The notes beneath the pieces are model-generated. The model was given only the letters and a program-made list of their open reading frames with translations. It ran no database searches and was not told where the DNA came from. A DNA stretch of 64,000 nt from a virus: positions 34,276 to 98,275 of IMG/VR virus record IMGVR_UViG_3300046660_000367; one strand, 5' to 3'. The translations under genes and the position numbers were made by a program. Numbering within the stretch: position 1 is the first letter of the stretch; each line of letters opens with the position of its first letter. Of this stretch, positions 1-64,000 are shown in pieces.

Positions 1-849
1 CTAGTTGCTATTTGGTGACAAAAGTCGGCCGACCGTGCGCCGCCAGCGCCCGCGCGCGTTGCGCCTGCGCGAAGTTGCAAAAAAGACAACATCAGTAACC
101 CAAGGAACCCCATTGCCAAAGCAACAGCACAAGAAGACTGCACCCCTACGGGGCGCACAAGGTAGCGGGCCTACGGCCCTATAGACTCAACACCGAAACG
201 CTGCCGCCAAGGGCTAGAGCAGGGCGATTTACCCTCCGGGCTAAATCGTCGGCCATCCCGCCGACTCGGCGCAGGGACGCGCCTCCCTGCCGTGCCGATT
301 GCCCCCTGCTCGGAAACGCAACGGGGCCTCGAACTCAGCAGAGTCTACAGGTGGAAAGCGCAATTCCTGTGCCAGTGGCCGGGGCGAACCGGGGTTTCTG
401 TTCTCGTAAGAGAACGGCCTCTAAAAACGCAGGCGTGGCGGTTTTGCGCAGCAAAATCGGGGCGCAACAACGCGAGAGCGTTGGGGGTTATTGTTGCCAG
501 TGAACAAGTCTCCTGGACCGGGTTTAAAGTAAGTATGAACTCACACAGGTAGCGGCTTGGCTAGGGCATAAGACAATACGTAAGAAGGGACGCGATAAAA
601 TAATGAATGTAATCAATTAGTTGCACGATTTCAAATTGCAGGAACTGAAACTAAACTTTCAGTTCCTGCAATTACTCTTTCAGTTTATGGTCTGTTTTTG
701 ATTGAAGTTCTTTCAAACGGTGAAAGAGCAGGCATCAAAAATTCATCCAAATTGATTGAACTCTTTGATGGATTATCTTTCATCACGTGAGAAATGTTAC
801 ATCAAAAAACCTATCGTTATGATTGACACTGCTGATGTGATGTTGTTTA
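1..849. other. non-coding, hairpin-rich region upstream of the replication gene
   Basis: No convincing gene lies here; the one longer reading frame (292-552) has no ribosome site and no recognisable protein. The first 550 bases are GC-rich and carry short hairpins, for example CGATTTA/TAAATCG at 225-248 and GTTCTC-GTAA-GAGAAC at 400-415. From about 580 the sequence becomes AT-rich and carries a long palindrome. Its position just before a RepL-like initiator makes it a candidate replication or copy-control region. That role is inferred from position only. Confidence 0.5.
634..673. repeat. perfect 17-bp inverted repeat upstream of rep
   Basis: The arms are 634-650 (AATTGCAGGAACTGAAA) and 657-673 (its exact reverse complement), with a 6-base loop CTAAAC. 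The hairpin lies 177 bases before the rep start codon. CTTTCAGTT recurs just after it (677-685). It could be a terminator or attenuator of a rep leader, a copy-control RNA stem, or an initiator binding site; the sequence alone does not decide. Confidence 0.75.
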
Positions 850-1485
850 ATGCAAAGGTTTCCAAAATTCAAACGTGCCATGAAACCTATCCTGCCATCC
901 ACGCCCCCTGTTCTCAAGACGCGACGCGGTGATATCGTGTACGAGTCTAATCCCTTTCTGAAGGGGGCTGTGGCCAACACCAATCGAGGGGTTAAGCGCA
1001 TCACCAGCCAAGACAGCGAACGTATGCTTGTCGTTAGCGAAAAGAGCGGCGAGGTGCTGGGCGGGGCTGGGTTCTGGCAAACCAAGCAAGTCGATAAGAC
1101 CCAATTCATCAAGCTATACGTCAACGGCGTCAAGGGCCTGGCCGACTTGACCAGCGCTGGCACCAAGTTGTTCGGCGTCCTTTACATGGAAATGCAGAAG
1201 CAGATGGGTGAGGATCAAATCTTCCTTAGCCACACGCATCTGGACAAGGCGATCTTTCCCGATTTGAGTCCGGCAACCTTTTCGCGCGGCGTGCGCGAAT
1301 TGAAGGACAAGAATTTCATTGCGCCCATGATGACGCAGGGCTGGTTTTTTGTGAACCCCGATTTCATCTGGAACGGCGACCGCCTGGCGTTCGTGCAGGA
1401 GTACCGCCTGCGCGACCAGGACCGGACGCCTGCCCCCGGCCCTGTTGAGGCTGTCACTCACACCGACACGGACGAAGAAGAATGA
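850..1485 (+). CDS. RepL-like plasmid replication initiator
   Basis: This 211-residue protein is probably the replication initiator of an extrachromosomal element. It has the layout of the replication/maintenance protein RepL family: an N-terminal RGDIVYESNPF motif (about residues 25-35), a central helical part and a winged-helix-like C-terminal half ending in WFFVNPDFIWNGDRLAFVQE. The acidic tail is disposable-looking. The start at 850 has no clear ribosome site; an alternative is the ATG at 880. It overlaps the next gene by ATGA. The hairpin region before it fits an origin. Family assignment is from remembered motifs. Confidence 0.7.
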   Translation: MQRFPKFKRAMKPILPSTPPVLKTRRGDIVYESNPFLKGAVANTNRGVKRITSQDSERMLVVSEKSGEVLGGAGFWQTKQVDKTQFIKLYVNGVKGLADLTSAGTKLFGVLYMEMQKQMGEDQIFLSHTHLDKAIFPDLSPATFSRGVRELKDKNFIAPMMTQGWFFVNPDFIWNGDRLAFVQEYRLRDQDRTPAPGPVEAVTHTDTDEEE

Positions 1486-2012
1486 GAGTCAACGCGCATA
1501 AGCGAAGTGCGCTCCTGGCGTCGAAGATGATCATCGGCGCCTCGCCGACGCCCGAGACCGAGCAGCAGCTGCGCAGCGAGCAAGGCTATCCGCCTGATGC
1601 GGAAGTGACCATGTCAGTGTTCGAGGTCGAGATCGACAACACCATCCGCTACTGCTGCTGGTCTGGCGGCGCGCTGATCCCTGACCCCGACGGCTCGGGC
1701 CACCCCGTTCCGCACCTGACGCCTGCCGGCGTCGGCGCGTGCGAAGCGCTGCTGCGTCTGCCGTACCTGTACGGCCCCGACGGTGAATTTCTGCACACCT
1801 TGGTCTTTCACGGCATCGCCGTAGGTAAGACGCCGCTGCGCGACAAGGTCATATCCGCGTTTCGTATGACGGCCGATGTCAACGCGGTGATCTGTTTCGT
1901 CGGCGACCTGGCCAAAGAGCTGAACGGCAAGATGGGCGTTACCTTCAACGTCTGTGACGCCGTGCCGATCGGCGAGATCGCCGGCATGCGCCGGCCTGGC
2001 GAGTCCCGTTAG
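1482..2012 (+). CDS. hypothetical protein, translationally coupled to rep
   Basis: A 176-residue protein whose ATG overlaps the stop codon of the rep gene (ATGA), so the two are probably translated together. It has no signal peptide or membrane segment and no motif I recognise; it is rich in short beta-like stretches and has Cys-Cys-Trp at about residue 59. It converges with the minus-strand block, whose last gene stops 15 bases away. A role in plasmid maintenance is only suggested by coupling to rep. Confidence 0.7.
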   Translation: MRVNAHKRSALLASKMIIGASPTPETEQQLRSEQGYPPDAEVTMSVFEVEIDNTIRYCCWSGGALIPDPDGSGHPVPHLTPAGVGACEALLRLPYLYGPDGEFLHTLVFHGIAVGKTPLRDKVISAFRMTADVNAVICFVGDLAKELNGKMGVTFNVCDAVPIGEIAGMRRPGESR

Positions 2013-2026
2013 CGCAGCTGGCCGAG

Positions 2027-2371
2027 TCAGCTGCCAGTTGTAGCCGCGACTTCGGGGAACAGCCAGCCGGGCAAGTGGTTCTGTTCATACACCATCGCCA
2101 CGTCAACCAGCGCATCGAGCAGCGCTTCCTCGGCTGGCGTGAGCGCAGCTTCGGGCAGGTCCATCAGCTCACTGATCTCGCCCATGATGACGTCGTACAG
2201 CGGTGGCAGCGGCAGCGCATTGGCGTCATCTGGTCGGCGCAGGCTGCGCGCACGCCGGGCCGCCGGCGCCTTCGCGGCCGTCAGCTCGGCGATTTTGCTC
2301 TCGGCCGCCTGCAGCGCGGCCAGCGCCTCGATGTGGGATAGCTCGCACAGTGGCTTCGGCGTATTAGTCAA
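2027..2371 (-). CDS. hypothetical protein at the end of the minus early operon
   Basis: A 114-residue protein with a short helical, possibly coiled-coil N-terminus (residues 10-35, ending in an Ala/Arg-rich basic patch) and an acidic C-terminal half with a DALVDVAMVYEQ helix. Its ATG overlaps the stop of the H-NS-like gene by ATGA, so it belongs to the same transcript. No family is recognised. It is the promoter-distal gene of the minus block. Confidence 0.65.
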   Translation of the reverse strand: MTNTPKPLCELSHIEALAALQAAESKIAELTAAKAPAARRARSLRRPDDANALPLPPLYDVIMGEISELMDLPEAALTPAEEALLDALVDVAMVYEQNHLPGWLFPEVAATTGS

Positions 2372-2676
2372 GGCGCCGTTCTCCTAATTAGGAACTGCGT
2401 GCGGTCCTGGTCCTTCAGCCAGATCGGCGGGGCGCCCTGGCCGGTCCAGGTCTTGCCGGTGAGCGGGTCAGCGTACAGTGCTTCCTTTTTCGGCCGAATA
2501 CGCACCGGCGGTTTCAGCACCAGGCCGAGGTCGGTGGCGCCGATGCTGTAGTCGGCCATCATGGTCTTGATCTGCGCGATGGCGTCACCGCGCCCCTCCA
2601 TAATGAGCAGGGCGGCGCGCGCTTGCAGGTCGGCGATCTGTTTCTGAATTTGTTGTACTTCGCTCACGGTACTCAT
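2368..2676 (-). CDS. H-NS family nucleoid-associated protein
   Basis: This 102-residue protein is of H-NS size. It has an N-terminal helical oligomerisation region (residues 1-45, including QIQKQIADLQARA) and a C-terminal DNA-binding module of the Burkholderiales type, YADPLTGKTWTGQG followed by APPIWL (about residues 68-88). The family binds AT-rich DNA and silences transcription. Plasmids and phages carry such genes to hide their AT-rich parts from the host or to modulate the host H-NS. It follows a shorter relative lacking the DNA-binding module, with an ATGA overlap. Confidence 0.85.
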   Translation of the reverse strand: MSTVSEVQQIQKQIADLQARAALLIMEGRGDAIAQIKTMMADYSIGATDLGLVLKPPVRIRPKKEALYADPLTGKTWTGQGAPPIWLKDQDRTQFLIRRTAP

Positions 2677-2915
2677 GGTGCGCTTTCATCCCTATTCGCT
2701 AAGGCGACAGGCACGCCGCCGCGTGTTTTCGTCCCCCACGGCGCGCGCGGCTTCGCTTCAAGGTCGGCCATGGTCATGCCGGCGTCCTGCATCAGGGCCA
2801 GTATCTGCTGGGTGGCCTGGGTGCGCGCCATCCGTTGGGCGTCCAGCGCTTCTTCCTCCAGCCGGCTGATCTCGGCGCGCAGTTTGCGGTAGTGGGCAAG
2901 GTAATCGATTTCCAT
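2673..2915 (-). CDS. short H-NS-like protein without the canonical DNA-binding motif
   Basis: An 80-residue protein related to the N-terminal part of H-NS: a coiled-coil start (YRKLRAEISRLEEEALDAQR) and the segment QILALMQDAGMTMADLEAK, which matches QIKTMMADYSIGATDL in the next gene. Where the partner has the TWTGQG DNA-binding module this one has only PRAPWGTKTRGG. It may therefore act as a heterodimer partner that tunes or poisons H-NS; that is inference. A ribosome site GGAA lies before the ATG, and 91 bases with no gene separate it from the upstream neighbour. Confidence 0.7.
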   Translation of the reverse strand: MEIDYLAHYRKLRAEISRLEEEALDAQRMARTQATQQILALMQDAGMTMADLEAKPRAPWGTKTRGGVPVALANRDESAP

Positions 2916-3006
2916 TTTTGTTTCCTTCGGTTAGTGTGGTTTGTGTAGATGCTGCGTCGCCCCGTAGCAGTTTGACGCGCGCCATGGGGTCAGAATAGTG
3001 ACTCAT

Positions 3007-3255
3007 TTAGTGTTTGGCGGCGTGCCGTTGCCGCAGCTTATCGAGCTTGCCCGAGGACACCTCGAATCCGTCGCCGAAGGCGCTCAGGTATTGTTGGAAC
3101 GTCGCCTCATCGGGTAGGTTATTGTGCACAATCTGGCTGATGGCCAGCCCGCCAGCGATGTAGCCGAATACATGCATCGAATCTAGCGGGGGCAGCTCCA
3201 AGTGTTTCGCCAGTTCGGCAATCGCGCGCAGGAAGGCCGCTTGTTTCTCGTTCAT
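3007..3255 (-). CDS. hypothetical protein
   Basis: An 82-residue, mainly helical protein with a glycine-rich middle (VFGYIAGGLAISQIVH, residues 29-44) that is too polar to be a sure membrane segment. The ATG overlaps the stop of the preceding gene (ATGA). A tail rich in Lys, Arg and His ends the protein. No family is recognised; the context is a run of coupled small early genes. Confidence 0.65.
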   Translation of the reverse strand: MNEKQAAFLRAIAELAKHLELPPLDSMHVFGYIAGGLAISQIVHNNLPDEATFQQYLSAFGDGFEVSSGKLDKLRQRHAAKH

Positions 3256-3584
3256 GGCAGCGTCCTTTGTATGGTTTCCCACAGCGCACACGCGGCTTGC
3301 GCGGCCTGGCGCCGGGACATGCCGGGCGGGTCTTCTTCGGTGCCGCCGAAGCAGCTGCAGCGCCGCAGCTGGTGGCCAACTGAACCGATCACGCCGCGCA
3401 TGCGGCACTCGTAATGGGTCACCTGGTCGGCACCATCGATGGTGCCGATGTCGCCCTCGGCGATCGCTTCCCCGCACAGCAGGCAGGCCTGCCCAATCGG
3501 CGGTGCGACCTGGCGTTCGTAGTCCTTCATCATGTGGGCCGGGCCGAAGAAGCCGATGGCGAAAGGGAAATCGTCGTCGCTCAT
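3252..3584 (-). CDS. small cysteine-rich protein, possible zinc-binding
   Basis: A 110-residue protein with CLLCGE (residues 34-39), HYEC (about 57-60) and CSC (about 75-77), a spacing that could hold a zinc ion like a treble-clef or PARP-type finger. The start at 3584 was chosen because its ATG overlaps the stop of the preceding gene and an in-frame ATG further upstream would overlap that gene deeply. Function unknown; a small DNA- or protein-binding early factor is possible. Confidence 0.65.
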   Translation of the reverse strand: MSDDDFPFAIGFFGPAHMMKDYERQVAPPIGQACLLCGEAIAEGDIGTIDGADQVTHYECRMRGVIGSVGHQLRRCSCFGGTEEDPPGMSRRQAAQAACALWETIQRTLP

Positions 3585-3814
3585 GGGAATTTCCTGGTGA
3601 AGGTGGCGCTGCGGCGGTAGCACTTGGCGCTGCTGTCGTACTCCATGTTGGCTGGCGCCGCCTGTTGATAATGGCTGATATCGTAGCTGGCCTGCGGCGT
3701 CGAAATGCCGTAGAAGTCCTCGATGACGACGCGGTTGAGGGTGCCGTAGTAGTCGAGGACCATGTCGATGAAGCGCAGGCGCGCAAGCTGCGCCGCGTTG
3801 TTCGGGCCGGTCAT
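3581..3814 (-). CDS. stand-alone winged-helix domain resembling the CapW N-terminus
   Basis: This 77-residue protein matches the N-terminal DNA-binding domain of CapW/WYL-type repressors: ARLRFIDMVLDYYGTLNR, then IEDFYGISTPQASYDISHYQ and a short wing ending YDSSAKCYRRSATF. In CapW proteins a WYL domain follows; here there is none. It could be a mini-repressor or a competitor for CapW operators, which control CBASS and related defence loci. The match is from memory of the family; the anti-defence idea is inference. Confidence 0.65.
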   Translation of the reverse strand: MTGPNNAAQLARLRFIDMVLDYYGTLNRVVIEDFYGISTPQASYDISHYQQAAPANMEYDSSAKCYRRSATFTRKFP

Positions 3815-3987
3815 GGCGACTCCTTACGTCGGGCGGTCAACGCCCACGCCCACGCGCACACGCCAGCGCAGCCAAGCGAGAACGCGCCGAACAGGTACGA
3901 CCACCAGCCGGCCGGCTTGCACAGGTCGTGGACGGCGCAGGCCAGGTTGAGGACAACACCGACAATGGATAGGCGCTTCACGTTCAT
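3811..3987 (-). CDS. small membrane protein
   Basis: A 58-residue protein encoded between two coupled genes: its ATG (3987) overlaps the stop of the HTH gene and its TGA overlaps the ATG of the winged-helix gene. The N-terminal stretch LSIVGVVLNLACAVH (residues 6-20) and the segment YLFGAFSLGCAGVCAWAWAL (residues 31-50) look like two membrane spans; the C-terminus is basic. Perfect coupling on both sides supports a real gene. Function unknown. Confidence 0.7.
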   Translation of the reverse strand: MNVKRLSIVGVVLNLACAVHDLCKPAGWWSYLFGAFSLGCAGVCAWAWALTARRKESP

Positions 3988-4250
3988 GGCAGCTTTCCCC
4001 GCGCCGGCACGTACCGCCGTATCTGCGCCAAGCTGATGCCGCAGTGTTCGATCATGGCCAGCTGTACGGTTGCGCCAAGATGGAGGTGGCCGTTGCGGAT
4101 TTTACTGAGTCCCGGCCGGGAAATGCGCAGGGTCGCCGCCAGCATCGCATCGTTCTGCGCGCAGGTTTGCACGATGACAAAATCGAGCAGGGCGTTGTTC
4201 GCTATGCGCTGGTGATCGGTGACGATGGCGGCTTCGTTCATGCTGCTCAT
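3984..4250 (-). CDS. helix-turn-helix protein (YdaS/Cro-like)
   Basis: An 88-residue protein with a helix-turn-helix at about residues 34-58 (AMLAATLRISRPGLSKIRNG). It is clearly related to the 77-residue protein at 11241-11474, which has ALARAVGVSPPALSKVRHD at the same place. The start at 4250 was chosen because its ATG overlaps the stop of the upstream gene; the longer frame has no ribosome site. Probably a small transcription regulator of the early minus block. Confidence 0.7.
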   Translation of the reverse strand: MSSMNEAAIVTDHQRIANNALLDFVIVQTCAQNDAMLAATLRISRPGLSKIRNGHLHLGATVQLAMIEHCGISLAQIRRYVPARGKLP

Positions 4251-4639
4251 ACAAGCGTCCCCAGGTCGGCGATGCCGACCATCAGCGACGGCGGGCGCGG
4301 CAGCTCGATGCCGACCGGGCGCCACATGTGCAGGCAATAGGTATGATTTGATATCCAATCAGCGCGGGGAGGGTGGTACTGCACTACGCAGTCGTCATCA
4401 TCCCAAAACAGGTCCTTGATTTCGCACAGTTCCGCCCACAGCGGGCAGCGGTCGGTGCGCGACACGGAAACGTGTTCCCAGCGCGATCCGCCCTGGTCGG
4501 CGCCGTCGCTGGCGATCACTTTCAGGCGCGTGCCGTTTTTCAGCGTGACCAGGAAGGCGCCGTTGTTCCCGTCCTTGGCGCTGGTGGCGTAGGCGCTGCC
4601 GCGCACGATGCGGAATTTCTCGGGGACGCGGAACGTCAT
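4247..4639 (-). CDS. conserved phage protein, DUF7694-like
   Basis: A 130-residue protein with the conserved series WEHVSVS, RCPLWAELCEIKDLFWDDDD, VQYHPPRADW and CLHMWRP, which I recall from a widespread phage early-protein family (DUF7694). No biochemical role is known to me. The start MTFRVPEKF overlaps the stop of the preceding gene by ATGA; a start three codons further upstream is also open. Confidence 0.7.
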   Translation of the reverse strand: MTFRVPEKFRIVRGSAYATSAKDGNNGAFLVTLKNGTRLKVIASDGADQGGSRWEHVSVSRTDRCPLWAELCEIKDLFWDDDDCVVQYHPPRADWISNHTYCLHMWRPVGIELPRPPSLMVGIADLGTLV

Positions 4640-4989
4640 GGGCGCCAACCGGCCATGGTGTCCTTGGCAATGGCGGCGTTGAGGACCATGCCGGTGTCGC
4701 TCGACTTGAAACCGGGGAAGCCCTTCTGGTATTCAGCATCAAGCCGGTCGGCCGCACCCAGCAGGGCCGCGTCGTATTCCTCGTCGGTGAATACCTTCTT
4801 CTCGATCAGCAGGAAGGTCACGGCGCTTAACTCGGCGCGCAACATGATGGTCGCCTCGCGGTGGTCGCGCACGGCCTGGCACTCCGGGTCTTCCTTGGTG
4901 CGGGTGCCGAGCTGCCAGCTGGCGAACACGCTGCGCCATTTTGTCAGGCGGTTGAGGGAGGTGGTCAGCGCCTTTTGCAGTGGAGTCAT
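4636..4989 (-). CDS. hypothetical protein
   Basis: A 117-residue, mostly helical protein (RLTKWRSVFASWQLGTR, then a long helix with TIMLRAELSAVTFLLIEKKVFTDEEY split over residues 47-73). It ends in SDTGMVLNAAIAKDTMAGWRP. Coupled by overlap at both ends with neighbours of the minus operon. No family recognised. Confidence 0.65.
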   Translation of the reverse strand: MTPLQKALTTSLNRLTKWRSVFASWQLGTRTKEDPECQAVRDHREATIMLRAELSAVTFLLIEKKVFTDEEYDAALLGAADRLDAEYQKGFPGFKSSDTGMVLNAAIAKDTMAGWRP

Positions 4990-5201
4990 GCCTGTTCTTT
5001 CGGGTTGGGTTGTGGGGTCACGTCAGCGTCGGCCCGGACGTGCACCACGGTGCCGTCAGGTGCGGTGCAGTAGGAGAACATGCCGTCAATGTTGCCCAGC
5101 CAGTAGACCGTGTCGCAGTCAACCGGCGGGGCACCTGGCGGCACTTGCAGGCCCCCGTCGATGGTGAAGTAGCTGCAATTGGGCAGGTTCCATAATTTCA
5201 T
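4986..5201 (-). CDS. hypothetical protein
   Basis: A 71-residue protein that looks like a small beta-sheet domain (WNLPNCSYFTIDGG, VYWLGNIDGMFSYC, TVVHVRADADV). Its stop overlaps the next start. A ribosome site AAGGAG lies a few bases before the ATG. No family or motif is recognised. Confidence 0.6.
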   Translation of the reverse strand: MKLWNLPNCSYFTIDGGLQVPPGAPPVDCDTVYWLGNIDGMFSYCTAPDGTVVHVRADADVTPQPNPKEQA

Positions 5202-5791
5202 CAGCTTTGCTCCTTGAAAGGGCGTGGGGTGTTGGCACGCTCGGCGCGCAGCGCGTTGCGGTCGGCGTTGGCTGACTCGTAGCGCTGCCAGCCCTGGTCG
5301 GCACGCAGCGTCTCAGCGGCCAGCTGGCGGTGCAGGCGGGCGTTTTCGGCGACAATGGCGTCGTAGTCGGTGGCACCGGCCAGATGCAGCGCGAGGTCGC
5401 GCGGGTAGCCACTCCTGAGCAGGTTCACATGCAGCTTGGCCGGGTCATGCCAGACCGCTTCCAGCTCGGCGATGCGGCTGCGGGCCGCCTCGGCCTTGGC
5501 GGGCAGGTCGGACCAGTCGTGCAAAGTCAGCGGCGGCGGCGGGCCTTTCAGGCCGGCGGCCACGCCGGTCAGCAGGGCGGCAAGTCGGTCGCGCAGGGCG
5601 TCGTCGTCCTGGATTTCCTCGGCCAGCTGCTCGACCGACTCGAAGAACCGTTCGATCGCCGCGCGCGATCCGGCCAGGTGCGCCACCTCGATCATGGCCG
5701 TGCCGGGCCTCACCATCACACTTTCGAGTGATGCCCTTGCTGCGGCGATGCGTGTCTTCCAGAGGCCGGATATGGTGTCGCTGTCAGTCAT
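5201..5791 (-). CDS. hypothetical coiled-coil protein
   Basis: A 196-residue soluble protein. Residues about 95-115 (AEAARSRIAELEAVW) and 145-185 (ENARLHRQLAAETLRADQGW) have heptad character, so it probably forms a coiled-coil dimer. AAGGAG is well placed before the ATG. It overlaps the preceding gene by eight bases. No recognised family. Confidence 0.65.
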   Translation of the reverse strand: MTDSDTISGLWKTRIAAARASLESVMVRPGTAMIEVAHLAGSRAAIERFFESVEQLAEEIQDDDALRDRLAALLTGVAAGLKGPPPPLTLHDWSDLPAKAEAARSRIAELEAVWHDPAKLHVNLLRSGYPRDLALHLAGATDYDAIVAENARLHRQLAAETLRADQGWQRYESANADRNALRAERANTPRPFKEQS

Positions 5792-6047
5792 CTTCGTTTT
5801 CTCCTTGTGAACGTATCCATTCCGCGCGCCCGCCGGTCGGTTCCATTTCTTCCCAGGTGGCGCGGTAGTAGGCCTGGCCGCCGCGCTCGCCGTTCTCGCC
5901 CAGCGCCTGCACGTAGCCCTGCGCGCCCCATGGCTTCGGCTCGGTGACGACGAACATGCAGGCGCAGAACATGGCGTTGCGCGTCACGTCCGGGTCGGGG
6001 TTGAGCTGCATGATGTCGCCAACAGCCAGGTCGGGGACCGGCGTCAT
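5784..6047 (-). CDS. hypothetical protein
   Basis: An 87-residue protein with a beta-rich core (VGDIMQLNPDPDV, AMFCACMFVVTEPKPWGAQG, YYRATWEEMEPTGG). It resembles small phage proteins whose pattern (a statement of pressure on loop PDxDV and a W-G-A-Q-G-Y turn) recurs in other early regions, but I cannot name a family. The ATG overlaps the stop of the upstream gene. Confidence 0.6.
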   Translation of the reverse strand: MTPVPDLAVGDIMQLNPDPDVTRNAMFCACMFVVTEPKPWGAQGYVQALGENGERGGQAYYRATWEEMEPTGGRAEWIRSQGENEDD

Positions 6048-6541
6048 TGGCACTCCTTGGTGGCCAGCGCGTGCAGCTGCGCGGCCAGGTCGGTGACTTC
6101 GGCGAACACGTAGTCGATGATGCAATAGCGTTGGGGCTGGTTGAACAGCTCGATACCGTCAAAATTGGAAATGCCAAGCTCCTTTATGTGCGCCGCCATG
6201 CCCGGCGAGAAATCCCAGCTGTGGCCGCAATCAAAACCCAGCCACCACAACGGTGTGCTGTCGTTCAGCGGCGGGTCAAGGCGCAGCGAGGCCAAGGAAA
6301 ATTCGTTGGCAAAGTTGATGTCGCCATGGGCGTGCAGCGCGATGTTTCTATACTCCTTGCCGTGCAGCGGATGCCCCGGCAAGAGGCCCACATAGCCGCA
6401 CAGGTGGCCGAAGTCCGCGCGCGCGATCATGCACTGCAAGCCGGTCTGCGGATCGACCCACAGCAGCATATCCGGCTCGCTCTGCCACGGGCCGTCGCCC
6501 CAGGTGCTTTTATCGTCGAGGCGGTATTCAATTTTCTGCAT
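6044..6541 (-). CDS. hypothetical early phage protein
   Basis: A 165-residue protein. Residues 1-60 describe a context-independent beta fold (WVDPQTGLQCMIARADFGHLCGYVGL), residues 60-75 hold HPLHGKEY, and residues 95-112 hold PLWWLGFDCGHSWDFSPG; this HG(K)xY and GFDCGHxWD pair occurs in many phage proteins of unknown role. The C-terminus has a helical segment with VFAEVTDLAAQLHALA. No enzyme motif can be claimed. Confidence 0.7.
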   Translation of the reverse strand: MQKIEYRLDDKSTWGDGPWQSEPDMLLWVDPQTGLQCMIARADFGHLCGYVGLLPGHPLHGKEYRNIALHAHGDINFANEFSLASLRLDPPLNDSTPLWWLGFDCGHSWDFSPGMAAHIKELGISNFDGIELFNQPQRYCIIDYVFAEVTDLAAQLHALATKECQ

Positions 6542-6558
6542 GGTCTCGTTCAGTCGGT

Positions 6559-6765
6559 TCAGATCACCATGTAAGTATTCATGCGGCCATCAGGTTTCTT
6601 GACCATGAACACGCTGCCTGACTCCACTTCCTGGATCATCGTTTCGTACAGGCGCAGTGCGTTGGCGATGACTTCGGCGTGCGTGCCTTCCGTGATCTTG
6701 CACAGCGCGTCTAAGCGCTCGCTGGCTTCGTGCGGCATGGTCACTGTGTATTCTTTATCACGCAT
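6559..6765 (-). CDS. ribbon-helix-helix-like DNA-binding protein
   Basis: A 68-residue protein with the ribbon-helix-helix layout: a short N-terminal strand EYTVTMPHEASERLDAL followed by helices THAEVIANALRLYETMIQE. A CGGAG ribosome site precedes the ATG at 6765, so this start was preferred over the one 14 codons upstream. A CATAAT/ATTATG palindrome lies about 60 bases upstream and could be its own operator, as is usual for this family. Confidence 0.7.
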   Translation of the reverse strand: MRDKEYTVTMPHEASERLDALCKITEGTHAEVIANALRLYETMIQEVESGSVFMVKKPDGRMNTYMVI

Positions 6766-6823
6766 GTGTACTCCGTTCGTTAAACTGAGGGTTGTTGGCC
6801 TATTCACAATGTTATCAATTTGA

Positions 6824-6839
6824 CATAATGTTGATTATG
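6824..6839. promoter_or_regulatory. palindromic operator candidate upstream of the RHH gene
   Basis: CATAAT-GTTG-ATTATG forms a 6-bp inverted repeat inside an AT-rich stretch (6795-6861) with no gene. It lies between the 6862 and 6765 genes on the minus strand, where a promoter for the RHH gene would be expected. Autoregulation is inferred from the family habit. Confidence 0.45.
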
Positions 6840-6861
6840 CGAAACACTTGTTGTGCAAAGA

Positions 6862-7050
6862 CTAATCATCGCCGGGGACCTTGGGTACAACCTGGGCTGC
6901 CGTTACGGCGACCAAGCACAGACACAGCAACGCCAGTAGCGGTTTCCCTTCGTTGAACATCACCAGCGTGCCGTATGCGGCATACACGCCTGTTGCGTGC
7001 TGCACCACCAAGGCGAAGCGGGCAAACAGGCGTAGCAGGTTAAGGCTCAT
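6862..7050 (-). CDS. small membrane protein
   Basis: A 62-residue protein with two hydrophobic stretches: FARFALVVQHATGVYAAYG (about 8-26) and LLALLCLCLVAVTAAQVV (about 38-55), so a likely two-span inner membrane protein. The start at 7050 has GGAG eight bases before it and overlaps the stop of the XRE gene. Function unknown. Confidence 0.65.
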   Translation of the reverse strand: MSLNLLRLFARFALVVQHATGVYAAYGTLVMFNEGKPLLALLCLCLVAVTAAQVVPKVPGDD

Positions 7051-7277
7051 GGGCATGACTCCGTGGGCTTGGCCAGCACGAACTGCACGCGCACCTGGTA
7101 GCCGAGCGCGGCGGCGATGGCGTTGATGGTCAGCACCGTCAGCGTCTGGTTGCCGCGCTCGATGTTGGTGATGCTGGTGCGCTCGACTCCTGCCAGCTCG
7201 GCCAGCTGGGCCTGGGTCATGCCGCGCAGCTTGCGCAGCGCCTTGATGGTCTGGCCCAGCCCGTTGTTCTTGTCCAT
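7047..7277 (-). CDS. XRE-family regulator
   Basis: A 76-residue protein that is almost only a helix-turn-helix domain: IKALRKLRGMTQAQLAELAG followed by ERTSITNIERGNQTLTV and a closing helix. XRE proteins of this size are single-domain repressors or activators. An AGGTGA site lies seven bases before the ATG at 7277; a GTG four codons upstream is possible. It overlaps the next small membrane-protein gene. Confidence 0.8.
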   Translation of the reverse strand: MDKNNGLGQTIKALRKLRGMTQAQLAELAGVERTSITNIERGNQTLTVLTINAIAAALGYQVRVQFVLAKPTESCP

Positions 7278-7296
7278 GTGCGCAGTCACCTGGCCA

Positions 7297-8148
7297 TCAC
7301 GCCTCGGGCATCCCGGCCAGAAAGCCAGCGACCAACTGCAGGCGCAGGTCGGTGGTCTCGAACTGGCCGTTCTTGATCATCAGGCTGCGCAAAATGTCGA
7401 GCCGCCCGCGCTTGGTGCCATCGTATTTGACCAGGGTTTCCGGGTTGACGCCCCTGGCATCGAGGATCGCACGCACGTTGGCCAGCGTCGTTGCGAGCTG
7501 GGCCTTGTCGGCAGGGCTGGCCAGGAAGTGGGTGAAGCGGCCGTGTTCCTGGCCGGCCAGCTCGTGCGCGTACTGCACGTCGCCGCAGCGCCGGTCGAGG
7601 CCAGCGCCGGTGATCGGCGCCTTCCCCTGCCAGTATTGGTCGGCCGTTTCAACTGTCAGCAGCAGGATTTCCTGCTGGCCCGGCATGTTGGCGATGCGCC
7701 CGCCGTACTGCGCCCGCAGCGCCGCCATTTTCGCCGGCGTGTTCACCGGCTGTGCCCACGCCTCTGACAGCAGGATGACCACGTCGGCATCCATTTCGTC
7801 GGCCAGCAGCCGGGTTTCCTGCGCCATCAAGTCGCGGTCTTCCGGGTCGCCCATGCGCATTGTCGGCTGCGACACCAGCCCCTTGGCGGTGTTCATCACG
7901 ACAATCTCAGGCGCCACTTCCCTGCCCTGGCAGATGGTGGTGCGCGCCGTCAGTGCTATGTTCTCGGCGATGGCCATGAGGTGGGGCGGGATCGGCACCT
8001 GGCTGTCGTCGTGGAAGCGCATGCAGTTGCCACAATAGCGCTGGCTCACGTCGTCAATGTTGTGGCTGACCAGGCTGCAGAAGTGGCACTTGATCGCCGT
8101 GCCGTCGTCAAGGATGGTGTAGCGCAGCTTGGTGTAGGTGTCGGTCAT
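7297..8148 (-). CDS. hypothetical protein with an N-terminal zinc ribbon
   Basis: A 283-residue protein. Residues 20-41 hold CHFC and CGNC, a four-cysteine zinc-ribbon pattern. The central part (residues 95-200) reads like a mixed alpha/beta domain: APEIVVMNTAKG, DVVILLSEAWAQPV, QQEILLLTVETADQYWQ. Related proteins occur next to plasmid partition and phage early genes, but no function is known to me. ATGA overlap with the upstream gene. Confidence 0.65.
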   Translation of the reverse strand: MTDTYTKLRYTILDDGTAIKCHFCSLVSHNIDDVSQRYCGNCMRFHDDSQVPIPPHLMAIAENIALTARTTICQGREVAPEIVVMNTAKGLVSQPTMRMGDPEDRDLMAQETRLLADEMDADVVILLSEAWAQPVNTPAKMAALRAQYGGRIANMPGQQEILLLTVETADQYWQGKAPITGAGLDRRCGDVQYAHELAGQEHGRFTHFLASPADKAQLATTLANVRAILDARGVNPETLVKYDGTKRGRLDILRSLMIKNGQFETTDLRLQLVAGFLAGMPEA

Positions 8149-8393
8149 GGCGTGTGCTTCCGCGGCGTGATGGTGGCCATGTTCTCGCGCACCGCGAAGC
8201 GCGCCAGCGTCAGCGTCCGGCCAGTTCCGTCGGCGACCTGCTGTGCCAGCTTGCGCAGGGTTTCGACGCGGGCGGCGTCGGCCCCAACCAGGGGCATCAT
8301 CATGCCGTTCAGCTGGATCGCCGGTATCCCCTCCCCCAGGTCCTCGGTGGCAATAAAGGCGTACAGCTCAGTGATGATGTGTGGGTCGGGCAT
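8145..8393 (-). CDS. hypothetical protein
   Basis: An 82-residue protein with an N-terminal EGIPAIQLNGMMMPLVGAD turn and a C-terminal LTLARFAVRENM helix. It is the first gene after a good sigma70-like promoter (8425-8453) and starts about 30 bases downstream of the predicted -10. Coupled to the zinc-ribbon gene by ATGA. Unknown role. Confidence 0.65.
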   Translation of the reverse strand: MPDPHIITELYAFIATEDLGEGIPAIQLNGMMMPLVGADAARVETLRKLAQQVADGTGRTLTLARFAVRENMATITPRKHTP

Positions 8394-8424
8394 AGAGCAA
8401 CTTGTAGTTTAAAAAACAGCAGGC

Positions 8425-8453
8425 ATATTAGGTAGCATTGACGCTTTATGCAA
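8425..8453 (-). promoter_or_regulatory. sigma70-like promoter for the 8393-2027 operon
   Basis: On the minus strand TTGCAT (8453-8448) is followed after exactly 17 bases by TAATAT (8430-8425). It lies between the RHH partition gene and the next start at 8393, in a short AT-rich gap. The fit to the consensus is good at both boxes; no experimental data. Confidence 0.6.
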
Positions 8454-8455
8454 CT

Positions 8456-8908
8456 TTATTTCTTTTCAGAAGGTTTGTAGTGTTCGGCCAGCAACTTATC
8501 GATGAAGTCGAACAGGCACGCTTCCACCAACTTCTGGTGTGATTTCATGCGCGGCACGTTGTCCACGATCCACTTCATCTTGGCGTGGGTGACGCCGTCG
8601 AACTTGAGGTTGACGTGCTTGGCGACCTTGCGGTCGGCGTGCTGCCACGGCGGCACGTGCGGCTTCTCCTTGGCCGCTGGCGCGACCTCGGCCGCCTGCG
8701 GTGTGGCTGGCTTTGCCGCCTTCTTGCGTGCCGCTGGCTTGGCCGGCATCGCAGCTGGCGTCTCCGGGGGGGCGACGGGGGCTGCTGGCGGCAACTCGGC
8801 GGCTGCGATGAACTGGTCTTCGGCAGCCTGGCGCGCAGCGGTCGTACCGGCGATCGGCAGCGGCTGGCGAAACTTCTTCACGGCCACGGTCTTTGCCGGC
8901 GCGGTCAT
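8456..8908 (-). CDS. RHH centromere-binding partner of ParA (candidate)
   Basis: A 150-residue protein directly after parA, with its ATG overlapping the parA stop (ATGA). Residues 1-95 are a flexible Ala/Pro/Lys-rich tail; the last 55 residues (VNLKFDGVTHAKMKWIVDNV, then KSHQKLVEACLFDFIDKLL) fit a ribbon-helix-helix domain. Small basic proteins with a loose N-terminal tail and an RHH domain act as centromere-binding ParG/ParB2-type partners that stimulate ParA. The AT-rich palindromic region upstream of parA is the likely binding site. Role inferred from context. Confidence 0.7.
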   Translation of the reverse strand: MTAPAKTVAVKKFRQPLPIAGTTAARQAAEDQFIAAAELPPAAPVAPPETPAAMPAKPAARKKAAKPATPQAAEVAPAAKEKPHVPPWQHADRKVAKHVNLKFDGVTHAKMKWIVDNVPRMKSHQKLVEACLFDFIDKLLAEHYKPSEKK

Positions 8909-9573
8909 GATGCCACCCGCTCGTCTACCCACACTTCGGCTGCCAGCGCCGCCATTTCTGCCACGGCCTTGTCGTCGGTTTCGGCGCGCGGGTACTCGCT
9001 GGTGGCGCGGCCGTCGCGGGCGCAGCGGCGGTAGGCCTTGCGCGAATGGACTTCGGTGGCCAGGATCGTGTAGTTCTGCATGTCGGCCAGCGCTTCACGC
9101 ATTTCCGCCACGTCCTGCTGCTGGGCGTTGGTGGGGGCGCAGTTGACCAGCAACACGGCGGCGAGGCCTTCGTTGATGGTGCGCACCTCGCCCACCAGCC
9201 TATCCATGGTGAAGGTCGAGAAGATATCGAACTGCGACGGTTCGCAGGGCGTGACGATCAGGTCCGCTACCATCATCGCGGCGCGCAGCTCGATCGAGTC
9301 CTGGCCACCGGCGTCGATGACGATGTGGTCGTATTTGTCCTTGAGGGCGCGCACTTCCTCCTTGAGCGACTTGCCGCGCAGGCCGATGCAGGTGATCGCC
9401 GGCAGAATGCCTTCCTCGCGCCGCGCTGCCGCCCATTGCTGCGCCGATCCCTGCTTGTCGGTGTCGATCAGCAGCACGTCCTTGCCCTGAGCCGCGCACG
9501 ATACCACCAGGTTGACCGCGATCGTGCTTTTGCCGACCCCGCCCTTTTCCGCTCCTACCACGACGATTGCCAT
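8905..9573 (-). CDS. parA: ParA-type partition ATPase
   Basis: A 222-residue protein of the small ParA/MinD ATPase class. It begins MAIVVVGAEKGGVGKST, which holds the deviant Walker A motif KGGVGKST (residues 9-16); IDTDKQGSAQQW (switch I region) and HIVIDAGG (Walker B region) follow, then TPCEPSQFD. The start at 9573 has a strong AAGGGGG ribosome site; the longer frame does not. It would move plasmid copies apart using the RHH partner. The short length without an N-terminal HTH is type Ib. Confidence 0.9.
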   Translation of the reverse strand: MAIVVVGAEKGGVGKSTIAVNLVVSCAAQGKDVLLIDTDKQGSAQQWAAARREEGILPAITCIGLRGKSLKEEVRALKDKYDHIVIDAGGQDSIELRAAMMVADLIVTPCEPSQFDIFSTFTMDRLVGEVRTINEGLAAVLLVNCAPTNAQQQDVAEMREALADMQNYTILATEVHSRKAYRRCARDGRATSEYPRAETDDKAVAEMAALAAEVWVDERVAS

Positions 9574-9607
9574 ACCGCCCCCTTGTTTAATGTGATGACA
9601 AAAAGGA

Positions 9608-9636
9608 AGTATCTCATACGAATATGTGCAATGCAA
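9608..9636 (-). promoter_or_regulatory. candidate promoter of the parA operon
   Basis: On the minus strand TTGCAT (9636-9631) and GATACT (9613-9608) are separated by 17 bases, about 35 bases before the parA ATG at 9573. It borders the AT-rich palindromic region, so a DNA-bound RHH protein could repress it. Confidence 0.45.
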
Positions 9637-9746
9637 TGCTAATCATACAAATGTCGATCTGTATTGATAGGCATTAATCCACATAAGATAGGTTAAATTA
9701 GATTAATAGCAATTAAGTTAATGCTGAATACAATAAGTCACAGTTA

Positions 9747-9773
9747 ATCGGCATTAATCTCATTAATGCCGAT
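9747..9773. repeat. perfect 12-bp inverted repeat
   Basis: The arms ATCGGCATTAAT (9747-9758) and ATTAATGCCGAT (9762-9773) flank CTC. It is the strongest palindrome in the AT-rich region and overlaps the first of the 60-bp-phased sites. Likely a protein-binding site. Confidence 0.75.
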
Positions 9774-9864
9774 GAATATCATTTTAAATAAATTGGACCG
9801 ATATAAGACAACATAATTTTAATTAGCATTGCATTTATTGCATTAGTTTAATGTAAGTCTAATT

Positions 9865-9998
9865 TAATTGGTGCTGATCTATAGTAAACAACATAAGCTA
9901 ACATTATGCACTCCAACATAAATGTAATTGGTGTTGATAAGCACTAATTAGATTAAATTTAATTTGTGCAAATTTGATCAAAGTTAATCAGTGCTGAT
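9865..9998. repeat. three 14-bp motifs at exact 60-bp spacing
   Basis: TAATTGGTGCTGAT at 9865, TAATTGGTGTTGAT at 9925 and TAATCAGTGCTGAT at 9985. The third is itself an inverted repeat (TAATCAG/CTGATTA around TG, 9985-10000); the second pairs with CACTAATTA at 9942-9950. Equal spacing suggests binding on a fixed face arrangement of the helix. Confidence 0.7.
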
Positions 9999-10069
9999 TA
10001 CAATTGCACAAACTTATACTTGTATGTGCAACTTTGTGCTATTTTGTGCAAAAAGTTGCACTAATGCCA

Positions 10070-10543
10070 TTATGTGTTTGCCACGGTGAGCAGGCGGCGC
10101 AGGGCGCTGTAGTTGGCAATTGACAGCCCGTTGGCCGGGTCGGTGAGTATCCAGCGCGGGCCGTGCATGTCGTCTATATCGAGGATATCGTCCACGATGG
10201 CATAGGTGATGACCTCCGGGTGGGCGGCCAGCCAGGCGGCGATCTCCATGGCGCGGGTGCCGGTGACGTTGATCGGCGTCACGTCCATGATCGGCAGGTC
10301 GAAGGCGTTGGCGGCCTCGTGCGCGGTGCAGGTGTAGCGCCAGTCCGACGACAGGACGACCGAGCAGCCGGTCTCGCGGCACAGGCGCCGCACCAGGCCG
10401 ATGGCGACATGGTCGAACTTGGCCATGTCGCCGGGCCGGAACGAGTGCGGAAAGCCACCGAACGCCATCTGGCTGCGGCCGCTGTTCAGGACGCCGTCGA
10501 TATCGAGGAATAGGACCTTGAGGCCGGGTTTAGCTGTTGACAT
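10070..10543 (-). CDS. HAD-like phosphatase domain protein
   Basis: A 157-residue protein with HAD-superfamily motifs: LFLDIDGVLN at residues 11-20 (nucleophile and acid aspartates), VVLSSDWR at about 62-69 (motif II), and VDDILDIDD at about 117-125 (motif IV). No cap insertion is seen. It fits the short HAD domain that occurs alone in phages or fused in Swiss-army-knife RNA repair proteins. It probably removes phosphate from a nucleic acid end or small molecule. It overlaps the upstream gene by 14 bases. Confidence 0.8.
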   Translation of the reverse strand: MSTAKPGLKVLFLDIDGVLNSGRSQMAFGGFPHSFRPGDMAKFDHVAIGLVRRLCRETGCSVVLSSDWRYTCTAHEAANAFDLPIMDVTPINVTGTRAMEIAAWLAAHPEVITYAIVDDILDIDDMHGPRWILTDPANGLSIANYSALRRLLTVANT

Positions 10544-11228
10544 AGATGGTGGTGAGCGCTTCTTTGAGTTTGTCCATGCCGCCCATGACGAGCATGGGTT
10601 CCTGTCCGATCGACTTGAGCAGCTCGACGTGTTTGTGGCTGACGAATTTCGTCATGACCACGACCTTGTGGCAAGCGCGCAAGCCATGCAGTTTGGCAAT
10701 GCAGTCGGCATCATATATCGTCAGCTTCAGTTCGTTGCCGAATTCGCGGACGATATGCTCATGGTGGATATTGAACAGGCCGATGACAGCGACATGCTTG
10801 CGGTACGCCGACGGCGTCTTGACGGCGGGGCGGTCCTCCGCATCCTTGCGCTGTTGCGTAACGCGGGCCGCTTCCAGTGCGTCACGGATTGCCGTTCTGT
10901 CCTTGGGCTTCGGTCCAGGCTTGGCACGCACCGGCGCGGGCGGGGTCACCTCGGCGCTTGGCGCCGGCTGGGCCTCCAGCGGCAGGGCAGACTGCACCGG
11001 GGGCAGCACCCGCTGCGTTTCCTCCCATCCTGCGCGCCCGCCGATGCGCCAGTCCTCCCATGTCAGCAACAGCTCGGCTGGGTCAGGGGGCAGCACGCGC
11101 CCCGGTTCGGTGAGGAAGGTGGCGATGCGCTGACCGACCACGCCCAGGTGGTCGGCGAACTGCGCGTCGGCCCGGTTGCGGAAGATGCGGCCATCGTCGG
11201 ACAGATAGGCGGTGATTTCCTGTGTCAA
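10530..11228 (-). CDS. hypothetical protein with a DUF2325-like C-terminus
   Basis: A 232-residue protein. Residues 80-135 are a Pro/Ala-rich linker; residues 145-232 form an alpha/beta unit (KHVAVIGLFNIHHEHIVREF, KLTIYDADCIAKLHGLRACH, KVVVMTKFVSHKHVELLK) resembling DUF2325 proteins, which are common near phage and plasmid early genes. The N-terminus (residues 1-60) has no match. No activity is known. Confidence 0.6.
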   Translation of the reverse strand: MTQEITAYLSDDGRIFRNRADAQFADHLGVVGQRIATFLTEPGRVLPPDPAELLLTWEDWRIGGRAGWEETQRVLPPVQSALPLEAQPAPSAEVTPPAPVRAKPGPKPKDRTAIRDALEAARVTQQRKDAEDRPAVKTPSAYRKHVAVIGLFNIHHEHIVREFGNELKLTIYDADCIAKLHGLRACHKVVVMTKFVSHKHVELLKSIGQEPMLVMGGMDKLKEALTTIYVNS

Positions 11229-11240
11229 GGCCGCCTCCGC

Positions 11241-11474
11241 TTAGTAGTTCGGGTAGTACAGCAGCGTGCGCAGATCGGCGATCGACATGCCGGTGTAGTC
11301 GTGCAGCTTAATGAGCAGCGCTGCCGTGACGGGCAGGCGGTCATGGCGCACCTTGGACAGTGCCGGTGGCGACACCCCGACAGCACGCGCCAGGGCCGCG
11401 TCGTTCTTCAGGTTTTTGATTTCCAGCACGCTGTCCAGGAAATGGTTCGGGTTTTGCGGTGCTTTATTGGGCAT
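11241..11474 (-). CDS. helix-turn-helix protein (YdaS/Cro-like)
   Basis: A 77-residue protein with a clear helix-turn-helix (AALARAVGVSPPALSKVRHD, residues 26-45), closely like the protein at 3984-4250, so the phage carries two paralogues in one operon block. Likely a small transcription regulator. It has ATG with a GGA-type ribosome site. Confidence 0.75.
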   Translation of the reverse strand: MPNKAPQNPNHFLDSVLEIKNLKNDAALARAVGVSPPALSKVRHDRLPVTAALLIKLHDYTGMSIADLRTLLYYPNY

Positions 11475-11497
11475 GGTGCATCCTTTATGGTGGGGAA

Positions 11498-11890
11498 TTA
11501 ATCGAATTGCACGCCCAGCTCCTGGGCGGCGTAGGCTTCTACCTGCTGCATGAACTGGCTGAATTCTTCGACGTTCAAGTCGGTCGAGGACATCGCCCGC
11601 ACGCCACCGCCGGGCAGGTCGATGACGCCGACAAACCGGCGCTTAAATAGCTCGTGCCAGCTCTCCTTGTCGTACTGGCGCCCATCCACCCACGCCTGCT
11701 CGGTGATCGCGCCCAGCACGGCCGGCCCGAAATAGCGCCGGTTCTGGTCCAGCGAACGCTTGGACTTGTAGAAGCTGACCGTCACGGCCAGGAACTTGCC
11801 CTCGCGGGCGAACACCTGCCAGTTGGCCGTCAGGAAGGCGACCAGGCCGGCAAGGTGCTGCGCCTCGCGTAGGACAAAAAGGCGCTGCAT
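11498..11890 (-). CDS. ninB: NinB-like recombination mediator
   Basis: A 130-residue protein with the NinB (Orf) pattern: KRSLDQNRRYFGPAVLGAI at residues 44-62, WVDGRQYDKESWHELFKRRF around 67-86, and a C-terminal LNVEEFSQFMQQVEAYAAQELGVQF block. Lambda NinB/Orf binds ssDNA and SSB and helps strand loading in phage recombination. It sits in the same operon as SSB and a PD-(D/E)XK nuclease, which fits. Confidence 0.85.
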   Translation of the reverse strand: MQRLFVLREAQHLAGLVAFLTANWQVFAREGKFLAVTVSFYKSKRSLDQNRRYFGPAVLGAITEQAWVDGRQYDKESWHELFKRRFVGVIDLPGGGVRAMSSTDLNVEEFSQFMQQVEAYAAQELGVQFD

Positions 11891-12228
11891 CAGTGGTGGT
11901 GCTTGTTCGGCGCTGGCGTTATGGCCACTGGAGCAGCAGGGGCGTCGGTCGCCAAGGCGATCACTTCGCGGATGCGCGCCGTGAAGATGTCCACGCCAGT
12001 AACGGGGTCAGCCGCGAATTCCACAAACAGCGTGCCCATGCAGTCGGCGATCTGCGTCAGCGCCAAGTTCAGGGCGTGCTGCTTTGCGGCGGTCGTGTCA
12101 AAGTCATTGGCCGCATCCAGTATGGAATCGACGAAGCAGGCGAAGCACGGCATTTGGACATCGGGGCCGTAGTGGGGCAGGTCCATTTCGTCGTCGGCGG
12201 CGTCGGTCAGGTCGGTGAAGTCGGTCAT
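11890..12228 (-). CDS. hypothetical acidic protein
   Basis: A 112-residue protein with an Asp/Glu/Thr-rich start (MTDFTDLTDAADDEMD), a MPCFACFVDS segment and helical middle, and a poly-His tail (NKHHH). It overlaps the start of ninB and the stop of the HTH gene. Unknown function. Confidence 0.65.
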   Translation of the reverse strand: MTDFTDLTDAADDEMDLPHYGPDVQMPCFACFVDSILDAANDFDTTAAKQHALNLALTQIADCMGTLFVEFAADPVTGVDIFTARIREVIALATDAPAAPVAITPAPNKHHH

Positions 12229-12719
12229 GGGCAGTCTTTCAATGGCAGTTGCAGCGTTGGTGTGGCCGAGCTGCGCAGCACGTCATCAACTTGCGTGCGC
12301 ACTTCCTGTGATGGAAAGGATTTGAAGGTCTCGTACTCGCTGATCTGCGAGTTGTTGATGACGCCACCCGTCCGCTCGGCCAGCTCGGTCTGTTTCAGCT
12401 CCCTGCTCAAGCGCAGGAAGCGCGCTTCGGATGCCCAAAGCTCATCTGCGGTAAAGAAGGTGGACATGCCCTTGCTGGCAGCTGCGGCCGCCGCAGCCAG
12501 TGCCGCCTCCTTGGTGGCTGCGCGAAACGCGGTGCAGTAGCCAAACCAGAGGCTGGAAAAGGCGTCGCTAAAGTCACTCGCGCTGGCAATGCGACCGCCG
12601 ATATCGCGCAGCAGGTCCATCAGGTCCTTGGCGAAAGCAGCGTGTGCCTCGTCTACCGTGTCGGTTTCCAGAAGGAATACGCCGAACCGCTTGTCGAGTA
12701 GGGTCTTGGTGTCGATCAT
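12225..12719 (-). CDS. hypothetical protein with C-terminal HTH-like segment
   Basis: A 164-residue protein coupled to ssb (TGATG overlap). Residues 1-85 are helical with a run of alanines; residues 100-130 (RLSRELKQTELAERTGG, then NNSQISEYE) look like an XRE helix-turn-helix. The longer open frame upstream lies inside ssb and was rejected. Role unknown. Confidence 0.65.
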   Translation of the reverse strand: MIDTKTLLDKRFGVFLLETDTVDEAHAAFAKDLMDLLRDIGGRIASASDFSDAFSSLWFGYCTAFRAATKEAALAAAAAAASKGMSTFFTADELWASEARFLRLSRELKQTELAERTGGVINNSQISEYETFKSFPSQEVRTQVDDVLRSSATPTLQLPLKDCP

Positions 12720-13267
12720 CAGAATTCCCCCTGATTGACCATGGCCAGTGCCAGGCCGCGGCCGTGGCGCGCGCGCAGCTGGGCCTTGGAATGGCCAGCG
12801 GTGTCGTTGAGGATGGTCAGGTCCCGCAGGAATGGGATATCGTCCATCGGGAAGTCGGCGTTGCGGGCTGGCGCGCGTTCCGGCGGTGGTGCCTGGCGCT
12901 GCGGCGCTGGTGCGCTCTGGCCGCCACCCTCGGGGCGCCCGCCCAGCATCTGCATGGACTCGGCCACGATGTCGGTGGCGTACTTTTCGACGCCGTCCTT
13001 GTCGGTGTACTTGCGCGTTTGCAGGCGCCCCTCGACGTAGACCGACGATCCCTTTTTCAGGTACTGGCCGACGATCTCGGCCAGCTTGCCGAAGAAGCTG
13101 ATGCGGTGCCATTCGGTCGATTCCTTGACCTCGCCGGTATTCTTGTCCTTGTTCTTGTACGAGGTGGCGACGGCGATGTTGGCGATCGCATCGCCCGATG
13201 GCATGTAGCGCATTTCGGGATCGCGCCCGAGGTTACCGACAATGATGACTTTGTTGACAGATGCCAT
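12719..13267 (-). CDS. ssb: single-stranded DNA-binding protein with an extended C-terminus
   Basis: A 182-residue SSB. The OB fold spans residues 1-110 ([48 protein letters not shown]). A Pro/Gln-rich linker leads to the acidic tip MDDIPF at residues 141-146. In normal SSBs this tip is the very C-terminus and its last phenylalanine binds partners. Here 36 more residues follow in frame ([17 protein letters not shown] onward). Either the phage protein lost its stop codon or the tail has been rewired. Confidence 0.95.
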
Positions 13268-13282
13268 GGGATTCCTTGGTGG

Positions 13283-14014
13283 TTAGAGTGGGTGTTCCGC
13301 GTGGATGCGCTCGATGTAGGCGGCGATGTACTGGCGTGCCGCGATCACCTTGCGCATGATTTTTTGTTCCAGCGCGCGGTCGCGCTGGTAGTGCACGACG
13401 GTTACCCGCAGGTGTTCGGGCAGCGCGTCAACTTCGTGCAGCTCGCGCTGCTCGTAGCGAATCAGTTCTTCAGGCGTGTCCACCAGGCAGTAGGCCACTT
13501 CCGCCGCCTCGGCGTCCCACAGCCACATGTAGCCGCGCATCTGCCACTCGTAGTCGCGGTCCTCGCCTTCCTCGGCCGTCATCGGGAACGTAGCGCGCGA
13601 CCAGCTGGACTTGGTATCGACGATCTTCTTGCCGGTCCAGATATCGCACTCACCGGTGATGTAGTCGTTCTGGCGTCGTTCGGTGTTCTTGACGTAATTG
13701 GTGAAGAAGCGCGAGTTGTAGAGGGCGATGGCGTCGTTCTCGACGATCACGCCCTTGTCCAGGTACTTGCTGGTGACGACCTCGTGGAAGTCGAGCATGA
13801 ATTCGCGCGCCCACTTCTTCAGGTAGGTCTTGGCGCCGGCCGACAAGCTGTAGTCGAACAGCTCGGCCAGCTGCGCCTGTTCCTCGTCGCTCTTGACCTT
13901 CTTCTTGGCGATGACGGCCGTGTCCTCATCGAGCAGGGCCGGGTCGATCGCCTTCGGATCGGTCATCAACTGGCCCAGGCTGGAGCAGCGCATGCGGAAT
14001 TCGGGAACGATCAC
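13283..14014 (-). CDS. PD-(D/E)XK nuclease, phage exonuclease-like
   Basis: A 243-residue protein. It begins near MRCSSLGQLMTDPKAID, a start typical of phage RecB-like/YqaJ-like nucleases. The core ITGECDIWTGKKIVDTKSSWS (split at residues 128-148) gives the D...(D/E)xK signature: GECD, then the DTKSS lysine. Helical parts surround it. The GTG start overlaps the stop of the preceding gene (GTGA). With SSB and NinB it suggests a phage homologous recombination module. Confidence 0.75.
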   Translation of the reverse strand: MIVPEFRMRCSSLGQLMTDPKAIDPALLDEDTAVIAKKKVKSDEEQAQLAELFDYSLSAGAKTYLKKWAREFMLDFHEVVTSKYLDKGVIVENDAIALYNSRFFTNYVKNTERRQNDYITGECDIWTGKKIVDTKSSWSRATFPMTAEEGEDRDYEWQMRGYMWLWDAEAAEVAYCLVDTPEELIRYEQRELHEVDALPEHLRVTVVHYQRDRALEQKIMRKVIAARQYIAAYIERIHAEHPL

Positions 14015-14517
14015 GCGGCCGGCTCCGCTTCGACGGCGGCCAGCTCGGCCTCCTGGGCCAGTGACAGGGCAAACTTGTCGCGCAGGGTGGCCGCCGCGAA
14101 GGTGCCTGCCTTGATGCCGGCCAGCGCCTTGCTGAAGCGGGCGGCAGCCAGCGGCTCCTTCTCCAGGGGCGGAATTTTCGCGCGGATGCGCAGGCACTCG
14201 ACCATGTCGGAGCCGAGCTTGGTGGTGGAAGCGTACAGCGTCACGCGCTGGTTCGCCCAGTCCTCGATGTAGGGGCCGTACAGCTTTTCCAGCGTCTTCT
14301 GGTTGGTGACGTTCAGGATCATCGGCTTGTGCCCAGCCAGGTACATCAGGCTGTGGTCTTCCTTCTTCCCGCCCATCATCGTGACCGTTTCCTTCTGCAC
14401 GTAGTTGATGGTGACGGTCATGTCGGCGCCGTTGGGCAGCGCGTAGGCGCCGATGAAGCGCGGATCGGTCAGCTGCTTCCAGTGGGTCTTGCTCAGTAGC
14501 GCGGCGACCTGGCTCAT
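14011..14517 (-). CDS. conserved phage recombination-module protein
   Basis: A 168-residue protein. Its middle reads LAGHKPMILNVTNQKTLEKL, then YGPYIEDWANQRVTLYAST, a signature seen in many phages next to RecT/Exo-type genes. It may contact nucleic acid, but no activity is known to me. ATGA coupling to the preceding gene, GTGA coupling to the nuclease. Confidence 0.7.
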   Translation of the reverse strand: MSQVAALLSKTHWKQLTDPRFIGAYALPNGADMTVTINYVQKETVTMMGGKKEDHSLMYLAGHKPMILNVTNQKTLEKLYGPYIEDWANQRVTLYASTTKLGSDMVECLRIRAKIPPLEKEPLAAARFSKALAGIKAGTFAAATLRDKFALSLAQEAELAAVEAEPAA

Positions 14518-14936
14518 GCGCGGCCCTCCAGTTCGGTGTCGATCCAGGCATCGACAAAGGCGTCGGCGCGGTTTTCGCGCATCTGCTTGAGCAGGGCCAG
14601 CTCCATGGCGATCAGGCCGCGGTCGGTGAAGTAGGGGCGCAGGTCGCTGCCGGCCGCCAGCGTGACCAGCACGCCGCGCTCGGCGTCGGCGAAGTGCAGC
14701 GGCTGCGCTGACTTGATGCGCAGAATATCCAGGCACTCCTGTTCGCCCGGCTCGTCGCTGGGGTCGCCATTGGGCAGGTACATCGCCGCCAGGCGCGGCG
14801 CGGTGTAGTCGTAATCGACCAGCAGCTGGGCCGGGGCGGTGAGAACCGGCAGCGCCGCCGGCTCGTTGCGTTCGCCGCGCAGGTCGGCGGCGCACACCCC
14901 GAGGGCGAGATAGGGGAAGGTGTAAGAGGTTTTCAA
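14514..14936 (-). CDS. hypothetical protein, first gene of the minus recombination operon
   Basis: A 140-residue protein. A TTG start at 14936 is preferred because AGGAG lies five bases before it; the ATG at 15020 lies in the operator region and has no ribosome site. The N-terminus reads YTFPYLALGVCAADLRG; the middle has a DYTAPRLAAMYLPNGDPSDE turn. No family recognised. It is the first gene transcribed away from the control region. Confidence 0.6.
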   Translation of the reverse strand: MKTSYTFPYLALGVCAADLRGERNEPAALPVLTAPAQLLVDYDYTAPRLAAMYLPNGDPSDEPGEQECLDILRIKSAQPLHFADAERGVLVTLAAGSDLRPYFTDRGLIAMELALLKQMRENRADAFVDAWIDTELEGRA

Positions 14937-15060
14937 CCGCACTCCTGTTTTCGTTGAGGCAACGGAAAACAGTGTACGTAAGGTAAACTTACTTCTGCAA
15001 GACAATATTGCTAAATGCAAGTTTAGCTTGCGGTGTTGTGGCTAAAGTAACTGTTGCTTG
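14937..15060 (-). promoter_or_regulatory. candidate operator-promoter region of the minus early operon
   Basis: An AT-rich stretch before the TTG at 14936. It holds half-sites TGCAAG (14996-15001, 15016-15021) and CTTGC (15027-15031), and a GCAAG/CTTGC inverted repeat around TTTAG. On the minus strand TTGCAG (15000-14995) with TACACT after 18 bases is a possible promoter. CTTGC-type sites also occur before cro (15886, 15904), so the CI-like and Cro-like proteins may bind both regions. Confidence 0.5.
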
Positions 15061-15164
15061 CTTACCAATAATCGACGGCGATCAATCGTTCTCAATCGTT
15101 TTCACTGTTCTGGTGCTTGTCCGATGGCGTCCGATGGCGTCCATCGGCACCTGGCGCGGGACGC

Positions 15165-15190
15165 AAAAAAGCCCCGCACGCGGCGGGGCT
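15165..15190 (-). terminator. Rho-independent terminator of the repressor gene
   Basis: On the minus strand AGCCCCGC-CGCGT-GCGGGGCT is followed by six T. It lies 23-48 bases past the stop of the repressor gene and would shield the 14936 operon from repressor transcripts. Confidence 0.85.
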
Positions 15191-15212
15191 GGTTGGCGGG
15201 GATGGGGCCAGG

Positions 15213-15857
15213 TCAGGCGAAGGTACTCTGCGCCACGATCACCCGGCCGAGGACCGGCGGCAGCTGGTCCGGCTGGTAGGTTTCGGGCGCTGTCGCCGGC
15301 TGGTCGGTGCGCAACTCGATGCTGCCGTCGGCGCGCATGAACACGCGCCGCACCAGCAGGCCGTGGGCCGTTTGGAACACGTAGATTTTTGACGACACCA
15401 GCGTCTTGTCGGCGGCATGGACGAGCAGCTGGTTTCCCAAGGACATGCTGCTGTCATTGGAGATAACGACCACGCAGTCGCTTGCGCGAGCGCCCAGGTC
15501 GGTCAGCAAATCCTTGCGATACGCATACGTATCCTTGCCGTCAAGGTGATCGACGACCTCATCATGGTAGTTCACGGTGGGACCCTTTTTGAACGCCTCT
15601 GCATACCGGGGTATGAAGGCATATTTATCGTTGGGGTCCACGTTAGCACTAATTCCAAGGGTCAAGTATTCGACCGTCGTTTTTAATGCGTCGGCGACTT
15701 TTTTTGTGAGGTGGCGGCGTGGCGCTGTGCCTTTTTGGTCTTCCGGCAGCTCCCACAGCAGCACCGTTTGACGCGAGACACCGACCGTGTCGGCCAACTC
15801 CTGGGGCGACAGCTTGAGTTCCAAGCGGCGCTCTTTAATTCTCGAATGTATGTCCAT
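15213..15857 (-). CDS. CI-like repressor with a degenerate S24 peptidase domain
   Basis: A 214-residue lysogeny repressor candidate. The N-terminal helix-turn-helix spans residues 5-60 (RIKERRLELKLSPQELADTV, GVSRQTVLLWELPE). The C-terminal half resembles the LexA/CI S24 domain: NDSSMSLGNQLLVHA (catalytic Ser position) and GLLVRRVFM, where the catalytic lysine position has Arg. RecA-triggered self-cleavage is therefore doubtful. It is divergent from the Cro-like fusion gene with an 84-base control gap. Confidence 0.85.
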   Translation of the reverse strand: MDIHSRIKERRLELKLSPQELADTVGVSRQTVLLWELPEDQKGTAPRRHLTKKVADALKTTVEYLTLGISANVDPNDKYAFIPRYAEAFKKGPTVNYHDEVVDHLDGKDTYAYRKDLLTDLGARASDCVVVISNDSSMSLGNQLLVHAADKTLVSSKIYVFQTAHGLLVRRVFMRADGSIELRTDQPATAPETYQPDQLPPVLGRVIVAQSTFA

Positions 15858-15941
15858 GAGACAGCATGGTACTACAAGTCTGTCTTGCGGTTTGAAATAA
15901 TATCTTGCAAGTGCAATGTTATCTTGTCAAAATCAGTCCCT
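15858..15941. promoter_or_regulatory. divergent switch region between repressor and Cro-like gene
   Basis: 84 AT-rich bases between the start codons of the repressor (minus) and the Cro-like fusion (plus). On the plus strand TTGCAA (15905-15910), 17 bases, CAAAAT (15928-15933) makes a promoter whose transcript would start at or near the ATG at 15942, so a leaderless or very short leader is possible. TTGCA-AG-TGCAA (15905-15916) is a small palindrome overlapping the -35. On the minus strand a perfect TTGACA box lies at 15930-15925. Confidence 0.55.
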
Positions 15942-16529
15942 ATGATAAAGATATCCAAGCGCATCCAAGACATCATCCGCTCCCGCGAGTGGGTCGCACT
16001 GGACACCGTCGCCAAGCACGCTGGGTCGAAATCGGCCCTCGGCGACCTGTTTGGTGTGAGCTACCAGGCGGTGCAGAGTTGGTACAGGAACCGCGTGCCG
16101 TTGCAGCACTGCCCGATCATGGAGACCATGACACGCGGCGCAGTGCAGTGCGAACAGCTGCGCGCCGATTACAGCAAGCTGTACGAGCGGCCATACCGCA
16201 AGGCGCACAACATTTACCGCGCCGGCGATCCGCCACGCATCTACATCGCCGGCCCGATGACAGGCTACCCGGAGCTGAACCATCCCGCCTTCCACGCCGA
16301 GGCGGCCCGCCTGCGCGCCGCCGGCCTGAACGTGGTCTGCCCAGCCGAGGTCACGCTGGACGGCAATCCCACCTGGTTCGACTACATGCGCGCCGATCTG
16401 CGTCTGATGATGCAGTGCAGCACCATCTGCCTGCTGCCAGGCTGGCGCCGCTCGAAAGGCGCACGCATTGAATACTTCATCGCCAAGTGCCTCGGCTTCG
16501 AGGTGATGGTCGCCGGGGAATTGGCATGA
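15942..16529 (+). CDS. Cro-like HTH fused to a DUF4406 (nucleotide deoxyribosyltransferase-like) domain
   Basis: A 195-residue fusion. Residues 1-75 are a YdaS/Cro-type helix-turn-helix (SKSALGDLFGVSYQAVQSWYRN). Residues 97-190 are a DUF4406 domain: PRIYIAGPMTGYPELNHPAF, then WFDYMRADLRLMMQC and WRRSKGARIEYFIA. DUF4406 belongs to the nucleoside 2-deoxyribosyltransferase fold. As the first gene opposite the CI-like repressor, the HTH half fits Cro. Whether the second half senses a nucleotide or is an enzyme is unknown. Confidence 0.85.
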   Translation: MIKISKRIQDIIRSREWVALDTVAKHAGSKSALGDLFGVSYQAVQSWYRNRVPLQHCPIMETMTRGAVQCEQLRADYSKLYERPYRKAHNIYRAGDPPRIYIAGPMTGYPELNHPAFHAEAARLRAAGLNVVCPAEVTLDGNPTWFDYMRADLRLMMQCSTICLLPGWRRSKGARIEYFIAKCLGFEVMVAGELA

Positions 16530-16957
16530 AGCGCAGCGGCCCGCTCAAGCGCAGCACCCCGATGCAGCGTAGCCCGATGGCCCCGCCGAAAACGGGTGCG
16601 CCGGCCAAAGGCGCCAAGCCGAAGCGGGCCAAGAAACTGACCTCACACGAGCGCCCGGTCAGCGCCGCCGAGAAGGCGCTGTGGGACCGTATGGCCAGCG
16701 AGATCGGCTGCATCGCCTGCCGCGTGGCCGGCCGCGCCACCAGCGAGTACGTGTCGATCCACCACATTGACGGGCGCACCCGTCCTGGTTGCCACCTGCT
16801 GGTGCTGCCGCTGTGTGCTGGTTGCCACCAGCAGGGCACCGGCAACGACAAGAGCCTGGTCGCGGTGCACCCGAACAAAGCCCGCTTTGAAAAGCTGTAC
16901 GGCAGTCAGCTCGAACTGCTCGACATGATCCACGCTATCCTCGGAATGCAGCCATGA
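16526..16957 (+). CDS. Ref-like RecA-dependent nuclease
   Basis: A 143-residue protein. The N-terminal 40 residues are basic and disordered; the rest matches the Ref (recombination enhancement function) HNH-type fold: IGCIACRVAGRAT, YVSIHHIDGRTRPGCHLLVLPLC split around residues 74-96, and CAGCHQQGTG. P1 Ref cuts DNA within RecA filaments. The ATG overlaps the cro-fusion stop. Confidence 0.85.
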   Translation: MKRSGPLKRSTPMQRSPMAPPKTGAPAKGAKPKRAKKLTSHERPVSAAEKALWDRMASEIGCIACRVAGRATSEYVSIHHIDGRTRPGCHLLVLPLCAGCHQQGTGNDKSLVAVHPNKARFEKLYGSQLELLDMIHAILGMQP

Positions 16958-17922
16958 CCGACAACGATTTGCTCGACCCGAACGTCCCACTGCACTGCCT
17001 GCGCCTCGATGGCGGCACGCAGTCGCGCGCTGCCATGGATGACGCCGCGATCGCCGAATACAGCGAGGCGATCCGCCAGGGCGCCACGCTGCCGCCGCTG
17101 ATCGTGTACTACGACAGTGTCGATTTCTGGCTGGCCGACGGTTTCCACCGCTACCACGCCTACCGCGCCGCCGGCGTGGAACAGGTGATGACCGATGTGC
17201 GCACCGGCTCCAAGCGCGACGCAGTGCTGTTTTCGGTCGGCGCCAACGCCGCGCACGGCCTGCGCCGCACCAACGAGGACAAGCGCCGCGCGGTTGAAAC
17301 GTTGCTGGCCGATGCCGAGTGGGCGGCGTGGACTGACGTTGCCATCGCCAAGGCATGCGGTGTTTCGTCGAACTTTGTGGGTGATGTACGCCGTCACATT
17401 AATCCGATTAATGTGACGACATCAGCCGAGCGCACTTACACCACCAAGCACGGCACCACGGCCACGATGAAAACGGCCAACATCGGCAAGGCCAAGCCGG
17501 CAGAGCCGCCCGCTACCGAAGCATCGGACCCCGCCACGGATGCGCCGCCCGATCCGGTCCTGGCCAAGGCTCGTCCTGTAGAAATCCCAGGGCGCTTGGC
17601 CGCCGCCGAACCGGACGGCCCGGCCCCTGCCGAACTGGACGCGCTGCGCGCCGAAAACGCTGCCCTGCTCGCGGAGCTGGACGACCTGAAGGCCGATCTC
17701 GCCGAAACGCTGGCCGACAACGAAATGATGGGGCGCGTGTTCGACGCCGACGACAAGGTCAAGGCCTCGATGGATGAAGCGCGCCGCCAGAAGGCGCTGG
17801 CCGACAACGCCGAGCGCACGTTGGCAGCTCGCTCGCAGGAGTTCAACGAGCGCGCGCGCAATGTTGTGTACTGGAAGAAGCGCGCCGAGAAAGCCGAGCG
17901 CGAGCTGGAAAAGGCGGCCTGA
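16954..17922 (+). CDS. ParB/Srx-fold nuclease-domain protein
   Basis: A 322-residue protein. Residues 1-110 form a ParB-like domain with VDFWLADGFHRYHAYRAAG (DGFHR motif) and SVGANAAHGLRRTNEDKRRA, usual in phage ParB-like proteins that are not partition factors. A small HTH (AIAKACGVSSNFVGDVRRHI) follows. The last 120 residues are a long coiled coil (ALRAENAALLAELDDLKADL). It could be a DNA-binding regulator rather than a plasmid ParB. ATGA coupling upstream. Confidence 0.75.
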   Translation: MTDNDLLDPNVPLHCLRLDGGTQSRAAMDDAAIAEYSEAIRQGATLPPLIVYYDSVDFWLADGFHRYHAYRAAGVEQVMTDVRTGSKRDAVLFSVGANAAHGLRRTNEDKRRAVETLLADAEWAAWTDVAIAKACGVSSNFVGDVRRHINPINVTTSAERTYTTKHGTTATMKTANIGKAKPAEPPATEASDPATDAPPDPVLAKARPVEIPGRLAAAEPDGPAPAELDALRAENAALLAELDDLKADLAETLADNEMMGRVFDADDKVKASMDEARRQKALADNAERTLAARSQEFNERARNVVYWKKRAEKAERELEKAA

Positions 17923-17923
17923 C

Positions 17924-19423
17924 ATGCAGCCCGCCGCCTACGTCAACCACAAATTCCCTGAGCCACGCCCGTTCCAGCAGTCGGCGCGGGCACTACTGCG
18001 CGAGGCGTTCGCCGCCGGCCACCGCTGCCAGATGGTGATGAGTCCGACCGGCTCGGGCAAGACCATCTTGGCGATGTTCCTGATTAACGAGTCGCTGGCG
18101 CGCGGCAAGCGGGTGATCTTTGTGGCCGACCGCCGCACCCTGATTAACCAGACTTCCGAGGTGGCCGATTCGCTGGGCCTGTCGCATGGCGTGCTGATGG
18201 CCGACAGCCTGCGCTTCGACCCGGATGCGCCGTTCCAGATCGCCAGCGCGCAGACCCTGGCCATGCGCGACTGGCCGGATGCCGACCTTATCATCATCGA
18301 CGAGGCGCATACCCAGCTCAAGGTGTGGACCGAGCATATCCAGACCTGCCGCGCCGCCGTCATCGGTCTGTCGGCGACGCCGTTCTCGGCTGGCCTGGGC
18401 AAGCTGTTCTCGAACCTGATCAACGCCACCACTATGGCCGAATTGACCGCGTCCGGCGTGCTGGTGCCGATGCGCGTGCTGTCGTGCACCAAGGTCAATA
18501 TGAAGGGCGCGGCCACGGCCGGCGGCGAGTGGACGGTCGAGGCGGCCGGCGCGCGCGGCATGCAGATCATCGGCGACGTGGTGCAGGAATGGCTGCGCCA
18601 CGCCGACGGGCGCAAGACCATCGTGTTCGGCGCTACCATCGCCCACTGCGAGGCGCTGTGCGCGGAGTTCACCGCTGCTGGCGTGCTGGCGGCCTGCTTC
18701 ACCGCCGAGACCACCGACAGCACACGCGCCGACCTGCTGGCCAGCTTCCGTGGCCCTGACGCGCTGCTGCGCGTGCTGATCTCCGTCGAGGCACTGGCCA
18801 AGGGCTTCGACGTGCCGGACGTGGCCTGCGTGTGCGACGTGCGCCCGCTGCGCAAATCGCTGTCCACCGCGATCCAAATGTGGGGCCGCGGCCTGCGCGC
18901 CTCGCCCGACACCGGCAAGACCGAACTGCTGCTGCTTGACTTCTCGGGCAACATCGTGCGCTTTGCCGAGGACTTCGAGGCGCTGTTTCATGACGGGCTG
19001 GGATCGCTCGACAGCGGCGAAAAACTCGACAAGGCGGTGCGCAAGGACCGCGACGATGACCACGAGCCAACCGGCTGCCCGAAGTGCCACTACAAGCCGT
19101 TCGGCAAGTGCTGCATGTCCTGCGGCTTCGAGATCATCAAGCAGAACCTGATCGAACACGAAGCCGGCAAGATGGTCGAGTTCACTGTCGGCAAGAACAA
19201 GGTTGGCGACAAGGCCAGCGTGTGGGCGCAGTGCGTGACCCTGATGCGCACCACCGGCGCCCCGGCCACCGCGCCGCAACGCGCCGCCTACCTCTACAAG
19301 AGCATCACCGGCGCCTTCCCGCGCAGCCTGCCCGACTTCCACGCCGTCGCTGCCGTCAGCGTCACGCGCGGCGTGATGAACAAGCACAAGGCCAACAAGA
19401 TCGCCTACCGGAGGGCGGTATGA
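17924..19423 (+). CDS. DEAD/DEAH-box helicase (SSL2-like)
   Basis: A 499-residue superfamily 2 helicase. Walker A is SPTGSGKT (40-47), Walker B DEAH (126-129), SAT box GLSATPF (about 149-155), and motif VI QMWGRGLRASP near residue 320. The C-terminal part has CPKC...CCMSCG (about 384-402), a zinc-ribbon. Phages of this type use such enzymes for replication or repair. The ATG is two bases after the preceding stop. Confidence 0.9.
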   Translation: MQPAAYVNHKFPEPRPFQQSARALLREAFAAGHRCQMVMSPTGSGKTILAMFLINESLARGKRVIFVADRRTLINQTSEVADSLGLSHGVLMADSLRFDPDAPFQIASAQTLAMRDWPDADLIIIDEAHTQLKVWTEHIQTCRAAVIGLSATPFSAGLGKLFSNLINATTMAELTASGVLVPMRVLSCTKVNMKGAATAGGEWTVEAAGARGMQIIGDVVQEWLRHADGRKTIVFGATIAHCEALCAEFTAAGVLAACFTAETTDSTRADLLASFRGPDALLRVLISVEALAKGFDVPDVACVCDVRPLRKSLSTAIQMWGRGLRASPDTGKTELLLLDFSGNIVRFAEDFEALFHDGLGSLDSGEKLDKAVRKDRDDDHEPTGCPKCHYKPFGKCCMSCGFEIIKQNLIEHEAGKMVEFTVGKNKVGDKASVWAQCVTLMRTTGAPATAPQRAAYLYKSITGAFPRSLPDFHAVAAVSVTRGVMNKHKANKIAYRRAV

Positions 19424-20271
19424 CGTTCACCCAATTCGCCAGCCTGTACGGCCTGATCCTGCCCGACCTGTACCCCAGCGAGCGGGTGCGCCGCTGCCCG
19501 ACCGAACAGCATCCGCGTACCAAGGACGGCGCCTATTTTTGGGACGGCCGCCGTGGCTGGGTGTCGGACTGGTCGAATGGCGCCGAAATCCACTGGTACG
19601 ACAACCCGGACGCCAAGGGCTTCACCGACGCTGACAAGAAGGCCTGGGCCGAGCGCAAGCGCGCGCAGGAGCGCCGCCAGGCCGAGGTGCACCGTCAGGC
19701 CGAGCGCACCGCCGCCGCCATGCTGGCCGCCTGCAAGCCGGACGAACACATGTATTTGCGTAGCAAGCAGCTGCCTGACGTGCGCGGCCTGGTCAATGAC
19801 GAGCGCGAGCTGATCGTGCCGATGCGCACGCTGGAGTCGAACCAGCTGGTTGGCGCCCAGGTCATCAAGTGGCTGATGGACGAGCGCGAGTGGCAGAAAA
19901 AGATGATCTACGGGACCCGCGCCAAGGGCGCCGTGTTCCGGCTGGGGAACCCGCGCGCACCCGAAACCTGGCTGGTCGAGGGCTACGCCACCGGCCTGAC
20001 CTTGGCCATGGCGATCCGCCAGCTGAACCAGCAGGCGCAGGTGCTGATCTGTTTTTCGGCCAGCAACCTGACCCATGTGGCGGCGCAGGTGAAGGGCCGC
20101 AAGTTCGCCTTCGCCGACCACGACAAGAGCGGCACTGGCCAGCGCGCCGCCGAACAGGCGCAACTGGCGTACTGCATGAGTCCGGTCGAGGGCGAGGATG
20201 CCAACGACCTGTACGTGCGCGCCGGCCTGATGGCGGTGAGCAAACTGATGATGGAGGCGCGCACGCGCTGA
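19420..20271 (+). CDS. TOPRIM-domain primase-like protein
   Basis: A 283-residue protein. The C-terminal TOPRIM domain has VEGYATGLTLAMAI (catalytic Glu) and FADHDKSGTGQRAAEQA (DxD). The middle has a charged helix (residues 65-105). No N-terminal zinc finger is seen, unlike full DnaG; a helicase partner is the upstream gene. It probably primes phage DNA replication. The ATG overlaps the helicase stop (ATGA). Confidence 0.85.
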   Translation: MTFTQFASLYGLILPDLYPSERVRRCPTEQHPRTKDGAYFWDGRRGWVSDWSNGAEIHWYDNPDAKGFTDADKKAWAERKRAQERRQAEVHRQAERTAAAMLAACKPDEHMYLRSKQLPDVRGLVNDERELIVPMRTLESNQLVGAQVIKWLMDEREWQKKMIYGTRAKGAVFRLGNPRAPETWLVEGYATGLTLAMAIRQLNQQAQVLICFSASNLTHVAAQVKGRKFAFADHDKSGTGQRAAEQAQLAYCMSPVEGEDANDLYVRAGLMAVSKLMMEARTR

Positions 20272-20588
20272 CGGGACCACAGGTGGCGCGGACGACACCT
20301 TAAAAAACGTGCATGGGCTTGCATCGGCCCCCACCGCGCAAAGACTGGCCCTGCTTAACCTTGCAGGCGTGCCAACGCAGCGTAGCTGAAGCGACTGCAA
20401 GCAAGGCGGCGGGGGCAAATGGTGAGACAACCCGGTGCCGAGTGAATTCAGCCTCCAGGAGGGCGTGGTGTCCGGCTGTATGGACATGGCGCGGGATGAG
20501 AGCCTGCCACCACGGCACCCCTCTCACCTTTGGAGGGCCGTGGGCCACTGGTTTTCGATTTTCAACCACAACGACAGAATGGGCAATC
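20272..20588 (+). ncRNA. candidate structured RNA or leader between primase and VWA genes
   Basis: 317 bases without a gene inside an otherwise coupled operon. The following stems can be read: CTTGCAG/CTGCAAG (20360-20366 with 20395-20401) enclosing GCGT-GCCA-ACGC (20367-20378); GGTGAGA/TCTCACC (20421-20427 with 20522-20528) enclosing GGTGCCG/CGGCACC (20434-20440 with 20513-20519), a CCTCC-A-GGAGG hairpin (20452-20462) and TGTCC/GGACA (20469-20473 with 20482-20486). Nested, perfect stems of this length are unlikely by chance. No known RNA class was recognised. It could be a leader regulating the VWA gene. Confidence 0.55.
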
Positions 20589-21257
20589 ATGAAAACAGAA
20601 ATCATCGCCATCCAGGACCGCAGCGGCTCGATGGCGCCGCTGCACCGTGACGTGGTTGGCGGCTACAACAGCTTCCTGGCCGAGCAGCGCGCCGTGCCGG
20701 GTGAGGCGCGCATCACCTGCGTGCAGTTCAACGACGAGGTGCGCACCCTGTACCAGGCGGTGCCGCTGGACTGTCTCAAGGACATGAGCGTCGCCGACTA
20801 TCTCCCGACGGGCGGCACGGCGCTGCTTGACGCGATCGGCACCACGCTGGAAGCACAGGGCAAGCGCATCGCCGACGAGGGCTGGGCCGAGCTGGTGATT
20901 GTGCACATCAACACCGACGGCGAGGAAAACGTCAGCCGCAAGTACACGCTCGATCAGATCAAAACCATGATCTCGCAGAAGCAGGAGAAGGGCGGCTGGA
21001 AGTTCCTGTTCCAGGCGGCCAACCAGGACGCTTTCGCCGCCGGCAGCAAGTACGGCATCAGCGCGGCGACCACCAGCAACTTCACCGCCAGCGCGGCCGG
21101 GCTGCGCGAGGCCTACGGCTCGACCAGCATGTCGGTCACCAACTTGCGCACGGCGAGCGCGCAGCCGCCGGCCGATGCGATCGCCAGCGTGCCGCTGCCG
21201 CAGTCGCAGCCGTCCGGCGTGCTGCCTGACGCGATTGCCGGCCTGCAGCAGCCGTAA
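20589..21257 (+). CDS. von Willebrand factor A domain protein
   Basis: A 222-residue protein with a complete-looking VWA fold and MIDAS metal site: DRSGSM (residues 10-15), the threonine in LPTGGTALLDAIG (about 76-88), and HINTDGEENVS (about 108-118). The last 50 residues are Ala/Ser/Pro-rich. VWA proteins bind partners through a divalent metal; phage roles are unknown. It follows the structured region and overlaps the next start by one base. Confidence 0.8.
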   Translation: MKTEIIAIQDRSGSMAPLHRDVVGGYNSFLAEQRAVPGEARITCVQFNDEVRTLYQAVPLDCLKDMSVADYLPTGGTALLDAIGTTLEAQGKRIADEGWAELVIVHINTDGEENVSRKYTLDQIKTMISQKQEKGGWKFLFQAANQDAFAAGSKYGISAATTSNFTASAAGLREAYGSTSMSVTNLRTASAQPPADAIASVPLPQSQPSGVLPDAIAGLQQP

Positions 21258-21553
21258 TGGCCCGCCCGCACGCTGTCAGCCGTCGCCCGAAGATTTGGGT
21301 GACGAAGGAATTCGCGTGCGACTTCCGCTATGTCGTGTGGTTTTACGACATGACGGAGGCCGAGGCCGAGGAATGGCGCGAGCTGGTGCGCGTCAGCCCC
21401 GGCCCGATGATGGACTACATCGCCACGCTGGCGATGGCACTGCGCAATGGCTACACCCAAACCGCCAAGAACAACTACGTGCGCCTCAATACGTGGCTGC
21501 TGGATACCTGGCGCCAACCGATCACCAAGTACAGCGAAGGAGAACAGCCTTGA
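21257..21553 (+). CDS. hypothetical protein
   Basis: A 98-residue basic protein (MARPHAVSRRPKIWVTKEF) with a helix AEAEEWRELVRVSPGPMMDY and a tail ITKYSEGEQP. It overlaps the VWA stop by one base and the next TTG start by four. No family recognised. Confidence 0.6.
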   Translation: MARPHAVSRRPKIWVTKEFACDFRYVVWFYDMTEAEAEEWRELVRVSPGPMMDYIATLAMALRNGYTQTAKNNYVRLNTWLLDTWRQPITKYSEGEQP

Positions 21554-21936
21554 AACTGCCGCCGAAGACCTCGCGCGCCATGGCCATCGTGCAGGCGCTG
21601 CGCCAGTGCGGGCCGGTGACCTTGAGGGAGGGGATCGAGCTGCACGGCTCGTTCAACAACAAGATGACGCTGGCCCGCATGGGCGATCTGTACGAGGAAC
21701 TGGTGTCGGTCGGCTGCCTGGAACGGGTCGGGACGCGCTACTGCGTCACCGAGGCGGTGCTGTCCCACTACGACCCGCGCCCGAAGGTGGCCGCGCCGCT
21801 GGTGCCGCCGCGCGAGGTGAACCGTTTCACGCCGCCGCTGGATCGCCGCTACTTCCTGTCCGCGCGCGGCACCCGCGAGGGCAGCAACGATCTGCGCGAC
21901 GTGCCGAGTAAGTACGCCGAGCTGGAAAAAGAGTAG
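21550..21936 (+). CDS. winged-helix-like protein
   Basis: A 128-residue protein with a TTG start overlapping the preceding TGA and GGAG nine bases upstream. Residues 8-60 (MAIVQALRQCGPVTLREGIE, then GDLYEELVSVGCLERVGTRY) fit a small winged helix, like those of replication or regulator proteins in phage operons. The tail is disordered. ATG at residue 11 is an alternative start. Confidence 0.6.
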   Translation: MKLPPKTSRAMAIVQALRQCGPVTLREGIELHGSFNNKMTLARMGDLYEELVSVGCLERVGTRYCVTEAVLSHYDPRPKVAAPLVPPREVNRFTPPLDRRYFLSARGTREGSNDLRDVPSKYAELEKE

Positions 21937-21963
21937 GTCCGAGTCACTTCAACGGGAGAAAGC

Positions 21964-22431
21964 ATGTTCGGATGGCTGAAAAAATGGGGACCGGCGGCAC
22001 GCAATGCGCGCGACGAGCGGGAAATCGAGGCAGCGATCGAGCGCACGGCGGCGATGGCGGCGGCGATCAACGCGCGCCGCGCCCGCGAGAAGGCGGCCCA
22101 GGACGCGGCGCGCGCCGCGGTGACGGCCCGCTGGGAGGCGGCACGTGCACAGCAAAATGAGCGCACGGCATTCGAGCGCAATGTGATACGCGACATGCAA
22201 CGCGAGCGGGAGGCCAAGCTGGCGCCGCGACCGCCTGCGCAACCGAAGCGTGACAGCGAATCGACCCCGGCACCGGACACCATGCCGCTCGATATGGGCA
22301 CGCCGGTGTATCTGGTGCCGATCCACCATCTGCCTTCGACCAGCGACTGGTGCGCCTCGTCCGGCAGCGATGCGTCCAGCTCGGACAGCGGTAGCAGTGA
22401 CAGCGGCGGCAGCTGCGGGGGTGGCGATTGA
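21964..22431 (+). CDS. hypothetical coiled-coil protein with Ser-rich tail
   Basis: A 155-residue protein. Residues 15-85 are a highly charged helix (EREIEAAIERTAAMAAAINA, AREKAAQDAARAAVTARW), a proline-rich linker follows, and the C-terminus is Ser/Asp/Gly with a Cys (SSDSGSSDSGGSCGGGD). The start MFGWLKKW has an amphipathic look. GGAG precedes the ATG. Role unknown. Confidence 0.6.
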   Translation: MFGWLKKWGPAARNARDEREIEAAIERTAAMAAAINARRAREKAAQDAARAAVTARWEAARAQQNERTAFERNVIRDMQREREAKLAPRPPAQPKRDSESTPAPDTMPLDMGTPVYLVPIHHLPSTSDWCASSGSDASSSDSGSSDSGGSCGGGD

Positions 22432-22790
22432 AGCGCCCCGGTTCCCTGCCCAAGCGCCCGAAGTACGGCAACAAGAAGGTCGAGATCGACGGCCAGCACT
22501 TCGATTCGCAGGCCGAGGCGGCGCGCTGGATCGAGCTGAACCGCCTGCAGCAGCGCGGCAAGATCACCGACCTGCGCCGCCAGGTGACATTCGAGCTGGT
22601 GCCGTCGGTGCGCTTCTTTGGTTCAACGCGGGCCACGCCGGCACTGCGCTACGTCGCCGACTTCAGCTACACGCTGGCGGCCACCGGCAAGCCGGTCATC
22701 GAGGACACCAAGGGCGTACTCACGCGCGTCTACAAGATTAAGAGGCACCTGATGAAGGCGCTGTTCAACATCGACATTCTGGAAACTTAG
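22428..22790 (+). CDS. DUF1064 nuclease-like protein
   Basis: A 120-residue protein of the DUF1064 family: KYGNKKVEIDGQHFDSQAEA, ARWIELNRLQQRGKITDL, YVADFSYTL and VIEDTKGVLTRVY. The E/D...ExD/K pattern (SQAEAARW; ADF; EDTKG) is that of a small PD-(D/E)XK endonuclease. Phage DUF1064 genes stand where resolvases (RusA) often stand. A TTG start at 22428 overlaps the preceding stop. Confidence 0.85.
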   Translation: MKRPGSLPKRPKYGNKKVEIDGQHFDSQAEAARWIELNRLQQRGKITDLRRQVTFELVPSVRFFGSTRATPALRYVADFSYTLAATGKPVIEDTKGVLTRVYKIKRHLMKALFNIDILET

Positions 22791-22801
22791 GAGCTGACGG
22801 C

Positions 22802-23338
22802 ATGGCACAACTGGCACAGCGTTACGTGCGCGCGGTCGGGTCGGGCAATCTGCGCTCCGACGAACTCCACTTCGACACCGATGTGCTGGCGGCGATGGCG
22901 CTGTCGTCCACCTATGGCGGGTTGCTGTTCCGCGCGAAGTATTTCAACGACCCGGCCAGCTACCGGCGCCTGCTCAACCAGTGGACGTGGATTGTGTCCA
23001 CCAAGGCGGAGCGGCGCGGCTGGCCGGTGCATATCCCGGTTGACAAGGTGGCCCGTATCTCCTTGCGTATATGGGCCAATGACGTGTGCCCGGCGTGCAC
23101 AGGGCGCAAGATGGTGACGATTTTCAACACACCCAGTCTGTCGGATAAGGCTTGCCCGTTGTGCAATGGCACCGGCAAGACCGAGCTGCGCTGTGACCAA
23201 AGTTTGCGTGATTACGTGCTGGACATGATCGAGGAATTGACCGCCGACGAGCGCAAGGCCGGGGCGCGCGGCGCCAGGAAACTTGGCAAACAGAACAGCG
23301 ACATCAGCGATTTCATGCCGGCGCAAAAAAATGCTTGA
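22802..23338 (+). CDS. zinc-finger antitermination-like protein (Q-type candidate)
   Basis: A 178-residue protein with CPACTGRK (about 98-105) and ACPLCNGTGK (about 121-130), two CxxC-G knuckles as in DnaJ-type and phage Q-type zinc fingers. It is the last gene of the early operon and is followed by a promoter-like and a terminator element before the late block, the arrangement of lambda Q. Antitermination is inferred. Confidence 0.55.
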   Translation: MAQLAQRYVRAVGSGNLRSDELHFDTDVLAAMALSSTYGGLLFRAKYFNDPASYRRLLNQWTWIVSTKAERRGWPVHIPVDKVARISLRIWANDVCPACTGRKMVTIFNTPSLSDKACPLCNGTGKTELRCDQSLRDYVLDMIEELTADERKAGARGARKLGKQNSDISDFMPAQKNA

Positions 23339-23416
23339 GTTTACGGCAAGGCACCTTTATGCTTGGCGCACTGCTGAGTTGATCGGGTTGTACTGCCCAC
23401 TTTGGACCCCTTTGCT

Positions 23417-23432
23417 TGGCATAATTCGGGCA
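23417..23432 (+). promoter_or_regulatory. candidate late promoter (extended -10)
   Basis: TGG followed by CATAAT (23417-23425) gives an extended -10 element without a good -35. Right after it come CGGG-CAAAA-CCCG with T7 (23427-23448), which could be a pause or a weak terminator. About 110 bases downstream lies a strong terminator. This is like lambda pR' and tR'. Confidence 0.4.
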
Positions 23433-23535
23433 AAACCCGTCTTTTTTTACGGGTGGCGCAAGCAGCCGGTTGGTAAAGGACGGCGACCCTTGATGCCCTT
23501 GTTCGCCCGTACCACAGCATTTCCCTTTTCGCAAC

Positions 23536-23567
23536 AAGCCCGCTCCCTCACCAGGCGCGGGCTTTTT
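23536..23567 (+). terminator. Rho-independent terminator before the fibre genes
   Basis: AAGCCCGC and GCGGGCTT (23536-23543, 23557-23564) form an 8-bp stem with a 13-base loop followed by T5. It stands between the Q-like gene and the first late gene, where a lambda-type antiterminator would act. Confidence 0.85.
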
Positions 23568-23650
23568 GCATTGGTTTACAGCTTTCGGGGCGCAAGACGC
23601 AAGACCACACCCCTATACCCGCCCGATCGGGCCTCTATAGGAGCATCACC

Positions 23651-23896
23651 ATGACGATTTCATCCGTGCGCGCCAAGATGGTTTGCAACAGCACGTCGCA
23701 GCCGACCCCCAGCGGCGCGGTCACGCGGGTTGACCTGGGCTGCGTCTACTCGAACGACAAGAGCGAGAACGCCGACTTCACCCGCTACACCCCATGGGGC
23801 AGCTGCCAGATGGGGATCGACGCCGAAGCGGCTGCCGCGATGTTCTTCGAGCCGGGCAAAAAGTATTACGTGACCTTCACCGAAGCGCCCGACTAA
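23651..23896 (+). CDS. small phage protein
   Basis: An 81-residue protein (SVRAKMVCNSTSQ, VDLGCVYSNDKSENADFTRY, MFFEPGKKYYVTFTEAPD). I recall close relatives in phages of Burkholderiales, always unannotated. It is a small beta-rich protein. A ribosome site TAGGAG precedes the ATG. Unknown role. Confidence 0.65.
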   Translation: MTISSVRAKMVCNSTSQPTPSGAVTRVDLGCVYSNDKSENADFTRYTPWGSCQMGIDAEAAAAMFFEPGKKYYVTFTEAPD

Positions 23897-23917
23897 GCAC
23901 GCTTGATTAGCTGATCT

Positions 23918-23947
23918 GGCCTTATTAGCTGCACAGCTAATCAGGCC
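23918..23947. repeat. 14-bp near-perfect inverted repeat
   Basis: GGCCTTATTAGCTG (23918-23931) pairs with CAGCTAATCAGGCC (23934-23947) with one mismatch. It lies just after the stop of the 81-residue gene and before the small gene at 23980. It could be a terminator without T run or an RNase-protecting hairpin. Confidence 0.7.
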
Positions 23948-23979
23948 GTTTCAGCTAAACCAACCCGCAGGAGGTTGCC

Positions 23980-24135
23980 ATGCCGACCGTGACCGCGCCG
24001 TCAAAAGAGGCTGTCCGACTATACCTGCAGGAGCGCGCCAACGCGCCCACGCCACCGGGCACGCCTGCGGAAATTCGCCGCCAGCTCGGCTGGTGGCTGC
24101 TCCCGCACAACAATCTCCCGCCAGGCTCACGCTGA
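23980..24135 (+). CDS. small hypothetical protein
   Basis: A 51-residue protein with a strong CAGGAGG ribosome site five bases before the ATG. It has a helix VRLYLQERANAP and ends RQLGWWLLPHNNLPPGSR. The good ribosome site and clean boundaries support it. Similar small proteins occur before phage virion genes; role unknown. Confidence 0.6.
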   Translation: MPTVTAPSKEAVRLYLQERANAPTPPGTPAEIRRQLGWWLLPHNNLPPGSR

Positions 24136-24161
24136 GACTGACGCCGACGTTCGCCTAGTTT

Positions 24162-24187
24162 AGCCCGCCTTGCGCGGGTTTTTTTTT
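24162..24187 (+). terminator. terminator-like hairpin before the 24199 gene
   Basis: CCCGC-CTTGC-GCGGG (24164-24178) is followed by nine T. It ends 12 bases before the next ATG, so it would lower but not abolish transcription of the fibre genes, or end transcripts from upstream. Confidence 0.8.
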
Positions 24188-24198
24188 GGAGTTCCGCC

Positions 24199-24618
24199 AT
24201 GGCTCTCGATACCCAATTGTCTAACGCTGCCGTCAACGCCGAAGGCGACGCCATGGCGACGCTGCTCAACAACGGCTATCTGCGCCTCTATAGCGGCAGC
24301 AAGCCGGCCACCGCCGACACGGCGCTGTCGGGCAACACGCTGCTGGCCGAACTGCGCTTTGGCGCCACCGCGTTCGGCGCGACCGCTGCCGGCGTGATGA
24401 CCGCCAACGCCATCACCGCCGACTCGTCGGCCGACAATTCCGGCACGGCGACCTGGTTTCGCGCGCTGAAGTCGGACGGCACCACCGCCATCCTGGATGG
24501 CACGGTGGGCACCTCCGGCGCCAACCTGAATATCGCCACCACCACCATCACGGCGGCGCAAACGGTGTCCTGCTCGGCGTTTACGCACACGCTCAACAAA
24601 GCCACTTCGGGCCTGTAA
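24199..24618 (+). CDS. virion-associated protein, paralogue of the 56202 product
   Basis: A 139-residue protein, all beta by appearance. YSGSKPATADTA, the GVMTANAI segment, SGTATWFRALKSDGTTAIL and TSGANLNIATTTITA match the same segments in the 256-residue protein at 56202-56972. This kind of protein is seen beside phage fibres and decoration proteins. A likely role is in the capsid or fibre surface. Confidence 0.65.
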   Translation: MALDTQLSNAAVNAEGDAMATLLNNGYLRLYSGSKPATADTALSGNTLLAELRFGATAFGATAAGVMTANAITADSSADNSGTATWFRALKSDGTTAILDGTVGTSGANLNIATTTITAAQTVSCSAFTHTLNKATSGL

Positions 24619-24648
24619 GCGGGCGCGGGCAGACGGTAGGGGCGCGGC

Positions 24649-27357
24649 ATGGCGACTTTCTACATGGACCTGGTGGGCGGTAACGATTCCAACAACGGCA
24701 CCTCGTTTGCGAATCGCTGGAAGTCCTTTGCCTCCGGCGCGACCGCCGCGCGCACCGCGCCGGGTGACACGATCCGCGTCATGTCCTCCCCCGATCCCAC
24801 GCTGGTAGGCAACGCCACCTGGACTCAAAACAGCAAGACCATCACGCTGGCGTCTGCCGTCACCCTGAACATCACCGATTGCGAGACTGCCTGGACGGCC
24901 AGCGCGAACGTCACCAGCACCGCCGACACCGCGCAGTTCAAGGAGAACACCAGGTCGGCCAAGCATGTGATCGCGGGAGCGTTCACCACCGGCTTGTGCG
25001 CCTATCTCGCCCCGCTCAACATATCCGGTGTGTCGATCAGCAACCGCGCGTCCAACATCGTCGGCGCAGCCTCACTGACCTTGGCCGTGAATGCCAACGC
25101 GGACGAAGGTCTGCAAACCATCACATTGCCGTTCAGCGTGCTATACAACGGAGTTTATTACAGCACGGTAACGGTATCGTCAAATAGCTGGATGGCATTC
25201 GGCAGCACCTCGACCAACGCATATTCCGGCCTGTCAGCGTCAAACCCGCCGCTGCCGACCATCCTGATCGGCGCCAGCGACGGAAGCTGGCAGCGCGTGT
25301 ATTACGGCACCGAGGGCAGTACCTTCCGTATCCGGGTCGAAGGCACGAATGCTACTTCCGGCACTGTAGGATCACCGACGTGGGTGTGGGAGATCACCTT
25401 TGACTCGACTGCCCCAGGCACCATCAAGATCGATATGGCGAGCAACAGCTACCGTGCCACGCCGGTATCGGGCCTGTCGGATGGGCTTGGCAACTACATC
25501 GCCACCTTTGCCAGTGGAGTGTCGAACACCGGCTACACACTAACTCAAACAGCCACGCCCCTGACCTTAGACTTGTCGGGCTACCAGCAGGTCAGTTTTT
25601 GGGTGTACGCCAACGCCGCCATCACCGCCAACACCTTGTCGCTGCGCCTGTGCACCGACACCGCTGGCGCGACCTCAGTCCACACGATCCCTATCCCGTC
25701 GAACAACCAGGCTTCGCTGTGGTGGCCGGTAACGGTGGACCTGGGTACGAACATGAATTCCGCCATCAAGTCGGTCGCGCTGTACCAGGACGTGGATATC
25801 GCGGCAGTCACGGTGCAGATCGATAACATCATCGCCTGCAAGGCGGTCAGCAGCGCCAATTCGCTCTCGCTGACCTCGCTGATCGGCAAGGTGTGGAACT
25901 TGAACTGGGCGGCATCAACCACCTATGCCGCCAACGATATTCGTAAGCCGACACCACAGAACCGCAATGGCTTTCGCTACAAGGTGACAGCAGGCGGCGG
26001 CGGTAATTCTGGCAGCACAGAACCGACTTGGCCGCTGGAGATCGGCGCGACCATCACTGATGGCGCGCTGACCTGGGCCTGCGACGATCTGGAGGACACT
26101 TGGTACGGCATCCAGTCGATCAACGGCACCACTGTCAAACTCGATAATGGCCCGCAGACGCTGGGTAACGCGGGGCGTGGCTATGCAGGCACTACTGAGA
26201 CGGTGGCCACCTACAAGCGCGAAACCATCAAGCAGGCGATGGTTGGTACGTTTACCGCATTTAATGTTGTACAAGAGGCCGGCACGGTAGGTAGCCCGAT
26301 CACCTACAGCGGTGGCTGGAACAGTACGGACATGGCCACGCAGACCGGGGAAACCTGGATCGATGGACAGCATGGCAGCTACAACTACGGCTACCACCTG
26401 AACAACGTCTCGTACCTCACGTTCGACAACCTGAACACCGTGCGCTGTTATCAAGCCCTGGTGGGGTTGTCCACCATGGCCGGCCTACTCATTAAGAACT
26501 GCCACACCAACAACAACCTCGACACCGCGATATCGTTTGGTAACAACGGCCTCAACGCGCCATCCTCTGTAATTGGCTGCGTGGCCGACAACAATGGCTA
26601 TGCAGGGCTTAGCCTCGCCAATCCCATGGTGGGGGTCCGCCGCGCGTCCATGAACAGTAACAACCAATATGGCGTGATAGTTACTGGCGGAACTAATCAA
26701 AACCCCTTCCAGGACATCGCTGCCAAAAATAACAGCCAGGTCGGCTTTATGCTATCGGGGGCAGCCTTTCCGATAAAAGTGGCGCGGCTGGTAACTGCAT
26801 CGAACGCCAGTGCAGGGGTGTCTATCGGTGCGGGGGTAATTCTGCTCAACAGCTCCATTACCGACACCACCAAGTTCAGTGGATTTAACGTTGGCAGCAA
26901 TCTCAGCGTGTATTCGCAAAAAGACGGCGGGGTGGCCGATACGCACGTTATCACGACGTATGGCGGTACGATCATTTCCACCACCGACCAGCGCCATACT
27001 GTACCGGGGATTGCCTGGAAATTCCGCCCCACCGACACCTACCGGATTGCATCCTACCCGCTCGCCTTGTCGGTGGCCAAGATCGCCTGCGCGGCGAACG
27101 CGGCTGTTTCCGTGTCGATCTGGACCCGCCGTGACAACACCAACATCAAGGGCCAGTTGATCCTGCGCGGCGGGCAGATCGCCGGTGTCCCCAGCGACAT
27201 CGCCGTGAGCTGCACACCGTCCATCAACACCTGGACCCAATCTGGCAACCTCACCTTCACGCCGACCGAGGCGGGCGTGGTGGAGCTTTTCTTTGAGGTG
27301 TGGGACGGCGTGGGCACCAGCAATGCGTTCTGGGTCGATGACGAGTTGATCAGCTAA
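24649..27357 (+). CDS. tailspike/fibre-like protein with beta-helix and NIDO-like module
   Basis: A 902-residue protein. It begins like a fibre base (MATFYMDLVGGNDSNNGTSF). Residues about 150-300 hold a beta-sandwich module shared with the 57003-59390 product (VYYGTEGSTFRIRVEG, WVWEITFDSTAPGTIKIDM). Residues 450-780 have beta-helix-type repeats (DTAISFGNNGLN, VIGCVADNNGYAGLSLANP) as in tailspikes. The C-terminal 150 residues look like a jelly-roll binding domain. It probably binds or cleaves host surface glycan; no catalytic residues can be named. Confidence 0.75.
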   Translation: MATFYMDLVGGNDSNNGTSFANRWKSFASGATAARTAPGDTIRVMSSPDPTLVGNATWTQNSKTITLASAVTLNITDCETAWTASANVTSTADTAQFKENTRSAKHVIAGAFTTGLCAYLAPLNISGVSISNRASNIVGAASLTLAVNANADEGLQTITLPFSVLYNGVYYSTVTVSSNSWMAFGSTSTNAYSGLSASNPPLPTILIGASDGSWQRVYYGTEGSTFRIRVEGTNATSGTVGSPTWVWEITFDSTAPGTIKIDMASNSYRATPVSGLSDGLGNYIATFASGVSNTGYTLTQTATPLTLDLSGYQQVSFWVYANAAITANTLSLRLCTDTAGATSVHTIPIPSNNQASLWWPVTVDLGTNMNSAIKSVALYQDVDIAAVTVQIDNIIACKAVSSANSLSLTSLIGKVWNLNWAASTTYAANDIRKPTPQNRNGFRYKVTAGGGGNSGSTEPTWPLEIGATITDGALTWACDDLEDTWYGIQSINGTTVKLDNGPQTLGNAGRGYAGTTETVATYKRETIKQAMVGTFTAFNVVQEAGTVGSPITYSGGWNSTDMATQTGETWIDGQHGSYNYGYHLNNVSYLTFDNLNTVRCYQALVGLSTMAGLLIKNCHTNNNLDTAISFGNNGLNAPSSVIGCVADNNGYAGLSLANPMVGVRRASMNSNNQYGVIVTGGTNQNPFQDIAAKNNSQVGFMLSGAAFPIKVARLVTASNASAGVSIGAGVILLNSSITDTTKFSGFNVGSNLSVYSQKDGGVADTHVITTYGGTIISTTDQRHTVPGIAWKFRPTDTYRIASYPLALSVAKIACAANAAVSVSIWTRRDNTNIKGQLILRGGQIAGVPSDIAVSCTPSINTWTQSGNLTFTPTEAGVVELFFEVWDGVGTSNAFWVDDELIS

Positions 27358-27368
27358 GGAGGGCGGCC

Positions 27369-29528
27369 ATGGCGAACCCTCCCGATCCATCCAACGTTAA
27401 ACTGCTGTGTCACTTCAACGGCAGCGACGGCCAGACAACGACTACCGATTCGTCGCTGAATGCACGTACCTTAACTGCAAACTCCACCTACGGCGGCGTG
27501 CTATCGACTGCACAAAGCAAATTCGGAGGCGCATCACTCGCATTAGGCGGGGTTAATGGGTCAGCCGTGCCGTATTCGGGCTTTTTTGCGGCCGACAGCG
27601 ATGATTTTGCTTTTGGTGCCGGTCAATTCACGATTGAATCGTGGGCCTACTTTGCCGCAGCCCCCGGTGGCTCCGTACTTTCCATCATGCAGCAATGGGG
27701 GAGCGCGCCTAATCTAGGCTTCTTCTTCGGCATGGTCAGCGGAGCTTTGGCGTTCTACTACTCCACTACGGGGTCAGACAACCCGAACGTCGGCGCGGCG
27801 TGGACCCCAACACTGAATACGTGGTATCACATCGCCGTTGACCGCGATGCCTCTAACGTGCTTCGCGTCTACGTGGATGGCGCGGTACTGGCCAGCGCGA
27901 CCGTAGCGTCAACGTTATTTAATAGTAACCTTGCCGTGGTTGCTGGCGGGCTTTCCTCATCTTGGCCCGGCATCAATGGCTATGTCGATGATCTGCGCGT
28001 GGTCAAGGGGGAGGCGGTCTACGGTGGCGCGTTCACCCGGCCTGCCGCCGCGCTGCCGGACCCGGTGTTGACCATGGCACAGCGCATCGCCGGTATGGAC
28101 TGGGCTTTTGCTGGCCAGCCGTTCGTGCAGGTTGCCAAATCCGGCATCGACACCAGCACCCTGGACGTGGCGCAGGACGGCCAGCCCTTCTCGGCCTCCT
28201 ATGTACTGGCCAGCAGCGGCTCGGCCGCCAGCGGCAGCACCCGCCAGGCGCAAACCGTGACGGCCACCGGATCAACCGGCGTGAATGCCACGGTGGCCAC
28301 CAGCCAGGGGCAGCGCGCCACTGCCACGGCGGCACTGGCTGCCAACGCCACGGCTGCCACAGCCCAGGCGCAGACTGTTGGTGCCACGGCCACGCTGGGC
28401 GCGGACACGACCGCCAGCACCGGCCAGGCCCAGTCTGTGGCCGGGGCACTGGCCAGTAGCGAAGGGGCGACACAAGCGTTCACCGCACAGGCGCAGAGCG
28501 TGGCAGCGCTGGGCGAGGTGCGCAGCGACATGACAGCGGCCACCAGCCAGGCGCAATCCGTCGCCGCGGTTGCGGCAGTGGGCGTGGGCGCCACGGCCAG
28601 CACGGCCCAAGCGCAGAGCATCACAGCGACAGCGGTTGTCGCTGCGGCTGTGAGCGTGGCAACAAGACAAGGCCAGAGCGCAAGCGCAACCGGCCAGATC
28701 GCGGTGGACGCGGTGATCACCACCAGCCAGGCACAGTCCACGACCGCCAGCACCGCGCAAGAATTAGTCTGCAGCGTGGCCACCGGCCAGGCGCAGGGCA
28801 GTATCGCTGCTGCCAGCGTGGCCGTGGCGGCATTGGCCGGCACCGCGCAGGCCGGACAGGCAGCGCAGGCGCAGGGCCAGGTTAGTACCGATGCGCTGGC
28901 GGCGACCGCACAAGGCCAGTCGGCCAGCGCTGCCGCCGCGTTGTCAGCTTCGGCCAGCGTGGCGACTGCGCAGGCGCAGCGCGTGGCGGCCACCGGCCAG
29001 AGCGGCAGCGACAGCCAGAGCAGCAGCAGCCAGGCCCAAAGCAGCAGGGGCGATTTACTCGCCATCAGCGACGGGCAGGGCGTACAGACCTATCAGGCAG
29101 GTCAGACGGTGCAGGCCAGCGGCGAGCTGTCGGTGGCGTTCGCGGTCGAGACGCAGCAGGGGCAAGTAACCATTGCCAGCCTCGGCGTGGCCATGGACAG
29201 CAGCGCGACCACGGCGCAGGCGCAAGGCACGCATGGCGTGATTGTCGCGGGCGTGGACGGCATCGCCAGCACCGGCCAGGCCGGGCAGTCGGTCCATGGC
29301 AGCATCATCGAGTTTGTGCAGCAAGTGGGCGCCATCGCGGTGGGCCAGATCAGTGTGCGCCAGGCGGTCAGCGGGCAATTCGGGATGGCGCTGGCGGTGC
29401 AAGTCCATAGTTGCCTCCGACAGCGCCAGGCAGTCAACGGGCGGGTCGGGATGACGGCATCGGTGCAAGCCCATAGCCGCATCCGGCCAGTCCTGGCTGC
29501 TTACACCAATTTGAGGCCCGCACAATGA
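27369..29528 (+). CDS. fibre protein: LamG-like domain plus 20-residue repeats
   Basis: A 719-residue protein. Residues 1-220 form a LamG/concanavalin-like domain (NVKLLCHFNGSDGQTTT, FTIESWAYFAA, TWYHIAVDRDASNVLRVYVD). Residues about 285-650 consist of some 16 copies of a 20-residue unit with QAQSVTATA-like cores, rich in Ala, Thr and Ser and without Cys or Pro. The repeated part would form a thin flexible or coiled stalk. The C-terminus carries further Q-V repeats. Adjacent to the tailspike gene; likely a receptor-binding or accessory fibre. Confidence 0.75.
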   Translation: MANPPDPSNVKLLCHFNGSDGQTTTTDSSLNARTLTANSTYGGVLSTAQSKFGGASLALGGVNGSAVPYSGFFAADSDDFAFGAGQFTIESWAYFAAAPGGSVLSIMQQWGSAPNLGFFFGMVSGALAFYYSTTGSDNPNVGAAWTPTLNTWYHIAVDRDASNVLRVYVDGAVLASATVASTLFNSNLAVVAGGLSSSWPGINGYVDDLRVVKGEAVYGGAFTRPAAALPDPVLTMAQRIAGMDWAFAGQPFVQVAKSGIDTSTLDVAQDGQPFSASYVLASSGSAASGSTRQAQTVTATGSTGVNATVATSQGQRATATAALAANATAATAQAQTVGATATLGADTTASTGQAQSVAGALASSEGATQAFTAQAQSVAALGEVRSDMTAATSQAQSVAAVAAVGVGATASTAQAQSITATAVVAAAVSVATRQGQSASATGQIAVDAVITTSQAQSTTASTAQELVCSVATGQAQGSIAAASVAVAALAGTAQAGQAAQAQGQVSTDALAATAQGQSASAAAALSASASVATAQAQRVAATGQSGSDSQSSSSQAQSSRGDLLAISDGQGVQTYQAGQTVQASGELSVAFAVETQQGQVTIASLGVAMDSSATTAQAQGTHGVIVAGVDGIASTGQAGQSVHGSIIEFVQQVGAIAVGQISVRQAVSGQFGMALAVQVHSCLRQRQAVNGRVGMTASVQAHSRIRPVLAAYTNLRPAQ
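28215..29300 (+). repeat. 60-bp-period coding repeats of the fibre gene
   Basis: The codons for the Q-A-Q motif recur about every 60 bases (20 codons) through most of this stretch. A few units are longer or carry insertions. Such repeats recombine easily, so fibre length could vary between isolates. Confidence 0.7.
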
Positions 29529-29851
29529 CCACGATCACCTTACTGTATATCGGCAACGACAATATCCTGGAAGTGTGCCATGTGCGCCAGGAACTGACCG
29601 GCGACTTTCTTAACAGCGCCACGGTGTCGGTGACGCTGTTTGACGAGGACGGCACGGAAGTGACAGGCGACACCTGGCCCAAGCCCATGCCCTATGTGGA
29701 CAGCAGCAAGGGCGTGTACCGCGCCCTGCTGCCGGCCAGCCTGGACTTGCTGCCCAATGGGCGCTATGTGGCGGAGATCAACGTGGACGCGGGGGCCGGA
29801 TTGCTGGGCCAGTGGAGCGTCAATTGCGTGGCGCGCGTGCGCGACAGTTAA
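29525..29851 (+). CDS. small virion-associated protein
   Basis: A 108-residue beta-rich protein (VCHVRQELTGDFLNSATVSV, GRYVAEINVDAGAGLLGQW). It overlaps the fibre stop by four bases. It resembles the small proteins that follow fibre genes and decorate them. No family is certain. Confidence 0.6.
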   Translation: MTTITLLYIGNDNILEVCHVRQELTGDFLNSATVSVTLFDEDGTEVTGDTWPKPMPYVDSSKGVYRALLPASLDLLPNGRYVAEINVDAGAGLLGQWSVNCVARVRDS

Positions 29852-29864
29852 AAACCGCCCCGGA

Positions 29865-30140
29865 TTAACCGGAGTGATCATCCAGCCACTCTCCCGAATG
29901 ACCTTCCTCGTTCAGACTTTGCACCACGGAACCACCACCTTGCGCATCCAAGCTCTTGAGCTTGTCGATGAGTTGTGACGCCTCGGCCACGTTCAGGCCT
30001 TTGATCCAGCTTTCGACAGTGCCGCTACGCGCTCGCATGGTGACGCCAAAGTCCTTGTAGCGCCGATCCATGAAGCGTACCGAGTAGCCGTTCTTGGCGA
30101 GCAGCGTCAGAATGTAATTCGTCTGCTTTTCCGTCGTCAT
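29865..30140 (-). CDS. hypothetical protein, last gene of the minus accessory cluster
   Basis: A 91-residue protein. It starts TTEKQTNYILTLLAKNGYSV, a pattern seen in small phage proteins that begin TxxQ...LL, and has a helix NVAEASQLIDKLKSLDAQ. It converges with the virion gene 13 bases away. Unknown role. Confidence 0.65.
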   Translation of the reverse strand: MTTEKQTNYILTLLAKNGYSVRFMDRRYKDFGVTMRARSGTVESWIKGLNVAEASQLIDKLKSLDAQGGGSVVQSLNEEGHSGEWLDDHSG

Positions 30141-30159
30141 GATTAGCTCCCCATGTAAG

Positions 30160-30726
30160 TTAAAACGGCAACCGCCGGCAATCGTGGGCGAACCGAACCA
30201 GCGCGTGCAGCAGGTCTACTCCAGGCTGCGTGTCGGCGTCGAAGCTGGGATTGAGCGCTTTCGCGGCATCGACAGCAGCGGTGAGGCCCTTGCGCACCAC
30301 CTCCTGCCCGGCCTCGTCCAGCGGTGGTGGGGCGGCTTCCTCGCGCACGATCTTGTTGTCCTGCGTGAGGTACAGTTCGCGGTCCGTCAGCATGATGTCC
30401 GCATACACCCACGGCCATTGGGTGAAGCGTTCCATATGGTATCGCTCCAGATGCAAGCGTTTCGATTTTTCATGCCGGTCGGTTTCAGCTTCAAACCATG
30501 CGAGGTTGGGTGGCAGGTCGAATATGCCGTCGTTGACCCAGCTGCGCAGCATGTTTGCGTCAGCGTCCGTGGCATCGGCGGGGATTTGCGGCTTGGCCGG
30601 TCCATCGAAGGGGTCAGCCTCGGGCATGAACCAGGCCGGAATGTCACGCGGGGCGCGTGCGGCGAAGTAGTCGAGCAGCGTGGCGCTCGATGCGGGGATT
30701 TCTGCGGCTGGCGATGTGTCGTTCAT
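30160..30726 (-). CDS. hypothetical phage protein
   Basis: A 188-residue protein. It begins with a LLDYFAARAPRDIPAWF segment, which recurs at the N-terminus of many phage accessory proteins. The start at 30726 was chosen by the ribosome site AGGAGAACCAC just before it; the 31 codons upstream have none. C-terminal half is helical. Role unknown. Confidence 0.65.
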   Translation of the reverse strand: MNDTSPAAEIPASSATLLDYFAARAPRDIPAWFMPEADPFDGPAKPQIPADATDADANMLRSWVNDGIFDLPPNLAWFEAETDRHEKSKRLHLERYHMERFTQWPWVYADIMLTDRELYLTQDNKIVREEAAPPPLDEAGQEVVRKGLTAAVDAAKALNPSFDADTQPGVDLLHALVRFAHDCRRLPF

Positions 30727-30752
30727 GTGGTTCTCCTGTTGGTGGTGGGTAG

Positions 30753-31193
30753 TTACTGCAAAGTAGGCAACAGCAGCGGCTGCGCGTTCCGATAGCGCTC
30801 CTGGTAGCCGTCCTCCCAAGGAAAGGCGCCGTTCTGCGGATCGGGCCAGACCACTTGCAGCGCGCGGTAATCGGGATTGCGGTACAGCGCCTGGAACATG
30901 AACTGGTCGGCCATGGCGCGCTCGGCCTGGACCAGTTGCACGTCAGCGGCCAGCACGTCCTGCAGGCGGGTATAGCTTGGCAGGACTTCGCCGTCGCTCA
31001 TGCGCTGGGCCAGCGTGTTCAGCGCGAAGCCGGCGACCTCGAAGGGCAGCGAGAAGGTGATCAGTTCGGGCAGGTGCTTGTCGGTCAGGCCGATGGTGTA
31101 GGCGAAGCTGGGCGTGTCGTTACTGCCGCCGACTAGCTGCACCATCCAGCCGACGCGGGCGATGATCTGCTCAGGGGTTTCAAGTTTGCGCAT
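30753..31193 (-). CDS. DUF4262 protein
   Basis: A 146-residue protein matching DUF4262: VGWMVQLVGGSNDTPSFAYT, IGLTDKHLPELITFSLP, LYRNPDYRALQVVWPDPQNG and PWEDGY at the end. The family is common in plasmids, phages and islands; its activity is unknown. Confidence 0.85.
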   Translation of the reverse strand: MRKLETPEQIIARVGWMVQLVGGSNDTPSFAYTIGLTDKHLPELITFSLPFEVAGFALNTLAQRMSDGEVLPSYTRLQDVLAADVQLVQAERAMADQFMFQALYRNPDYRALQVVWPDPQNGAFPWEDGYQERYRNAQPLLLPTLQ

Positions 31194-31195
31194 GG

Positions 31196-31942
31196 TCAGC
31201 TCCCCATGAACACTTCAAACAGCGGCACCGAACCACCAGAGGCAACAGGGGTCAGGTTCTCGAAGAACACATGGTCGCCAAGGTCGTCTTTGATGACCGA
31301 CTTGTGCAGCAGCCAGATGATCTCGGCATAGCTCATGTCGTGCGTGCCGTCGCCGATGTGCTTGATGTTTTTCTTGCCCCGGAACCGCCAGCTGCGCGGG
31401 AACCGAATGTCCAGCTCAGTCAAGCCGGACAGTGCGGCCAGCCGGGTAACGTCATACGGCTTGATTGCCGGGTTGTCGCCGTGGATATCCTGCTCCTGTA
31501 CCGCTACAGCCGCCATAAATGCAGCGGGCGACTCGGGCAGGTTTTCGGGGAGCATGGGCCATTGAAAACGGCGTCCGAACAGCGGATGCAGTTCTTCTTC
31601 CGTGTATTCCTCGTCGTCCTCGTCGTCCTCGCACTCCGGTTCGGGCATGAAGCCCTCGGCCAGCGCGACCTGCTTCGATGTAGTGTAGAAGGTGGCGTAG
31701 TCATCGGCGACACTGCCGTTGTCTTGCAGATCGATGCCAAGCGCCTTCCAGCGGTCGAGCAGGGCAACGGCATCGGCCAGCGCCGTGCGGAACTCGTCGA
31801 AGCTGGCCGCGTCGATGGCGAGGTACTTGTTGCGCCACAGGTAGCTGTAGGTGGTGCCTTCGGGCGCGTTGCGGATGGTGGCGGCATCCTCGGCGCTCAG
31901 GCCGGGATGGACGGTTTCCTGCGGGGTCTTACGCTTGGTCAT
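31196..31942 (-). CDS. hypothetical acidic protein
   Basis: A 248-residue protein with an acidic middle (ECEDDEDDEEYTEEEL, residues 101-116) and an RFPRSWRFRGKKNIKHIGDG stretch. The start at 31942 follows AGGAG. The C-terminal part reads as beta strands and a VASGGSVPLFEVF end. It overlaps the DUF4262 start region closely. No family recognised. Confidence 0.65.
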   Translation of the reverse strand: MTKRKTPQETVHPGLSAEDAATIRNAPEGTTYSYLWRNKYLAIDAASFDEFRTALADAVALLDRWKALGIDLQDNGSVADDYATFYTTSKQVALAEGFMPEPECEDDEDDEEYTEEELHPLFGRRFQWPMLPENLPESPAAFMAAVAVQEQDIHGDNPAIKPYDVTRLAALSGLTELDIRFPRSWRFRGKKNIKHIGDGTHDMSYAEIIWLLHKSVIKDDLGDHVFFENLTPVASGGSVPLFEVFMGS

Positions 31943-31952
31943 GCTGGTTCTC

Positions 31953-32174
31953 CTAAAGCTCATTGAAAAAAGGGTCATCGGTCGTGCTGCACACCATTCG
32001 AGCGTGGCACGCGGTCCATGCTGGCCCCACACTTTCCAGCACCGCCGCTTCCGCGTGCGCGAGAGCGGTTGCGGTCAGCAAGAAGCGTGCATAGATGTTT
32101 TGCGGGTGGTTCTTGACGACGACGTAATACACCCAGCGTTTGGCCGGGTCGCCGGGCGGGTTATGAATCGGCAT
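31953..32174 (-). CDS. hypothetical protein
   Basis: A 73-residue protein (RWVYYVVVKNHPQNIYARFL, ALAHAEAAVLESVGPAW). AGGAGAACC lies before the ATG at 32174. It may be a small beta-alpha protein. It overlaps the following HTH-like gene. Confidence 0.6.
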   Translation of the reverse strand: MPIHNPPGDPAKRWVYYVVVKNHPQNIYARFLLTATALAHAEAAVLESVGPAWTACHARMVCSTTDDPFFNEL

Positions 32175-32352
32175 GCTGGTTCTCCTGTTTGGGTTGGGCT
32201 GCAAGTTCGGCCTGGTACTCTTTCCACAGGACCGAACGGTAAAGGGTGGATAAGGCGATGCCGACCCGCTTGGCCGCGGCGTAGCCGGTCATCCCGCCGC
32301 GCACGAGTTTCATTACCTTGACCATTTCTACTGATGTGCGTCGTCCGCTCAT
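32161..32352 (-). CDS. small HTH-like protein
   Basis: A 63-residue protein with a helix-turn-helix look (TGYAAAKRVGIALSTLYRSV, residues 22-41) after a helix VEMVKVMKLVRGGM. Small DNA-binding regulators of phage clusters are like this. AAGGAG before the ATG. Confidence 0.65.
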   Translation of the reverse strand: MSGRRTSVEMVKVMKLVRGGMTGYAAAKRVGIALSTLYRSVLWKEYQAELAAQPKQENQHADS

Positions 32353-32497
32353 GTTGGCTCCTTGTTCTGTTGTTGCTGGTTCCCGCTGTGCTTTGCAGCG
32401 GGATTTTAAGCCATCCCCCGCATTGGGGATGCCGACCGGGTTGATCGCCGGTCGTTGTCGCTGTTAATTCAGTTCAATCTCCTTGGTGGTGATGCGG

Positions 32498-32656
32498 TTA
32501 GCGGGGGTTCAGGCCGTTGCGGTCGCCGAGTGCGCCGCCAATGGCGACGACCAGTCGGCCAATCGCCAGGTGTTCCGCAATCCAGTCGCTGATGCTGTGC
32601 TGCGACATCAGTTCGACCAGCGCCACGATAACGATAGCGGCAAGTTTCACGCGCAT
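32498..32656 (-). CDS. small membrane protein
   Basis: A 52-residue protein with a strong AAGGAGG ribosome site. The N-terminal stretch LAAIVIVALVEL (4-15) and the segment LAIGRLVVAIGGALG (30-44) are hydrophobic, giving one or two membrane spans. Role unknown. Confidence 0.6.
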   Translation of the reverse strand: MRVKLAAIVIVALVELMSQHSISDWIAEHLAIGRLVVAIGGALGDRNGLNPR

Positions 32657-32784
32657 GGATACCTCCTTAGTAGTAAGCGGTGGACGCTGCCCTGCGGTGC
32701 AGGGCAAACCGTCCGTCTATCCCATGACTGCTCTTATCGTTATTCAGCGCTCGCGCTCTAGTGGCTGCGGCCTGTTGCTGCTGG

Positions 32785-32810
32785 TGCCAAAGCCCCATCT
32801 TGTGGGGCAG
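32785..32810 (-). repeat. intercistronic hairpin repeat, copy 1
   Basis: A 26-base element whose core is GCCCCA-TCTTG-TGGGGC (32792-32808). On the minus strand it reads GCCCCA-loop-TGGGGC followed by TTTGG, like a weak terminator. A second copy lies at 33338-33363 with one base changed in the loop (TCGTG). Both lie between genes of the minus accessory cluster. Confidence 0.75.
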
Positions 32811-32834
32811 AGGGTGCAGCATGGGCGGGCGGCG

Positions 32835-33083
32835 TCAGCGTGGTGGGATAAGCGCCTTCGGCGGCGGCAAGATTGAGCGGAAGACCTTGCACGCCGCTTC
32901 GCGCTTCTCGCGCATTTCACTGGAGCCGTACCAGTCTGGCCCCTCGACCCAGCAGGGGGCGGCATTGGGCAGGCTGCAAACCACTAGCTCCAGATCGGTG
33001 TCGATTTCACGCAGCAGACGGCGTAGGTGGGACGCTTCGGCGGCGTTCGGCTTGCGGTCGGACAGGGCGATGAAGTGGGACAT
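32835..33083 (-). CDS. hypothetical protein
   Basis: An 82-residue basic protein with a helix SHLRRLLREIDTDLELVVCS and a WVEGPDWYGSSEMREKREAA segment. TGGAG precedes the ATG at 33083. It follows hairpin copy 1 downstream in the minus cluster. No family recognised. Confidence 0.6.
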   Translation of the reverse strand: MSHFIALSDRKPNAAEASHLRRLLREIDTDLELVVCSLPNAAPCWVEGPDWYGSSEMREKREAACKVFRSILPPPKALIPPR

Positions 33084-33106
33084 GATGTTCTCCAGTGGAC
33101 CAGGTG

Positions 33107-33295
33107 TCATACGTTGACAACTTCAGCTTCAGGATTAATGTCGAAGTCTGCATTGACGCAGTGCGGGCCTTTTGTATTTATTTTGAAGCCGTCTTCACTA
33201 GGGTAGCAGGCAGCTGCGTAATCGAGCGCGTCGCTTTCGTTGCCGATGATAGTGGCGACATGCAAACTGTTTTCGTCAAGAATGTAGAAGTTCAT
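33107..33295 (-). CDS. hypothetical protein
   Basis: A 62-residue protein with a beta hairpin (FYILDENSLHVATIIGNESD) and an acidic end. A ribosome site AGGAGAACACC precedes ATG 33295. Flanked by the two hairpin repeats. Unknown role. Confidence 0.6.
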   Translation of the reverse strand: MNFYILDENSLHVATIIGNESDALDYAAACYPSEDGFKINTKGPHCVNADFDINPEAEVVNV

Positions 33296-33337
33296 GGTGT
33301 TCTCCTGTCCTGGCCGCGCCGGGTGCACAGCTCCTAC

Positions 33338-33363
33338 TGCCAAAGCCCCATCGTGTGGGGCAG
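33338..33363 (-). repeat. intercistronic hairpin repeat, copy 2
   Basis: The second copy of the element at 32785-32810: same stem GCCCCA/TGGGGC, 25 of 26 bases identical. Selection on a stem in a fast-changing gene cluster suggests a working terminator, attenuator or processing site. Confidence 0.75.
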
Positions 33364-33400
33364 TGGCGGAACATGGGGCGGGGCGGATCGTCAGTACGCG

Positions 33401-34159
33401 CTACGAGCGGTCGATAATCTCCTGACCGTCGATGCGGTCGGCGAGGTAGTGCGCTTTAAGCTCCGCTTTCAGGTCGTCTTCGTCGTCTTCGTCGCGGCAG
33501 CCAACACCGTCGATCTCGTCGAGCAGGTCGATTACTGTGTCGCGGGAAAGGTCAGCGATGGCGACCAGCACGCCGTCGGCCTTCTCGCCATCGGCGTGTG
33601 GGGCGGGAGGCTCGATCACGGTCCAGCCGCGCGCACGCATGATGTAGGCGACAGTCTGCAAAGTGTCGTGCGGCACGTCGGCATCATCGACCGAGATCAT
33701 GGCGCGGCACTCGGGGCAGACCCCGGCTGGCACCAGTTCGCCAGCGCTGATGCGTTCGTGGATATGGTGAAGGTGGTGCAGTCCGTCCATATCGTCCATG
33801 GTGCCGGTCCAGTCGCAATCGGGGCATTCATACACGGTGGCTGACGGGGCCGGGGCAGGGTGTTCGACCGTCTCGCCATTGACCTCGTACAGGCTCGGCG
33901 TGCCGCGCAGGCTAACTTCGCCTATGATCGGATCGCCGCTGCGCCATGCGCCGAAGTTGGTATCTGCGCAGTGCAGTGCCCCTTTCAGCTGGAGGCGTGC
34001 GTCAGCCTCGTCGCTGGCCTTGACGCGCAGCGCAGCGGCCAGGACGACATCGAAGGCGTATTCGTTTTGCTGAGTGGCTGGCGCGGCGGCGGGTTCCCCA
34101 AGTTGGTACATGTTGTCGCGCCGGAGTCCTTCCAGCAGCGTGGTGGGTTTCTGTTCCAT
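33401..34159 (-). CDS. hypothetical acidic protein with zinc ribbon
   Basis: A 252-residue protein. YECPDCDWTG (about 110-119) and VCPECRAM (about 147-154) are two CxxC knuckles, with HH residues between. The N-terminal part has an ASDEADARLQLKGALHC strand-helix, and the C-terminus is very acidic (CRDEDDEDDLKAELKAHYLA). An adaptor or nucleic acid-binding factor is possible. GGAGCAACACC before the ATG. Confidence 0.65.
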   Translation of the reverse strand: MEQKPTTLLEGLRRDNMYQLGEPAAAPATQQNEYAFDVVLAAALRVKASDEADARLQLKGALHCADTNFGAWRSGDPIIGEVSLRGTPSLYEVNGETVEHPAPAPSATVYECPDCDWTGTMDDMDGLHHLHHIHERISAGELVPAGVCPECRAMISVDDADVPHDTLQTVAYIMRARGWTVIEPPAPHADGEKADGVLVAIADLSRDTVIDLLDEIDGVGCRDEDDEDDLKAELKAHYLADRIDGQEIIDRS

Positions 34160-34185
34160 GGTGTTGCTCCTTTCATGTGGTGGTC

Positions 34186-34241
34186 GGGACAGTTCCCGCT
34201 CATGCGCCCTGGCTCGCAGGACGCATGCGCTGGTGCTGTCC
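34186..34241 (-). repeat. intercistronic hairpin (diverged copy)
   Basis: GGACAG (34187-34192) pairs with CTGTCC (34236-34241) and CATGCG (34201-34206) with CGCATG (34222-34227), forming a two-part hairpin in the gap between two minus-strand genes. It has the same place as, and resembles, the elements at 35973 and 37224. Confidence 0.6.
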
Positions 34242-34483
34242 TAGCCCTCGTTCTGCAGCGGGTCGTAGCCCAAGGCAGCGACTCGGTGCGCGGCGATGTT
34301 CAGGTCTTTGCCGTCATCGTCGCACGCATCCTCGTCGGCCATTTCCGGCAGGGCGTCGGGTCGCGCTTGCCAGTAGTCGTACAGCTTTTCGGCGTCGGCC
34401 ACGCTGCGCAGCCCTGCGGCCATGTCCTCGTCTTGCCAGCCCAGCCAATCCGCAATGGCGACGGCTTTTTCGCGTGTATTCAT
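34241..34483 (-). CDS. hypothetical acidic protein
   Basis: An 80-residue protein with EKAVAIADWLGWQDEDMAAG and DYWQARPDALPEMADEDACD. It is strongly acidic. A ribosome site GGAGAACAAC precedes the ATG at 34483. No family recognised. Confidence 0.65.
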   Translation of the reverse strand: MNTREKAVAIADWLGWQDEDMAAGLRSVADAEKLYDYWQARPDALPEMADEDACDDDGKDLNIAAHRVAALGYDPLQNEG

Positions 34484-34507
34484 GTTGTTCTCCAGTCGTG
34501 GGTGGGC

Positions 34508-35053
34508 TTATTCGGGCAGGGGCTTGAATAGCAGCGCGCCGTCGATGATCGGCTCCCACGGGATCGGGCCGGTGGTGTCAAGCGGGACGCGCCCGATGTA
34601 GGTCGGTTCGGTGTCGGTGTCCAATTCGTAATGCTTGCGCCACGCGATCATCGCGTCGTCGGCGGTGGACGCACGCACTAGCAGGTCTTGGTCGCCCTCG
34701 TGGTCGCGCACATAGAACATGGGCAGCACCGGTTCCTTGTGTTCGACCAGCTGGTAGCCGCAGTAGGCGACGTTGCCAACGATGATGGCCGGGTAGTCGT
34801 AGCCATCGGCGGCGCTGGTGGGTGCTTCCAGCACCAATGGGGACCACGGTTTCCAGCCAGTGACGGCCAGGGCGGTGTGGTAGGTGTCGGTGTCACGGAA
34901 TTGCACGGTGGTGGTGTACTTCTGCTCGAAGTGTGTCACGCCAGCGACAACCAGCCGGTAGCTCGGCGCGGCCTGCGAGATTTCTTCCTGCTGCGCCTCG
35001 CTCAGGCCGTCAGGGTAGGGGAACGGGTAGCCGTTCGATAGAATCAGGTTCAT
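34508..35053 (-). CDS. hypothetical protein
   Basis: A 181-residue protein with a beta-rich fold (YRLVVAGVTHFEQKYTTTVQ, YPAIIVGNVAYCGYQLVEHK) and an acidic tail. The start at 35053 was chosen because AAGGAG is seven bases before it; a TTG two codons upstream has poor spacing. Role unknown. Confidence 0.65.
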   Translation of the reverse strand: MNLILSNGYPFPYPDGLSEAQQEEISQAAPSYRLVVAGVTHFEQKYTTTVQFRDTDTYHTALAVTGWKPWSPLVLEAPTSAADGYDYPAIIVGNVAYCGYQLVEHKEPVLPMFYVRDHEGDQDLLVRASTADDAMIAWRKHYELDTDTEPTYIGRVPLDTTGPIPWEPIIDGALLFKPLPE

Positions 35054-35055
35054 GG

Positions 35056-35469
35056 TCAAGCTCCTTGGTCTTCGGTTGCGCCATCATTGGTGACAGCGGC
35101 GGGGGATACCCCGGCTTCCTCGTCAGTGATCCATATCCAGGCCATGACATAGGCCCCCGGATCGTCGCCACGCGAGACCACGGCGGGAACATCGACCTCC
35201 AGTTCACCTTCGCTCACGTGGCCGAGCGCTGCGGCGACGTAGGGATTGCTCGCGTCCTCGCCGAACAGCGGCACCACGTCGCAGAAAACGACGCCGGGCT
35301 GCCCCAGCTCCTTGGCCAGCGCGAGCAGGTCGCCGGAGTGCAGGTCGATGGCGGCGGACATGTCGTTGGTGTCGATCCAGGCAGCGGTATTGCGCAGCGC
35401 GAAGCGGATGGCTTGCAGTTGCTGCGCGGTGAGCGCGTACAGCGTCGGTTTGTCGTCAGTCTGGTTCAT
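35056..35469 (-). CDS. hypothetical acidic protein
   Basis: A 137-residue acidic protein with LTAQQLQAIRFALRNTAAWI, LLALAKELGQPGVVFCDVVP and a DDPGAYVMAWIWITDEEAGV end. It overlaps the start region of the next gene. The pattern is of an alpha/beta domain. Role unknown. Confidence 0.65.
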   Translation of the reverse strand: MNQTDDKPTLYALTAQQLQAIRFALRNTAAWIDTNDMSAAIDLHSGDLLALAKELGQPGVVFCDVVPLFGEDASNPYVAAALGHVSEGELEVDVPAVVSRGDDPGAYVMAWIWITDEEAGVSPAAVTNDGATEDQGA

Positions 35470-35932
35470 GTGCGGCTCCTTGGAGGATGGTGATGGTTTG
35501 CATGTTGCCCAGCTTGCCACGGTGGGCGCAGTCGTTGCACTCAGCGTAACTGTCGTTGTCCCATTCCATGTCGCCGCTGGGGCCGTCCTGCACATCATGG
35601 TCATCATCGGGCAGGAACTCGACGATGACCGATTGCAGCACGTCGAGCTTGAAGGTATGCCCGCCGCACGCTGGGCAGGTGTATTCCGGCTCGTCCTCGT
35701 CTTCCTCGTCATCGTCCGGCATGGTGGTAGGCAGGTGCGTGTTGAAACGCGCCATGTCGGCCTCGATCCGGCTCAGCCAGCGCGGCGCGATCTCCACGCC
35801 GTTCTCGTAGCCGAATTTGATCTGGCCGGCCTTGACCATGGCGTACACGCGGCCCATGGCCGGGTGCAGGCCGGTGTCGTTGGGATGGACGTGAGCCAGG
35901 TAGGCGGCGTCGAAAGTGTCAAAGCGTTGCAT
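35456..35932 (-). CDS. hypothetical acidic protein with zinc ribbon
   Basis: A 158-residue protein with an acidic linker (MPDDDEEDEDEPEY) followed by TCPACGGHTFKLDV and ECNDCAHRG, a four-cysteine zinc ribbon. The C-terminus is LGNMQTITILQGAAHEPD. Start 35932 chosen by ribosome site GGA before the ATG. A DNA- or RNA-contacting adaptor is possible. Confidence 0.65.
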   Translation of the reverse strand: MQRFDTFDAAYLAHVHPNDTGLHPAMGRVYAMVKAGQIKFGYENGVEIAPRWLSRIEADMARFNTHLPTTMPDDDEEDEDEPEYTCPACGGHTFKLDVLQSVIVEFLPDDDHDVQDGPSGDMEWDNDSYAECNDCAHRGKLGNMQTITILQGAAHEPD

Positions 35933-35972
35933 GGTGTCCTCCGTATGGGTGGTGGATCGGGACAGCTCCCGC

Positions 35973-35999
35973 GTCAGCGCCCCGTCAAGAGGCGCTGAC
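35973..35999 (-). repeat. intercistronic hairpin, 9-bp perfect stem
   Basis: GTCAGCGCC (35973-35981) and GGCGCTGAC (35991-35999) with a 9-base loop, six bases past the stop of the 36006-36551 gene. AGCGCC/GGCGCT with ACACTGGC after it recurs at 37227-37254, so the element is repeated. Confidence 0.8.
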
Positions 36000-36005
36000 A
36001 CTGGC

Positions 36006-36551
36006 TCAGTCCTTCTGGTTGATCGGGTTGTCAGGATCGGCACCGGGCGTGCCCCAGCCGAACAGCGAGCCGTTGAACATGGCTCTGGCTTGTGCTGGGG
36101 TGACGCCGCTGGCCTCGTTCAACGCAGCGGCGGTCATATTGGTGTAGATCGGGTTGTAGCCCGTTTCGCCGCGTGTCACGCTGATGACAGGCGGGATGCC
36201 ATGCGGGCCAGTGCACAATCCGGTGTTCTCAACGAACGCCTGCGGTGGCAGCTTGGCGAGGTTGGCGGGGTGGAGCAGACGGTCCTGAATCGCCTTCTTT
36301 TCCGCCTGATAGGCCGGTTCAAACTCGGCCACGGTGCCGTCATAGTCGCAAGCGAGGCAGGTGCAGGGCGATTCGTCGTGCCATTCGTGGCCGGTGCCGC
36401 CGTTGTGCGCTTGGTCCTCGTCGGTGCCGTCCGCAGTCAGGCGCACCTTGACGGTGGCGGTGATGTCAAGCTGGTCGCTGGCCCCGCACTGCGGGCAGAA
36501 CAGGCCGAACTGGTTGTCGCATGCGGTCAGGTTGGGGTGGGTGTGCATGGT
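36006..36551 (-). CDS. hypothetical protein with zinc ribbon
   Basis: A 181-residue protein. LFCPQCGASDQL (about 16-27) and CTCLACDYDG (about 62-71) give two CxxC knuckles. The C-terminal part reads GETGYNPIYTNMTAAALNEA and MFNGSLFGWGTPGA. Start at 36551 (second ATG) chosen by AAAGGAG spacing. It overlaps the upstream stop by three bases. Confidence 0.65.
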   Translation of the reverse strand, partial: TMHTHPNLTACDNQFGLFCPQCGASDQLDITATVKVRLTADGTDEDQAHNGGTGHEWHDESPCTCLACDYDGTVAEFEPAYQAEKKAIQDRLLHPANLAKLPPQAFVENTGLCTGPHGIPPVISVTRGETGYNPIYTNMTAAALNEASGVTPAQARAMFNGSLFGWGTPGADPDNPINQKD

Positions 36552-36883
36552 CATTCTCCTTTGACGGTGGCGAGGTTGGCGAAGGCGCGGCGCAGCGTGC
36601 CCCACGGCAGATCGAAACGGGGATCGCTGGCGCGCTTGGCATCGGCGGCGAGGAAGTCGCGCACTGCATCGGCCAGGATGGCGTGGGCCGGGAGCGCCTC
36701 GATCATGGGTTGCACCAGTTCGATATCGGCGATCTTCGCTTCCAGTTCGGCGCAGGTTTCTGACTCGGCGTCGTCATCCTGGCTAGAGGCCAGATCGTCG
36801 TTCAGGGTGGCCAGCAGCTCGGTGATGCAGTAGTCGATGACGGCCCCGGCGTCGGGGAAGAATCTAAGGTCAGTCGTTTTCAT
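36551..36883 (-). CDS. hypothetical acidic protein
   Basis: A 110-residue acidic, helical protein (ELLATLNDDLASSQDDDAES, ELEAKIADIELVQPMIEALP). No motif is recognised. GGAG before the ATG at 36883. Member of the minus accessory cluster. Confidence 0.65.
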   Translation of the reverse strand: MKTTDLRFFPDAGAVIDYCITELLATLNDDLASSQDDDAESETCAELEAKIADIELVQPMIEALPAHAILADAVRDFLAADAKRASDPRFDLPWGTLRRAFANLATVKGE

Positions 36884-36909
36884 GGCATAACTCCTTGGTG
36901 GCTGGTCAG

Positions 36910-37179
36910 TTAGTTCTGGCAGTTATCGCACAGCCCGATCTGGCCCGATTCCAGCGGGTTGGCGCAGCGTTCGCAGTAGGTGCTGCCCATCGGGTCTTCA
37001 TCCTCGTCCTCATCAGGTTGAGGGTAGGCGCGCAGGTCGATGCGCTCGCCGACACCCAGCACGGCGCAATGATCAATATCGTTGATCGGCATCCAGTCCT
37101 GTTCATCGACGCTGAACACCCGCACGATGGCGTCGGGCGGCAGTGTGGCGAGGCTGGCAATCAGTTGTGTGACGTTCAT
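36910..37179 (-). CDS. hypothetical acidic protein with zinc ribbon
   Basis: An 89-residue protein with an acidic patch (PQPDEDEDEDPMG) and C-terminal YCERCANPLESGQIGLCDNC, a CxxC...CxxC zinc ribbon. The start at 37179 was chosen by GGAGATCACC. The same architecture, acidic patch plus ribbon, recurs in several neighbours. Confidence 0.65.
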   Translation of the reverse strand: MNVTQLIASLATLPPDAIVRVFSVDEQDWMPINDIDHCAVLGVGERIDLRAYPQPDEDEDEDPMGSTYCERCANPLESGQIGLCDNCQN

Positions 37180-37223
37180 GGTGATCTCCTTGCTGGTGGG
37201 TGGTGGATCGGCATAGTGCCCGC

Positions 37224-37249
37224 GTGAGCGCCCCGCGAGAGGCGCTGAC
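37224..37249 (-). repeat. intercistronic hairpin, copy of the 35973 element
   Basis: AGCGCC (37227-37232) and GGCGCT (37241-37246) with flanking pairs, eight bases past the stop of the 37257-37619 gene. The shared ACACTGGC next to the stem shows it is the same element as at 35973. Confidence 0.75.
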
Positions 37250-37256
37250 ACTGGCA

Positions 37257-37619
37257 TTAGGCCGCATGCGCCCGCTGGGCCTCCTTGGCGTCCTTGGCGG
37301 CATAGTATGCCTTGACCTCAGCCAGGATGGCATCGAGCTGGCCCAGCGCCTGCGCATGCACCAGTGCTACCGTTTTCTCAGTGCTGCGCGCGTTGGCGTC
37401 CAGTGCCACGGTCTTGCTGTAGTCGCCGAACAGCTCAAACGACATGAAACCGCGTTCGACCTTGTGTACGGACGCAAAGGCGCTGACGCCAGCGGCACGG
37501 CCATTCGATTCGCGCTTGCTGGTGTTGAAGCGCAGCACGCGGGTGCCCTCCAGCGCTACATCGGTGGTGGCCTGCCAGCCGCGATGCTTGCTCTTTTCCA
37601 GCCTGACTTGATGTTCCAT
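37257..37619 (-). CDS. hypothetical protein
   Basis: A 120-residue basic, helical protein (TRVLRFNTSKRESNGRAAGV, AQALGQLDAILAEVKAYYAA). Its stop lies just before the repeated hairpin. AAGGAG precedes the ATG at 37619. Unknown function. Confidence 0.65.
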   Translation of the reverse strand: MEHQVRLEKSKHRGWQATTDVALEGTRVLRFNTSKRESNGRAAGVSAFASVHKVERGFMSFELFGDYSKTVALDANARSTEKTVALVHAQALGQLDAILAEVKAYYAAKDAKEAQRAHAA

Positions 37620-37695
37620 GACGATCTCCTTGAGTGAGTGACGAGGGGGAGTGACGAACGACGAACCGGGGCGCGTGGCCCCGGCAATACGCGGG

Positions 37696-38544
37696 TCAGG
37701 CTTTCAACGTGGCCATGCGCTCGGCCAGGACCCACAGAGCTTTGTTCAACCGCAGGTCCTCATTGACCGACTTGATGGCGCGCGTGCGCATCCGTTTGCC
37801 AGTGGTGCCGCGCCCAGCAATGCCGCCCTTGACGAAATTTTCCTGCACCACGTTGAAGGTGGTCCACAAGTCGGGCAGCGTGTCATCACGGCGTTGCGGG
37901 CGCAGCAGCGCAGCAGGCTCAAACGGCGCGGTGCTGTTGCCGTCCAGGTCGGCAGGGTAGCGTAGCTGCACAGCGGCGGCGGCAAACGCGGCCTGCTCGC
38001 CCCGGTCAAGCTGGATACGCTTCATGACATCGACATGCTCCAGTACCTGCGGCATGGTCTCTATGATGCGGCAGCAACCGTCGATCACCATGCCGCCCAC
38101 GTTGCTAGAGTGGCGCAGGCTGATCGCGCCCAGGTCGCTGGATTTGACCATCAGGCCATTGGAGCATTTGAGGCGGAACAGGCCCGCTTCGAGCTGGAAG
38201 CCGCTGGAGCGGTCATGCGAGTTGACCAGTACGATTTCAGGGATTTCAGGTTCCAGCTCGCCATGTTTCGCATAGAAGTGATGACCAGGATTGAGCGCCT
38301 GACGGTCAACCATGTCCTGCGCACGTTGAAAGCGGACCATGTGCTTAGTGAATTCGCCCTTGCCCTCAATGCGGCAAGCGCTTTGCTGGGCCTTGACCGG
38401 CATGAAGCCCTCTTTGCGCATCATTTCCACTACGTCGATGGTCGGAATGAAGGCGTACTTGTCGGACACCTCGGCCCATGCCGTGGTGGCGAAGATCGAT
38501 GGGGCGGCGCGCAGGAGCTGCTGATTCGTCAGAGCGGCAATCAT
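37696..38544 (-). CDS. DUF932 protein
   Basis: A 282-residue protein of DUF932 (phage/plasmid-like TIGR03299): YAFIPTIDVVEMMRKEGFMP, VNSHDRSSGFQLEAGLFRLK, CSNGLMVKSSDLGAISLRHS. It is the first gene of the minus accessory cluster and follows a sigma70-like promoter. DUF932 proteins are frequent in mobile elements; their function is not settled. Confidence 0.85.
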   Translation of the reverse strand: MIAALTNQQLLRAAPSIFATTAWAEVSDKYAFIPTIDVVEMMRKEGFMPVKAQQSACRIEGKGEFTKHMVRFQRAQDMVDRQALNPGHHFYAKHGELEPEIPEIVLVNSHDRSSGFQLEAGLFRLKCSNGLMVKSSDLGAISLRHSSNVGGMVIDGCCRIIETMPQVLEHVDVMKRIQLDRGEQAAFAAAAVQLRYPADLDGNSTAPFEPAALLRPQRRDDTLPDLWTTFNVVQENFVKGGIAGRGTTGKRMRTRAIKSVNEDLRLNKALWVLAERMATLKA

Positions 38545-38596
38545 GATGATTCCTTTCAGAGAGATAGCAAGTGCGGGCGGAATAGCCCGTTCCTCC

Positions 38597-38625
38597 ACTA
38601 TATAGCATTACGCTACATACTTCAA
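38597..38625 (-). promoter_or_regulatory. sigma70-like promoter of the minus accessory cluster
   Basis: On the minus strand TTGAAG (38625-38620), 17 bases, TATAGT (38602-38597), about 55 bases before the DUF932 ATG. The 90-base gap also serves the divergent terminase small subunit gene. Confidence 0.55.
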
Positions 38626-38634
38626 GGATGAGAT

Positions 38635-39195
38635 ATGGCTACCATTACAGGTGAGCCAGCGCAGTATGACTTTGATGCAGCCGAGCTGGAGTATCACGCG
38701 GGGGGCTGGTCGATCAATGCGCTGGCCAATAAATACAGCATCCCGGAGGCCACGCTGCGCCGGCATGCGAAGAAGCACGGATGGGTGCGAGGCAATGTCG
38801 ATCTGAAGCGCACGATGGTGCGCGAGGCCATGGCGGGCTTCTCACTTGACGAACAGGTGACGAACGACCTTACTATTACTCAAGTTCGTCAACTGCGTGC
38901 TGACGCCGCCAGCCAGGACGTGGCCGACATGAACATGGGCTTAACGGTGGCCCGCAAGTGCATGGCGGCGCTGCTGGTCATGTGCGACCAGGTGGAGCAT
39001 CCGAAGGAGGTGAAACTGATCGTGGAGGCCAACAAGGGCGCGGTCGAGACCATCCGCAAGATACGTTCGCTGGACGCTGACGACGCGCCCGAGGCATCCG
39101 TGACGGTGGATATCGGCGACGGCTTCGCCGAGCTGCGCGCGGCCTTTAAGCGCCGCCTGGAGCAATCTACGGGCGATGCTGACGCCAGCGAGTAG
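38635..39195 (+). CDS. terS: terminase small subunit
   Basis: A 186-residue protein. The N-terminal HTH (HAGGWSINALANKYSIPEAT, residues 23-42, then RHAKKHGWVRG) is that of small terminase subunits; the rest is helical and forms an oligomer core. It recognises the phage packaging site and hands DNA to TerL. A terminator and two minus-strand genes separate it from terL, which is not usual. Confidence 0.8.
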   Translation: MATITGEPAQYDFDAAELEYHAGGWSINALANKYSIPEATLRRHAKKHGWVRGNVDLKRTMVREAMAGFSLDEQVTNDLTITQVRQLRADAASQDVADMNMGLTVARKCMAALLVMCDQVEHPKEVKLIVEANKGAVETIRKIRSLDADDAPEASVTVDIGDGFAELRAAFKRRLEQSTGDADASE

Positions 39196-39204
39196 GGGAC
39201 AGAC

Positions 39205-39231
39205 GAAAAAAATCCGGCTGTGGGCCGGATT
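39205..39231 (-). terminator. terminator of the 39870-39252 minus genes
   Basis: On the minus strand AATCCGG-CCCACAG-CCGGATT followed by seven T. It faces the stop codon of terS from the other side and would separate the two convergent transcripts. Confidence 0.8.
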
Positions 39232-39251
39232 CTTGGGTGGCGCTGGGTCTG

Positions 39252-39440
39252 TCACGATTCCACTATGTCGAGGTCGCGCAGGTCGGCGGCGAGGTAGGCG
39301 CAGAATTGGGCGAACGACCAGTCAGGGTTCCAGGTGCCGCGCGGTATGGCGCGCATCACCTTGACGCAGAAGTCGTCCTCATGTTCCGCAGTCCACACAT
39401 GCGTTGCTCCGCTCTGCTTGGTTTCAGTAATGGTCAGCAT
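39252..39440 (-). CDS. hypothetical protein inserted between terS and terL
   Basis: A 62-residue protein (TETKQSGATHVWTAEHEDDF, VKVMRAIPRGTWNPDWSFAQ). No clear ribosome site. It sits, with its neighbour, on the minus strand between terminase genes and so is an accessory (moron-like) pair. Unknown role. Confidence 0.55.
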   Translation of the reverse strand: MLTITETKQSGATHVWTAEHEDDFCVKVMRAIPRGTWNPDWSFAQFCAYLAADLRDLDIVES

Positions 39441-39450
39441 AGTAGTGCCG

Positions 39451-39870
39451 TCAGGCGTCGGTGATGCGGTCGGCGAAGTGCTGCTCTACTTCGGCCACGG
39501 ACAGGAACGTTTCAGCCCAATCCAGCGCTTCTTCCGGCGTCATCGGCACGAGATCGGACCCGCCAGAAAACCCATTGTTGCCGACTGGCTGGCGGAAGCG
39601 CGACATTGCCCCACCCTCACCAGCCAGGAAGTAACGGCGCGAGGTTGGCGTGACATACAACGTGGCCTCCCACCACGAAAAGTCACTCCGTCCCACTCCG
39701 CTTGCGGATGCGCTGCCCACCACTTCGGCCTTGTCGCTGTCGTAGCGCACGCCGTTGATGATCTTTTTCATGCCGCCATCCTTTGGTGGTTTGGGTTCAT
39801 TCAGCTTGTCGTACTCCTCCGACGACACGCCACGCGAGAGGGCGAAGCGTTTGTGTTCGGTGCGATTCAT
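39451..39870 (-). CDS. hypothetical accessory protein between terS and terL
   Basis: A 139-residue protein with a basic start (MNRTEHKRFALSRGVSSEEY), a WWEATLYVTPTSRRYFLAGE beta segment and an EEALDWAETFLSVAEVEQHF helix. GGAGG five bases before the ATG and a good promoter with two palindromes upstream suggest an independently expressed lysogeny gene. Function unknown. Confidence 0.65.
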   Translation of the reverse strand: MNRTEHKRFALSRGVSSEEYDKLNEPKPPKDGGMKKIINGVRYDSDKAEVVGSASASGVGRSDFSWWEATLYVTPTSRRYFLAGEGGAMSRFRQPVGNNGFSGGSDLVPMTPEEALDWAETFLSVAEVEQHFADRITDA

Positions 39871-39903
39871 GTAGACCTCCATTCGCTGATTGTGCGGGGC
39901 ACA

Positions 39904-39947
39904 TGCACCCGCTAGGTGCAGTATAGACACGCACCCGCAGAGTGCAA
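39904..39947 (-). promoter_or_regulatory. promoter with two palindromic operators before the moron genes
   Basis: On the minus strand TTGCAC (39947-39942), 16 bases, TATACT (39925-39920). TGCACC-CGCTA-GGTGCA (39904-39920) touches the -10, and GCAC-CCGCAGA-GTGC (39931-39945) touches the -35; both share GCACCCGC, 27 bases apart. A repressor binding here would control this gene and could affect terL. Confidence 0.6.
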
Positions 39948-39980
39948 GGACAAACACCACTTGCAACACTGGACCACACG

Positions 39981-41597
39981 ATGCTGACACTACCCACTGA
40001 AATCCGCGCCGCGCTGCAGGCCGCGCCGTTCGCCAGGGTGGCCGACTTGTGGGAGTTGGTCGAACGCCAGTACGGCATGCCTGGCAAGGCCTGGCTGGGG
40101 AGGAATGATCGGTTCTACTTGCTGACGCGCCTGCTGCACCGGCTTGATGCGGTGCATCCGTGGCTGTACGCGCGCTGCCGCGAGCTGGAAGCGGCCCCGG
40201 ATGGGCACCTGGACCTCTGGGCGCGCGAGCATTACAAGTCAACCCTTGGGACGTTCGCTGGCATCATCCAGGAGCTACTGATTAACCCTGAGTGCACCAT
40301 CGGGATTTTCAGCCACACCAAGCCGGTCGCCCGCAAGTTCCTACTCCAGATCAAGCAGGAGCTGGAAGCGAACAGGGAGCTGCAAGAGACCTACCCGGAC
40401 GTGCTGTACGCCGACCCGCGCAACGAGTCGTCCAAGTGGTCCGAAGAAAAAGGGATCGTGGTACGCCGCCGCAGCAACCCAAAAGAGGCGTCAGTCGAAG
40501 CACATGGGCTGGTGGATGGCCAGCCAACCGGGGCGCACTTCATGCTGCGCGTATATGACGACGTTGTCACCCGCGAGTCCGTCAGCACGCCGGACCAAGT
40601 GAGCAAGACCACCAGTGCATGGGAGCTGTCCGACAATCTGGGCGCACGCGGCGAGGACGGCAAGACGCGCGCATGGCATTTTGGGACCCGCTACAGTTTT
40701 GCCGACAGCTACAACGACATTCTGGAGCGCGGCGCGCTGATTCCGCGCCTGTTCGCCGCCACCCACAACGGCATGCCCGATGGAGTGCCGGTATTCCTGA
40801 CGCCCGAAGCGTGGGCCGCGAAGAAGCTGGTGCAGGGACCAGCGACGATAGCGTGCCAACAACTGCAAAATCCCGCCGCTGGCAATGAGGCTATGTTCCG
40901 CAAGGAGTGGTTGAGCTTCATCGACATCAGGCCCGCAACCCTGAACGTCTACATCATGGTGGACCCGGCCCACAGCAAAAAGAAGGGATCGGACAACACG
41001 GCGATGGCCGTTGTCGGCATCGACAGCGGCGGCAACAAGTACCTGCTGGACGGCTACCGCCACAAGATGGGCCTACGCGAGCGCTGGGAAGCCCTGCGCG
41101 GCCTGCGCAAGGTGTGGCTCGCACAACCGGGCGTGCAGATGGTGCGCGTCGGATATGAGCGTTACGGGATGCAAGCGGACCTTGAGTATTTCGAGGAACA
41201 GATGCAGCGTGACAAAGACGCATTCGAGATCGCGGAGTTGAACTGGACCAGCGACGGTGCGCAGGCCAAGGACGACAGGGTGCAGCGTTTGCAGCCCGAC
41301 TTCATGGCGCACAAGTTCTTCCTGGCTGCGGTGACGCAGACGGAGACCAGCAACCAACGCCGCATCCGCGAGCAGGGGCAGGCCTTCCGCATCTTCAAGC
41401 CAGTCAGCCGCAGAGATCACGAGGGCAACGTGTATTCGTTGAACAAGGGGTTCCTGGAAGAATTCCTCACGTATCCCTTCAGCGCCAAGAAGGACCTGAT
41501 CGACGCGGTGAGCCGCATCCATGACATGGAGCCGGTGCCGCCAACCCTGATCGACGAACGGATGCTGGAGCCGGAGACCTACGCCGACGGCATGTAA
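39981..41597 (+). CDS. terL: terminase large subunit
   Basis: A 538-residue packaging motor. The N-terminal ATPase part has WAREHYKSTLGTFAGIIQEL (adenine/Walker-type region) and MLRVYDDVVTRESV (Walker B region); the nuclease part has MVDPAHSKKKGSDNTAMAVV and later acidic residues near ELNWTSDGAQAKDD. The start is uncertain: ATG 39981 has a weak ribosome site and a GTG at 39942 lies within a promoter. It drives headful-type packaging with TerS. Confidence 0.9.
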   Translation: MLTLPTEIRAALQAAPFARVADLWELVERQYGMPGKAWLGRNDRFYLLTRLLHRLDAVHPWLYARCRELEAAPDGHLDLWAREHYKSTLGTFAGIIQELLINPECTIGIFSHTKPVARKFLLQIKQELEANRELQETYPDVLYADPRNESSKWSEEKGIVVRRRSNPKEASVEAHGLVDGQPTGAHFMLRVYDDVVTRESVSTPDQVSKTTSAWELSDNLGARGEDGKTRAWHFGTRYSFADSYNDILERGALIPRLFAATHNGMPDGVPVFLTPEAWAAKKLVQGPATIACQQLQNPAAGNEAMFRKEWLSFIDIRPATLNVYIMVDPAHSKKKGSDNTAMAVVGIDSGGNKYLLDGYRHKMGLRERWEALRGLRKVWLAQPGVQMVRVGYERYGMQADLEYFEEQMQRDKDAFEIAELNWTSDGAQAKDDRVQRLQPDFMAHKFFLAAVTQTETSNQRRIREQGQAFRIFKPVSRRDHEGNVYSLNKGFLEEFLTYPFSAKKDLIDAVSRIHDMEPVPPTLIDERMLEPETYADGM

Positions 41598-41634
41598 GCC
41601 AGCGGCCCGCCGCACCGAAGCCACGGAGGACACC

Positions 41635-41781
41635 ATGCGTACCCGCTGCCGTCGTCGCTACACCGAACCCGGTCCCATCGTCCAGGCCCTTGCGATGCTG
41701 CTCGGGCTGCTGATGCTGGCCGCAGCAACCGCTGCGGTGGTGCTGCTGGCGCGCTCGCTCAACCCCTGTTTCTGCTGGTAG
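41635..41781 (+). CDS. small membrane protein
   Basis: A 48-residue protein with a basic start (MRTRCRRRYTEPGP) and one membrane span (ALAMLLGLLMLAAATAAVVL). GGAGG seven bases before the ATG. In this place it could be an accessory to packaging or a small holin-like peptide; neither can be shown. Confidence 0.6.
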   Translation: MRTRCRRRYTEPGPIVQALAMLLGLLMLAAATAAVVLLARSLNPCFCW

Positions 41782-41827
41782 GAACATACCAGCGCATCCA
41801 TTTAAACGCCGCCACGGCCCGCTATGC

Positions 41828-41845
41828 AAGCCGGATTGCGGCTTT
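41828..41845 (+). terminator. weak terminator-like hairpin
   Basis: AAGCCG-GATTG-CGGCTT followed by T1-2 and a short pause sequence. It ends just before the 41862 gene. The stem is short and the T run poor, so it may only attenuate. Confidence 0.4.
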
Positions 41846-41861
41846 ATCGGAGAAACCACGC

Positions 41862-42119
41862 ATGGAACTGCCCGAACTGGTGTGCGGCGTCACGCACATG
41901 CTGGAACACGCGCTCTACGAGCATATCAAGGACTACCAGGGCAGACAGCCGCTGCGCTTCGAGCTGCACCCGGCGCTGAAGCCCGAGCTGTACAGCGAGC
42001 AAAGGTTCTATCGGGACCTGATCGCACCTGACCAGTTCCACGGCGTCGAGATCGTGTTCACCGTGCAGGCCAGCCAACCGCGCCTGATCACCTACCGCAA
42101 TGAAGTGCAGTACATCTGA
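41862..42119 (+). CDS. hypothetical protein
   Basis: An 85-residue protein with a helix THMLEHALYEHIKDYQGRQP and a beta end GVEIVFTVQASQPRLITYRN. GGAG before the ATG. Part of the run of small genes between terL and portal; likely head-related. Confidence 0.6.
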   Translation: MELPELVCGVTHMLEHALYEHIKDYQGRQPLRFELHPALKPELYSEQRFYRDLIAPDQFHGVEIVFTVQASQPRLITYRNEVQYI

Positions 42120-42133
42120 CCCAAGGACACGCT

Positions 42134-42400
42134 ATGCCCAAGCTCATGCCACCGCTGCCACCGTCGCCAGTGCAAGCCCCGATGCCACCCCAGCCGGTCG
42201 CCAGTGTCGCGCCGGTGCAGCAGCCGCCGATGCCGCCCGCGCTGTCGCCGATGGCCCGCCCGCCAGTCGCTGCCAGCCAGCGCGTGGTGCCCAGCGTGAC
42301 GACCCCGCGCGGCGTGGTGCGCACCGACACGCATAACGCCGCCAACAACCATGTGCCAGCGTCCGCCAAGCACCAGGGCCGCGGCTTCAAAGGGGGCTGA
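42134..42400 (+). CDS. hypothetical proline-rich protein
   Basis: An 88-residue protein in which residues 1-50 are almost only Pro, Ala, Gln, Met and Val (MPPLPPSPVQAPMPPQPVAS). It ends basic (HQGRGFKGG). Probably disordered. AAGGA before the ATG. Role unknown. Confidence 0.6.
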   Translation: MPKLMPPLPPSPVQAPMPPQPVASVAPVQQPPMPPALSPMARPPVAASQRVVPSVTTPRGVVRTDTHNAANNHVPASAKHQGRGFKGG

Positions 42401-42401
42401 C

Positions 42402-42581
42402 ATGCTTGATCCAACCATCCCCAGCTTCACCGACCAGCTCTGGTCCAACGAGGTCGGGCTGGCCGACCCGGAAGCGAACACGCCATCCCCCGGCGGCACC
42501 TACACGTTCAGCAATGGGCGCACGCGCACCGACAACACGCTGTACGACCCGCGCCCGCTGAACGAGGCACCGCCACCTTGA
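42402..42581 (+). CDS. hypothetical protein
   Basis: A 59-residue acidic protein (MLDPTIPSFTDQLWSNEVGL, then TYTFSNGRTRTDNTLYDPRP). The ATG is one base after the previous stop. No family recognised. Confidence 0.55.
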   Translation: MLDPTIPSFTDQLWSNEVGLADPEANTPSPGGTYTFSNGRTRTDNTLYDPRPLNEAPPP

Positions 42582-42592
42582 AGGAGCCGCCC

Positions 42593-42814
42593 ATGCCTTA
42601 CCTGATTTGGCAGATATCGCGCCGCTGCTGGCGCGGTGCCGACCTGTTCAACATGACGCCGCGCGGCCAGTACCTGATGCTACGCAGCCGCCAGCGCTAC
42701 GCCCAGCGCGCCGACGCCTATCTGCCCAGCCTGGAACCCCTGCGCGGCGAGATCGGGACCATCGAATCCTTCCGCTTCATCGGCAGCGTGGCAGACGCGG
42801 CGCCTGCACTGTGA
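42593..42814 (+). CDS. hypothetical basic protein
   Basis: A 73-residue basic protein (WQISRRCWRGADLFNMTPRG, LRSRQRYAQRADAYLPSLEP). AAGGAG lies before the ATG at 42593; a TTG five codons upstream was rejected. It ends with a VADAAPAL tail overlapping the next GTG. Confidence 0.55.
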   Translation: MPYLIWQISRRCWRGADLFNMTPRGQYLMLRSRQRYAQRADAYLPSLEPLRGEIGTIESFRFIGSVADAAPAL

Positions 42815-42996
42815 GCTTCCCACGCACCCGCCAAGAGGCCATGGACGAGAAGCGCGATCTGGCGCGCGCCGACTACGACGCGCTGCCGGAAGCGATCAAG
42901 CACTACTACAGCTGGGAACAGTACCAGTGGCTATCGGATAACGAGAAGGCCAGCTTGATCCAGTCCGAAACAGAGCCAGACCAGTACGACAACTGA
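42811..42996 (+). CDS. hypothetical acidic protein
   Basis: A 61-residue protein starting with GTG coupled to the previous TGA (GTGA). It has a helix DEKRDLARADYDALPEAIKH and a WEQYQWLSDNEKASLIQSET segment. An ATG at 42841 is the alternative start. Unknown role. Confidence 0.5.
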   Translation: MSFPRTRQEAMDEKRDLARADYDALPEAIKHYYSWEQYQWLSDNEKASLIQSETEPDQYDN

Positions 42997-43072
42997 CGCC
43001 CGCGCCGCCGGTGCGCTGCGTCCCAAGCTGGGAAGACCGGGCAAGGTCAACCCCTCAAACAGGACCACCCCA

Positions 43073-43429
43073 ATGACACGACTGCTCAACGGCCTGGACG
43101 AAACGGCTGTCACCACCGCCAACGACCACATCATGGCCAAGACCATGGCCGATGCGCTGGTGGCGCACTATCCCGCGCCGCACTTGTGGGCGGTGTCGGC
43201 TGACTCCAAGACCGGGCTGTGCATCATCCGCAACCTGCTGCTGTCGGGGAACATGGGCTTTGTCCTCAAGATTCCCGATATCTACAGCGCCAGTGCGTTC
43301 AAGGCCGATGTGATCCGTGCGGGCGGCGAACTGCTGGAGCGCTACCGCCTGAACGTTGGCCGCTTCAACGAGCAGCAGTACGCGGACCTTAAAACCGACT
43401 TCAAGGGCGAATTCACATTCGACACATGA
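43073..43429 (+). CDS. hypothetical phage protein upstream of portal
   Basis: A 118-residue protein with an alpha/beta look (HLWAVSADSKTGLCIIRNLL, MGFVLKIPDIYSASAFKADV). Such a protein often lies just before N4-type portal genes. The stop overlaps the portal ATG. Probably a head-assembly accessory. Confidence 0.6.
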   Translation: MTRLLNGLDETAVTTANDHIMAKTMADALVAHYPAPHLWAVSADSKTGLCIIRNLLLSGNMGFVLKIPDIYSASAFKADVIRAGGELLERYRLNVGRFNEQQYADLKTDFKGEFTFDT

Positions 43430-46400
43430 TGACCACTTCCCCTCCCGACTGGCTGACGCTGGCACGCGATGCCTACACCGCGTCCACGTCCTACTTTGAC
43501 GCTTCGATCCGGCAGCAGATCGAGGCCGACTTGCGCCAGTCGCAGGGGCAGCACCCGGTCGGCTCCAAGTACCTGGCCGACAAGAGCCGGTCGCGCCTGT
43601 TCCGGCCCAAGACGCGCGCCACGATCCGCAAGAATGAAGCGGTGGCCGCCGAAGCCTTCTTTTCGACCAAGGACGTGGTGCAAATCGGCGCGGAGAACGA
43701 CAACGATCCGGTGCAGCAGGCCAGCGCCGCCATGATGTTCGAGCTGCTGCAGTACCGCCTGACCAAGAGCATTCCATGGTTCCTGACCTTGGTGGGCGCG
43801 TACCAGGATGCGCAGACAGTGGGTGTCGTCGCCAGTTACCAGTATTGGGAATACAACGAAAAGAAGAAGCTGGACCGCCCGCAAGTGCGCCTGATCCCGA
43901 TTGAAAACCTACGTTTTGACCCTGGCGCTTCCTGGACCGATCCGGTCGGCACCAGCCCCTATTTGGTCGAGCTGATCCCGATGTACCTGGGCGAGGTCAA
44001 GGCGCGCATGAACACGCCGGACCCGAAGACCGGCGAGGCCAAGTGGAACCTGCTGCCAGACGCCGTCATCATGTCGGCCACCAAGAGCTACGGCGACACC
44101 ATCCGCATGCAGCGCGAAGGCCAGCGCATGGACAGCAAGAGCCAGCAGCAGGCCAACAACGCATTTAACATCGTGTGGGTACATAAAAACATCGTCAGCG
44201 TGGACGACGAGGACTACGTGTACTACACGCTCGGCTGCGAACACCTATTGAGCGAGCCAGTGCCGCTGGACCAGCGCTACTTCCACGGCAAGCGGCCTTA
44301 CGTCATCGGCTCCTGCGTCATCGAGACGCACAAGAACTATCCGTCGTCGGTGCCGCGATTGACACGCGACGTGCAGGCCGAGATCAACGAGGTGGCCAAC
44401 CAGAGGATAGACAACGTCAAGCTGGCGATGAACAAGCGCTACTTCGCACGACGCAACAAACAGGTCGATATCCGCAGCGTCACGCGCAACGTGCCGGGCA
44501 GCGTAACACTGATGCAGGACGTGGACGACGTGAAGGTGGTCGAGTTCAACGACGTGACCGGCAGCAGCTACAAAGAACAGGAAGTTCTCAATCTGGACTT
44601 TGACGACATGGCGGGCGCGTTCTCCGGTTCGTCAGTGCAGTCGAACAGGAAGCTAAATGAAACCGTCGGCGGCATGAAGCTGCTGGACACCAACGCCAAT
44701 CAGGTCAGCGGCTACCAGCTACGCACCTTTGTGGAAACCTGGGTCGAGCCGGTGCTGCGCCAGATCGTGCTGCTAGAACAGTATTACGAGACCGACGAAA
44801 CGCTGGTGGCCTTGTGCGGCGACGCGGCGCAGCTGGCGCAGAAGTTCGGCATCGATCAAGTCACCGACGACATGCTGATGCAGGAATTCAGCTTGAACGT
44901 GAATGTCGGCATGGGCGCGACCAACCCGCAGGACCAAGTGAAACAGTTCATTAGCGGCATGACGGCGCTGCGCGACATGCTGGCCGACGGTTCCCTGATG
45001 AAGCTGGGCCTGAAAGTCGAGGAAGTCATCAAGGAATTGTTCGGCAAGCTGGGCTACAAGGACGGCGGGCGTTTCTTCGACATGAAAAACGAGGACCCGC
45101 AGCTGAAACAGATGCAGGCCACCATCGACCAGCTGCAACAGGCGCTGGACGCCAAGATGGACCCGAAGATCATCGACGCCACGGTGCGCAAGATCGACGC
45201 CGAGATCGCCAGCATGGGCGTCAAGGACAAGGTGCAGAACGCGAACGCGGTCAAGCAGGGCACCGAGGCCCAATTCAGCGCCATGCAGACCGCCGAAGTC
45301 ATCGCCGCCGTGCCTGCTGTCGCACCGATTGCCGACGAGCTGATGCGCGCCGCAGGCTATACGCCACCCACACCGGCAGGCGTGGACCCGAATTTCCCGC
45401 AACCGGGGATCGCCGACCCGAACCTGGGCATCAAGGACGTACAGAACAAGCGCACCGGCATCGGCTTCATGCCGGGCGATGGCAGCGCACCGCCACCGCT
45501 ACCCCCGCCGTCAACCACCTTGCGCCCCGCAGGACCGGCGACACCGGGCGTGGGCGAGCGCCAGGGCATCGAGACCACGCGGCCCGACTCGATTGCGCAA
45601 GCGGCGTTTGCTGACGGCGGCATGATCCGCCCGACCCAGTTCAGCGGCACAGGGGATTACATCAATACCCTGCAAAAGGGCGGCGACTTCATCAACTCCG
45701 ATGGCGAGACGGACAACTTGAACCACTACACCGCAGCGCTGTCGGCGATGGGGCTGGCCCCGAACGCGATCAACAACAGCCCGCTGGCTGATGGGCTGGC
45801 CAATTCCACGTTCAACACCGGAGACATGGATGCCAACAGCGGCATTCAAAGCATGCTGGACGAATCGGCCTTCAACACCGGGCGCCTGGCTGATGGCGGC
45901 CTGATTGGCGACGCGCTCAACAGTTACGATAACTGGTCGCAGAACCACCCAGCCGCCAAGCTGGCCCTTGACGTGCTGCCGGTGACGAATGTCGTCACCT
46001 CGGCCATGGACGTGGCCAACGATCTGCACAAGGGCGAGTATTGGACCGCTGCCGGTGATGCGCTGGGCCTGATCCCCGGCTTCAAGCTGGCCAAGACGGC
46101 GGTCATGCCAAGCAAGATCGCACAAGTGGCCGCACTGGCGTCACAGTACCGCCGCCCGATTGACGCGGCGGTCAATGCGGTGCCTGAGTACATCAGCAAA
46201 CTGCAGCCGCAGCAACATCAATTAGCACTACCGTCATCGCCAACAGACGCATCACCCTACGCCTCCTATGCCGACGGCGGCCTGATCGCCGGGCCGGGCA
46301 GCGGCACCTCTGACTCAATTGCGGCGGTCGCCAATGGCCAGCCGCTGGCCGTGTCCAACGGCGAGTACCACATTCCCGCCGCTGTCGTGTCGGCGCTGGG

Positions 46401-46590
46401 GCGCGACTTCTTCGACAAGCTGGTCGAGCAGTTCCACCAGCCGACTGACGGCACGCACGCGCCAATGCCGGCCAGTGCCGACCCGCTCGCCATGGAGCAG
46501 GGTGACTTCATTGTGCCAGCCGATGTCGTGCAGGCACTGGGCGCCGACTTCTTCGACCATCTGGTGAAACTGTACGGCGGTGCGCAATGA
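43426..46590 (+). CDS. portal protein with a long C-terminal extension
   Basis: A 1054-residue protein, longer than the usual 450-760. Residues 1-600 look like a portal of the N4/P22-like type (TASTSYFDASIRQQIEADLR, RLFRPKTRATIRKNEAVAAE, GSSVQSNRKLNETVGGMKLL). From about 690 on there is Ala/Gly/Pro-rich sequence with ADGG(L/M)I repeats, then two copies of an NGEYHIPAAVVSALGRDFFD / QGDFIVPADVVQALGADFFD module. It forms the dodecameric DNA gate at the head vertex. The extension may reach into the tail or capsid interior. Confidence 0.85.
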   Translation: MMTTSPPDWLTLARDAYTASTSYFDASIRQQIEADLRQSQGQHPVGSKYLADKSRSRLFRPKTRATIRKNEAVAAEAFFSTKDVVQIGAENDNDPVQQASAAMMFELLQYRLTKSIPWFLTLVGAYQDAQTVGVVASYQYWEYNEKKKLDRPQVRLIPIENLRFDPGASWTDPVGTSPYLVELIPMYLGEVKARMNTPDPKTGEAKWNLLPDAVIMSATKSYGDTIRMQREGQRMDSKSQQQANNAFNIVWVHKNIVSVDDEDYVYYTLGCEHLLSEPVPLDQRYFHGKRPYVIGSCVIETHKNYPSSVPRLTRDVQAEINEVANQRIDNVKLAMNKRYFARRNKQVDIRSVTRNVPGSVTLMQDVDDVKVVEFNDVTGSSYKEQEVLNLDFDDMAGAFSGSSVQSNRKLNETVGGMKLLDTNANQVSGYQLRTFVETWVEPVLRQIVLLEQYYETDETLVALCGDAAQLAQKFGIDQVTDDMLMQEFSLNVNVGMGATNPQDQVKQFISGMTALRDMLADGSLMKLGLKVEEVIKELFGKLGYKDGGRFFDMKNEDPQLKQMQATIDQLQQALDAKMDPKIIDATVRKIDAEIASMGVKDKVQNANAVKQGTEAQFSAMQTAEVIAAVPAVAPIADELMRAAGYTPPTPAGVDPNFPQPGIADPNLGIKDVQNKRTGIGFMPGDGSAPPPLPPPSTTLRPAGPATPGVGERQGIETTRPDSIAQAAFADGGMIRPTQFSGTGDYINTLQKGGDFINSDGETDNLNHYTAALSAMGLAPNAINNSPLADGLANSTFNTGDMDANSGIQSMLDESAFNTGRLADGGLIGDALNSYDNWSQNHPAAKLALDVLPVTNVVTSAMDVANDLHKGEYWTAAGDALGLIPGFKLAKTAVMPSKIAQVAALASQYRRPIDAAVNAVPEYISKLQPQQHQLALPSSPTDASPYASYADGGLIAGPGSGTSDSIAAVANGQPLAVSNGEYHIPAAVVSALGRDFFDKLVEQFHQPTDGTHAPMPASADPLAMEQGDFIVPADVVQALGADFFDHLVKLYGGAQ

Positions 46591-46889
46591 GTGGCGTATT
46601 CGAGTCGTCCGATATAGGCGAACTGTACGCCACCGTCGAATTCGGCCTGGACATGGACCAATTCATCAAGTCGCCCATCGGCCAGTACCTGCTGCGCAAG
46701 GCGGGCGAAGAACGCATCGACGCGCTGGCCGACCTGGTCGAAGTGTCACCCGCCGACAGCGAGCGAATCCGCGCGCTGCAATCGATCATCAAACGGGCCG
46801 ACAGCCTGCTGTTCTGGATCAACGACGCGATCCAGGCGGGCAAGAACGCCGAAATGCAACTGGACCCAAGGGAGACCGTGAATGATTGA
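46587..46889 (+). CDS. hypothetical head protein
   Basis: A 100-residue protein with ATVEFGLDMDQFIKSPIGQY and ERIDALADLVEVSPADSERI. The pattern of VEFGxDxxxFxxSPIGxYL occurs after portal genes of N4-like phages. ATGA overlaps with the portal stop. Unknown role. Confidence 0.65.
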   Translation: MSGVFESSDIGELYATVEFGLDMDQFIKSPIGQYLLRKAGEERIDALADLVEVSPADSERIRALQSIIKRADSLLFWINDAIQAGKNAEMQLDPRETVND

Positions 46890-47154
46890 CTTCGACGTGC
46901 TGATGGAGCTGCTGGAGGATGCCGAAGCGCTGCTACTGGAACCGCGCGCGACCTACGACCGCGCCTTGATCGGCATCAGCGAGGGTGTTCGTGGGGCTGG
47001 CGTGGCGGTGTACGACTCGGCCAAGTGCATCGCGGCGCTGGTTGAGGACAACGAGTGGGACTATGACGAGGCGGTGGAGTGGTTCGAGTTCAACACCTCG
47101 GGCGCCTATGTGGGCGAGAAGACGCCGCTGTTCGTCAACGTGGTGATGGCATGA
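46882..47154 (+). CDS. hypothetical protein
   Basis: A 90-residue acidic protein (LMELLEDAEALLLEPRATYD, VYDSAKCIAALVEDNEWDYD). It overlaps both neighbours. Relatives, as I recall, sit in phage and host loci; function unknown. Confidence 0.6.
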   Translation: MIDFDVLMELLEDAEALLLEPRATYDRALIGISEGVRGAGVAVYDSAKCIAALVEDNEWDYDEAVEWFEFNTSGAYVGEKTPLFVNVVMA

Positions 47155-47537
47155 GCAAGCCGGACTTGCTGGCACTGCTGCCTTACAAGGCCTTCTTCCA
47201 GCCGGACTTCATCTGGTGGCTCGATCACAACCGCGATGTGTACGACACCTTTGAACAGCAGACCCTGGCACTGATCGCCAAAGGCCACTCGCGTTCGTCG
47301 GCAATGACCATCGTGGGAGACATTCGCTATCACATGGCGATGCGGTCGGTGGACGATGGCGACTTCAAGATTTCCAATGCGCGTGCGGCCGATCTGGCGC
47401 GGGTGTTCGTCATTCGCCATCCGGTCCATGCGCTGTTTTGGGAGTACCGCCGCCCGGACTGGCGTGACTTCCTCCAGTCGCTCGGCGTGTTGCCGACGCC
47501 GCCGCAGACCGACCTGTTCGCATCAGCGCCATGCTGA
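47151..47537 (+). CDS. hypothetical protein
   Basis: A 128-residue protein with YKAFFQPDFIWWLDHNRDVY, a HSRSSAMTIVGDIRYHM segment and a WEYRRPDWRDFLQSLGVLP end. ATGA overlap with the previous gene. A helical fold is likely; function unknown. Confidence 0.6.
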   Translation: MSKPDLLALLPYKAFFQPDFIWWLDHNRDVYDTFEQQTLALIAKGHSRSSAMTIVGDIRYHMAMRSVDDGDFKISNARAADLARVFVIRHPVHALFWEYRRPDWRDFLQSLGVLPTPPQTDLFASAPC

Positions 47538-47764
47538 CCGACGACCTGCCGCTGGACCTGCAAGAGCTGGCGCGTGACGCCCGCGTCGGCGAACCAGAGC
47601 AAAGGGCCAGCTGGCGACAACTGAAAAACTGCCTGCATTGCCAGAGCCGCACCTGGCCGATAGGCCGCAACGCCGCCGGCCAGCGCCGCGAACAGTGCCT
47701 GCACTGCGGCCAGCGCTATGTCGTGCTGGGCACACCGCGCCCCGACACGGAAGACGAAGACTAA
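47531..47764 (+). CDS. small zinc-ribbon protein
   Basis: A 77-residue protein with LKNCLHCQSRTWPIG and REQCLHCGQRYVVLG, a classic CxxC...CxxC zinc ribbon (about residues 34-62). It ends acidic. It may bind nucleic acid during head assembly or be an early leftover. Confidence 0.65.
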   Translation: MLTDDLPLDLQELARDARVGEPEQRASWRQLKNCLHCQSRTWPIGRNAAGQRREQCLHCGQRYVVLGTPRPDTEDED

Positions 47765-47822
47765 TTCGTTCCTGCCCGCTGCCGCTGGTCCCGTGCCAGT
47801 CGCGCAAGACAGGGATTTCTCT

Positions 47823-47855
47823 GCCCGCACGCCGACCTGGCCATGCGGGCTTTTT
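47823..47855 (+). terminator. terminator before the scaffold gene
   Basis: GCCCGCA and TGCGGGC (47823-47829, 47844-47850) with a 14-base loop and T5. The scaffold ATG lies 21 bases after it, so it likely sets the level of scaffold and capsid transcription from its own promoter or via antitermination. Confidence 0.8.
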
Positions 47856-47875
47856 CATATCAGGAGCATCACACC

Positions 47876-48922
47876 ATGGCAGACAGCGCTATCCAATCGG
47901 ACGTGCCAGCACCCGCAGCAGCAGCAACCGCAGCAACCGACACCACCGAAGTACAGAAATCGTCCCGCGAGCTGGCCATGGAGGCGCTGGAAAACCGCCA
48001 CCAGCAACAGATGGCCGAAGCGAACGGCTACGAACTGCCGGTCGAGGAAGAACCGGCGCCAGTGATCGCTGCCGCACCGGCTGACCAGCTGGCCGCGCAG
48101 CTGGCCGACCCGCCCGCCGCAGCCGCCGCCGAAGTGCCCAACACCGTGCGCGTCAAGGTCGATGGCGTCGAGACCGACGTGCCGCTCGATGAAGTGGTGC
48201 GCCAGTACCAGAAGAACAGCAGCGCCGACAAGCGCCTGACCGAAGCCACGCGCCTGTTGCGCGAAGCCCAGGAAGCGCAGGCCCAGCGCCTGCTGATCGA
48301 GCAGCAGGAAGCCCAGCTGCGCGCCCAGCAAGCCAACACCGCCACACCCGACAACGCCACGACCGACAACCAGCCGGTTGACGAGTCCGGCAAAGAATTT
48401 CTCAAGGCCCTGTTTGAGGGCGACGAGGAAAACGCGCTCACCGCGCTGCAAAAGGTCATTGGAGGACGGCAGCAGACCGCTACGGCGGCTACGCCCACCC
48501 TCGACATCGACCAGATTGCCAACGCGGTGACGCAGCAAGTGCAGCAGAAGTTCGCAGTTGAGAGTGCATTAGCGCAGAACCAGCGCGACTATCCCGAGCT
48601 GTACAGCGACCCCGATATGGAGGCCCTGGCCCTGACCAAAATCCAACGCCTGCGCGAGCAGAGCGGCAGCGACTTTTTCACTGCACTGGATGCCGTCAGC
48701 AAGGACATGGCAACCAAATTCGGCTGGGCCGCGAGTGCCGCACCGGGACGTCAGGCCGATCCTGCCACAACCACGTCCTCCGCCCGAACGGCAAAGCTGG
48801 AGCAAAAACGCTCGATCGACAACGTCGCTTCGATCAACACCAAAACCACCACCACCGAACAGCAGCCCGAAAACCCCAGCGATGTTATCGCTGCGATGAA
48901 GGCCGCGCGTGCCGGGGGATAG
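47876..48922 (+). CDS. capsid scaffold protein
   Basis: A 348-residue protein. It is acidic and rich in Ala, Gln and Glu, with long helices (REAQEAQAQRLLIEQQEAQL) and a central VRVKVDGVETDVPLDEVVRQ motif. Head-scaffold proteins of N4-like phages look like this and stand directly before the major capsid gene. It has a loose TNT-rich C-terminus that may contact the capsid. CAGGAG before the ATG at 47876. Confidence 0.75.
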   Translation: MADSAIQSDVPAPAAAATAATDTTEVQKSSRELAMEALENRHQQQMAEANGYELPVEEEPAPVIAAAPADQLAAQLADPPAAAAAEVPNTVRVKVDGVETDVPLDEVVRQYQKNSSADKRLTEATRLLREAQEAQAQRLLIEQQEAQLRAQQANTATPDNATTDNQPVDESGKEFLKALFEGDEENALTALQKVIGGRQQTATAATPTLDIDQIANAVTQQVQQKFAVESALAQNQRDYPELYSDPDMEALALTKIQRLREQSGSDFFTALDAVSKDMATKFGWAASAAPGRQADPATTTSSARTAKLEQKRSIDNVASINTKTTTTEQQPENPSDVIAAMKAARAGG

Positions 48923-48957
48923 GTGGATTCCATCTTTCTCTTTTAGGAGTACATATC

Positions 48958-50401
48958 ATGGCAGGTCAAGTCTGGCTCACCAACAGCCTGGGTAAATAAC
49001 ACTGCCCCGTCACCGAGTAATCGGCGACTGATAATTGCGTGAATTGCAGGGAACTCTGACCGCGTTAGGGCGCAGACAATCTGCAGCCAAGCCGGCACAA
49101 GCCGGAAGGTTCAACGACTATCCCGTAGGTGGGAGTAGGGGCAAGCGCCCCAAAGTGCGCAACGTCCCAAGGGACGATGAAATAGTCTGATCTTGTCAGA
49201 AATGGCAAGCAGCCGGAGTGGGAACCGGCGAGCAGCGAGTAGCGACCTCTGCTGAACAAAATGGGTTATATGTGGTCACCCAACCTCTCGAAAGTTTTGC
49301 GTATGGCCGTCCAGCCACTCACAAAATTCCGCCAATTTGCTGATATCAAGGACGCAGCTGTCCAGGGTAAAGGCATGGGCGACGCATTCCATTAACGACC
49401 TGGTGGAATTAAAACCGACTCTGATTGACTTCAACCCCCGGCAGCGGGAAAGAAGGGGCAAGCAAGCCGCAAGGCTGTGCAGCCTGAGAGACTAAGCGAG
49501 TTGGCCCCGGCAACGGGGATGCGATAGTCCGACCACGGCATATAACATCATGAACGCCGTGAGGTGGCAGAAATGACCACCCGCCTGTCAATGCAGCGAC
49601 AGGTTATCAAGTAACAGTGTGTGGAACGTTTACAGCGATGTAGCGACCCAAGGCACGACGCTCACGGAAGGCACCGCGATGCCAACCACGAACTTCGTGA
49701 TTACCCAGGGCACCATGACCATCACCGAGGCGGGCAATTCTGTGCCTTACTCCTCGAAATTGGACGACCTCTCGGAACAGCCGGTCAAGGAGATCATCAG
49801 CAAGGTCCTGAAGAACGACGCCAAAAAAGCGTTCGACATCATGGCCGAGGCGCAGTTCAAGCTCACGCCGCTGCGTGTCGTGCCAACCGGCGGCACCTCC
49901 ACCAGCGCCGTGACGCTGACCACCAACGGCACTGCGACGGCGACGAACAATGTGGCAATGGGCAAAAACCATGTGAAGGCCATCGTGGACGTGATGAAGG
50001 AACGCAATATCCCTCCATACGTGCAGGATGACTACATCAGCCTGGCCCACCCAACCACGTTCCGCCAGTTGAAGAACGACCTGGAAGCGGTCCACCAGTA
50101 CGTGGACGCCGGTTTCCAGATGATCCTCAACGGCGAGATCGGCCGCTACGAGTCGGTGCGCTTTGTCGAGCAAACCAACATCGCCAAGGCCGCGTTTGTA
50201 AACGGCCTGTCGAACTGGGCCTACTTCTTCGGCAACGACACCGTGGCCGAGGGCATTGTGATTCCCGAGGAGATGCGCGGGATGATCCCTGGCGACTACG
50301 GTCGCCAGCGCGGTGTGGCCTGGTACTACATGGGAGGTTTCGGCCTGGTTCAGACCGCCGCTGCGCAATCGCGCATCATCCGCTGGGATTCGGCCGCGTA
50401 A
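48958..50401 (+). CDS. major capsid protein (N4-gp56-like) split by two group I introns
   Basis: Three exons: 48958-48993 (MAGQVWLTNSLG), 49264-49392 (GYMWSPNLSKVLRMAVQPLT ... GMGDAFH) and 49622-50401 (WNVYSDVATQGTTL ... RIIRWDSAA). Joined they make 314 residues in one frame with the sequence of an N4-gp56 family capsid protein: LGGYMWSPNLSKVL and DAFHWNVYSDVATQ cross the two junctions and match the family I recall. AGGAG lies before the ATG. Without splicing translation ends after 13 residues. The third exon alone has a GTG at 49619 but would lack the N-terminal arm. Confidence 0.9.
48994..49263 (+). ncRNA. group I intron 1 of the major capsid gene
   Basis: 270 bases, no ORF. P1: exon GGGU (48990-48993) with intron GCCC (49004-49007), giving U.G at the splice site. 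P3 TTGCG/CGCAA (49035-49039 with 49158-49162), P4 TGCAG/CTGCA (49045-49049 with 49081-49085), P5 TCTG/CAGA (49055-49058 with 49073-49076), P6 CCGGC-ACAA-GCCGG, P7 GACTA/TAGTC (49116-49120 with 49183-49187), P8 CGTCCC/GGGACG (49163-49176). Stems between P7 and P3' (P7.1/P7.2) suggest subgroup IA. Ends in G (49263). The intron begins AAATAA, so a stop follows at once. Confidence 0.9.
49393..49621 (+). ncRNA. group I intron 2 of the major capsid gene
   Basis: 229 bases, no ORF. P1: exon AUUCCAU (49386-49392) pairs with GUGGAAU (49403-49409), seven base pairs with U.G at the splice site. P6 GGCU-GUGC-AGCC, P7 GACTA/TAGTC (49490-49494 with 49525-49529), P8 CCCCG/CGGGG, P9 CACGGC/GCCGTG (49534-49539 with 49556-49561), P9.1 GTGG/CCAC, P9.2 CCTGTC/GACAGG. 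Last base G (49621). It differs in sequence from intron 1 and has shorter P7-P3' distance, so it is a separate acquisition. A TAA stop follows the splice site directly. Confidence 0.9.
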
Positions 50402-50427
50402 TTTCGTGTAGCAGCAGCACCTGAAAG

Positions 50428-50454
50428 GCCCGCTTTCGAGCGGGTCTTTTTTTT
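50428..50454 (+). terminator. terminator of the capsid gene
   Basis: GCCCGC-TTTCGA-GCGGGT followed by CT8. It lies 27 bases after the capsid stop and faces a minus-strand gene. Confidence 0.85.
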
Positions 50455-50459
50455 CACCC

Positions 50460-50816
50460 CTATTCCGACGCCTGCGCCTGTTCCAAGCGCAGTTCGTCAA
50501 TCGCATATTGCGGCACCTTGTAGCCCAATGCGCGCAGCATGTCCAGCCGGTCGGCACACTCGCCCGGCGTGTCATCGTGAAACGATTCACCCGCGTGCGG
50601 CAGCGTGATATTTGCGCGCTCGCAGGTCTCAAGAAACGCCATCTGCGCGCGGTGCGCGGCCATGAATTCCTGGAAGTTGCCCGAGTTCGGCTCCGGCGTT
50701 GCCGGGACCGCGCCTACCGGCCGGTTGCCGGCCACATGCGTGGTCCAGCCGCCGCCGCCGTCGTACACGTACACATCGCATTGAAAGTCGTCGCTGCTCC
50801 AGCGGCAGTAGGACAT
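50460..50816 (-). CDS. conserved phage accessory protein
   Basis: A 118-residue protein starting MSYCRWSSDDFQCDVYVYDG, then GGWTTHVAGNRPVG; this start recurs in many phages as a small protein of unknown role. The C-terminal half is helical and has FHDDTPGECADRLDMLRALG. It stands alone on the minus strand between capsid and tail genes, so it is a moron-type insertion. AGGAG before the ATG. Confidence 0.7.
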   Translation of the reverse strand: MSYCRWSSDDFQCDVYVYDGGGGWTTHVAGNRPVGAVPATPEPNSGNFQEFMAAHRAQMAFLETCERANITLPHAGESFHDDTPGECADRLDMLRALGYKVPQYAIDELRLEQAQASE

Positions 50817-50872
50817 ACAGCTCTCCTGTGGTTGGGGGAGCCGCGATTCTAACCCACAGCAAGGAGGTCGCC

Positions 50873-51121
50873 ATGACCATCGAGAACGCCGAACTGAACA
50901 CCAGCGCCGCACTGCCCGACTCCGACACCAGCTACACCGGCGGTTCCGGCGACGGCAACGATCCGTCACTGACGGCCCTGAAAGCGGGCTACGCCAAGGT
51001 GGCCGACCCCGAGAAGGTGCCGCACTACCTGCCGCAGAATACCGACGACGGCGAGAACTACGTCGGCAACCCGCTCGAACGTGGCGGCTTCCTGAACCGT
51101 CCCGAGGGCTGGGAGCGTTAA
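50873..51121 (+). CDS. small virion-region protein
   Basis: An 82-residue protein (LKAGYAKVADPEKVPHYLPQ, GNPLERGGFLNRPEGWER). Rich in Asp, Gly and Pro, likely loose. Ribosome site AAGGAGG. May be a head-decoration or head-completion factor; role unknown. Confidence 0.6.
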   Translation: MTIENAELNTSAALPDSDTSYTGGSGDGNDPSLTALKAGYAKVADPEKVPHYLPQNTDDGENYVGNPLERGGFLNRPEGWER

Positions 51122-51168
51122 GCCCCGCCACTTGCCACCGCAGACCACCACCCACCAAGGAGATTGAC

Positions 51169-51438
51169 ATGTCCGACTCGAACTACAAACCCGACGGCAC
51201 CGGCGTCGTCATGGGCGATCGCAAGCCGATGCCCGACAAAGGTACGTCCACCGGCATGACCGGCTACGACACCCACAACGAAATGAGCCTGGACCAGGAC
51301 GCCACCAACACCATCGGCAAGATCACCGGCGCGACCAAGAGCGACCCGATGGACGAGTGCTACGCCGACGATCCGACCTTCGGCCCGGCCAAGGGCGATG
51401 CCGAGGAAGACGCGGCCGACGACAAGGCAGCCTACTGA
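51169..51438 (+). CDS. small virion-region protein
   Basis: An 89-residue acidic protein (SDSNYKPDGTGVVMGDRKPM, DPMDECYADDPTFGPAKGDA) with an EEDAADDKAAY tail. AAGGAG before the ATG. Similar in composition to its neighbour. Unknown role. Confidence 0.6.
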   Translation: MSDSNYKPDGTGVVMGDRKPMPDKGTSTGMTGYDTHNEMSLDQDATNTIGKITGATKSDPMDECYADDPTFGPAKGDAEEDAADDKAAY

Positions 51439-51683
51439 TGGCCGGCCCGACCTTCGACCGCAAGCGCCCGTTCGGCACCATTTCGGGCGACGAGTTCGGC
51501 CGCACGTACGAACAGGACCACCAGTTCTTCCTGGCCGACGGCAGCCTGTGGATTGCGCCGGAACCCGCGCCGGTGCCGGAAGTGCTGCCAGCCGAGGCAA
51601 CAAAGCCCGCGCCGAAAAAGGCCAAGGCCGCCGAACCGCTGGCACAGGACGCCCAGCTCGACGCACAGCTGGGTGCCGCGTGA
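51438..51683 (+). CDS. small virion-region protein
   Basis: An 81-residue protein (MAGPTFDRKRPFGTISGDEF, GRTYEQDHQFFLADGSLWIA) with a Pro/Ala/Lys tail. The ATG overlaps the previous TGA. The N-terminal part may bind the capsid surface. Unknown. Confidence 0.6.
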   Translation: MAGPTFDRKRPFGTISGDEFGRTYEQDHQFFLADGSLWIAPEPAPVPEVLPAEATKPAPKKAKAAEPLAQDAQLDAQLGAA

Positions 51684-53314
51684 TCTGGCGCGTTGACGAC
51701 CCGCAGGGCGATGAAGCCAGCAAAGTGAAATTCGAGATCGTGCAATACACGCGCGGTCTCGGCCTGGACATCGGCTGCGGCCCGCATAAGGCATTCCCGC
51801 ATTTCATCGGTGTCGATAGCAAGAAGGACACCGAGTTGTTCGGTATCGACATGGCGCCGGACAACGTGGTCGAGGACGCGGCGCAGCTGCCGCAGGTCCC
51901 GACCGGCAAACTCGATTTCGTCTTTTCCTCGCATTTGCTGGAACACATCGAGGACTACCAGGGCGCGCTGCGCGAGTGGTGGCGCACCATCAAGGTGGGC
52001 GGGCACATGGTCCTGTACCTGCCGCACCGCGACCTGTACCCGAACGTCGGCCAGCCCGGCGCGAACCCGGACCACAAGCATGACTTCGCGCCGCAGGACA
52101 TCATCGACGCCATGACGGAGATCACGCGCGAGGTCGGCAACGCCTGCGATGTGCTGGTCAACGAGACACGCGGCGAGCGCATGGAATACTCGTTCCTGCT
52201 GGTGCTGCGCAAGATCGAGCGCGACGAGAACGATACCAGCTTGCACAGCTACCTGACGCCGCGCCCCACCAAGACAGCGTGTATCTCCCGCTTCGGCGGC
52301 TTCGGCGACATGATCATGGCTTCCGCCCTGCTGCCGGAACTGAAAGCGCAGGGCTACCACATCACCTTCAACACCACCCCCAGCGGGCAGGATATCCTGG
52401 CCCACGACCCGCACATCGACGACTGGCTGATCGTGGACCCGGACCAGGTGCCGAACCACCAGCTGCCGCTGTTTTGGCAAGCCATCGCGCGCCGCTACAG
52501 CAAGTTCATCCAGCTGTCCGAGTCCATCGAAGGCACCTTCCTGGCCATGCCGGGCCGCGCCAACCACGCCTGGCCGCATGCGGTGCGCCACATGGAGCTG
52601 AACCGCAACTACCTGGAATGGTGCGCCGAGCTGGCCGAACTGCCGTACCGCTCCGACGCCAAGTTCTACCCCAGCCTGTACGAGCAGGGCATCGCGGCCG
52701 GCTACCTGACCGGCATCCGCCTGTCGCGTGCACCCAAGGACCTGATGATCGGCGTGCCGACCCCGGACTGCTTTTTCATCGTGTGGGCGCTGGCCGGGTC
52801 ATCGATGCACAAGTTCTACCCGCACATGGACGCGGTGATCGCCAAGGTGCTGCTCGAACTTCCCGAGGCCGTCATCATCTTCACCGGCGACATGGCCTGC
52901 CAGATTCTGGAAGCGGGCTGGGAACTGGAGCCGCGCGTGTACCGCGAGTCGGGCAAGCAGAGCATACGTGAAACCCTTACCCTGGCCACCATGGCCGATT
53001 GCGTGGTGGGGCCGGAAACCGGCGTGCTGAATGCGGTCGCCTTCGAGGACAAGGTGGCCAAAGTGGCGCTGCTGTCGCATTCGTCCATCGAGAACCTGAC
53101 CAAGCACTGGCTCAATACCGCAAGCCTGGCGGCGCCGTTCAACCCGGACAACACGGTCTGCAACGACCAGGCCTGCCACCGCCTGCACTACGGCAGCGCC
53201 TTTTGTGTCGAGGACCTTGATACCGGCGCCTCGTCCTGCCAGAGCCACATCGCGCCGTCGCGCGTGTTCGACGCCATCAAGGCCGCCTACGCGGCGTGGA
53301 AGGAGCCGAAATGA
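51680..53314 (+). CDS. fusion of a SAM methyltransferase and a GT9-like glycosyltransferase
   Basis: A 544-residue protein with a GTG start overlapping the preceding TGA. Residues 20-170 are a class I methyltransferase: RGLGLDIGCGPHKAF (SAM-binding), FVFSSHLLEHIEDYQGALRE, WWRTIKVGGHMVLYLPH. Residues 195-540 resemble heptosyltransferase-type GT9 folds: ISRFGGFGDMIMASALLPEL, then IFTGDMACQILEAG and MADCVVGPETGVLNAVAF. A phage virion operon carrying such a fusion could decorate capsid or tail, or host glycans. Confidence 0.75.
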   Translation: MIWRVDDPQGDEASKVKFEIVQYTRGLGLDIGCGPHKAFPHFIGVDSKKDTELFGIDMAPDNVVEDAAQLPQVPTGKLDFVFSSHLLEHIEDYQGALREWWRTIKVGGHMVLYLPHRDLYPNVGQPGANPDHKHDFAPQDIIDAMTEITREVGNACDVLVNETRGERMEYSFLLVLRKIERDENDTSLHSYLTPRPTKTACISRFGGFGDMIMASALLPELKAQGYHITFNTTPSGQDILAHDPHIDDWLIVDPDQVPNHQLPLFWQAIARRYSKFIQLSESIEGTFLAMPGRANHAWPHAVRHMELNRNYLEWCAELAELPYRSDAKFYPSLYEQGIAAGYLTGIRLSRAPKDLMIGVPTPDCFFIVWALAGSSMHKFYPHMDAVIAKVLLELPEAVIIFTGDMACQILEAGWELEPRVYRESGKQSIRETLTLATMADCVVGPETGVLNAVAFEDKVAKVALLSHSSIENLTKHWLNTASLAAPFNPDNTVCNDQACHRLHYGSAFCVEDLDTGASSCQSHIAPSRVFDAIKAAYAAWKEPK

Positions 53315-53769
53315 CCGTAATCGTATGGGATGGAACCACGCTGGCGGCTGACCGCGAAGCCGGCGACAACTGGATCAAGTGCAACAGCGTGACCAAGATC
53401 GCGCGCATTGCCGGCCACCTGGTCGGCTGTGCCGGCCCGGCCTCTGCCGCGCGTGAAATGCAGGCATGGTTCGCCGGCGGCGCCGATCCGGCCACCTTCC
53501 ACGAGTCGCTACGCAAGCTCGACAGCCTGACCATGCTGGCCATCGCACCGGACGGCACTATCACGGTGTACCAGAACACGCCGTATCCGGTCATCTATGT
53601 CCCCGGCCAGATCGGCAACCGCTACGCCATCGGCAGCGGCAAGGAGGCGGCCATGGCCGTCATGCTGGCCGGGCATGACGCCCGCCGCGCCGTTGAAATC
53701 ACCTCGCTGGTGTGCGCCGGCTGCGGCAACGGCGTCGATACCCTGGAGCTGACCGATGACACTCTCTGA
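53311..53769 (+). CDS. Ntn-hydrolase (HslV/proteasome-like) protein
   Basis: A 152-residue protein. The start MTVIVWDGTTLAADREAG mirrors HslV: a Thr right after Met as the nucleophile and AADRE in the place of the catalytic Asp. AIGSGKEAAMAVMLAGHDAR, AVEITSLVCAGCGNGVDTLE are family hallmarks of phage-encoded members. It may be a maturation protease or structural. Met removal would be needed to free the threonine. Confidence 0.75.
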   Translation: MTVIVWDGTTLAADREAGDNWIKCNSVTKIARIAGHLVGCAGPASAAREMQAWFAGGADPATFHESLRKLDSLTMLAIAPDGTITVYQNTPYPVIYVPGQIGNRYAIGSGKEAAMAVMLAGHDARRAVEITSLVCAGCGNGVDTLELTDDTL

Positions 53770-54415
53770 CCTGATCACGTTGTTCCGTAACGAGGTGGAC
53801 GACAGCACGGCGCCGCACCTGTGGAGCGACGAGGAAGCCATCGACTTCGCCAACGATGCCGAGGCCGAGGCGTGCCGCCGCGCGCGTCTGTTTGTCGATT
53901 CCAGCACCGCGGAAATCTGCGTCGTGGAGGTGCTGGCGACCGACAGCGGCCTGGTCACGCTCGACCCGCGCATCCTGTTCGTGCGCCGCGCCCGCATCGA
54001 GGGTTCACGCCCGCTGGCGCGCATGAACATGCAGGACATGGAATCGGACAACCCGTACTGGCAAAACGCCCCTGCAGCCTCGCCGCGCATGTTCATCACC
54101 GACTACCAGACCGGCAAGCTGCTGCTGTGGCCCATCCCGGACCAGGACGACGTGCTGCTGTTGACGGTGGTGCGCATGCCGCTGGCGGAAATGCACGACA
54201 CCGAGGACAGCCCCGAGATCGCACCGCGCTTTCACCGTTCGCTGCGCTACTGGATGATGTTCCGCGCCTACAGCAAGCAGGACAGCCAGGCCAACGACCC
54301 GAAAAAGGCCGCCGATGCGTTGGCCCTGTTCGAGCAGGAGTTTGGCAAGAAGTCGTCGGCGCTGGACGAGACCTGGATCGAGCGCGAGCAGAGCTATATG
54401 GACGGGACCTTTTAG
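53756..54415 (+). CDS. head-tail adaptor-like protein
   Basis: A 219-residue protein with LWSDEEAIDFANDAEAEACR, ILFVRRARIEGSRPLARMNM and a C-terminal DALALFEQEFGKKSSALDET. Proteins of this kind, placed after capsid genes and before nozzle genes, act as gp6-type head-to-tail adaptors. Overlaps the previous stop by 14 bases. Confidence 0.7.
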   Translation: MTLSDLITLFRNEVDDSTAPHLWSDEEAIDFANDAEAEACRRARLFVDSSTAEICVVEVLATDSGLVTLDPRILFVRRARIEGSRPLARMNMQDMESDNPYWQNAPAASPRMFITDYQTGKLLLWPIPDQDDVLLLTVVRMPLAEMHDTEDSPEIAPRFHRSLRYWMMFRAYSKQDSQANDPKKAADALALFEQEFGKKSSALDETWIEREQSYMDGTF

Positions 54416-54642
54416 TTGCTGTAGACCCGGCTGCTTTCGGCGGGGTAGCTTGCCGAGCGCAACTTGTCGGCCAGCGTTTCCAGTGCCTTCGCCAAGTCCT
54501 CACGGTGTTGGAAATGGATAGGAAGGACGATGCCAACCGAGGCATCGTCGGCGTTTTCGACCACCAGCAAGATGGTGGCCAACGCGCCAAGGTCCATATG
54601 GACCTTGCGTGCCAATGCCATCACTTCCATATTTTCGGCCAT
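54412..54642 (-). CDS. small minus-strand accessory protein
   Basis: A 76-residue protein with AGGAGG before its ATG at 54642. It contains an LGALATILLVVENADD segment and a helical REDLAKALETLADKLRSA end. It converges with the adaptor gene, overlapping it by four bases. A moron-type insertion in the late block. Role unknown. Confidence 0.65.
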   Translation of the reverse strand: MAENMEVMALARKVHMDLGALATILLVVENADDASVGIVLPIHFQHREDLAKALETLADKLRSASYPAESSRVYSN

Positions 54643-54684
54643 TGGCCCTCCTGAAAGATTTACAAAGGGAAAGGATTCTACATC

Positions 54685-54795
54685 ATGCACGCCCGCCTCC
54701 GTAAAAACAGCAACTGCGGCTGCACCCTGGCCGAACTGATGTTCCTGGTCGCCCTGCACCTGTACTGGAAAGCCCACTATGCAAATCGAGTCTGA
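54685..54795 (+). CDS. very small hypothetical protein
   Basis: A 36-residue basic peptide (MHARLRKNSNCGCTLAELMF, then LVALHLYWKAHYANRV) with a hydrophobic helix in its middle. AAGGA lies before the ATG. It overlaps the next frame by 17 bases. Weak evidence; position suggests a peptide expressed with the nozzle gene. Confidence 0.4.
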   Translation: MHARLRKNSNCGCTLAELMFLVALHLYWKAHYANRV

Positions 54796-54907
54796 AAAAT
54801 TCTGGAAGGTGGCTGACGCCATCACCACCACCTGCCCCTTGTGCGGCTTCCTGCGCGGCCTGTCGCTGGGTATGTGCCTGGGCGCGCTGCTGATGCTGCT
54901 CGACTGA
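54779..54907 (+). CDS. very small membrane protein
   Basis: A 42-residue protein with CPLCGFLRG and a hydrophobic tail LGMCLGALLMLLD, likely a membrane anchor. It ends two bases before the next ATG. A small membrane peptide beside a tail gene could be a lysis helper, but nothing proves this. Confidence 0.45.
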   Translation: MQIESEKFWKVADAITTTCPLCGFLRGLSLGMCLGALLMLLD

Positions 54908-54909
54908 TC

Positions 54910-56100
54910 ATGGCCGATCCGAGCTACGGTAAGTTCGCCGGACTGCGCAACACCGTCCCGGCCGAACGCATGAAGCCGGAAGACCTGCTGGTGGCGCGCA
55001 ACGTCGATCTCGACAACGGCCAGCGCCTGTCGCGCCGCAGCGGGCAAACCTTGCTGGTGGCGGGGTCCGTCCATTCGCTGTGGGCGGAAGACGCCACTTG
55101 CCTGTATGTGCGCGATGGCAGCATGTTCCAGCTCACGCCGCAACTGGCCAGCATCGAAGTGGCCGCCGGCTTGTCGGATGCGCCCATGGCCTACGTGCGC
55201 GTGGGCGAGCGCGTGTATCACGCCAACGGCGCCACCAGCGCGGTCTTGACGGACGGCGCCGTGCGCGGCTGGGGCATCCCCATCGACCAGATCGCCGTCA
55301 ACGCCACCCTGATCCCGACCGGCACGCTGCCGGCCGGCGTGTACCAGTTCGCCATGACCTGGTTGCGCGATGACGGCCAGGAGTCCGGCACCGGCCTGGC
55401 GACCCGCATCGATCTGCCGGCGCAGGGTGGCCTGCGCTTCAGCTGGGCCGTGCCGGACGATCTGAGTATTGTCGGCGCCATCCTGTATCTGACCGACGCC
55501 GACAGCAAAACCCTGCTGCAGGCGCTGCAAGTCGATATCGAAGCGGGACAGGCCGACTACCTGGGCGGACCGCGCTCGCTGCCGCTGGCTACCCAATGGT
55601 ACGACGTGCCGCCCGCCGGCCAGTGCCTGGCCCACTACAAGGGCCGCATCTACATCGCCGCCGGGGCGCACCTGTACGCCACCACGCCACTCGGCTATGA
55701 ATACTGCGATGTGCGCGATTTCCGCAGCTTCGACGGCAGCACCATCACCGTGCTGGGCGCGGTGGACGGCGGCCTGTTCATCGGCACCGAACGCGGCCTG
55801 TACTTCCTGGGCGGCGCCAACTTCGCCGAGAACACCCTGCAAATCCTGCTCAATAGCGCCTGCGTGGCTGGCTCACTGGCCAGCGGCGACGGCATGGCCG
55901 TCACCGGCCGCACCGAACTGTCCGGCCGCCGCGTGCTGCTGCTGACCACCGTCGATGGCGTGGTGCTGGGCCTGCCGGACGGCAGCATCCAGAACCTGAC
56001 CCTGGAGCGCTACCAGTTCACGCCCGGCGCGCGCGGCGCGGCTGTGCTGCGCCTCGATCCCACGCTGAGCCAGTACCTCATCACCACCGACCTGTCTTAA
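54910..56100 (+). CDS. tail nozzle-like beta-propeller protein
   Basis: A 396-residue protein. It starts like T7 gp12/P22 gp10-type nozzle proteins (VARNVDLDNGQRLSRRSGQT) and is beta-rich with repeated sheets (RVGERVYHANGATSAVLTDG, GQCLAHYKGRIYIAAGAHLY, DGGLFIGTERGLYFLGGANF). Such proteins form the lower tail tube of short-tailed phages. This, with no tape-measure gene seen, suggests a podovirus-like tail. Confidence 0.65.
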   Translation: MADPSYGKFAGLRNTVPAERMKPEDLLVARNVDLDNGQRLSRRSGQTLLVAGSVHSLWAEDATCLYVRDGSMFQLTPQLASIEVAAGLSDAPMAYVRVGERVYHANGATSAVLTDGAVRGWGIPIDQIAVNATLIPTGTLPAGVYQFAMTWLRDDGQESGTGLATRIDLPAQGGLRFSWAVPDDLSIVGAILYLTDADSKTLLQALQVDIEAGQADYLGGPRSLPLATQWYDVPPAGQCLAHYKGRIYIAAGAHLYATTPLGYEYCDVRDFRSFDGSTITVLGAVDGGLFIGTERGLYFLGGANFAENTLQILLNSACVAGSLASGDGMAVTGRTELSGRRVLLLTTVDGVVLGLPDGSIQNLTLERYQFTPGARGAAVLRLDPTLSQYLITTDLS

Positions 56101-56141
56101 AACTTGCCAGGCGCTGCCCGCCTGCGCCAACCCATCCCACC

Positions 56142-56169
56142 AACTCCGCTATTCGCGGAGTTTTTTTTT
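56142..56169 (+). terminator. terminator after the nozzle gene
   Basis: AACTCCGC-TATTC-GCGGAGTT (56142-56162) followed by T9 in total. It separates the nozzle gene from the 56202 gene. Confidence 0.85.
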
Positions 56170-56201
56170 GCCCGTTGAGGGCTTCACTTGGAGGCTTTAT
56201 C

Positions 56202-56972
56202 ATGACCCTGCGACTCTCGGCCGGCTTGCGTAATTACGTCAACGCGGATGGTTCCATCAAAGGTGCGCTGCACAATGGCGTGATCAATATCTACTCGGGC
56301 GCACAGCCGGCCACCGCCGACGCCGCGCCCACTGGCACGCTGCTGGCGAGCATCACCGCCGCCTCGGCCAGCCGCACCGCCGAAGTGCTGGCCACTGGCA
56401 CCATGACCCTGTCCGGCTCGGCCGGCTCGGTCAACAGCGTCCTGGTCAACAGCGTCAACATCATCGACGCCTCGGTGCCGTTCAACACGAACCTGACGCA
56501 GACCATCGCCGACCTGGCCGACATGATCAACAACAGCCGCTCGGCGCCGGACTACACGGCAACCGGCGCGGGCGCCGTCTTGACCATCACCGCCCAGCGC
56601 GGCACCGGCTCGTCGCCCAACGGCTTCGTGGTCACCTGCACCTACACGACCCTGACCGGCACCTACACCAATATGACGGGTGGCGTGACGGCTGCCAACG
56701 GTCTGCGTATGGGCACCTCCACGGCTGGCGTGCTGACTAAAAACAGTACCCAGGTCTGGTCCGGTGTGGCCGGGGCCAGTGGCACCGCCGGCTGGTTCCG
56801 CTTTTCCGGTAGCGTGGCCGACAGCGGCATCATCGATTCGGTCGGCAGCGAAGTGCGCCTGGACGGTGCGATTGCCACCTCCGGCGCGCAGCTGAACATG
56901 TCATCGACCACCATCACTTCCGGCGCCACGCAAACCATCAGCTCCTTCCCCCTGACCCTGCCTACTTCGTAA
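56202..56972 (+). CDS. virion protein, paralogue of the 24199 product
   Basis: A 256-residue beta-rich protein. It begins with LSAGLRNYVNADGSIKGALH and has YSGAQPATADAAPTGTLLAS, matching the 24199 protein; the GTAGWFRFSGSVADSGII and SGAQLNMSSTTITSGAT segments match the end. About 100 residues in the middle (VLVNSVNIIDASVPFNTNLT) are an insertion. Probably a fibre or decoration protein. TGGAGG before the ATG. Confidence 0.65.
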   Translation: MTLRLSAGLRNYVNADGSIKGALHNGVINIYSGAQPATADAAPTGTLLASITAASASRTAEVLATGTMTLSGSAGSVNSVLVNSVNIIDASVPFNTNLTQTIADLADMINNSRSAPDYTATGAGAVLTITAQRGTGSSPNGFVVTCTYTTLTGTYTNMTGGVTAANGLRMGTSTAGVLTKNSTQVWSGVAGASGTAGWFRFSGSVADSGIIDSVGSEVRLDGAIATSGAQLNMSSTTITSGATQTISSFPLTLPTS

Positions 56973-57002
56973 TCCGACCCTGCACGGCAACGGGAGCTAA
57001 AC

Positions 57003-59390
57003 ATGGCCACGTCCACCAAATGGCGTTTGCACTTCACCGCCAACAACAGCACGCCGACGAACGGTGTCGGCTTCGGCGACCTGCAGATGCGCACCACGGC
57101 GGGCGTGGCGCGGCCATGGGTCAAAGCCAGCGTTGATGGCACCGTCACCCACCTCGGCTCGGCCACGCTGTACGGCAGCAGTGGCCTGACGGCGCTGGAC
57201 ATCGGTAACTTCAGCGCGCACGACGATTCCATCCATGCCATTACGCTGCCGTTTCCGATCAATTTTGGCAGCGTGCCCACCTCCACCGTATGGGTGTCCA
57301 CCAACGGCTACTTGGTGTTCTCCGATCCGGGCGGGGTCGATGTCCACGGCGGCTTCACCGGCGCCAATCCGGCGCGTCCCAGCCTGCAAATCGGTGCCAA
57401 TGATGGCCGCGCCGACAACATCTACTATGGCTCGCTGGACGGCAATGCCACCTTTCGCATCCGTTTTGAAGGCAACAGCAGCTATAACAGCAGCGGCACT
57501 GCCGAGGTGTGGGAAATCACGCTCACGGCCGCCACTCCTGACAGCATCCGGTTAGACAGCCAGAGCGGCCCCGGCTTTGGCGGCAGGGGCATCGGCGACG
57601 GCAACAACAGCACCTACGTCGCCACCTTCACGGACGGCTTGACCGACGCCAGCTACAGCATCAGCACCAGCGGCACGCCTGACGAGGCCAGCGCCACCGC
57701 CTCCAGTGCCAAACCATCGGGACCGCCTTACGACTACAACCCGCCCAGCGGCATCAACGGGCTGTGGTACGACCAATGGCGCTCGGTTGAAGGGGGCAGC
57801 AGCATCGACGAGTGGTTCCAGGTCGAGTTCACCTACCCGTTCACCTGCGCCGAATACGTGCTGACGATTTGGGCCAACACCGGCTTGTCGCCCAATCCGT
57901 ACATACCCACGGCATGGACGCTGGAGTATTGGAACGGCGCCGCCTGGGCGGTGGCCGACACCCGCAGCGGCGTGGATATGACCAGCACCGGCAACGACGA
58001 CTGGACCTACACGCTCACCTATTGCGATGGCGATGTCCACCTGTCGCCGCTAACCTTGAACGCCTTTGCCAACATCACCGGCGATTACGTGGATATCGTC
58101 CTGGAGGAATTGGCCCTCGCGGCCACGCTGGTGCATGCAGCCGCCCCGGTCGCCACCAACCCAATGACCGGCGATTCGTTCTTCCCTGAACTGGAACTGG
58201 ACGCCTCGCTGGAACCGGCCCTGGCGCTGGCCGAGCTGCAACTGGCCGCCAGCGGCTACGCCGGCAACGTGGGCGATGCGCTACTCACCCTGCCGACATG
58301 GACCTTGAAGGGCGCCACCGCTGATGGCTTGATCCTGCCGCAGCTCTCGCTGGACGCCACCGGCGACGCCGCCGCCCTGATCACCGCCGACATCACCTTG
58401 CCGCAGCTGGCCCTGGCCGGTGCGCTGGATGCGGCGCTGCCCTTGCCAGGCTGGACCCTGGACGGCGCGCTGCTGGCCGGCACCGTCAGCGCTGCGCAAT
58501 TGACCTTGCCGGTCTGGACCGCTCTTGGTGATTGCGGCCTGATGGCCGATGTCACGCTGCCCGACCTGGCCGTGGACGGCGCTGGCCTGGCCGGCACCGT
58601 CGCATCCGGTGCCATCAGCATGCCGGTCTGGCTGGCCGATACAAGCGCCTATCAGGACACCACCAGTAGCGGCAATGTGACCTTTGGCCTGCTTAGTGTG
58701 GCCGGCGGCATGCTCTCCGACGCGCTGATCGATGCCAGCGTGACGCTGCCCTTGGCCAGCTTGTCGGCGACCGGGCTGGCCGGCACGGTGTCCGGCGCCA
58801 CTCTGACGCTGCCCTTGTTCACGCTGGACGGCCACGGTTACTTTGATAACATCGGCACGGCCAGCGTCGAATTGCTGGCCTTGCTGGTCAATGGCACGCT
58901 GGACAACGACCAGCCACTGGCCGCCACTGTCCCGACGCTGGCCCTGAACACCGTCCTGCGCGCCGTCACGCTGTATGACGGCGTGTTAGCCAACAGCTAC
59001 GCCAGTTTTAACGGCCTCACGCTGGCCGCCACCGAACACGGTATCGTGGCGCTGAGCGGCGACACCGACCTGGGTGCGGCCATCCGCGCCAGCGTCATGT
59101 CCGGCATCAGCGACCTCGACAGCCCGCAATTGAAGCGCGTACTCAGTGGCTTTGTCGGCTACCGCGCCAGCGGCGCCATGTCCCTTACCCTGATCACCGA
59201 CGAACACCACGAATACGTCTACCAGCTGGACCCGCGCCAGATTGCCGCCGATCTGCACCCCAGCCGTGTCAAGCTCGGACGCGGCGTGACCGGCCGCTAC
59301 TGGCAGTGGGCACTTGACAACCGCGACGGCGCCGACTTCAGCCTGGACAACTTCACCATGGAAGTGGAACCGTTGAAAAGGCGCATCTGA
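57003..59390 (+). CDS. large virion protein with NIDO-like and discoidin-like modules
   Basis: A 795-residue protein. Residues 60-220 share the beta module of the 24649 tailspike (STVWVSTNGYLVFSDPGG, TFRIRFEGNSSYNSSGTAEV). Residues 245-350 read like an F5/8-type C discoidin domain (EWFQVEFTYPFTCAEYVLTI, AWTLEYWNGAAW). Residues 370-700 have roughly 25-residue repeats with LTLPxW and GLAGTV cores. The C-terminus ends YWQWALDNRDGADFSLDNFT. It is probably a receptor-binding or tail fibre-like component. Confidence 0.65.
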   Translation: MATSTKWRLHFTANNSTPTNGVGFGDLQMRTTAGVARPWVKASVDGTVTHLGSATLYGSSGLTALDIGNFSAHDDSIHAITLPFPINFGSVPTSTVWVSTNGYLVFSDPGGVDVHGGFTGANPARPSLQIGANDGRADNIYYGSLDGNATFRIRFEGNSSYNSSGTAEVWEITLTAATPDSIRLDSQSGPGFGGRGIGDGNNSTYVATFTDGLTDASYSISTSGTPDEASATASSAKPSGPPYDYNPPSGINGLWYDQWRSVEGGSSIDEWFQVEFTYPFTCAEYVLTIWANTGLSPNPYIPTAWTLEYWNGAAWAVADTRSGVDMTSTGNDDWTYTLTYCDGDVHLSPLTLNAFANITGDYVDIVLEELALAATLVHAAAPVATNPMTGDSFFPELELDASLEPALALAELQLAASGYAGNVGDALLTLPTWTLKGATADGLILPQLSLDATGDAAALITADITLPQLALAGALDAALPLPGWTLDGALLAGTVSAAQLTLPVWTALGDCGLMADVTLPDLAVDGAGLAGTVASGAISMPVWLADTSAYQDTTSSGNVTFGLLSVAGGMLSDALIDASVTLPLASLSATGLAGTVSGATLTLPLFTLDGHGYFDNIGTASVELLALLVNGTLDNDQPLAATVPTLALNTVLRAVTLYDGVLANSYASFNGLTLAATEHGIVALSGDTDLGAAIRASVMSGISDLDSPQLKRVLSGFVGYRASGAMSLTLITDEHHEYVYQLDPRQIAADLHPSRVKLGRGVTGRYWQWALDNRDGADFSLDNFTMEVEPLKRRI

Positions 59391-61417
59391 TGAATGACGA
59401 CTATCAGGATGAACCGGCCGTCACCGGCTGGCTGACCACCCAGCTGTCCGGCGACAAGCAGGCCGCCGCGCAGCATGTCGGCCATGCCCGCAAGCTGCTT
59501 GGCCAATTGCGCAGCCGAAACGGCGTCAACGCGCGCCAGGCGGCCGGCGAAGTACCGGGCTTCTTCCGCCACAACAGTGTCATGCCCGATGGCAGCCGCA
59601 TCAGCGTTGTCAGCAACAACGGGCAGGACATCATCGCGGTGCATAGCCCGCTCAGTGAGACGCCCGGCAGATTCATCCCGCCCGAGCTGCACTCCACGCC
59701 AGAACAGTCCGAGGCCACGCTGCCGGAACCGGACGTGCCGATGCCTACCTTCAGCCGCAGCAGCGAGGAAAAAAGCGAACCCTCCGAGGAAGAAGAAAAG
59801 AAAGTTGAGGAAGAACGCATTGAACCACGACCGTATATGTGGGTCGGCATCCGCATCAAGCTGGAGGAAGGGGCGCTGAACCAGATCGGAAATCCGACCA
59901 TCCCCCGGCAATCGATCCTGGCGTGCATGGTCGAGCCGGCCGTGGTGGGGCGCCAGCGCGGCATCATTGTCGCTGACGACTGGTACGCGCGCGTGATGGC
60001 CGATCTGAGCGACGATCAACCGACGCTCAGCCCCGAGCTGGGCGCCGCCTTGGGCCAGTTCCACCAGCAATGGGACCACCTGGCGGAAGGCCGCGTGCCC
60101 AGCGAAGTGCATAATCTGCAATTTGTCGATAGCGGGTCTGACGATTTTGACTCTTTCCAATTTTCGCTCAACGGCTTGCGCTGTTATGAAGCCAGCGCAT
60201 CGCAGGGGCAATTCGCGCCCTACGATCCGTACCTGCCGGACGACCAGCAGGACCGCGACCGCGATTTCAACGACGCCGTGTATGGCGATGTCTACACCCC
60301 CGAAGGTCTCGGCCGCCCGCCGTGGGACATCGTGTATGTGCTGGACCCGGAAGAAGAAGACCAAACCGATCCGTGCGACCCGCGTGAGTTGAACAGCACG
60401 GCCAGGCGCGTGCTGGAGGAGGGCGGCATGGCCAGCTTTGATGACGTGGTGCTGAACGGCGAGTACGTGTTGCACCTGGCCGCACGCGCCAGCCCGCGCA
60501 GACAAACCGACCGGCCCGGCGACAAGCCGCTGCCCGGTTTGAGTCCCGCCTATTTCTGGCGCACTGACGCCGACTATCAGGAACATTTGTTCTACCCACT
60601 GGAACCGATGCGCATGGAAGTGGAAGTGCGGCTCGACAAGGAACCGTACACGGCCATTTTCAGCTTCGACATCACCATCGAACATTACGGCGAGTGGAAC
60701 ATGAACACGCGGCCGTTCGGCGAAAAGCTGTGCACCAATTGCTGTCCCGGTTCCACCGGCGGCAACCCGCGTGAACGGAACTGGAACGGCTTCGACATCA
60801 TCATCGATGTCGAAGGCGGCGGTTGCCGCAGCGGCCTGCTCGATGATGTCGGCATGTTCAATGGCGGCGGGGCGTCCACGGAATGGGATGAATACTCGCA
60901 GAACGTGGATATCTATATGTATACGGGGGCGGGTATCAGCTACACCAACCCGATCTACCCCGGCAGCCCTATCTACGGCAGCGCGGTCGAGTACGCGGCG
61001 GCATTCATTCACAGCATTCTCGAACAGCAGACCGCCGGCATTTATGGCAGCGGCATGGTTATTTATGAGCGCAGCATCGGCGATATCGCCGGGGCGCTCT
61101 CGCAAGCCGACTCTGGTTTCGGCACCCCTGGCGCATGGGTTCACGGTATCTATCGGTATGACGTAGTTGGCAACACGTTTGCGCTGTTGCCGCGCCTGCC
61201 CGACCCGCCACTGTCGGAGCGGGACCAAAACAACCACAACCCGCTGAGTACCGACAGGGATTTGTTCCCATTTCTGTACTGGGCCTATCCCTACGGCTAC
61301 ATCAGCAAGGCCGCGTGTCGCTATGCAATCGCCCTGATCCTGGAAGGCCCCACCATGGCCAATTTATCCAATGGCACCTATGGCGACCCGGAAATGAGTC
61401 CCACTGCTTGCTGCTAA
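59390..61417 (+). CDS. large virion protein, unknown
   Basis: A 675-residue protein. The N-terminus (WLTTQLSGDKQAAAQHVGHA) is followed by a highly charged linker (EEKSEPSEEEEKKVEEERIE). The middle and end hold an aromatic, beta-rich domain (GEWNMNTRPFGEKLCTNCCP, EYSQNVDIYMYTGAGISYTN). The ATG overlaps the stop of the previous gene. It is encoded in the virion block; function unknown. Confidence 0.6.
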   Translation: MNDDYQDEPAVTGWLTTQLSGDKQAAAQHVGHARKLLGQLRSRNGVNARQAAGEVPGFFRHNSVMPDGSRISVVSNNGQDIIAVHSPLSETPGRFIPPELHSTPEQSEATLPEPDVPMPTFSRSSEEKSEPSEEEEKKVEEERIEPRPYMWVGIRIKLEEGALNQIGNPTIPRQSILACMVEPAVVGRQRGIIVADDWYARVMADLSDDQPTLSPELGAALGQFHQQWDHLAEGRVPSEVHNLQFVDSGSDDFDSFQFSLNGLRCYEASASQGQFAPYDPYLPDDQQDRDRDFNDAVYGDVYTPEGLGRPPWDIVYVLDPEEEDQTDPCDPRELNSTARRVLEEGGMASFDDVVLNGEYVLHLAARASPRRQTDRPGDKPLPGLSPAYFWRTDADYQEHLFYPLEPMRMEVEVRLDKEPYTAIFSFDITIEHYGEWNMNTRPFGEKLCTNCCPGSTGGNPRERNWNGFDIIIDVEGGGCRSGLLDDVGMFNGGGASTEWDEYSQNVDIYMYTGAGISYTNPIYPGSPIYGSAVEYAAAFIHSILEQQTAGIYGSGMVIYERSIGDIAGALSQADSGFGTPGAWVHGIYRYDVVGNTFALLPRLPDPPLSERDQNNHNPLSTDRDLFPFLYWAYPYGYISKAACRYAIALILEGPTMANLSNGTYGDPEMSPTACC

Positions 61418-61435
61418 CCGCCTGGAGCGTCAGCC

Positions 61436-63757
61436 ATGACTTGCTATGTTCTTTCTAATTCCGCCGGCGCGCCAGTCGTCACGGTGCAAGCCGCCGCGCC
61501 CGCCGAACCGAATATGCAGCTGGCGCCCATCACGCCGCTGGCCGAGTTTGCTGGTGCCCCAGCGGCACCGGCCGCGCCGGCGGCGGGCGCTGCCGGCGGC
61601 GCGGGTGGCGTGTCCGCCCCAGCAACGGCCACAGCCGTCTTCGTGACCTCGCCGGCATCCGGCATCGTGGGCGGCGTATTGGCCCGCTCCGGCATTCTCG
61701 CCAGTGACGCGCAAGCGCAGGCGCTGGCCACCATCGCCACCCTGGCCGCTTACGGCAGCAACATCGGGCAGGTCGCTGCGCCGAGCATCCCGCTCGGCAG
61801 CGTCACGGTGGCACCAGCCGGCGCACCACCCACCAGCTCCACCCTGACCCCAAACTTTCCCGGCGCCCCGCAAGCGCCGCTGCTATCCGACACGCCGCTG
61901 CTGAGCCTGCCCGAGCCACCGGCCTACAACGTCCCTGATCTGACCATCATCGACATCGCCCTGCCGGACCCGTTCACCGCGCTGCTGCCGAGCGCCCCCG
62001 AGCTGGCTGCCGTGCCACTGGCCCTGGAACCGGATTTCACCCTGCCGGTCGCGCCCACGCTGTTCAGTTTGGCCTTGCCCGAAGTGCCAACCATCACGCT
62101 GCCGCTGTTTACCGCCAGCCCAGGCGAGGCGCCCGATGCGCCCGATGCGCGCTTCGCCTATGCCGAAGTGCAGTACCAGAGCGCGCTGCTATCGAGCATG
62201 ACCGAGCGCCTGGCCAGCATGAGCGGCGACATGCACGACACAGGTTTGAGCGATGACGTGGAGCAGGCCATTTGGGAGCGCGCCGCCGAACGCGAAGCGC
62301 TGCTGACCCACCGCGCCGCAGGCGAGGCGCTGCGCCTGATGAAGATGCGCGGCTTCGCCATGCCGGAAGCGGCCATGGTGCGCACCGTGCAGCAGGCGCT
62401 GCAGGGCGGCCTGCGCCGCGCCGCCAGCCTGCGGCGCGACATACTCATTAAACAGGCCCAGCTGCGCCAGCAAAATTTCAAGTTCGCCACCGACACCATG
62501 GTCGCCCTGCAGGCGCGCTTGCTGGACCAGGCCAACGCCGCCCAGGCGCGCGCACTGGAATCGGCCAAGGCCATGGTGAATACCGAAATCCAGCTGTTCA
62601 ACGCCAAGGTGGCGCTGTACAACGCCAGCGTCAGTGCGTTTTCCACCAGCGCGCAAGTGTTCCGCTCGCGCCTGGAGGGGGCGCTGGCCAGCATTGAAAT
62701 CTATAAGGCGCAATTGTCCGGTCAGGAAGCCATCGGAGAAATAAATGTTCAAAAGGCAATTATCTACAAGGAACAAATTGCCGGTGTGAGCCTGATCGCC
62801 GGGGTGTACAAAACCCGCGTGGACGCCGCGCGGCAGGTGGCCGAGTCAAACAAAGTGATCGTGGAGGGCTACCGCGCCCGCGTCAGCGCGCTGGAAAGCG
62901 CAGTGCTGGCAAAATCCACGGAATACGATATGTACAGCGCCCGTATCAAAGGGCAGGCCGCCAAGGTGGCCATCTTCGCCGGACAAAACCGCGCGTTTTC
63001 TTCGCGCGTGCAGGCCTTCGAGGGCTTGACGCGCGCAAAAATCGGCGCGCAAGACCTGCGCTTTAAACAGGCCAACGAGTTCCCGCTGGAACTGTACAAG
63101 AGTCAAATGGACGCCTACCGGATCGGCGCCGAGGCGGCGGTGGACAAGCTGCGCTCGACCGCCACCCTGTTCGACGGCCAGGTGCGCGCCTTCGCCACCC
63201 AGGAGGGCGCCAAGGTGGCCAACGTCGAGGCGCAGGTGCGCGTGGCCAGCGCCAACGCGCAGGCCTCCGTGGCCCAGGCTGAATTGATGATCGAGGCGGC
63301 GCGCAGCAATCTGCAGCTGAGCGACAAGGCCGCGCAAAGCGTGCAGGCGAACATGCGCACCGCCGGCCAGCTCGGCGGCCAGCTCGCCGCCGCCGCCATC
63401 GCCGCCCAGCACGTGCATGCGTCCATCACCGAGTCGGGCCAGATGTCGGTGTCGCAGAACGACAGCATCACCGCCAGCACCTCCGTCACCAACTCGGCGC
63501 TGACCGCCACCTCCAGCAACTCCAGCACCAACACCTCGTCCAACGTCACCACTGGCACCAGCATGACGAATGCGATGAACAAGAGCGAAACCCGCTCCGT
63601 CCACTCGGGCACGAACCGCAGTATCTCCCGGCGCACGTCGGTGTCGAACTCCACCCGCGTCTCGGCGCACAACGCGACCACGCTGTCCTCCGAAAGCAAT
63701 TCGTCCATCAACAACGTGATCGCCTGCGAAGACATCACCACCCACAGCGACAAATAA
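61436..63757 (+). CDS. large virion protein with long coiled coil
   Basis: A 773-residue protein. Residues 1-200 are Ala/Pro-rich (PVVTVQAAAPAEPNMQLAPI); residues 270-640 form a very long helix with many Ala/Gln (QAQLRQQNFKFATDTMVALQ split in parts); the last 90 residues are Ser/Thr/Asn-rich (SNSSTNTSSNVTTGTSMTNA). Such a layout recalls internal virion or tape-like proteins. No enzyme motif. The next gene begins alike, with an Ala-rich and Pro-rich start. Confidence 0.6.
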   Translation: MTCYVLSNSAGAPVVTVQAAAPAEPNMQLAPITPLAEFAGAPAAPAAPAAGAAGGAGGVSAPATATAVFVTSPASGIVGGVLARSGILASDAQAQALATIATLAAYGSNIGQVAAPSIPLGSVTVAPAGAPPTSSTLTPNFPGAPQAPLLSDTPLLSLPEPPAYNVPDLTIIDIALPDPFTALLPSAPELAAVPLALEPDFTLPVAPTLFSLALPEVPTITLPLFTASPGEAPDAPDARFAYAEVQYQSALLSSMTERLASMSGDMHDTGLSDDVEQAIWERAAEREALLTHRAAGEALRLMKMRGFAMPEAAMVRTVQQALQGGLRRAASLRRDILIKQAQLRQQNFKFATDTMVALQARLLDQANAAQARALESAKAMVNTEIQLFNAKVALYNASVSAFSTSAQVFRSRLEGALASIEIYKAQLSGQEAIGEINVQKAIIYKEQIAGVSLIAGVYKTRVDAARQVAESNKVIVEGYRARVSALESAVLAKSTEYDMYSARIKGQAAKVAIFAGQNRAFSSRVQAFEGLTRAKIGAQDLRFKQANEFPLELYKSQMDAYRIGAEAAVDKLRSTATLFDGQVRAFATQEGAKVANVEAQVRVASANAQASVAQAELMIEAARSNLQLSDKAAQSVQANMRTAGQLGGQLAAAAIAAQHVHASITESGQMSVSQNDSITASTSVTNSALTATSSNSSTNTSSNVTTGTSMTNAMNKSETRSVHSGTNRSISRRTSVSNSTRVSAHNATTLSSESNSSINNVIACEDITTHSDK

Positions 63758-63760
63758 GCC

Positions 63761-64000
63761 ATGACCATGAACCCATCCCCCCCAGCTGGCGTTGGCCAGG
63801 CCGCAAGCATGGTGGCGGGCGTGCTGATGCAATCGGCCGCGCTGGCCACCGCCTCCGCCAGCGGCGCGATGGCGGCCATCGCCTCGCTGGGCAACGCTTC
63901 CTTCCCCGCCGCCGCCGTGCAGCTGCCGCCGTTCCCGTCCATCGAGATCAGCCTGCCGCCGCTCGGCAGCGCGCCGGCCGATCCCGGCGACCTGACGGCC
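63761..64000 (+). CDS. partial gene, cut by the right edge of the window
   Basis: 80 codons are visible, starting with MTMNPSPPAGVGQAASMVAG. The Ala/Pro-rich composition (SASGAMAAIASLGNASFPAA) follows the style of the previous gene. No stop codon before the edge, no domain identified. Start may be the second ATG at 63767. Confidence 0.6.
   Translation, partial: MTMNPSPPAGVGQAASMVAGVLMQSAALATASASGAMAAIASLGNASFPAAAVQLPPFPSIEISLPPLGSAPADPGDLTA

Follow-up and report, generated by a model that had tools for sequence, protein, structure and literature searches.

In the early mRNA of phage T7, RNase III processes irregular intercistronic hairpins of about two helical turns. T4-like phages carry PeSL (promoter early stem-loop) cassettes, mobile stem-loops located between small early genes and linked with module shuffling; each unit contains an early promoter. 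Integron attC sites are imperfect inverted repeats between cassettes, in which structure is conserved over sequence and which bear the core boxes GTTRRRY/RYYYAAC. In cluster K mycobacteriophages, the SAS/ESAS repeats are found upstream of the start codons of non-structural genes, and their function is unknown; about half of them come with imperfect inverted repeats whose spacer varies, and the ESAS is built from a conserved 13-bp GGGATAGGAGCCC together with arms of 17 bp that are likewise conserved (PMC3203893).

We analysed a minus-strand gene cluster in a 64,000-nucleotide stretch of viral DNA, hereafter the window. What sets the cluster apart most is a structured intercistronic RNA, designated E, which does not appear in the original prediction for this locus.

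Operon layout and gene content

The expected set of about 19 genes on the opposite strand was recovered as 19 minus-strand ORFs, m1–m19, running from 38544 down to 29865, and a second, independent gene caller gave the identical set. Shine-Dalgarno sequences precede most of the ORFs, and most junctions are short or overlapping. The promoter was located exactly where it had been predicted, at 38597–38625 on the minus strand, as a sigma-70-like TTGAAG-17 nt-TATAGT; the motif is also present in three sister contigs with DUF932 as the lead gene. Its −10 box is overlapped by a palindromic operator-like site, TATGTAGCGTAATGCTATATA (38599–38619, minus strand; consensus TATRTAGCRTnATGCTATATA), lying 5' of the first cluster gene. 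This is the sole such site within the window (0 expected), and it is kept in 15 of 17 related contigs irrespective of the identity of the first gene.

Only two products passed the Pfam gathering score, both encoded, like all the ORFs, on the minus strand: the lead protein m1 (37696–38544; DUF932, PF06067, 3e-33, 115.9 bits vs. 23; AlphaFold pLDDT 84) and m17 (30753–31193; DUF4262, PF14081, 1.5e-30, 106.5 bits vs. 28). A RAD52-like fold for the DUF932 model was dropped, since the best PDB matches, RAD52 subunits, were not significant (E = 0.24). PHROGs matches were obtained for the acidic m5 (36006–36548; PHROG 10280), m7 (35056–35469; PHROG 6739), a conserved backbone gene with a weak predicted structure (pTM 0.46), and m9 (34241–34483; PHROG 20093, 3.8e-26). 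Conservation across contigs was recorded for the basic m2 (37257–37619; ten contigs), for m14 (32161–32352; 15 contigs), with a resolvase-type HTH just under the Pfam cut-off, and for m18 (30160–30726; thirteen contigs). The remaining genes were described from their sequence: m3 (36910–37179), acidic; m6 (35456–35932) and m16 (31196–31942), with acidic patches; m10 (33401–34159), acidic, with a zinc-ribbon-like module common to other phages; m11 (33107–33295), small and acidic; m13 (32498–32656), short and hydrophobic; the acidic m4 (36551–36883) and m8 (34508–35053), the nearly neutral m12 (32835–33083), m15 (31953–32174) and m19 (29865–30140), at the operon end, all five with no assigned family.

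The products had been described as mostly acidic, which is true of the majority but not of m1, m2, m13 and m14, which are basic, or of m12. Acidity exceeds that of the rest of the window modestly (median pI 4.64 vs. 5.45, Mann-Whitney p = 0.033). Paired CxxC motifs, anticipated in at least four proteins, were indeed found in m3, m5, m6 and m10; their excess in the cluster is marginal (4/19 vs. 5/80; p = 0.066, Fisher test), and all zinc-ribbon family matches of the cluster proteins were under cut-off.

About 18 related phage contigs carry the operon at one and the same locus, with conserved backbone order and exchangeable cassettes. The lead gene, DUF932 in the window, is often RadC in related contigs. 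Sister phages retain m1, m2, m5, m7, m8, m10, m14 and m16–m18, and the other genes are swapped or dropped, a pattern of gain and loss between related phages; conserved gene order, which was to speak against a counter-defence role, holds for the backbone but not for the cassettes. Two more distant phages have the same locus and E, with almost no cluster genes in common. Among named phages, no near DNA match was found, and the terL comparison yielded distant ones only.

The products of m1–m19 are probably early accessory factors, and counter-defence is possibly among their functions. A counter-defence island made up of DNA mimics and inhibitors with zinc ribbons, as the original prediction proposed for the cluster as a whole, appears possible but on balance doubtful. 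The variable accessory operon at a fixed locus, its small, acidic genes and the RadC genes heading many related clusters are in keeping with it, and the finding that E precedes genes for the ArdC N-domain (anti-restriction) in eight unrelated viral contigs lends it weak indirect support. However, no known anti-defence family was matched by m1–m19 in Pfam or PHROGs, PADLOC, whose models represent defence and not anti-defence, gave 0 matches on the cluster, acidity is just modestly above that of the remainder of the phage, the m7 model is too weak for comparing folds, and the DUF932 model has no significant PDB fold match.

Anatomy and position of element E

E is a hairpin of about 60 nt located in intergenic gaps of about 70 nt, with the upstream stop codon within its outer stem. 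Three copies lie on the minus strand of the cluster: E1 between m2 and m3 (37203–37259; model R1 48.8 bits, E = 1.7e-9; fold z = −2.87), the stem of which includes the UAA of m2; E2 between m5 and m6 (35952–36012; 75 bits, E = 3.2e-16; z = −3.92), the outer stem of which holds the last codon of m5, GAC, and its UGA stop; and E3 between m9 and m10 (34179–34241; 60.6 bits, E = 1.6e-12; z = −4.16), where the UAG of m9 overlaps the outer stem. At the 5' end, which begins with the upstream stop, the sequence is UGAC or UAGAC; in a third variant, the upstream gene closes with the Asp codon GAC ahead of its stop. The outer stem pairs GACAG with UUGUC; further inside come a CC/GG step, in which an A.G mismatch is conserved, and a sequence-free helix of 12–13 bp. 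The 3' segment CGGGAAUUGUCCCG can alternatively fold on itself, and 11–26 nt separate the 3' end from the next start codon.

All 49 hits lay between immediate neighbour genes, and 44 of the 49 started in one of two stop-codon registers. Intercistronic gaps were bimodal, about 0–30 nt or 60–90 nt, and the long class contains E. Junctions lacking E, with short gaps, are common, so E does not stand ahead of every gene. Two other hairpins were set apart from E: one in the m1–m2 gap (37620–37698, minus strand; GCCGGGGC/GCCCCGGT; z = −1.94), present in four DUF932-lead contigs, and a second repeated hairpin of the window (33296–33403 and 32760–32840), which folds no better than shuffled sequences.

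Where the outer stem exists, the form containing it (A) is favoured by about 3.7 kcal/mol over form B, the 3' GGGA/UCCC hairpin. Hardly any change occurs in the frame or in the alternative 3' hairpin, while the helix sequence is free. These features, together with the conserved mismatch and the fixed stop-codon register, would suit a protein-binding operator or bistable switch setting the translation of each module, in which an RNA-binding protein of the phage or its host would recognise GACAG/CCAG...CGGGAAUUGUCCCG and forms A and B would alternate. Such a role is rather unlikely, as the Shine-Dalgarno sequence of the next gene is free in both folds and no candidate regulator was identified. 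The unsequestered Shine-Dalgarno sequence counts against a simple translational switch, without proving processing. Unlikely, too, is that E represents a novel type of RNA switch coupled to termination, in which a ribosome at the stop codon would flip E from the outer-stem fold to the 3' hairpin or back; if so, E would set the expression of the next module regardless of gene identity and act as a universal adaptor in unrelated phages, plugging accessory genes into early operons.

Base pairing, strand and spread of E

In the related group, 96.2% of cells were paired, and 60 cells were doubly changed vs. 19 ± 3 in shuffles (0/500). Alignments built with R1 are biased towards its structure. R1 does not model the outer stem, yet this stem was paired in 93.6% of cells, and double changes numbered 18 vs. 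7.2 ± 1.7. As the far set was chosen by its flanks, the main helix provides the sole unbiased test there: in alignment A6, 54 of whose 60 rows are far elements, it had 169 doubly changed cells vs. 57.5 ± 5.6 in shuffles. RNAalifold picked both the outer stem and the main helix unaided. G.U pairs far outnumbered A.C in the main helix (110:7; 102:6 in A6), which indicates that the mRNA (sense) strand is the constrained one.

R1 detected E in phages outside its training set, at the same locus and with almost no common genes. A helix-independent pattern matched 88 stretches in IMG/VR and located E in about 67 further viral loci, and the reversed pattern, used as control, matched none. Among 70 far instances, the stop codon overlapped GAC in 68, and a Shine-Dalgarno sequence and start followed E in 62; their helix sequences are unrelated. 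Genes of the DUF7227 family lie upstream of E in many far contigs, yet phage DSL-LC05, which shares a DUF7227 gene, has no E at that place. The match in L325, with neither an in-register stop codon nor a start, was rejected as a false positive, and a first leader pattern was abandoned, as it gave mostly chance hits outside the related group. R1 yielded no convincing hits in 94 other loci and, under strict filters, none in 300 Burkholderiales genomes; the pattern matched none of 399. No bacterial host or prophage copy of E is thus known from these two genome sets. Blast of single copies against phages and plasmids produced chance matches only. Rfam (release 15, gathering thresholds) had no match near E in the window, L134, L146 and L129, and none at the far loci L280, L289, L308, L317, L325, L273 and L266.

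E might also be mainly a recombination device, a short conserved island for homologous exchange of modules between unrelated genes, comparable to phage boundary or linker sequences. Homology between sister phages stops at E1, E2 and E3, E is conserved between non-homologous neighbours in 141 cases, and gene order was interrupted at E junctions in 220 of 294 pairwise comparisons and at other junctions in 540 of 976 (odds ratio 2.4), the comparisons between phages not being independent. This concentration of gene-order breaks was significant over pairs but was lost over unique adjacency types (p = 0.68). That base pairs are under selection, with G.U tolerated on a single strand, shows an RNA role, for which recombination has no need, and the unrelated helix sequences of the far copies weaken homology; we regard this function as quite improbable.

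With its structure, position, register, strand, recurrence and spread established, E is very probably a functional RNA acting in cis. The explanation that we find the more probable overall is a modular operon with E copies at module borders as cis-acting structured RNA. The whole cluster would constitute an accessory-gene operon with one operator-controlled promoter and exchangeable gene modules. A ribosome terminating upstream would melt the outer stem; on its departure, an irregular hairpin of about 20 bp would close and part the mRNA modules. E could then act in mRNA processing or stability, either RNase III-like or by blocking exonucleases, and could uncouple the translation of neighbouring modules in the polycistronic mRNA. 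This processing or insulation mechanism is deduced from anatomy, and we put its chances slightly short of even.

E among known systems

Judged from sequence, E is an uncatalogued folded RNA without an Rfam match, repeated in the cluster and in dozens of other phages. It would be a new cis-element for arranging polycistronic phage mRNA, making module swapping without loss of expression control open to testing. As a marker of accessory operons, a few of which carry anti-restriction genes, E could also serve as a search handle and indicate spots for new counter-defence genes.

Attribution of E to attC sites, terminators or promoters was ruled out on sequence. Stable G+C-rich hairpins in gaps could suggest an intrinsic terminator or attenuator between genes, but directly after the E hairpin there is AUAACC...AAGGAG and no U-tract, and this identity is hardly tenable. 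Like PeSL, E is a stem-loop unit between small early genes that is tied to module shuffling; direct reading of the alignments revealed no TTGACA/TATAAT-like pair of a PeSL-type promoter. With attC, E has in common imperfect inverted repeats between cassettes and structure kept over sequence. In contrast to attC, no integrase is linked to E, G.U tolerance points to RNA, and the conserved ends are GACAG/UUGUC and CCAG/CGGG, the core boxes GTTRRRY/RYYYAAC not being found. The T7 RNase III sites resemble E as irregular intercistronic hairpins of about 20 bp, and cleavage of E would be a further, putative parallel; unlike E, the T7 sites are not known to keep a stop-codon register or to share the E frame. 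The resemblance to SAS/ESAS lies in the inverted repeat, the variable spacer and the position close upstream of a start codon. The 13-bp GGGATAGGAGCCC at the start codon is absent from the E alignments, and, unlike ESAS, E has a sequence-free covarying helix, encloses the upstream stop codon in an outer stem and recurs across unrelated phages.

Gene content and location of the cluster

The IMG/VR virus contig comprised 98,275 bases, the window being its positions 34276–98275. The cluster contained 19 minus-strand genes, where about 19 had originally been predicted, from m1 (37696–38544) to m19 (29865–30140), and its promoter was found exactly where proposed, at 38597–38625. The −10 was overlapped by a palindrome, TATGTAGCGTAATGCTATATA (38599–38619), probably a regulator binding site; in 15 of 17 related contigs it was conserved ahead of the first gene of the cluster, regardless of the identity of that gene. 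Acidic products and paired CxxC motifs had also been predicted; the majority of the proteins were acidic and four had two CxxC motifs, but in both respects the cluster differed only modestly from the rest of the phage. Only m1 (DUF932) and m17 (DUF4262) gave Pfam matches above the cut-off within the cluster, and m5, m7, and m9 matched PHROGs of unknown function. The AlphaFold model of the DUF932 protein (37696–38544) was confident (pLDDT 84), with the order strand-strand-strand-helix, and had no significant fold match in the PDB; the best matches, weak and below significance (E 0.24), were to RAD52 ring subunits.

Searches with the DUF932 protein revealed sister contigs, either nearly identical (loci L003/L098) or ~80% (L004/L153 and L005/L122), and the large terminase as query retrieved 55 loci. 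Since terminase relatives in bacterial genomes belonged to Rhodocyclales and Burkholderiales, among others, the host is likely betaproteobacterial. A serine recombinase gene adjoined the large terminase in related phages (L119:2805-3371, L120:4167-4739). In ~18 contigs the cluster occupied the same location, flanked by the small terminase gene on one side and by a conserved gene of 108 residues on the other; the backbone order (m2, zinc module, m7, HTH m14, DUF4262, m18) was common to them, and cassettes were gained or lost. DUF932 led the cluster in the window group, its place being taken by RadC (Pfam 3.6e-43) in many other contigs; none of the related contigs had both. The proteins trade parts too: N- and C-terminal modules were swapped among relatives of m5, m7, m8, and m10. 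Module exchange in the sister-phage cluster proteins (35056–36548, 33401–35053) included small Cys-rich ends.

Outside the cluster, long plus-strand tail-fibre-like proteins with repeated ATSQAQSVxA-type motifs were encoded just past its end (24649–29528). A ParA-like ATPase (8905–9573, left minus-strand block) and an SSB-like gene (12719–13267) suggest a possible phage-plasmid lifestyle.

A conserved RNA structure between cistrons

Gaps between cistrons in these clusters were either short or ~70 nt, the latter occupied by one structured element, E: a stop codon in or beside GACAG, CCAG, a helix, CGGG, AAUUGUCCCG, and a Shine-Dalgarno sequence (5′ to 3′). Covariance model R1 detected 51 sense copies above 44 bits, every one in this cluster of related contigs; the window's own 98-kb record had three, all inside the cluster (37203–37259, 35952–36012, and 34179–34241). 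A second repeated hairpin (GCCCCA...TGGGGCTTTGGCA; 33296–33403 and 32760–32840) is distinct from E and so far known in the window only.

Covariation among 34 distinct copies (alignment A2; RNAalifold and explicit counts) was strong: 96.2% of cells were paired (~40% in slid controls), with 60 doubly changed cells vs. 19 ± 3 in shuffles. The outer stem, not part of R1, was paired in 93.6% of cells and showed 18 double changes vs. 7.2 expected. G·U outnumbered A·C pairs 110 to 7; in alignment A6 (54 of 60 rows from far elements, outside the terminase-related group) the ratio was 102 to 6. Such a bias is expected under selection on the mRNA strand but not under selection on a DNA palindrome. Immediate neighbour genes flanked E in all 49 copies placed on gene calls, and 44 of these began at one of two stop-codon offsets: UGAC, with UGA overlapping the stem, or GAC followed by the stop codon, which makes Asp the last residue of the upstream protein. 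These data show E to be a structured RNA, conserved on the sense strand and linked both to the stop codon upstream and to the start that follows.

Distribution of E

R1 also matched two more distant phages (L151, L152), where E occupied the same locus and every copy lay in a gap, beginning at the stop codon; their clusters shared almost no genes with that of the window. A search pattern with the frame fixed and the helix left free found 88 stretches in IMG/VR, and the reversed control pattern none. The far set comprised 70 instances (67 loci, 55 distinct sequences); the stop codon overlapped GAC in 68 and a Shine-Dalgarno sequence plus start followed in 62. The main helix in A6, left free by the pattern, had 169 doubly changed cells vs. 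57.5 ± 5.6. A second model, R2, found 1–5 clear copies per record and weaker additional ones in that of L151. E had no match in Rfam, was not found in the literature searched, and was absent from 399 Burkholderiales genomes. Neighbours of far copies represented 64 families, including the ArdC anti-restriction factor N-domain, DUF7227, GP88, and a sliding-clamp-like protein. Because E is associated with ArdC and with RadC genes, these operons are candidates for tests of counter-defence, the putative role originally suggested for the cluster.

Possible roles of E

Gene-exchange breakpoints fell at 75% of E junctions vs. 55% elsewhere in pairwise cases, an excess not significant when counted over unique adjacency types. 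As E junctions were more often breakpoints and E can persist between unrelated genes, a further role in facilitating the exchange of modules is possible.

In copies that have an outer stem, the form containing it was ~3.7 kcal/mol better than the 3′-hairpin form. The main rival explanation is that E acts as an operator bound by a protein, or as a true switch. As a processing or stability element, our preferred reading, E would separate modules of the mRNA: a ribosome terminating upstream would cover and melt the outer stem, and the hairpin would close once it had left. T7 RNase III sites are an example of such elements, which E resembles in being an irregular hairpin of ~20 bp within a gap of an early phage mRNA.
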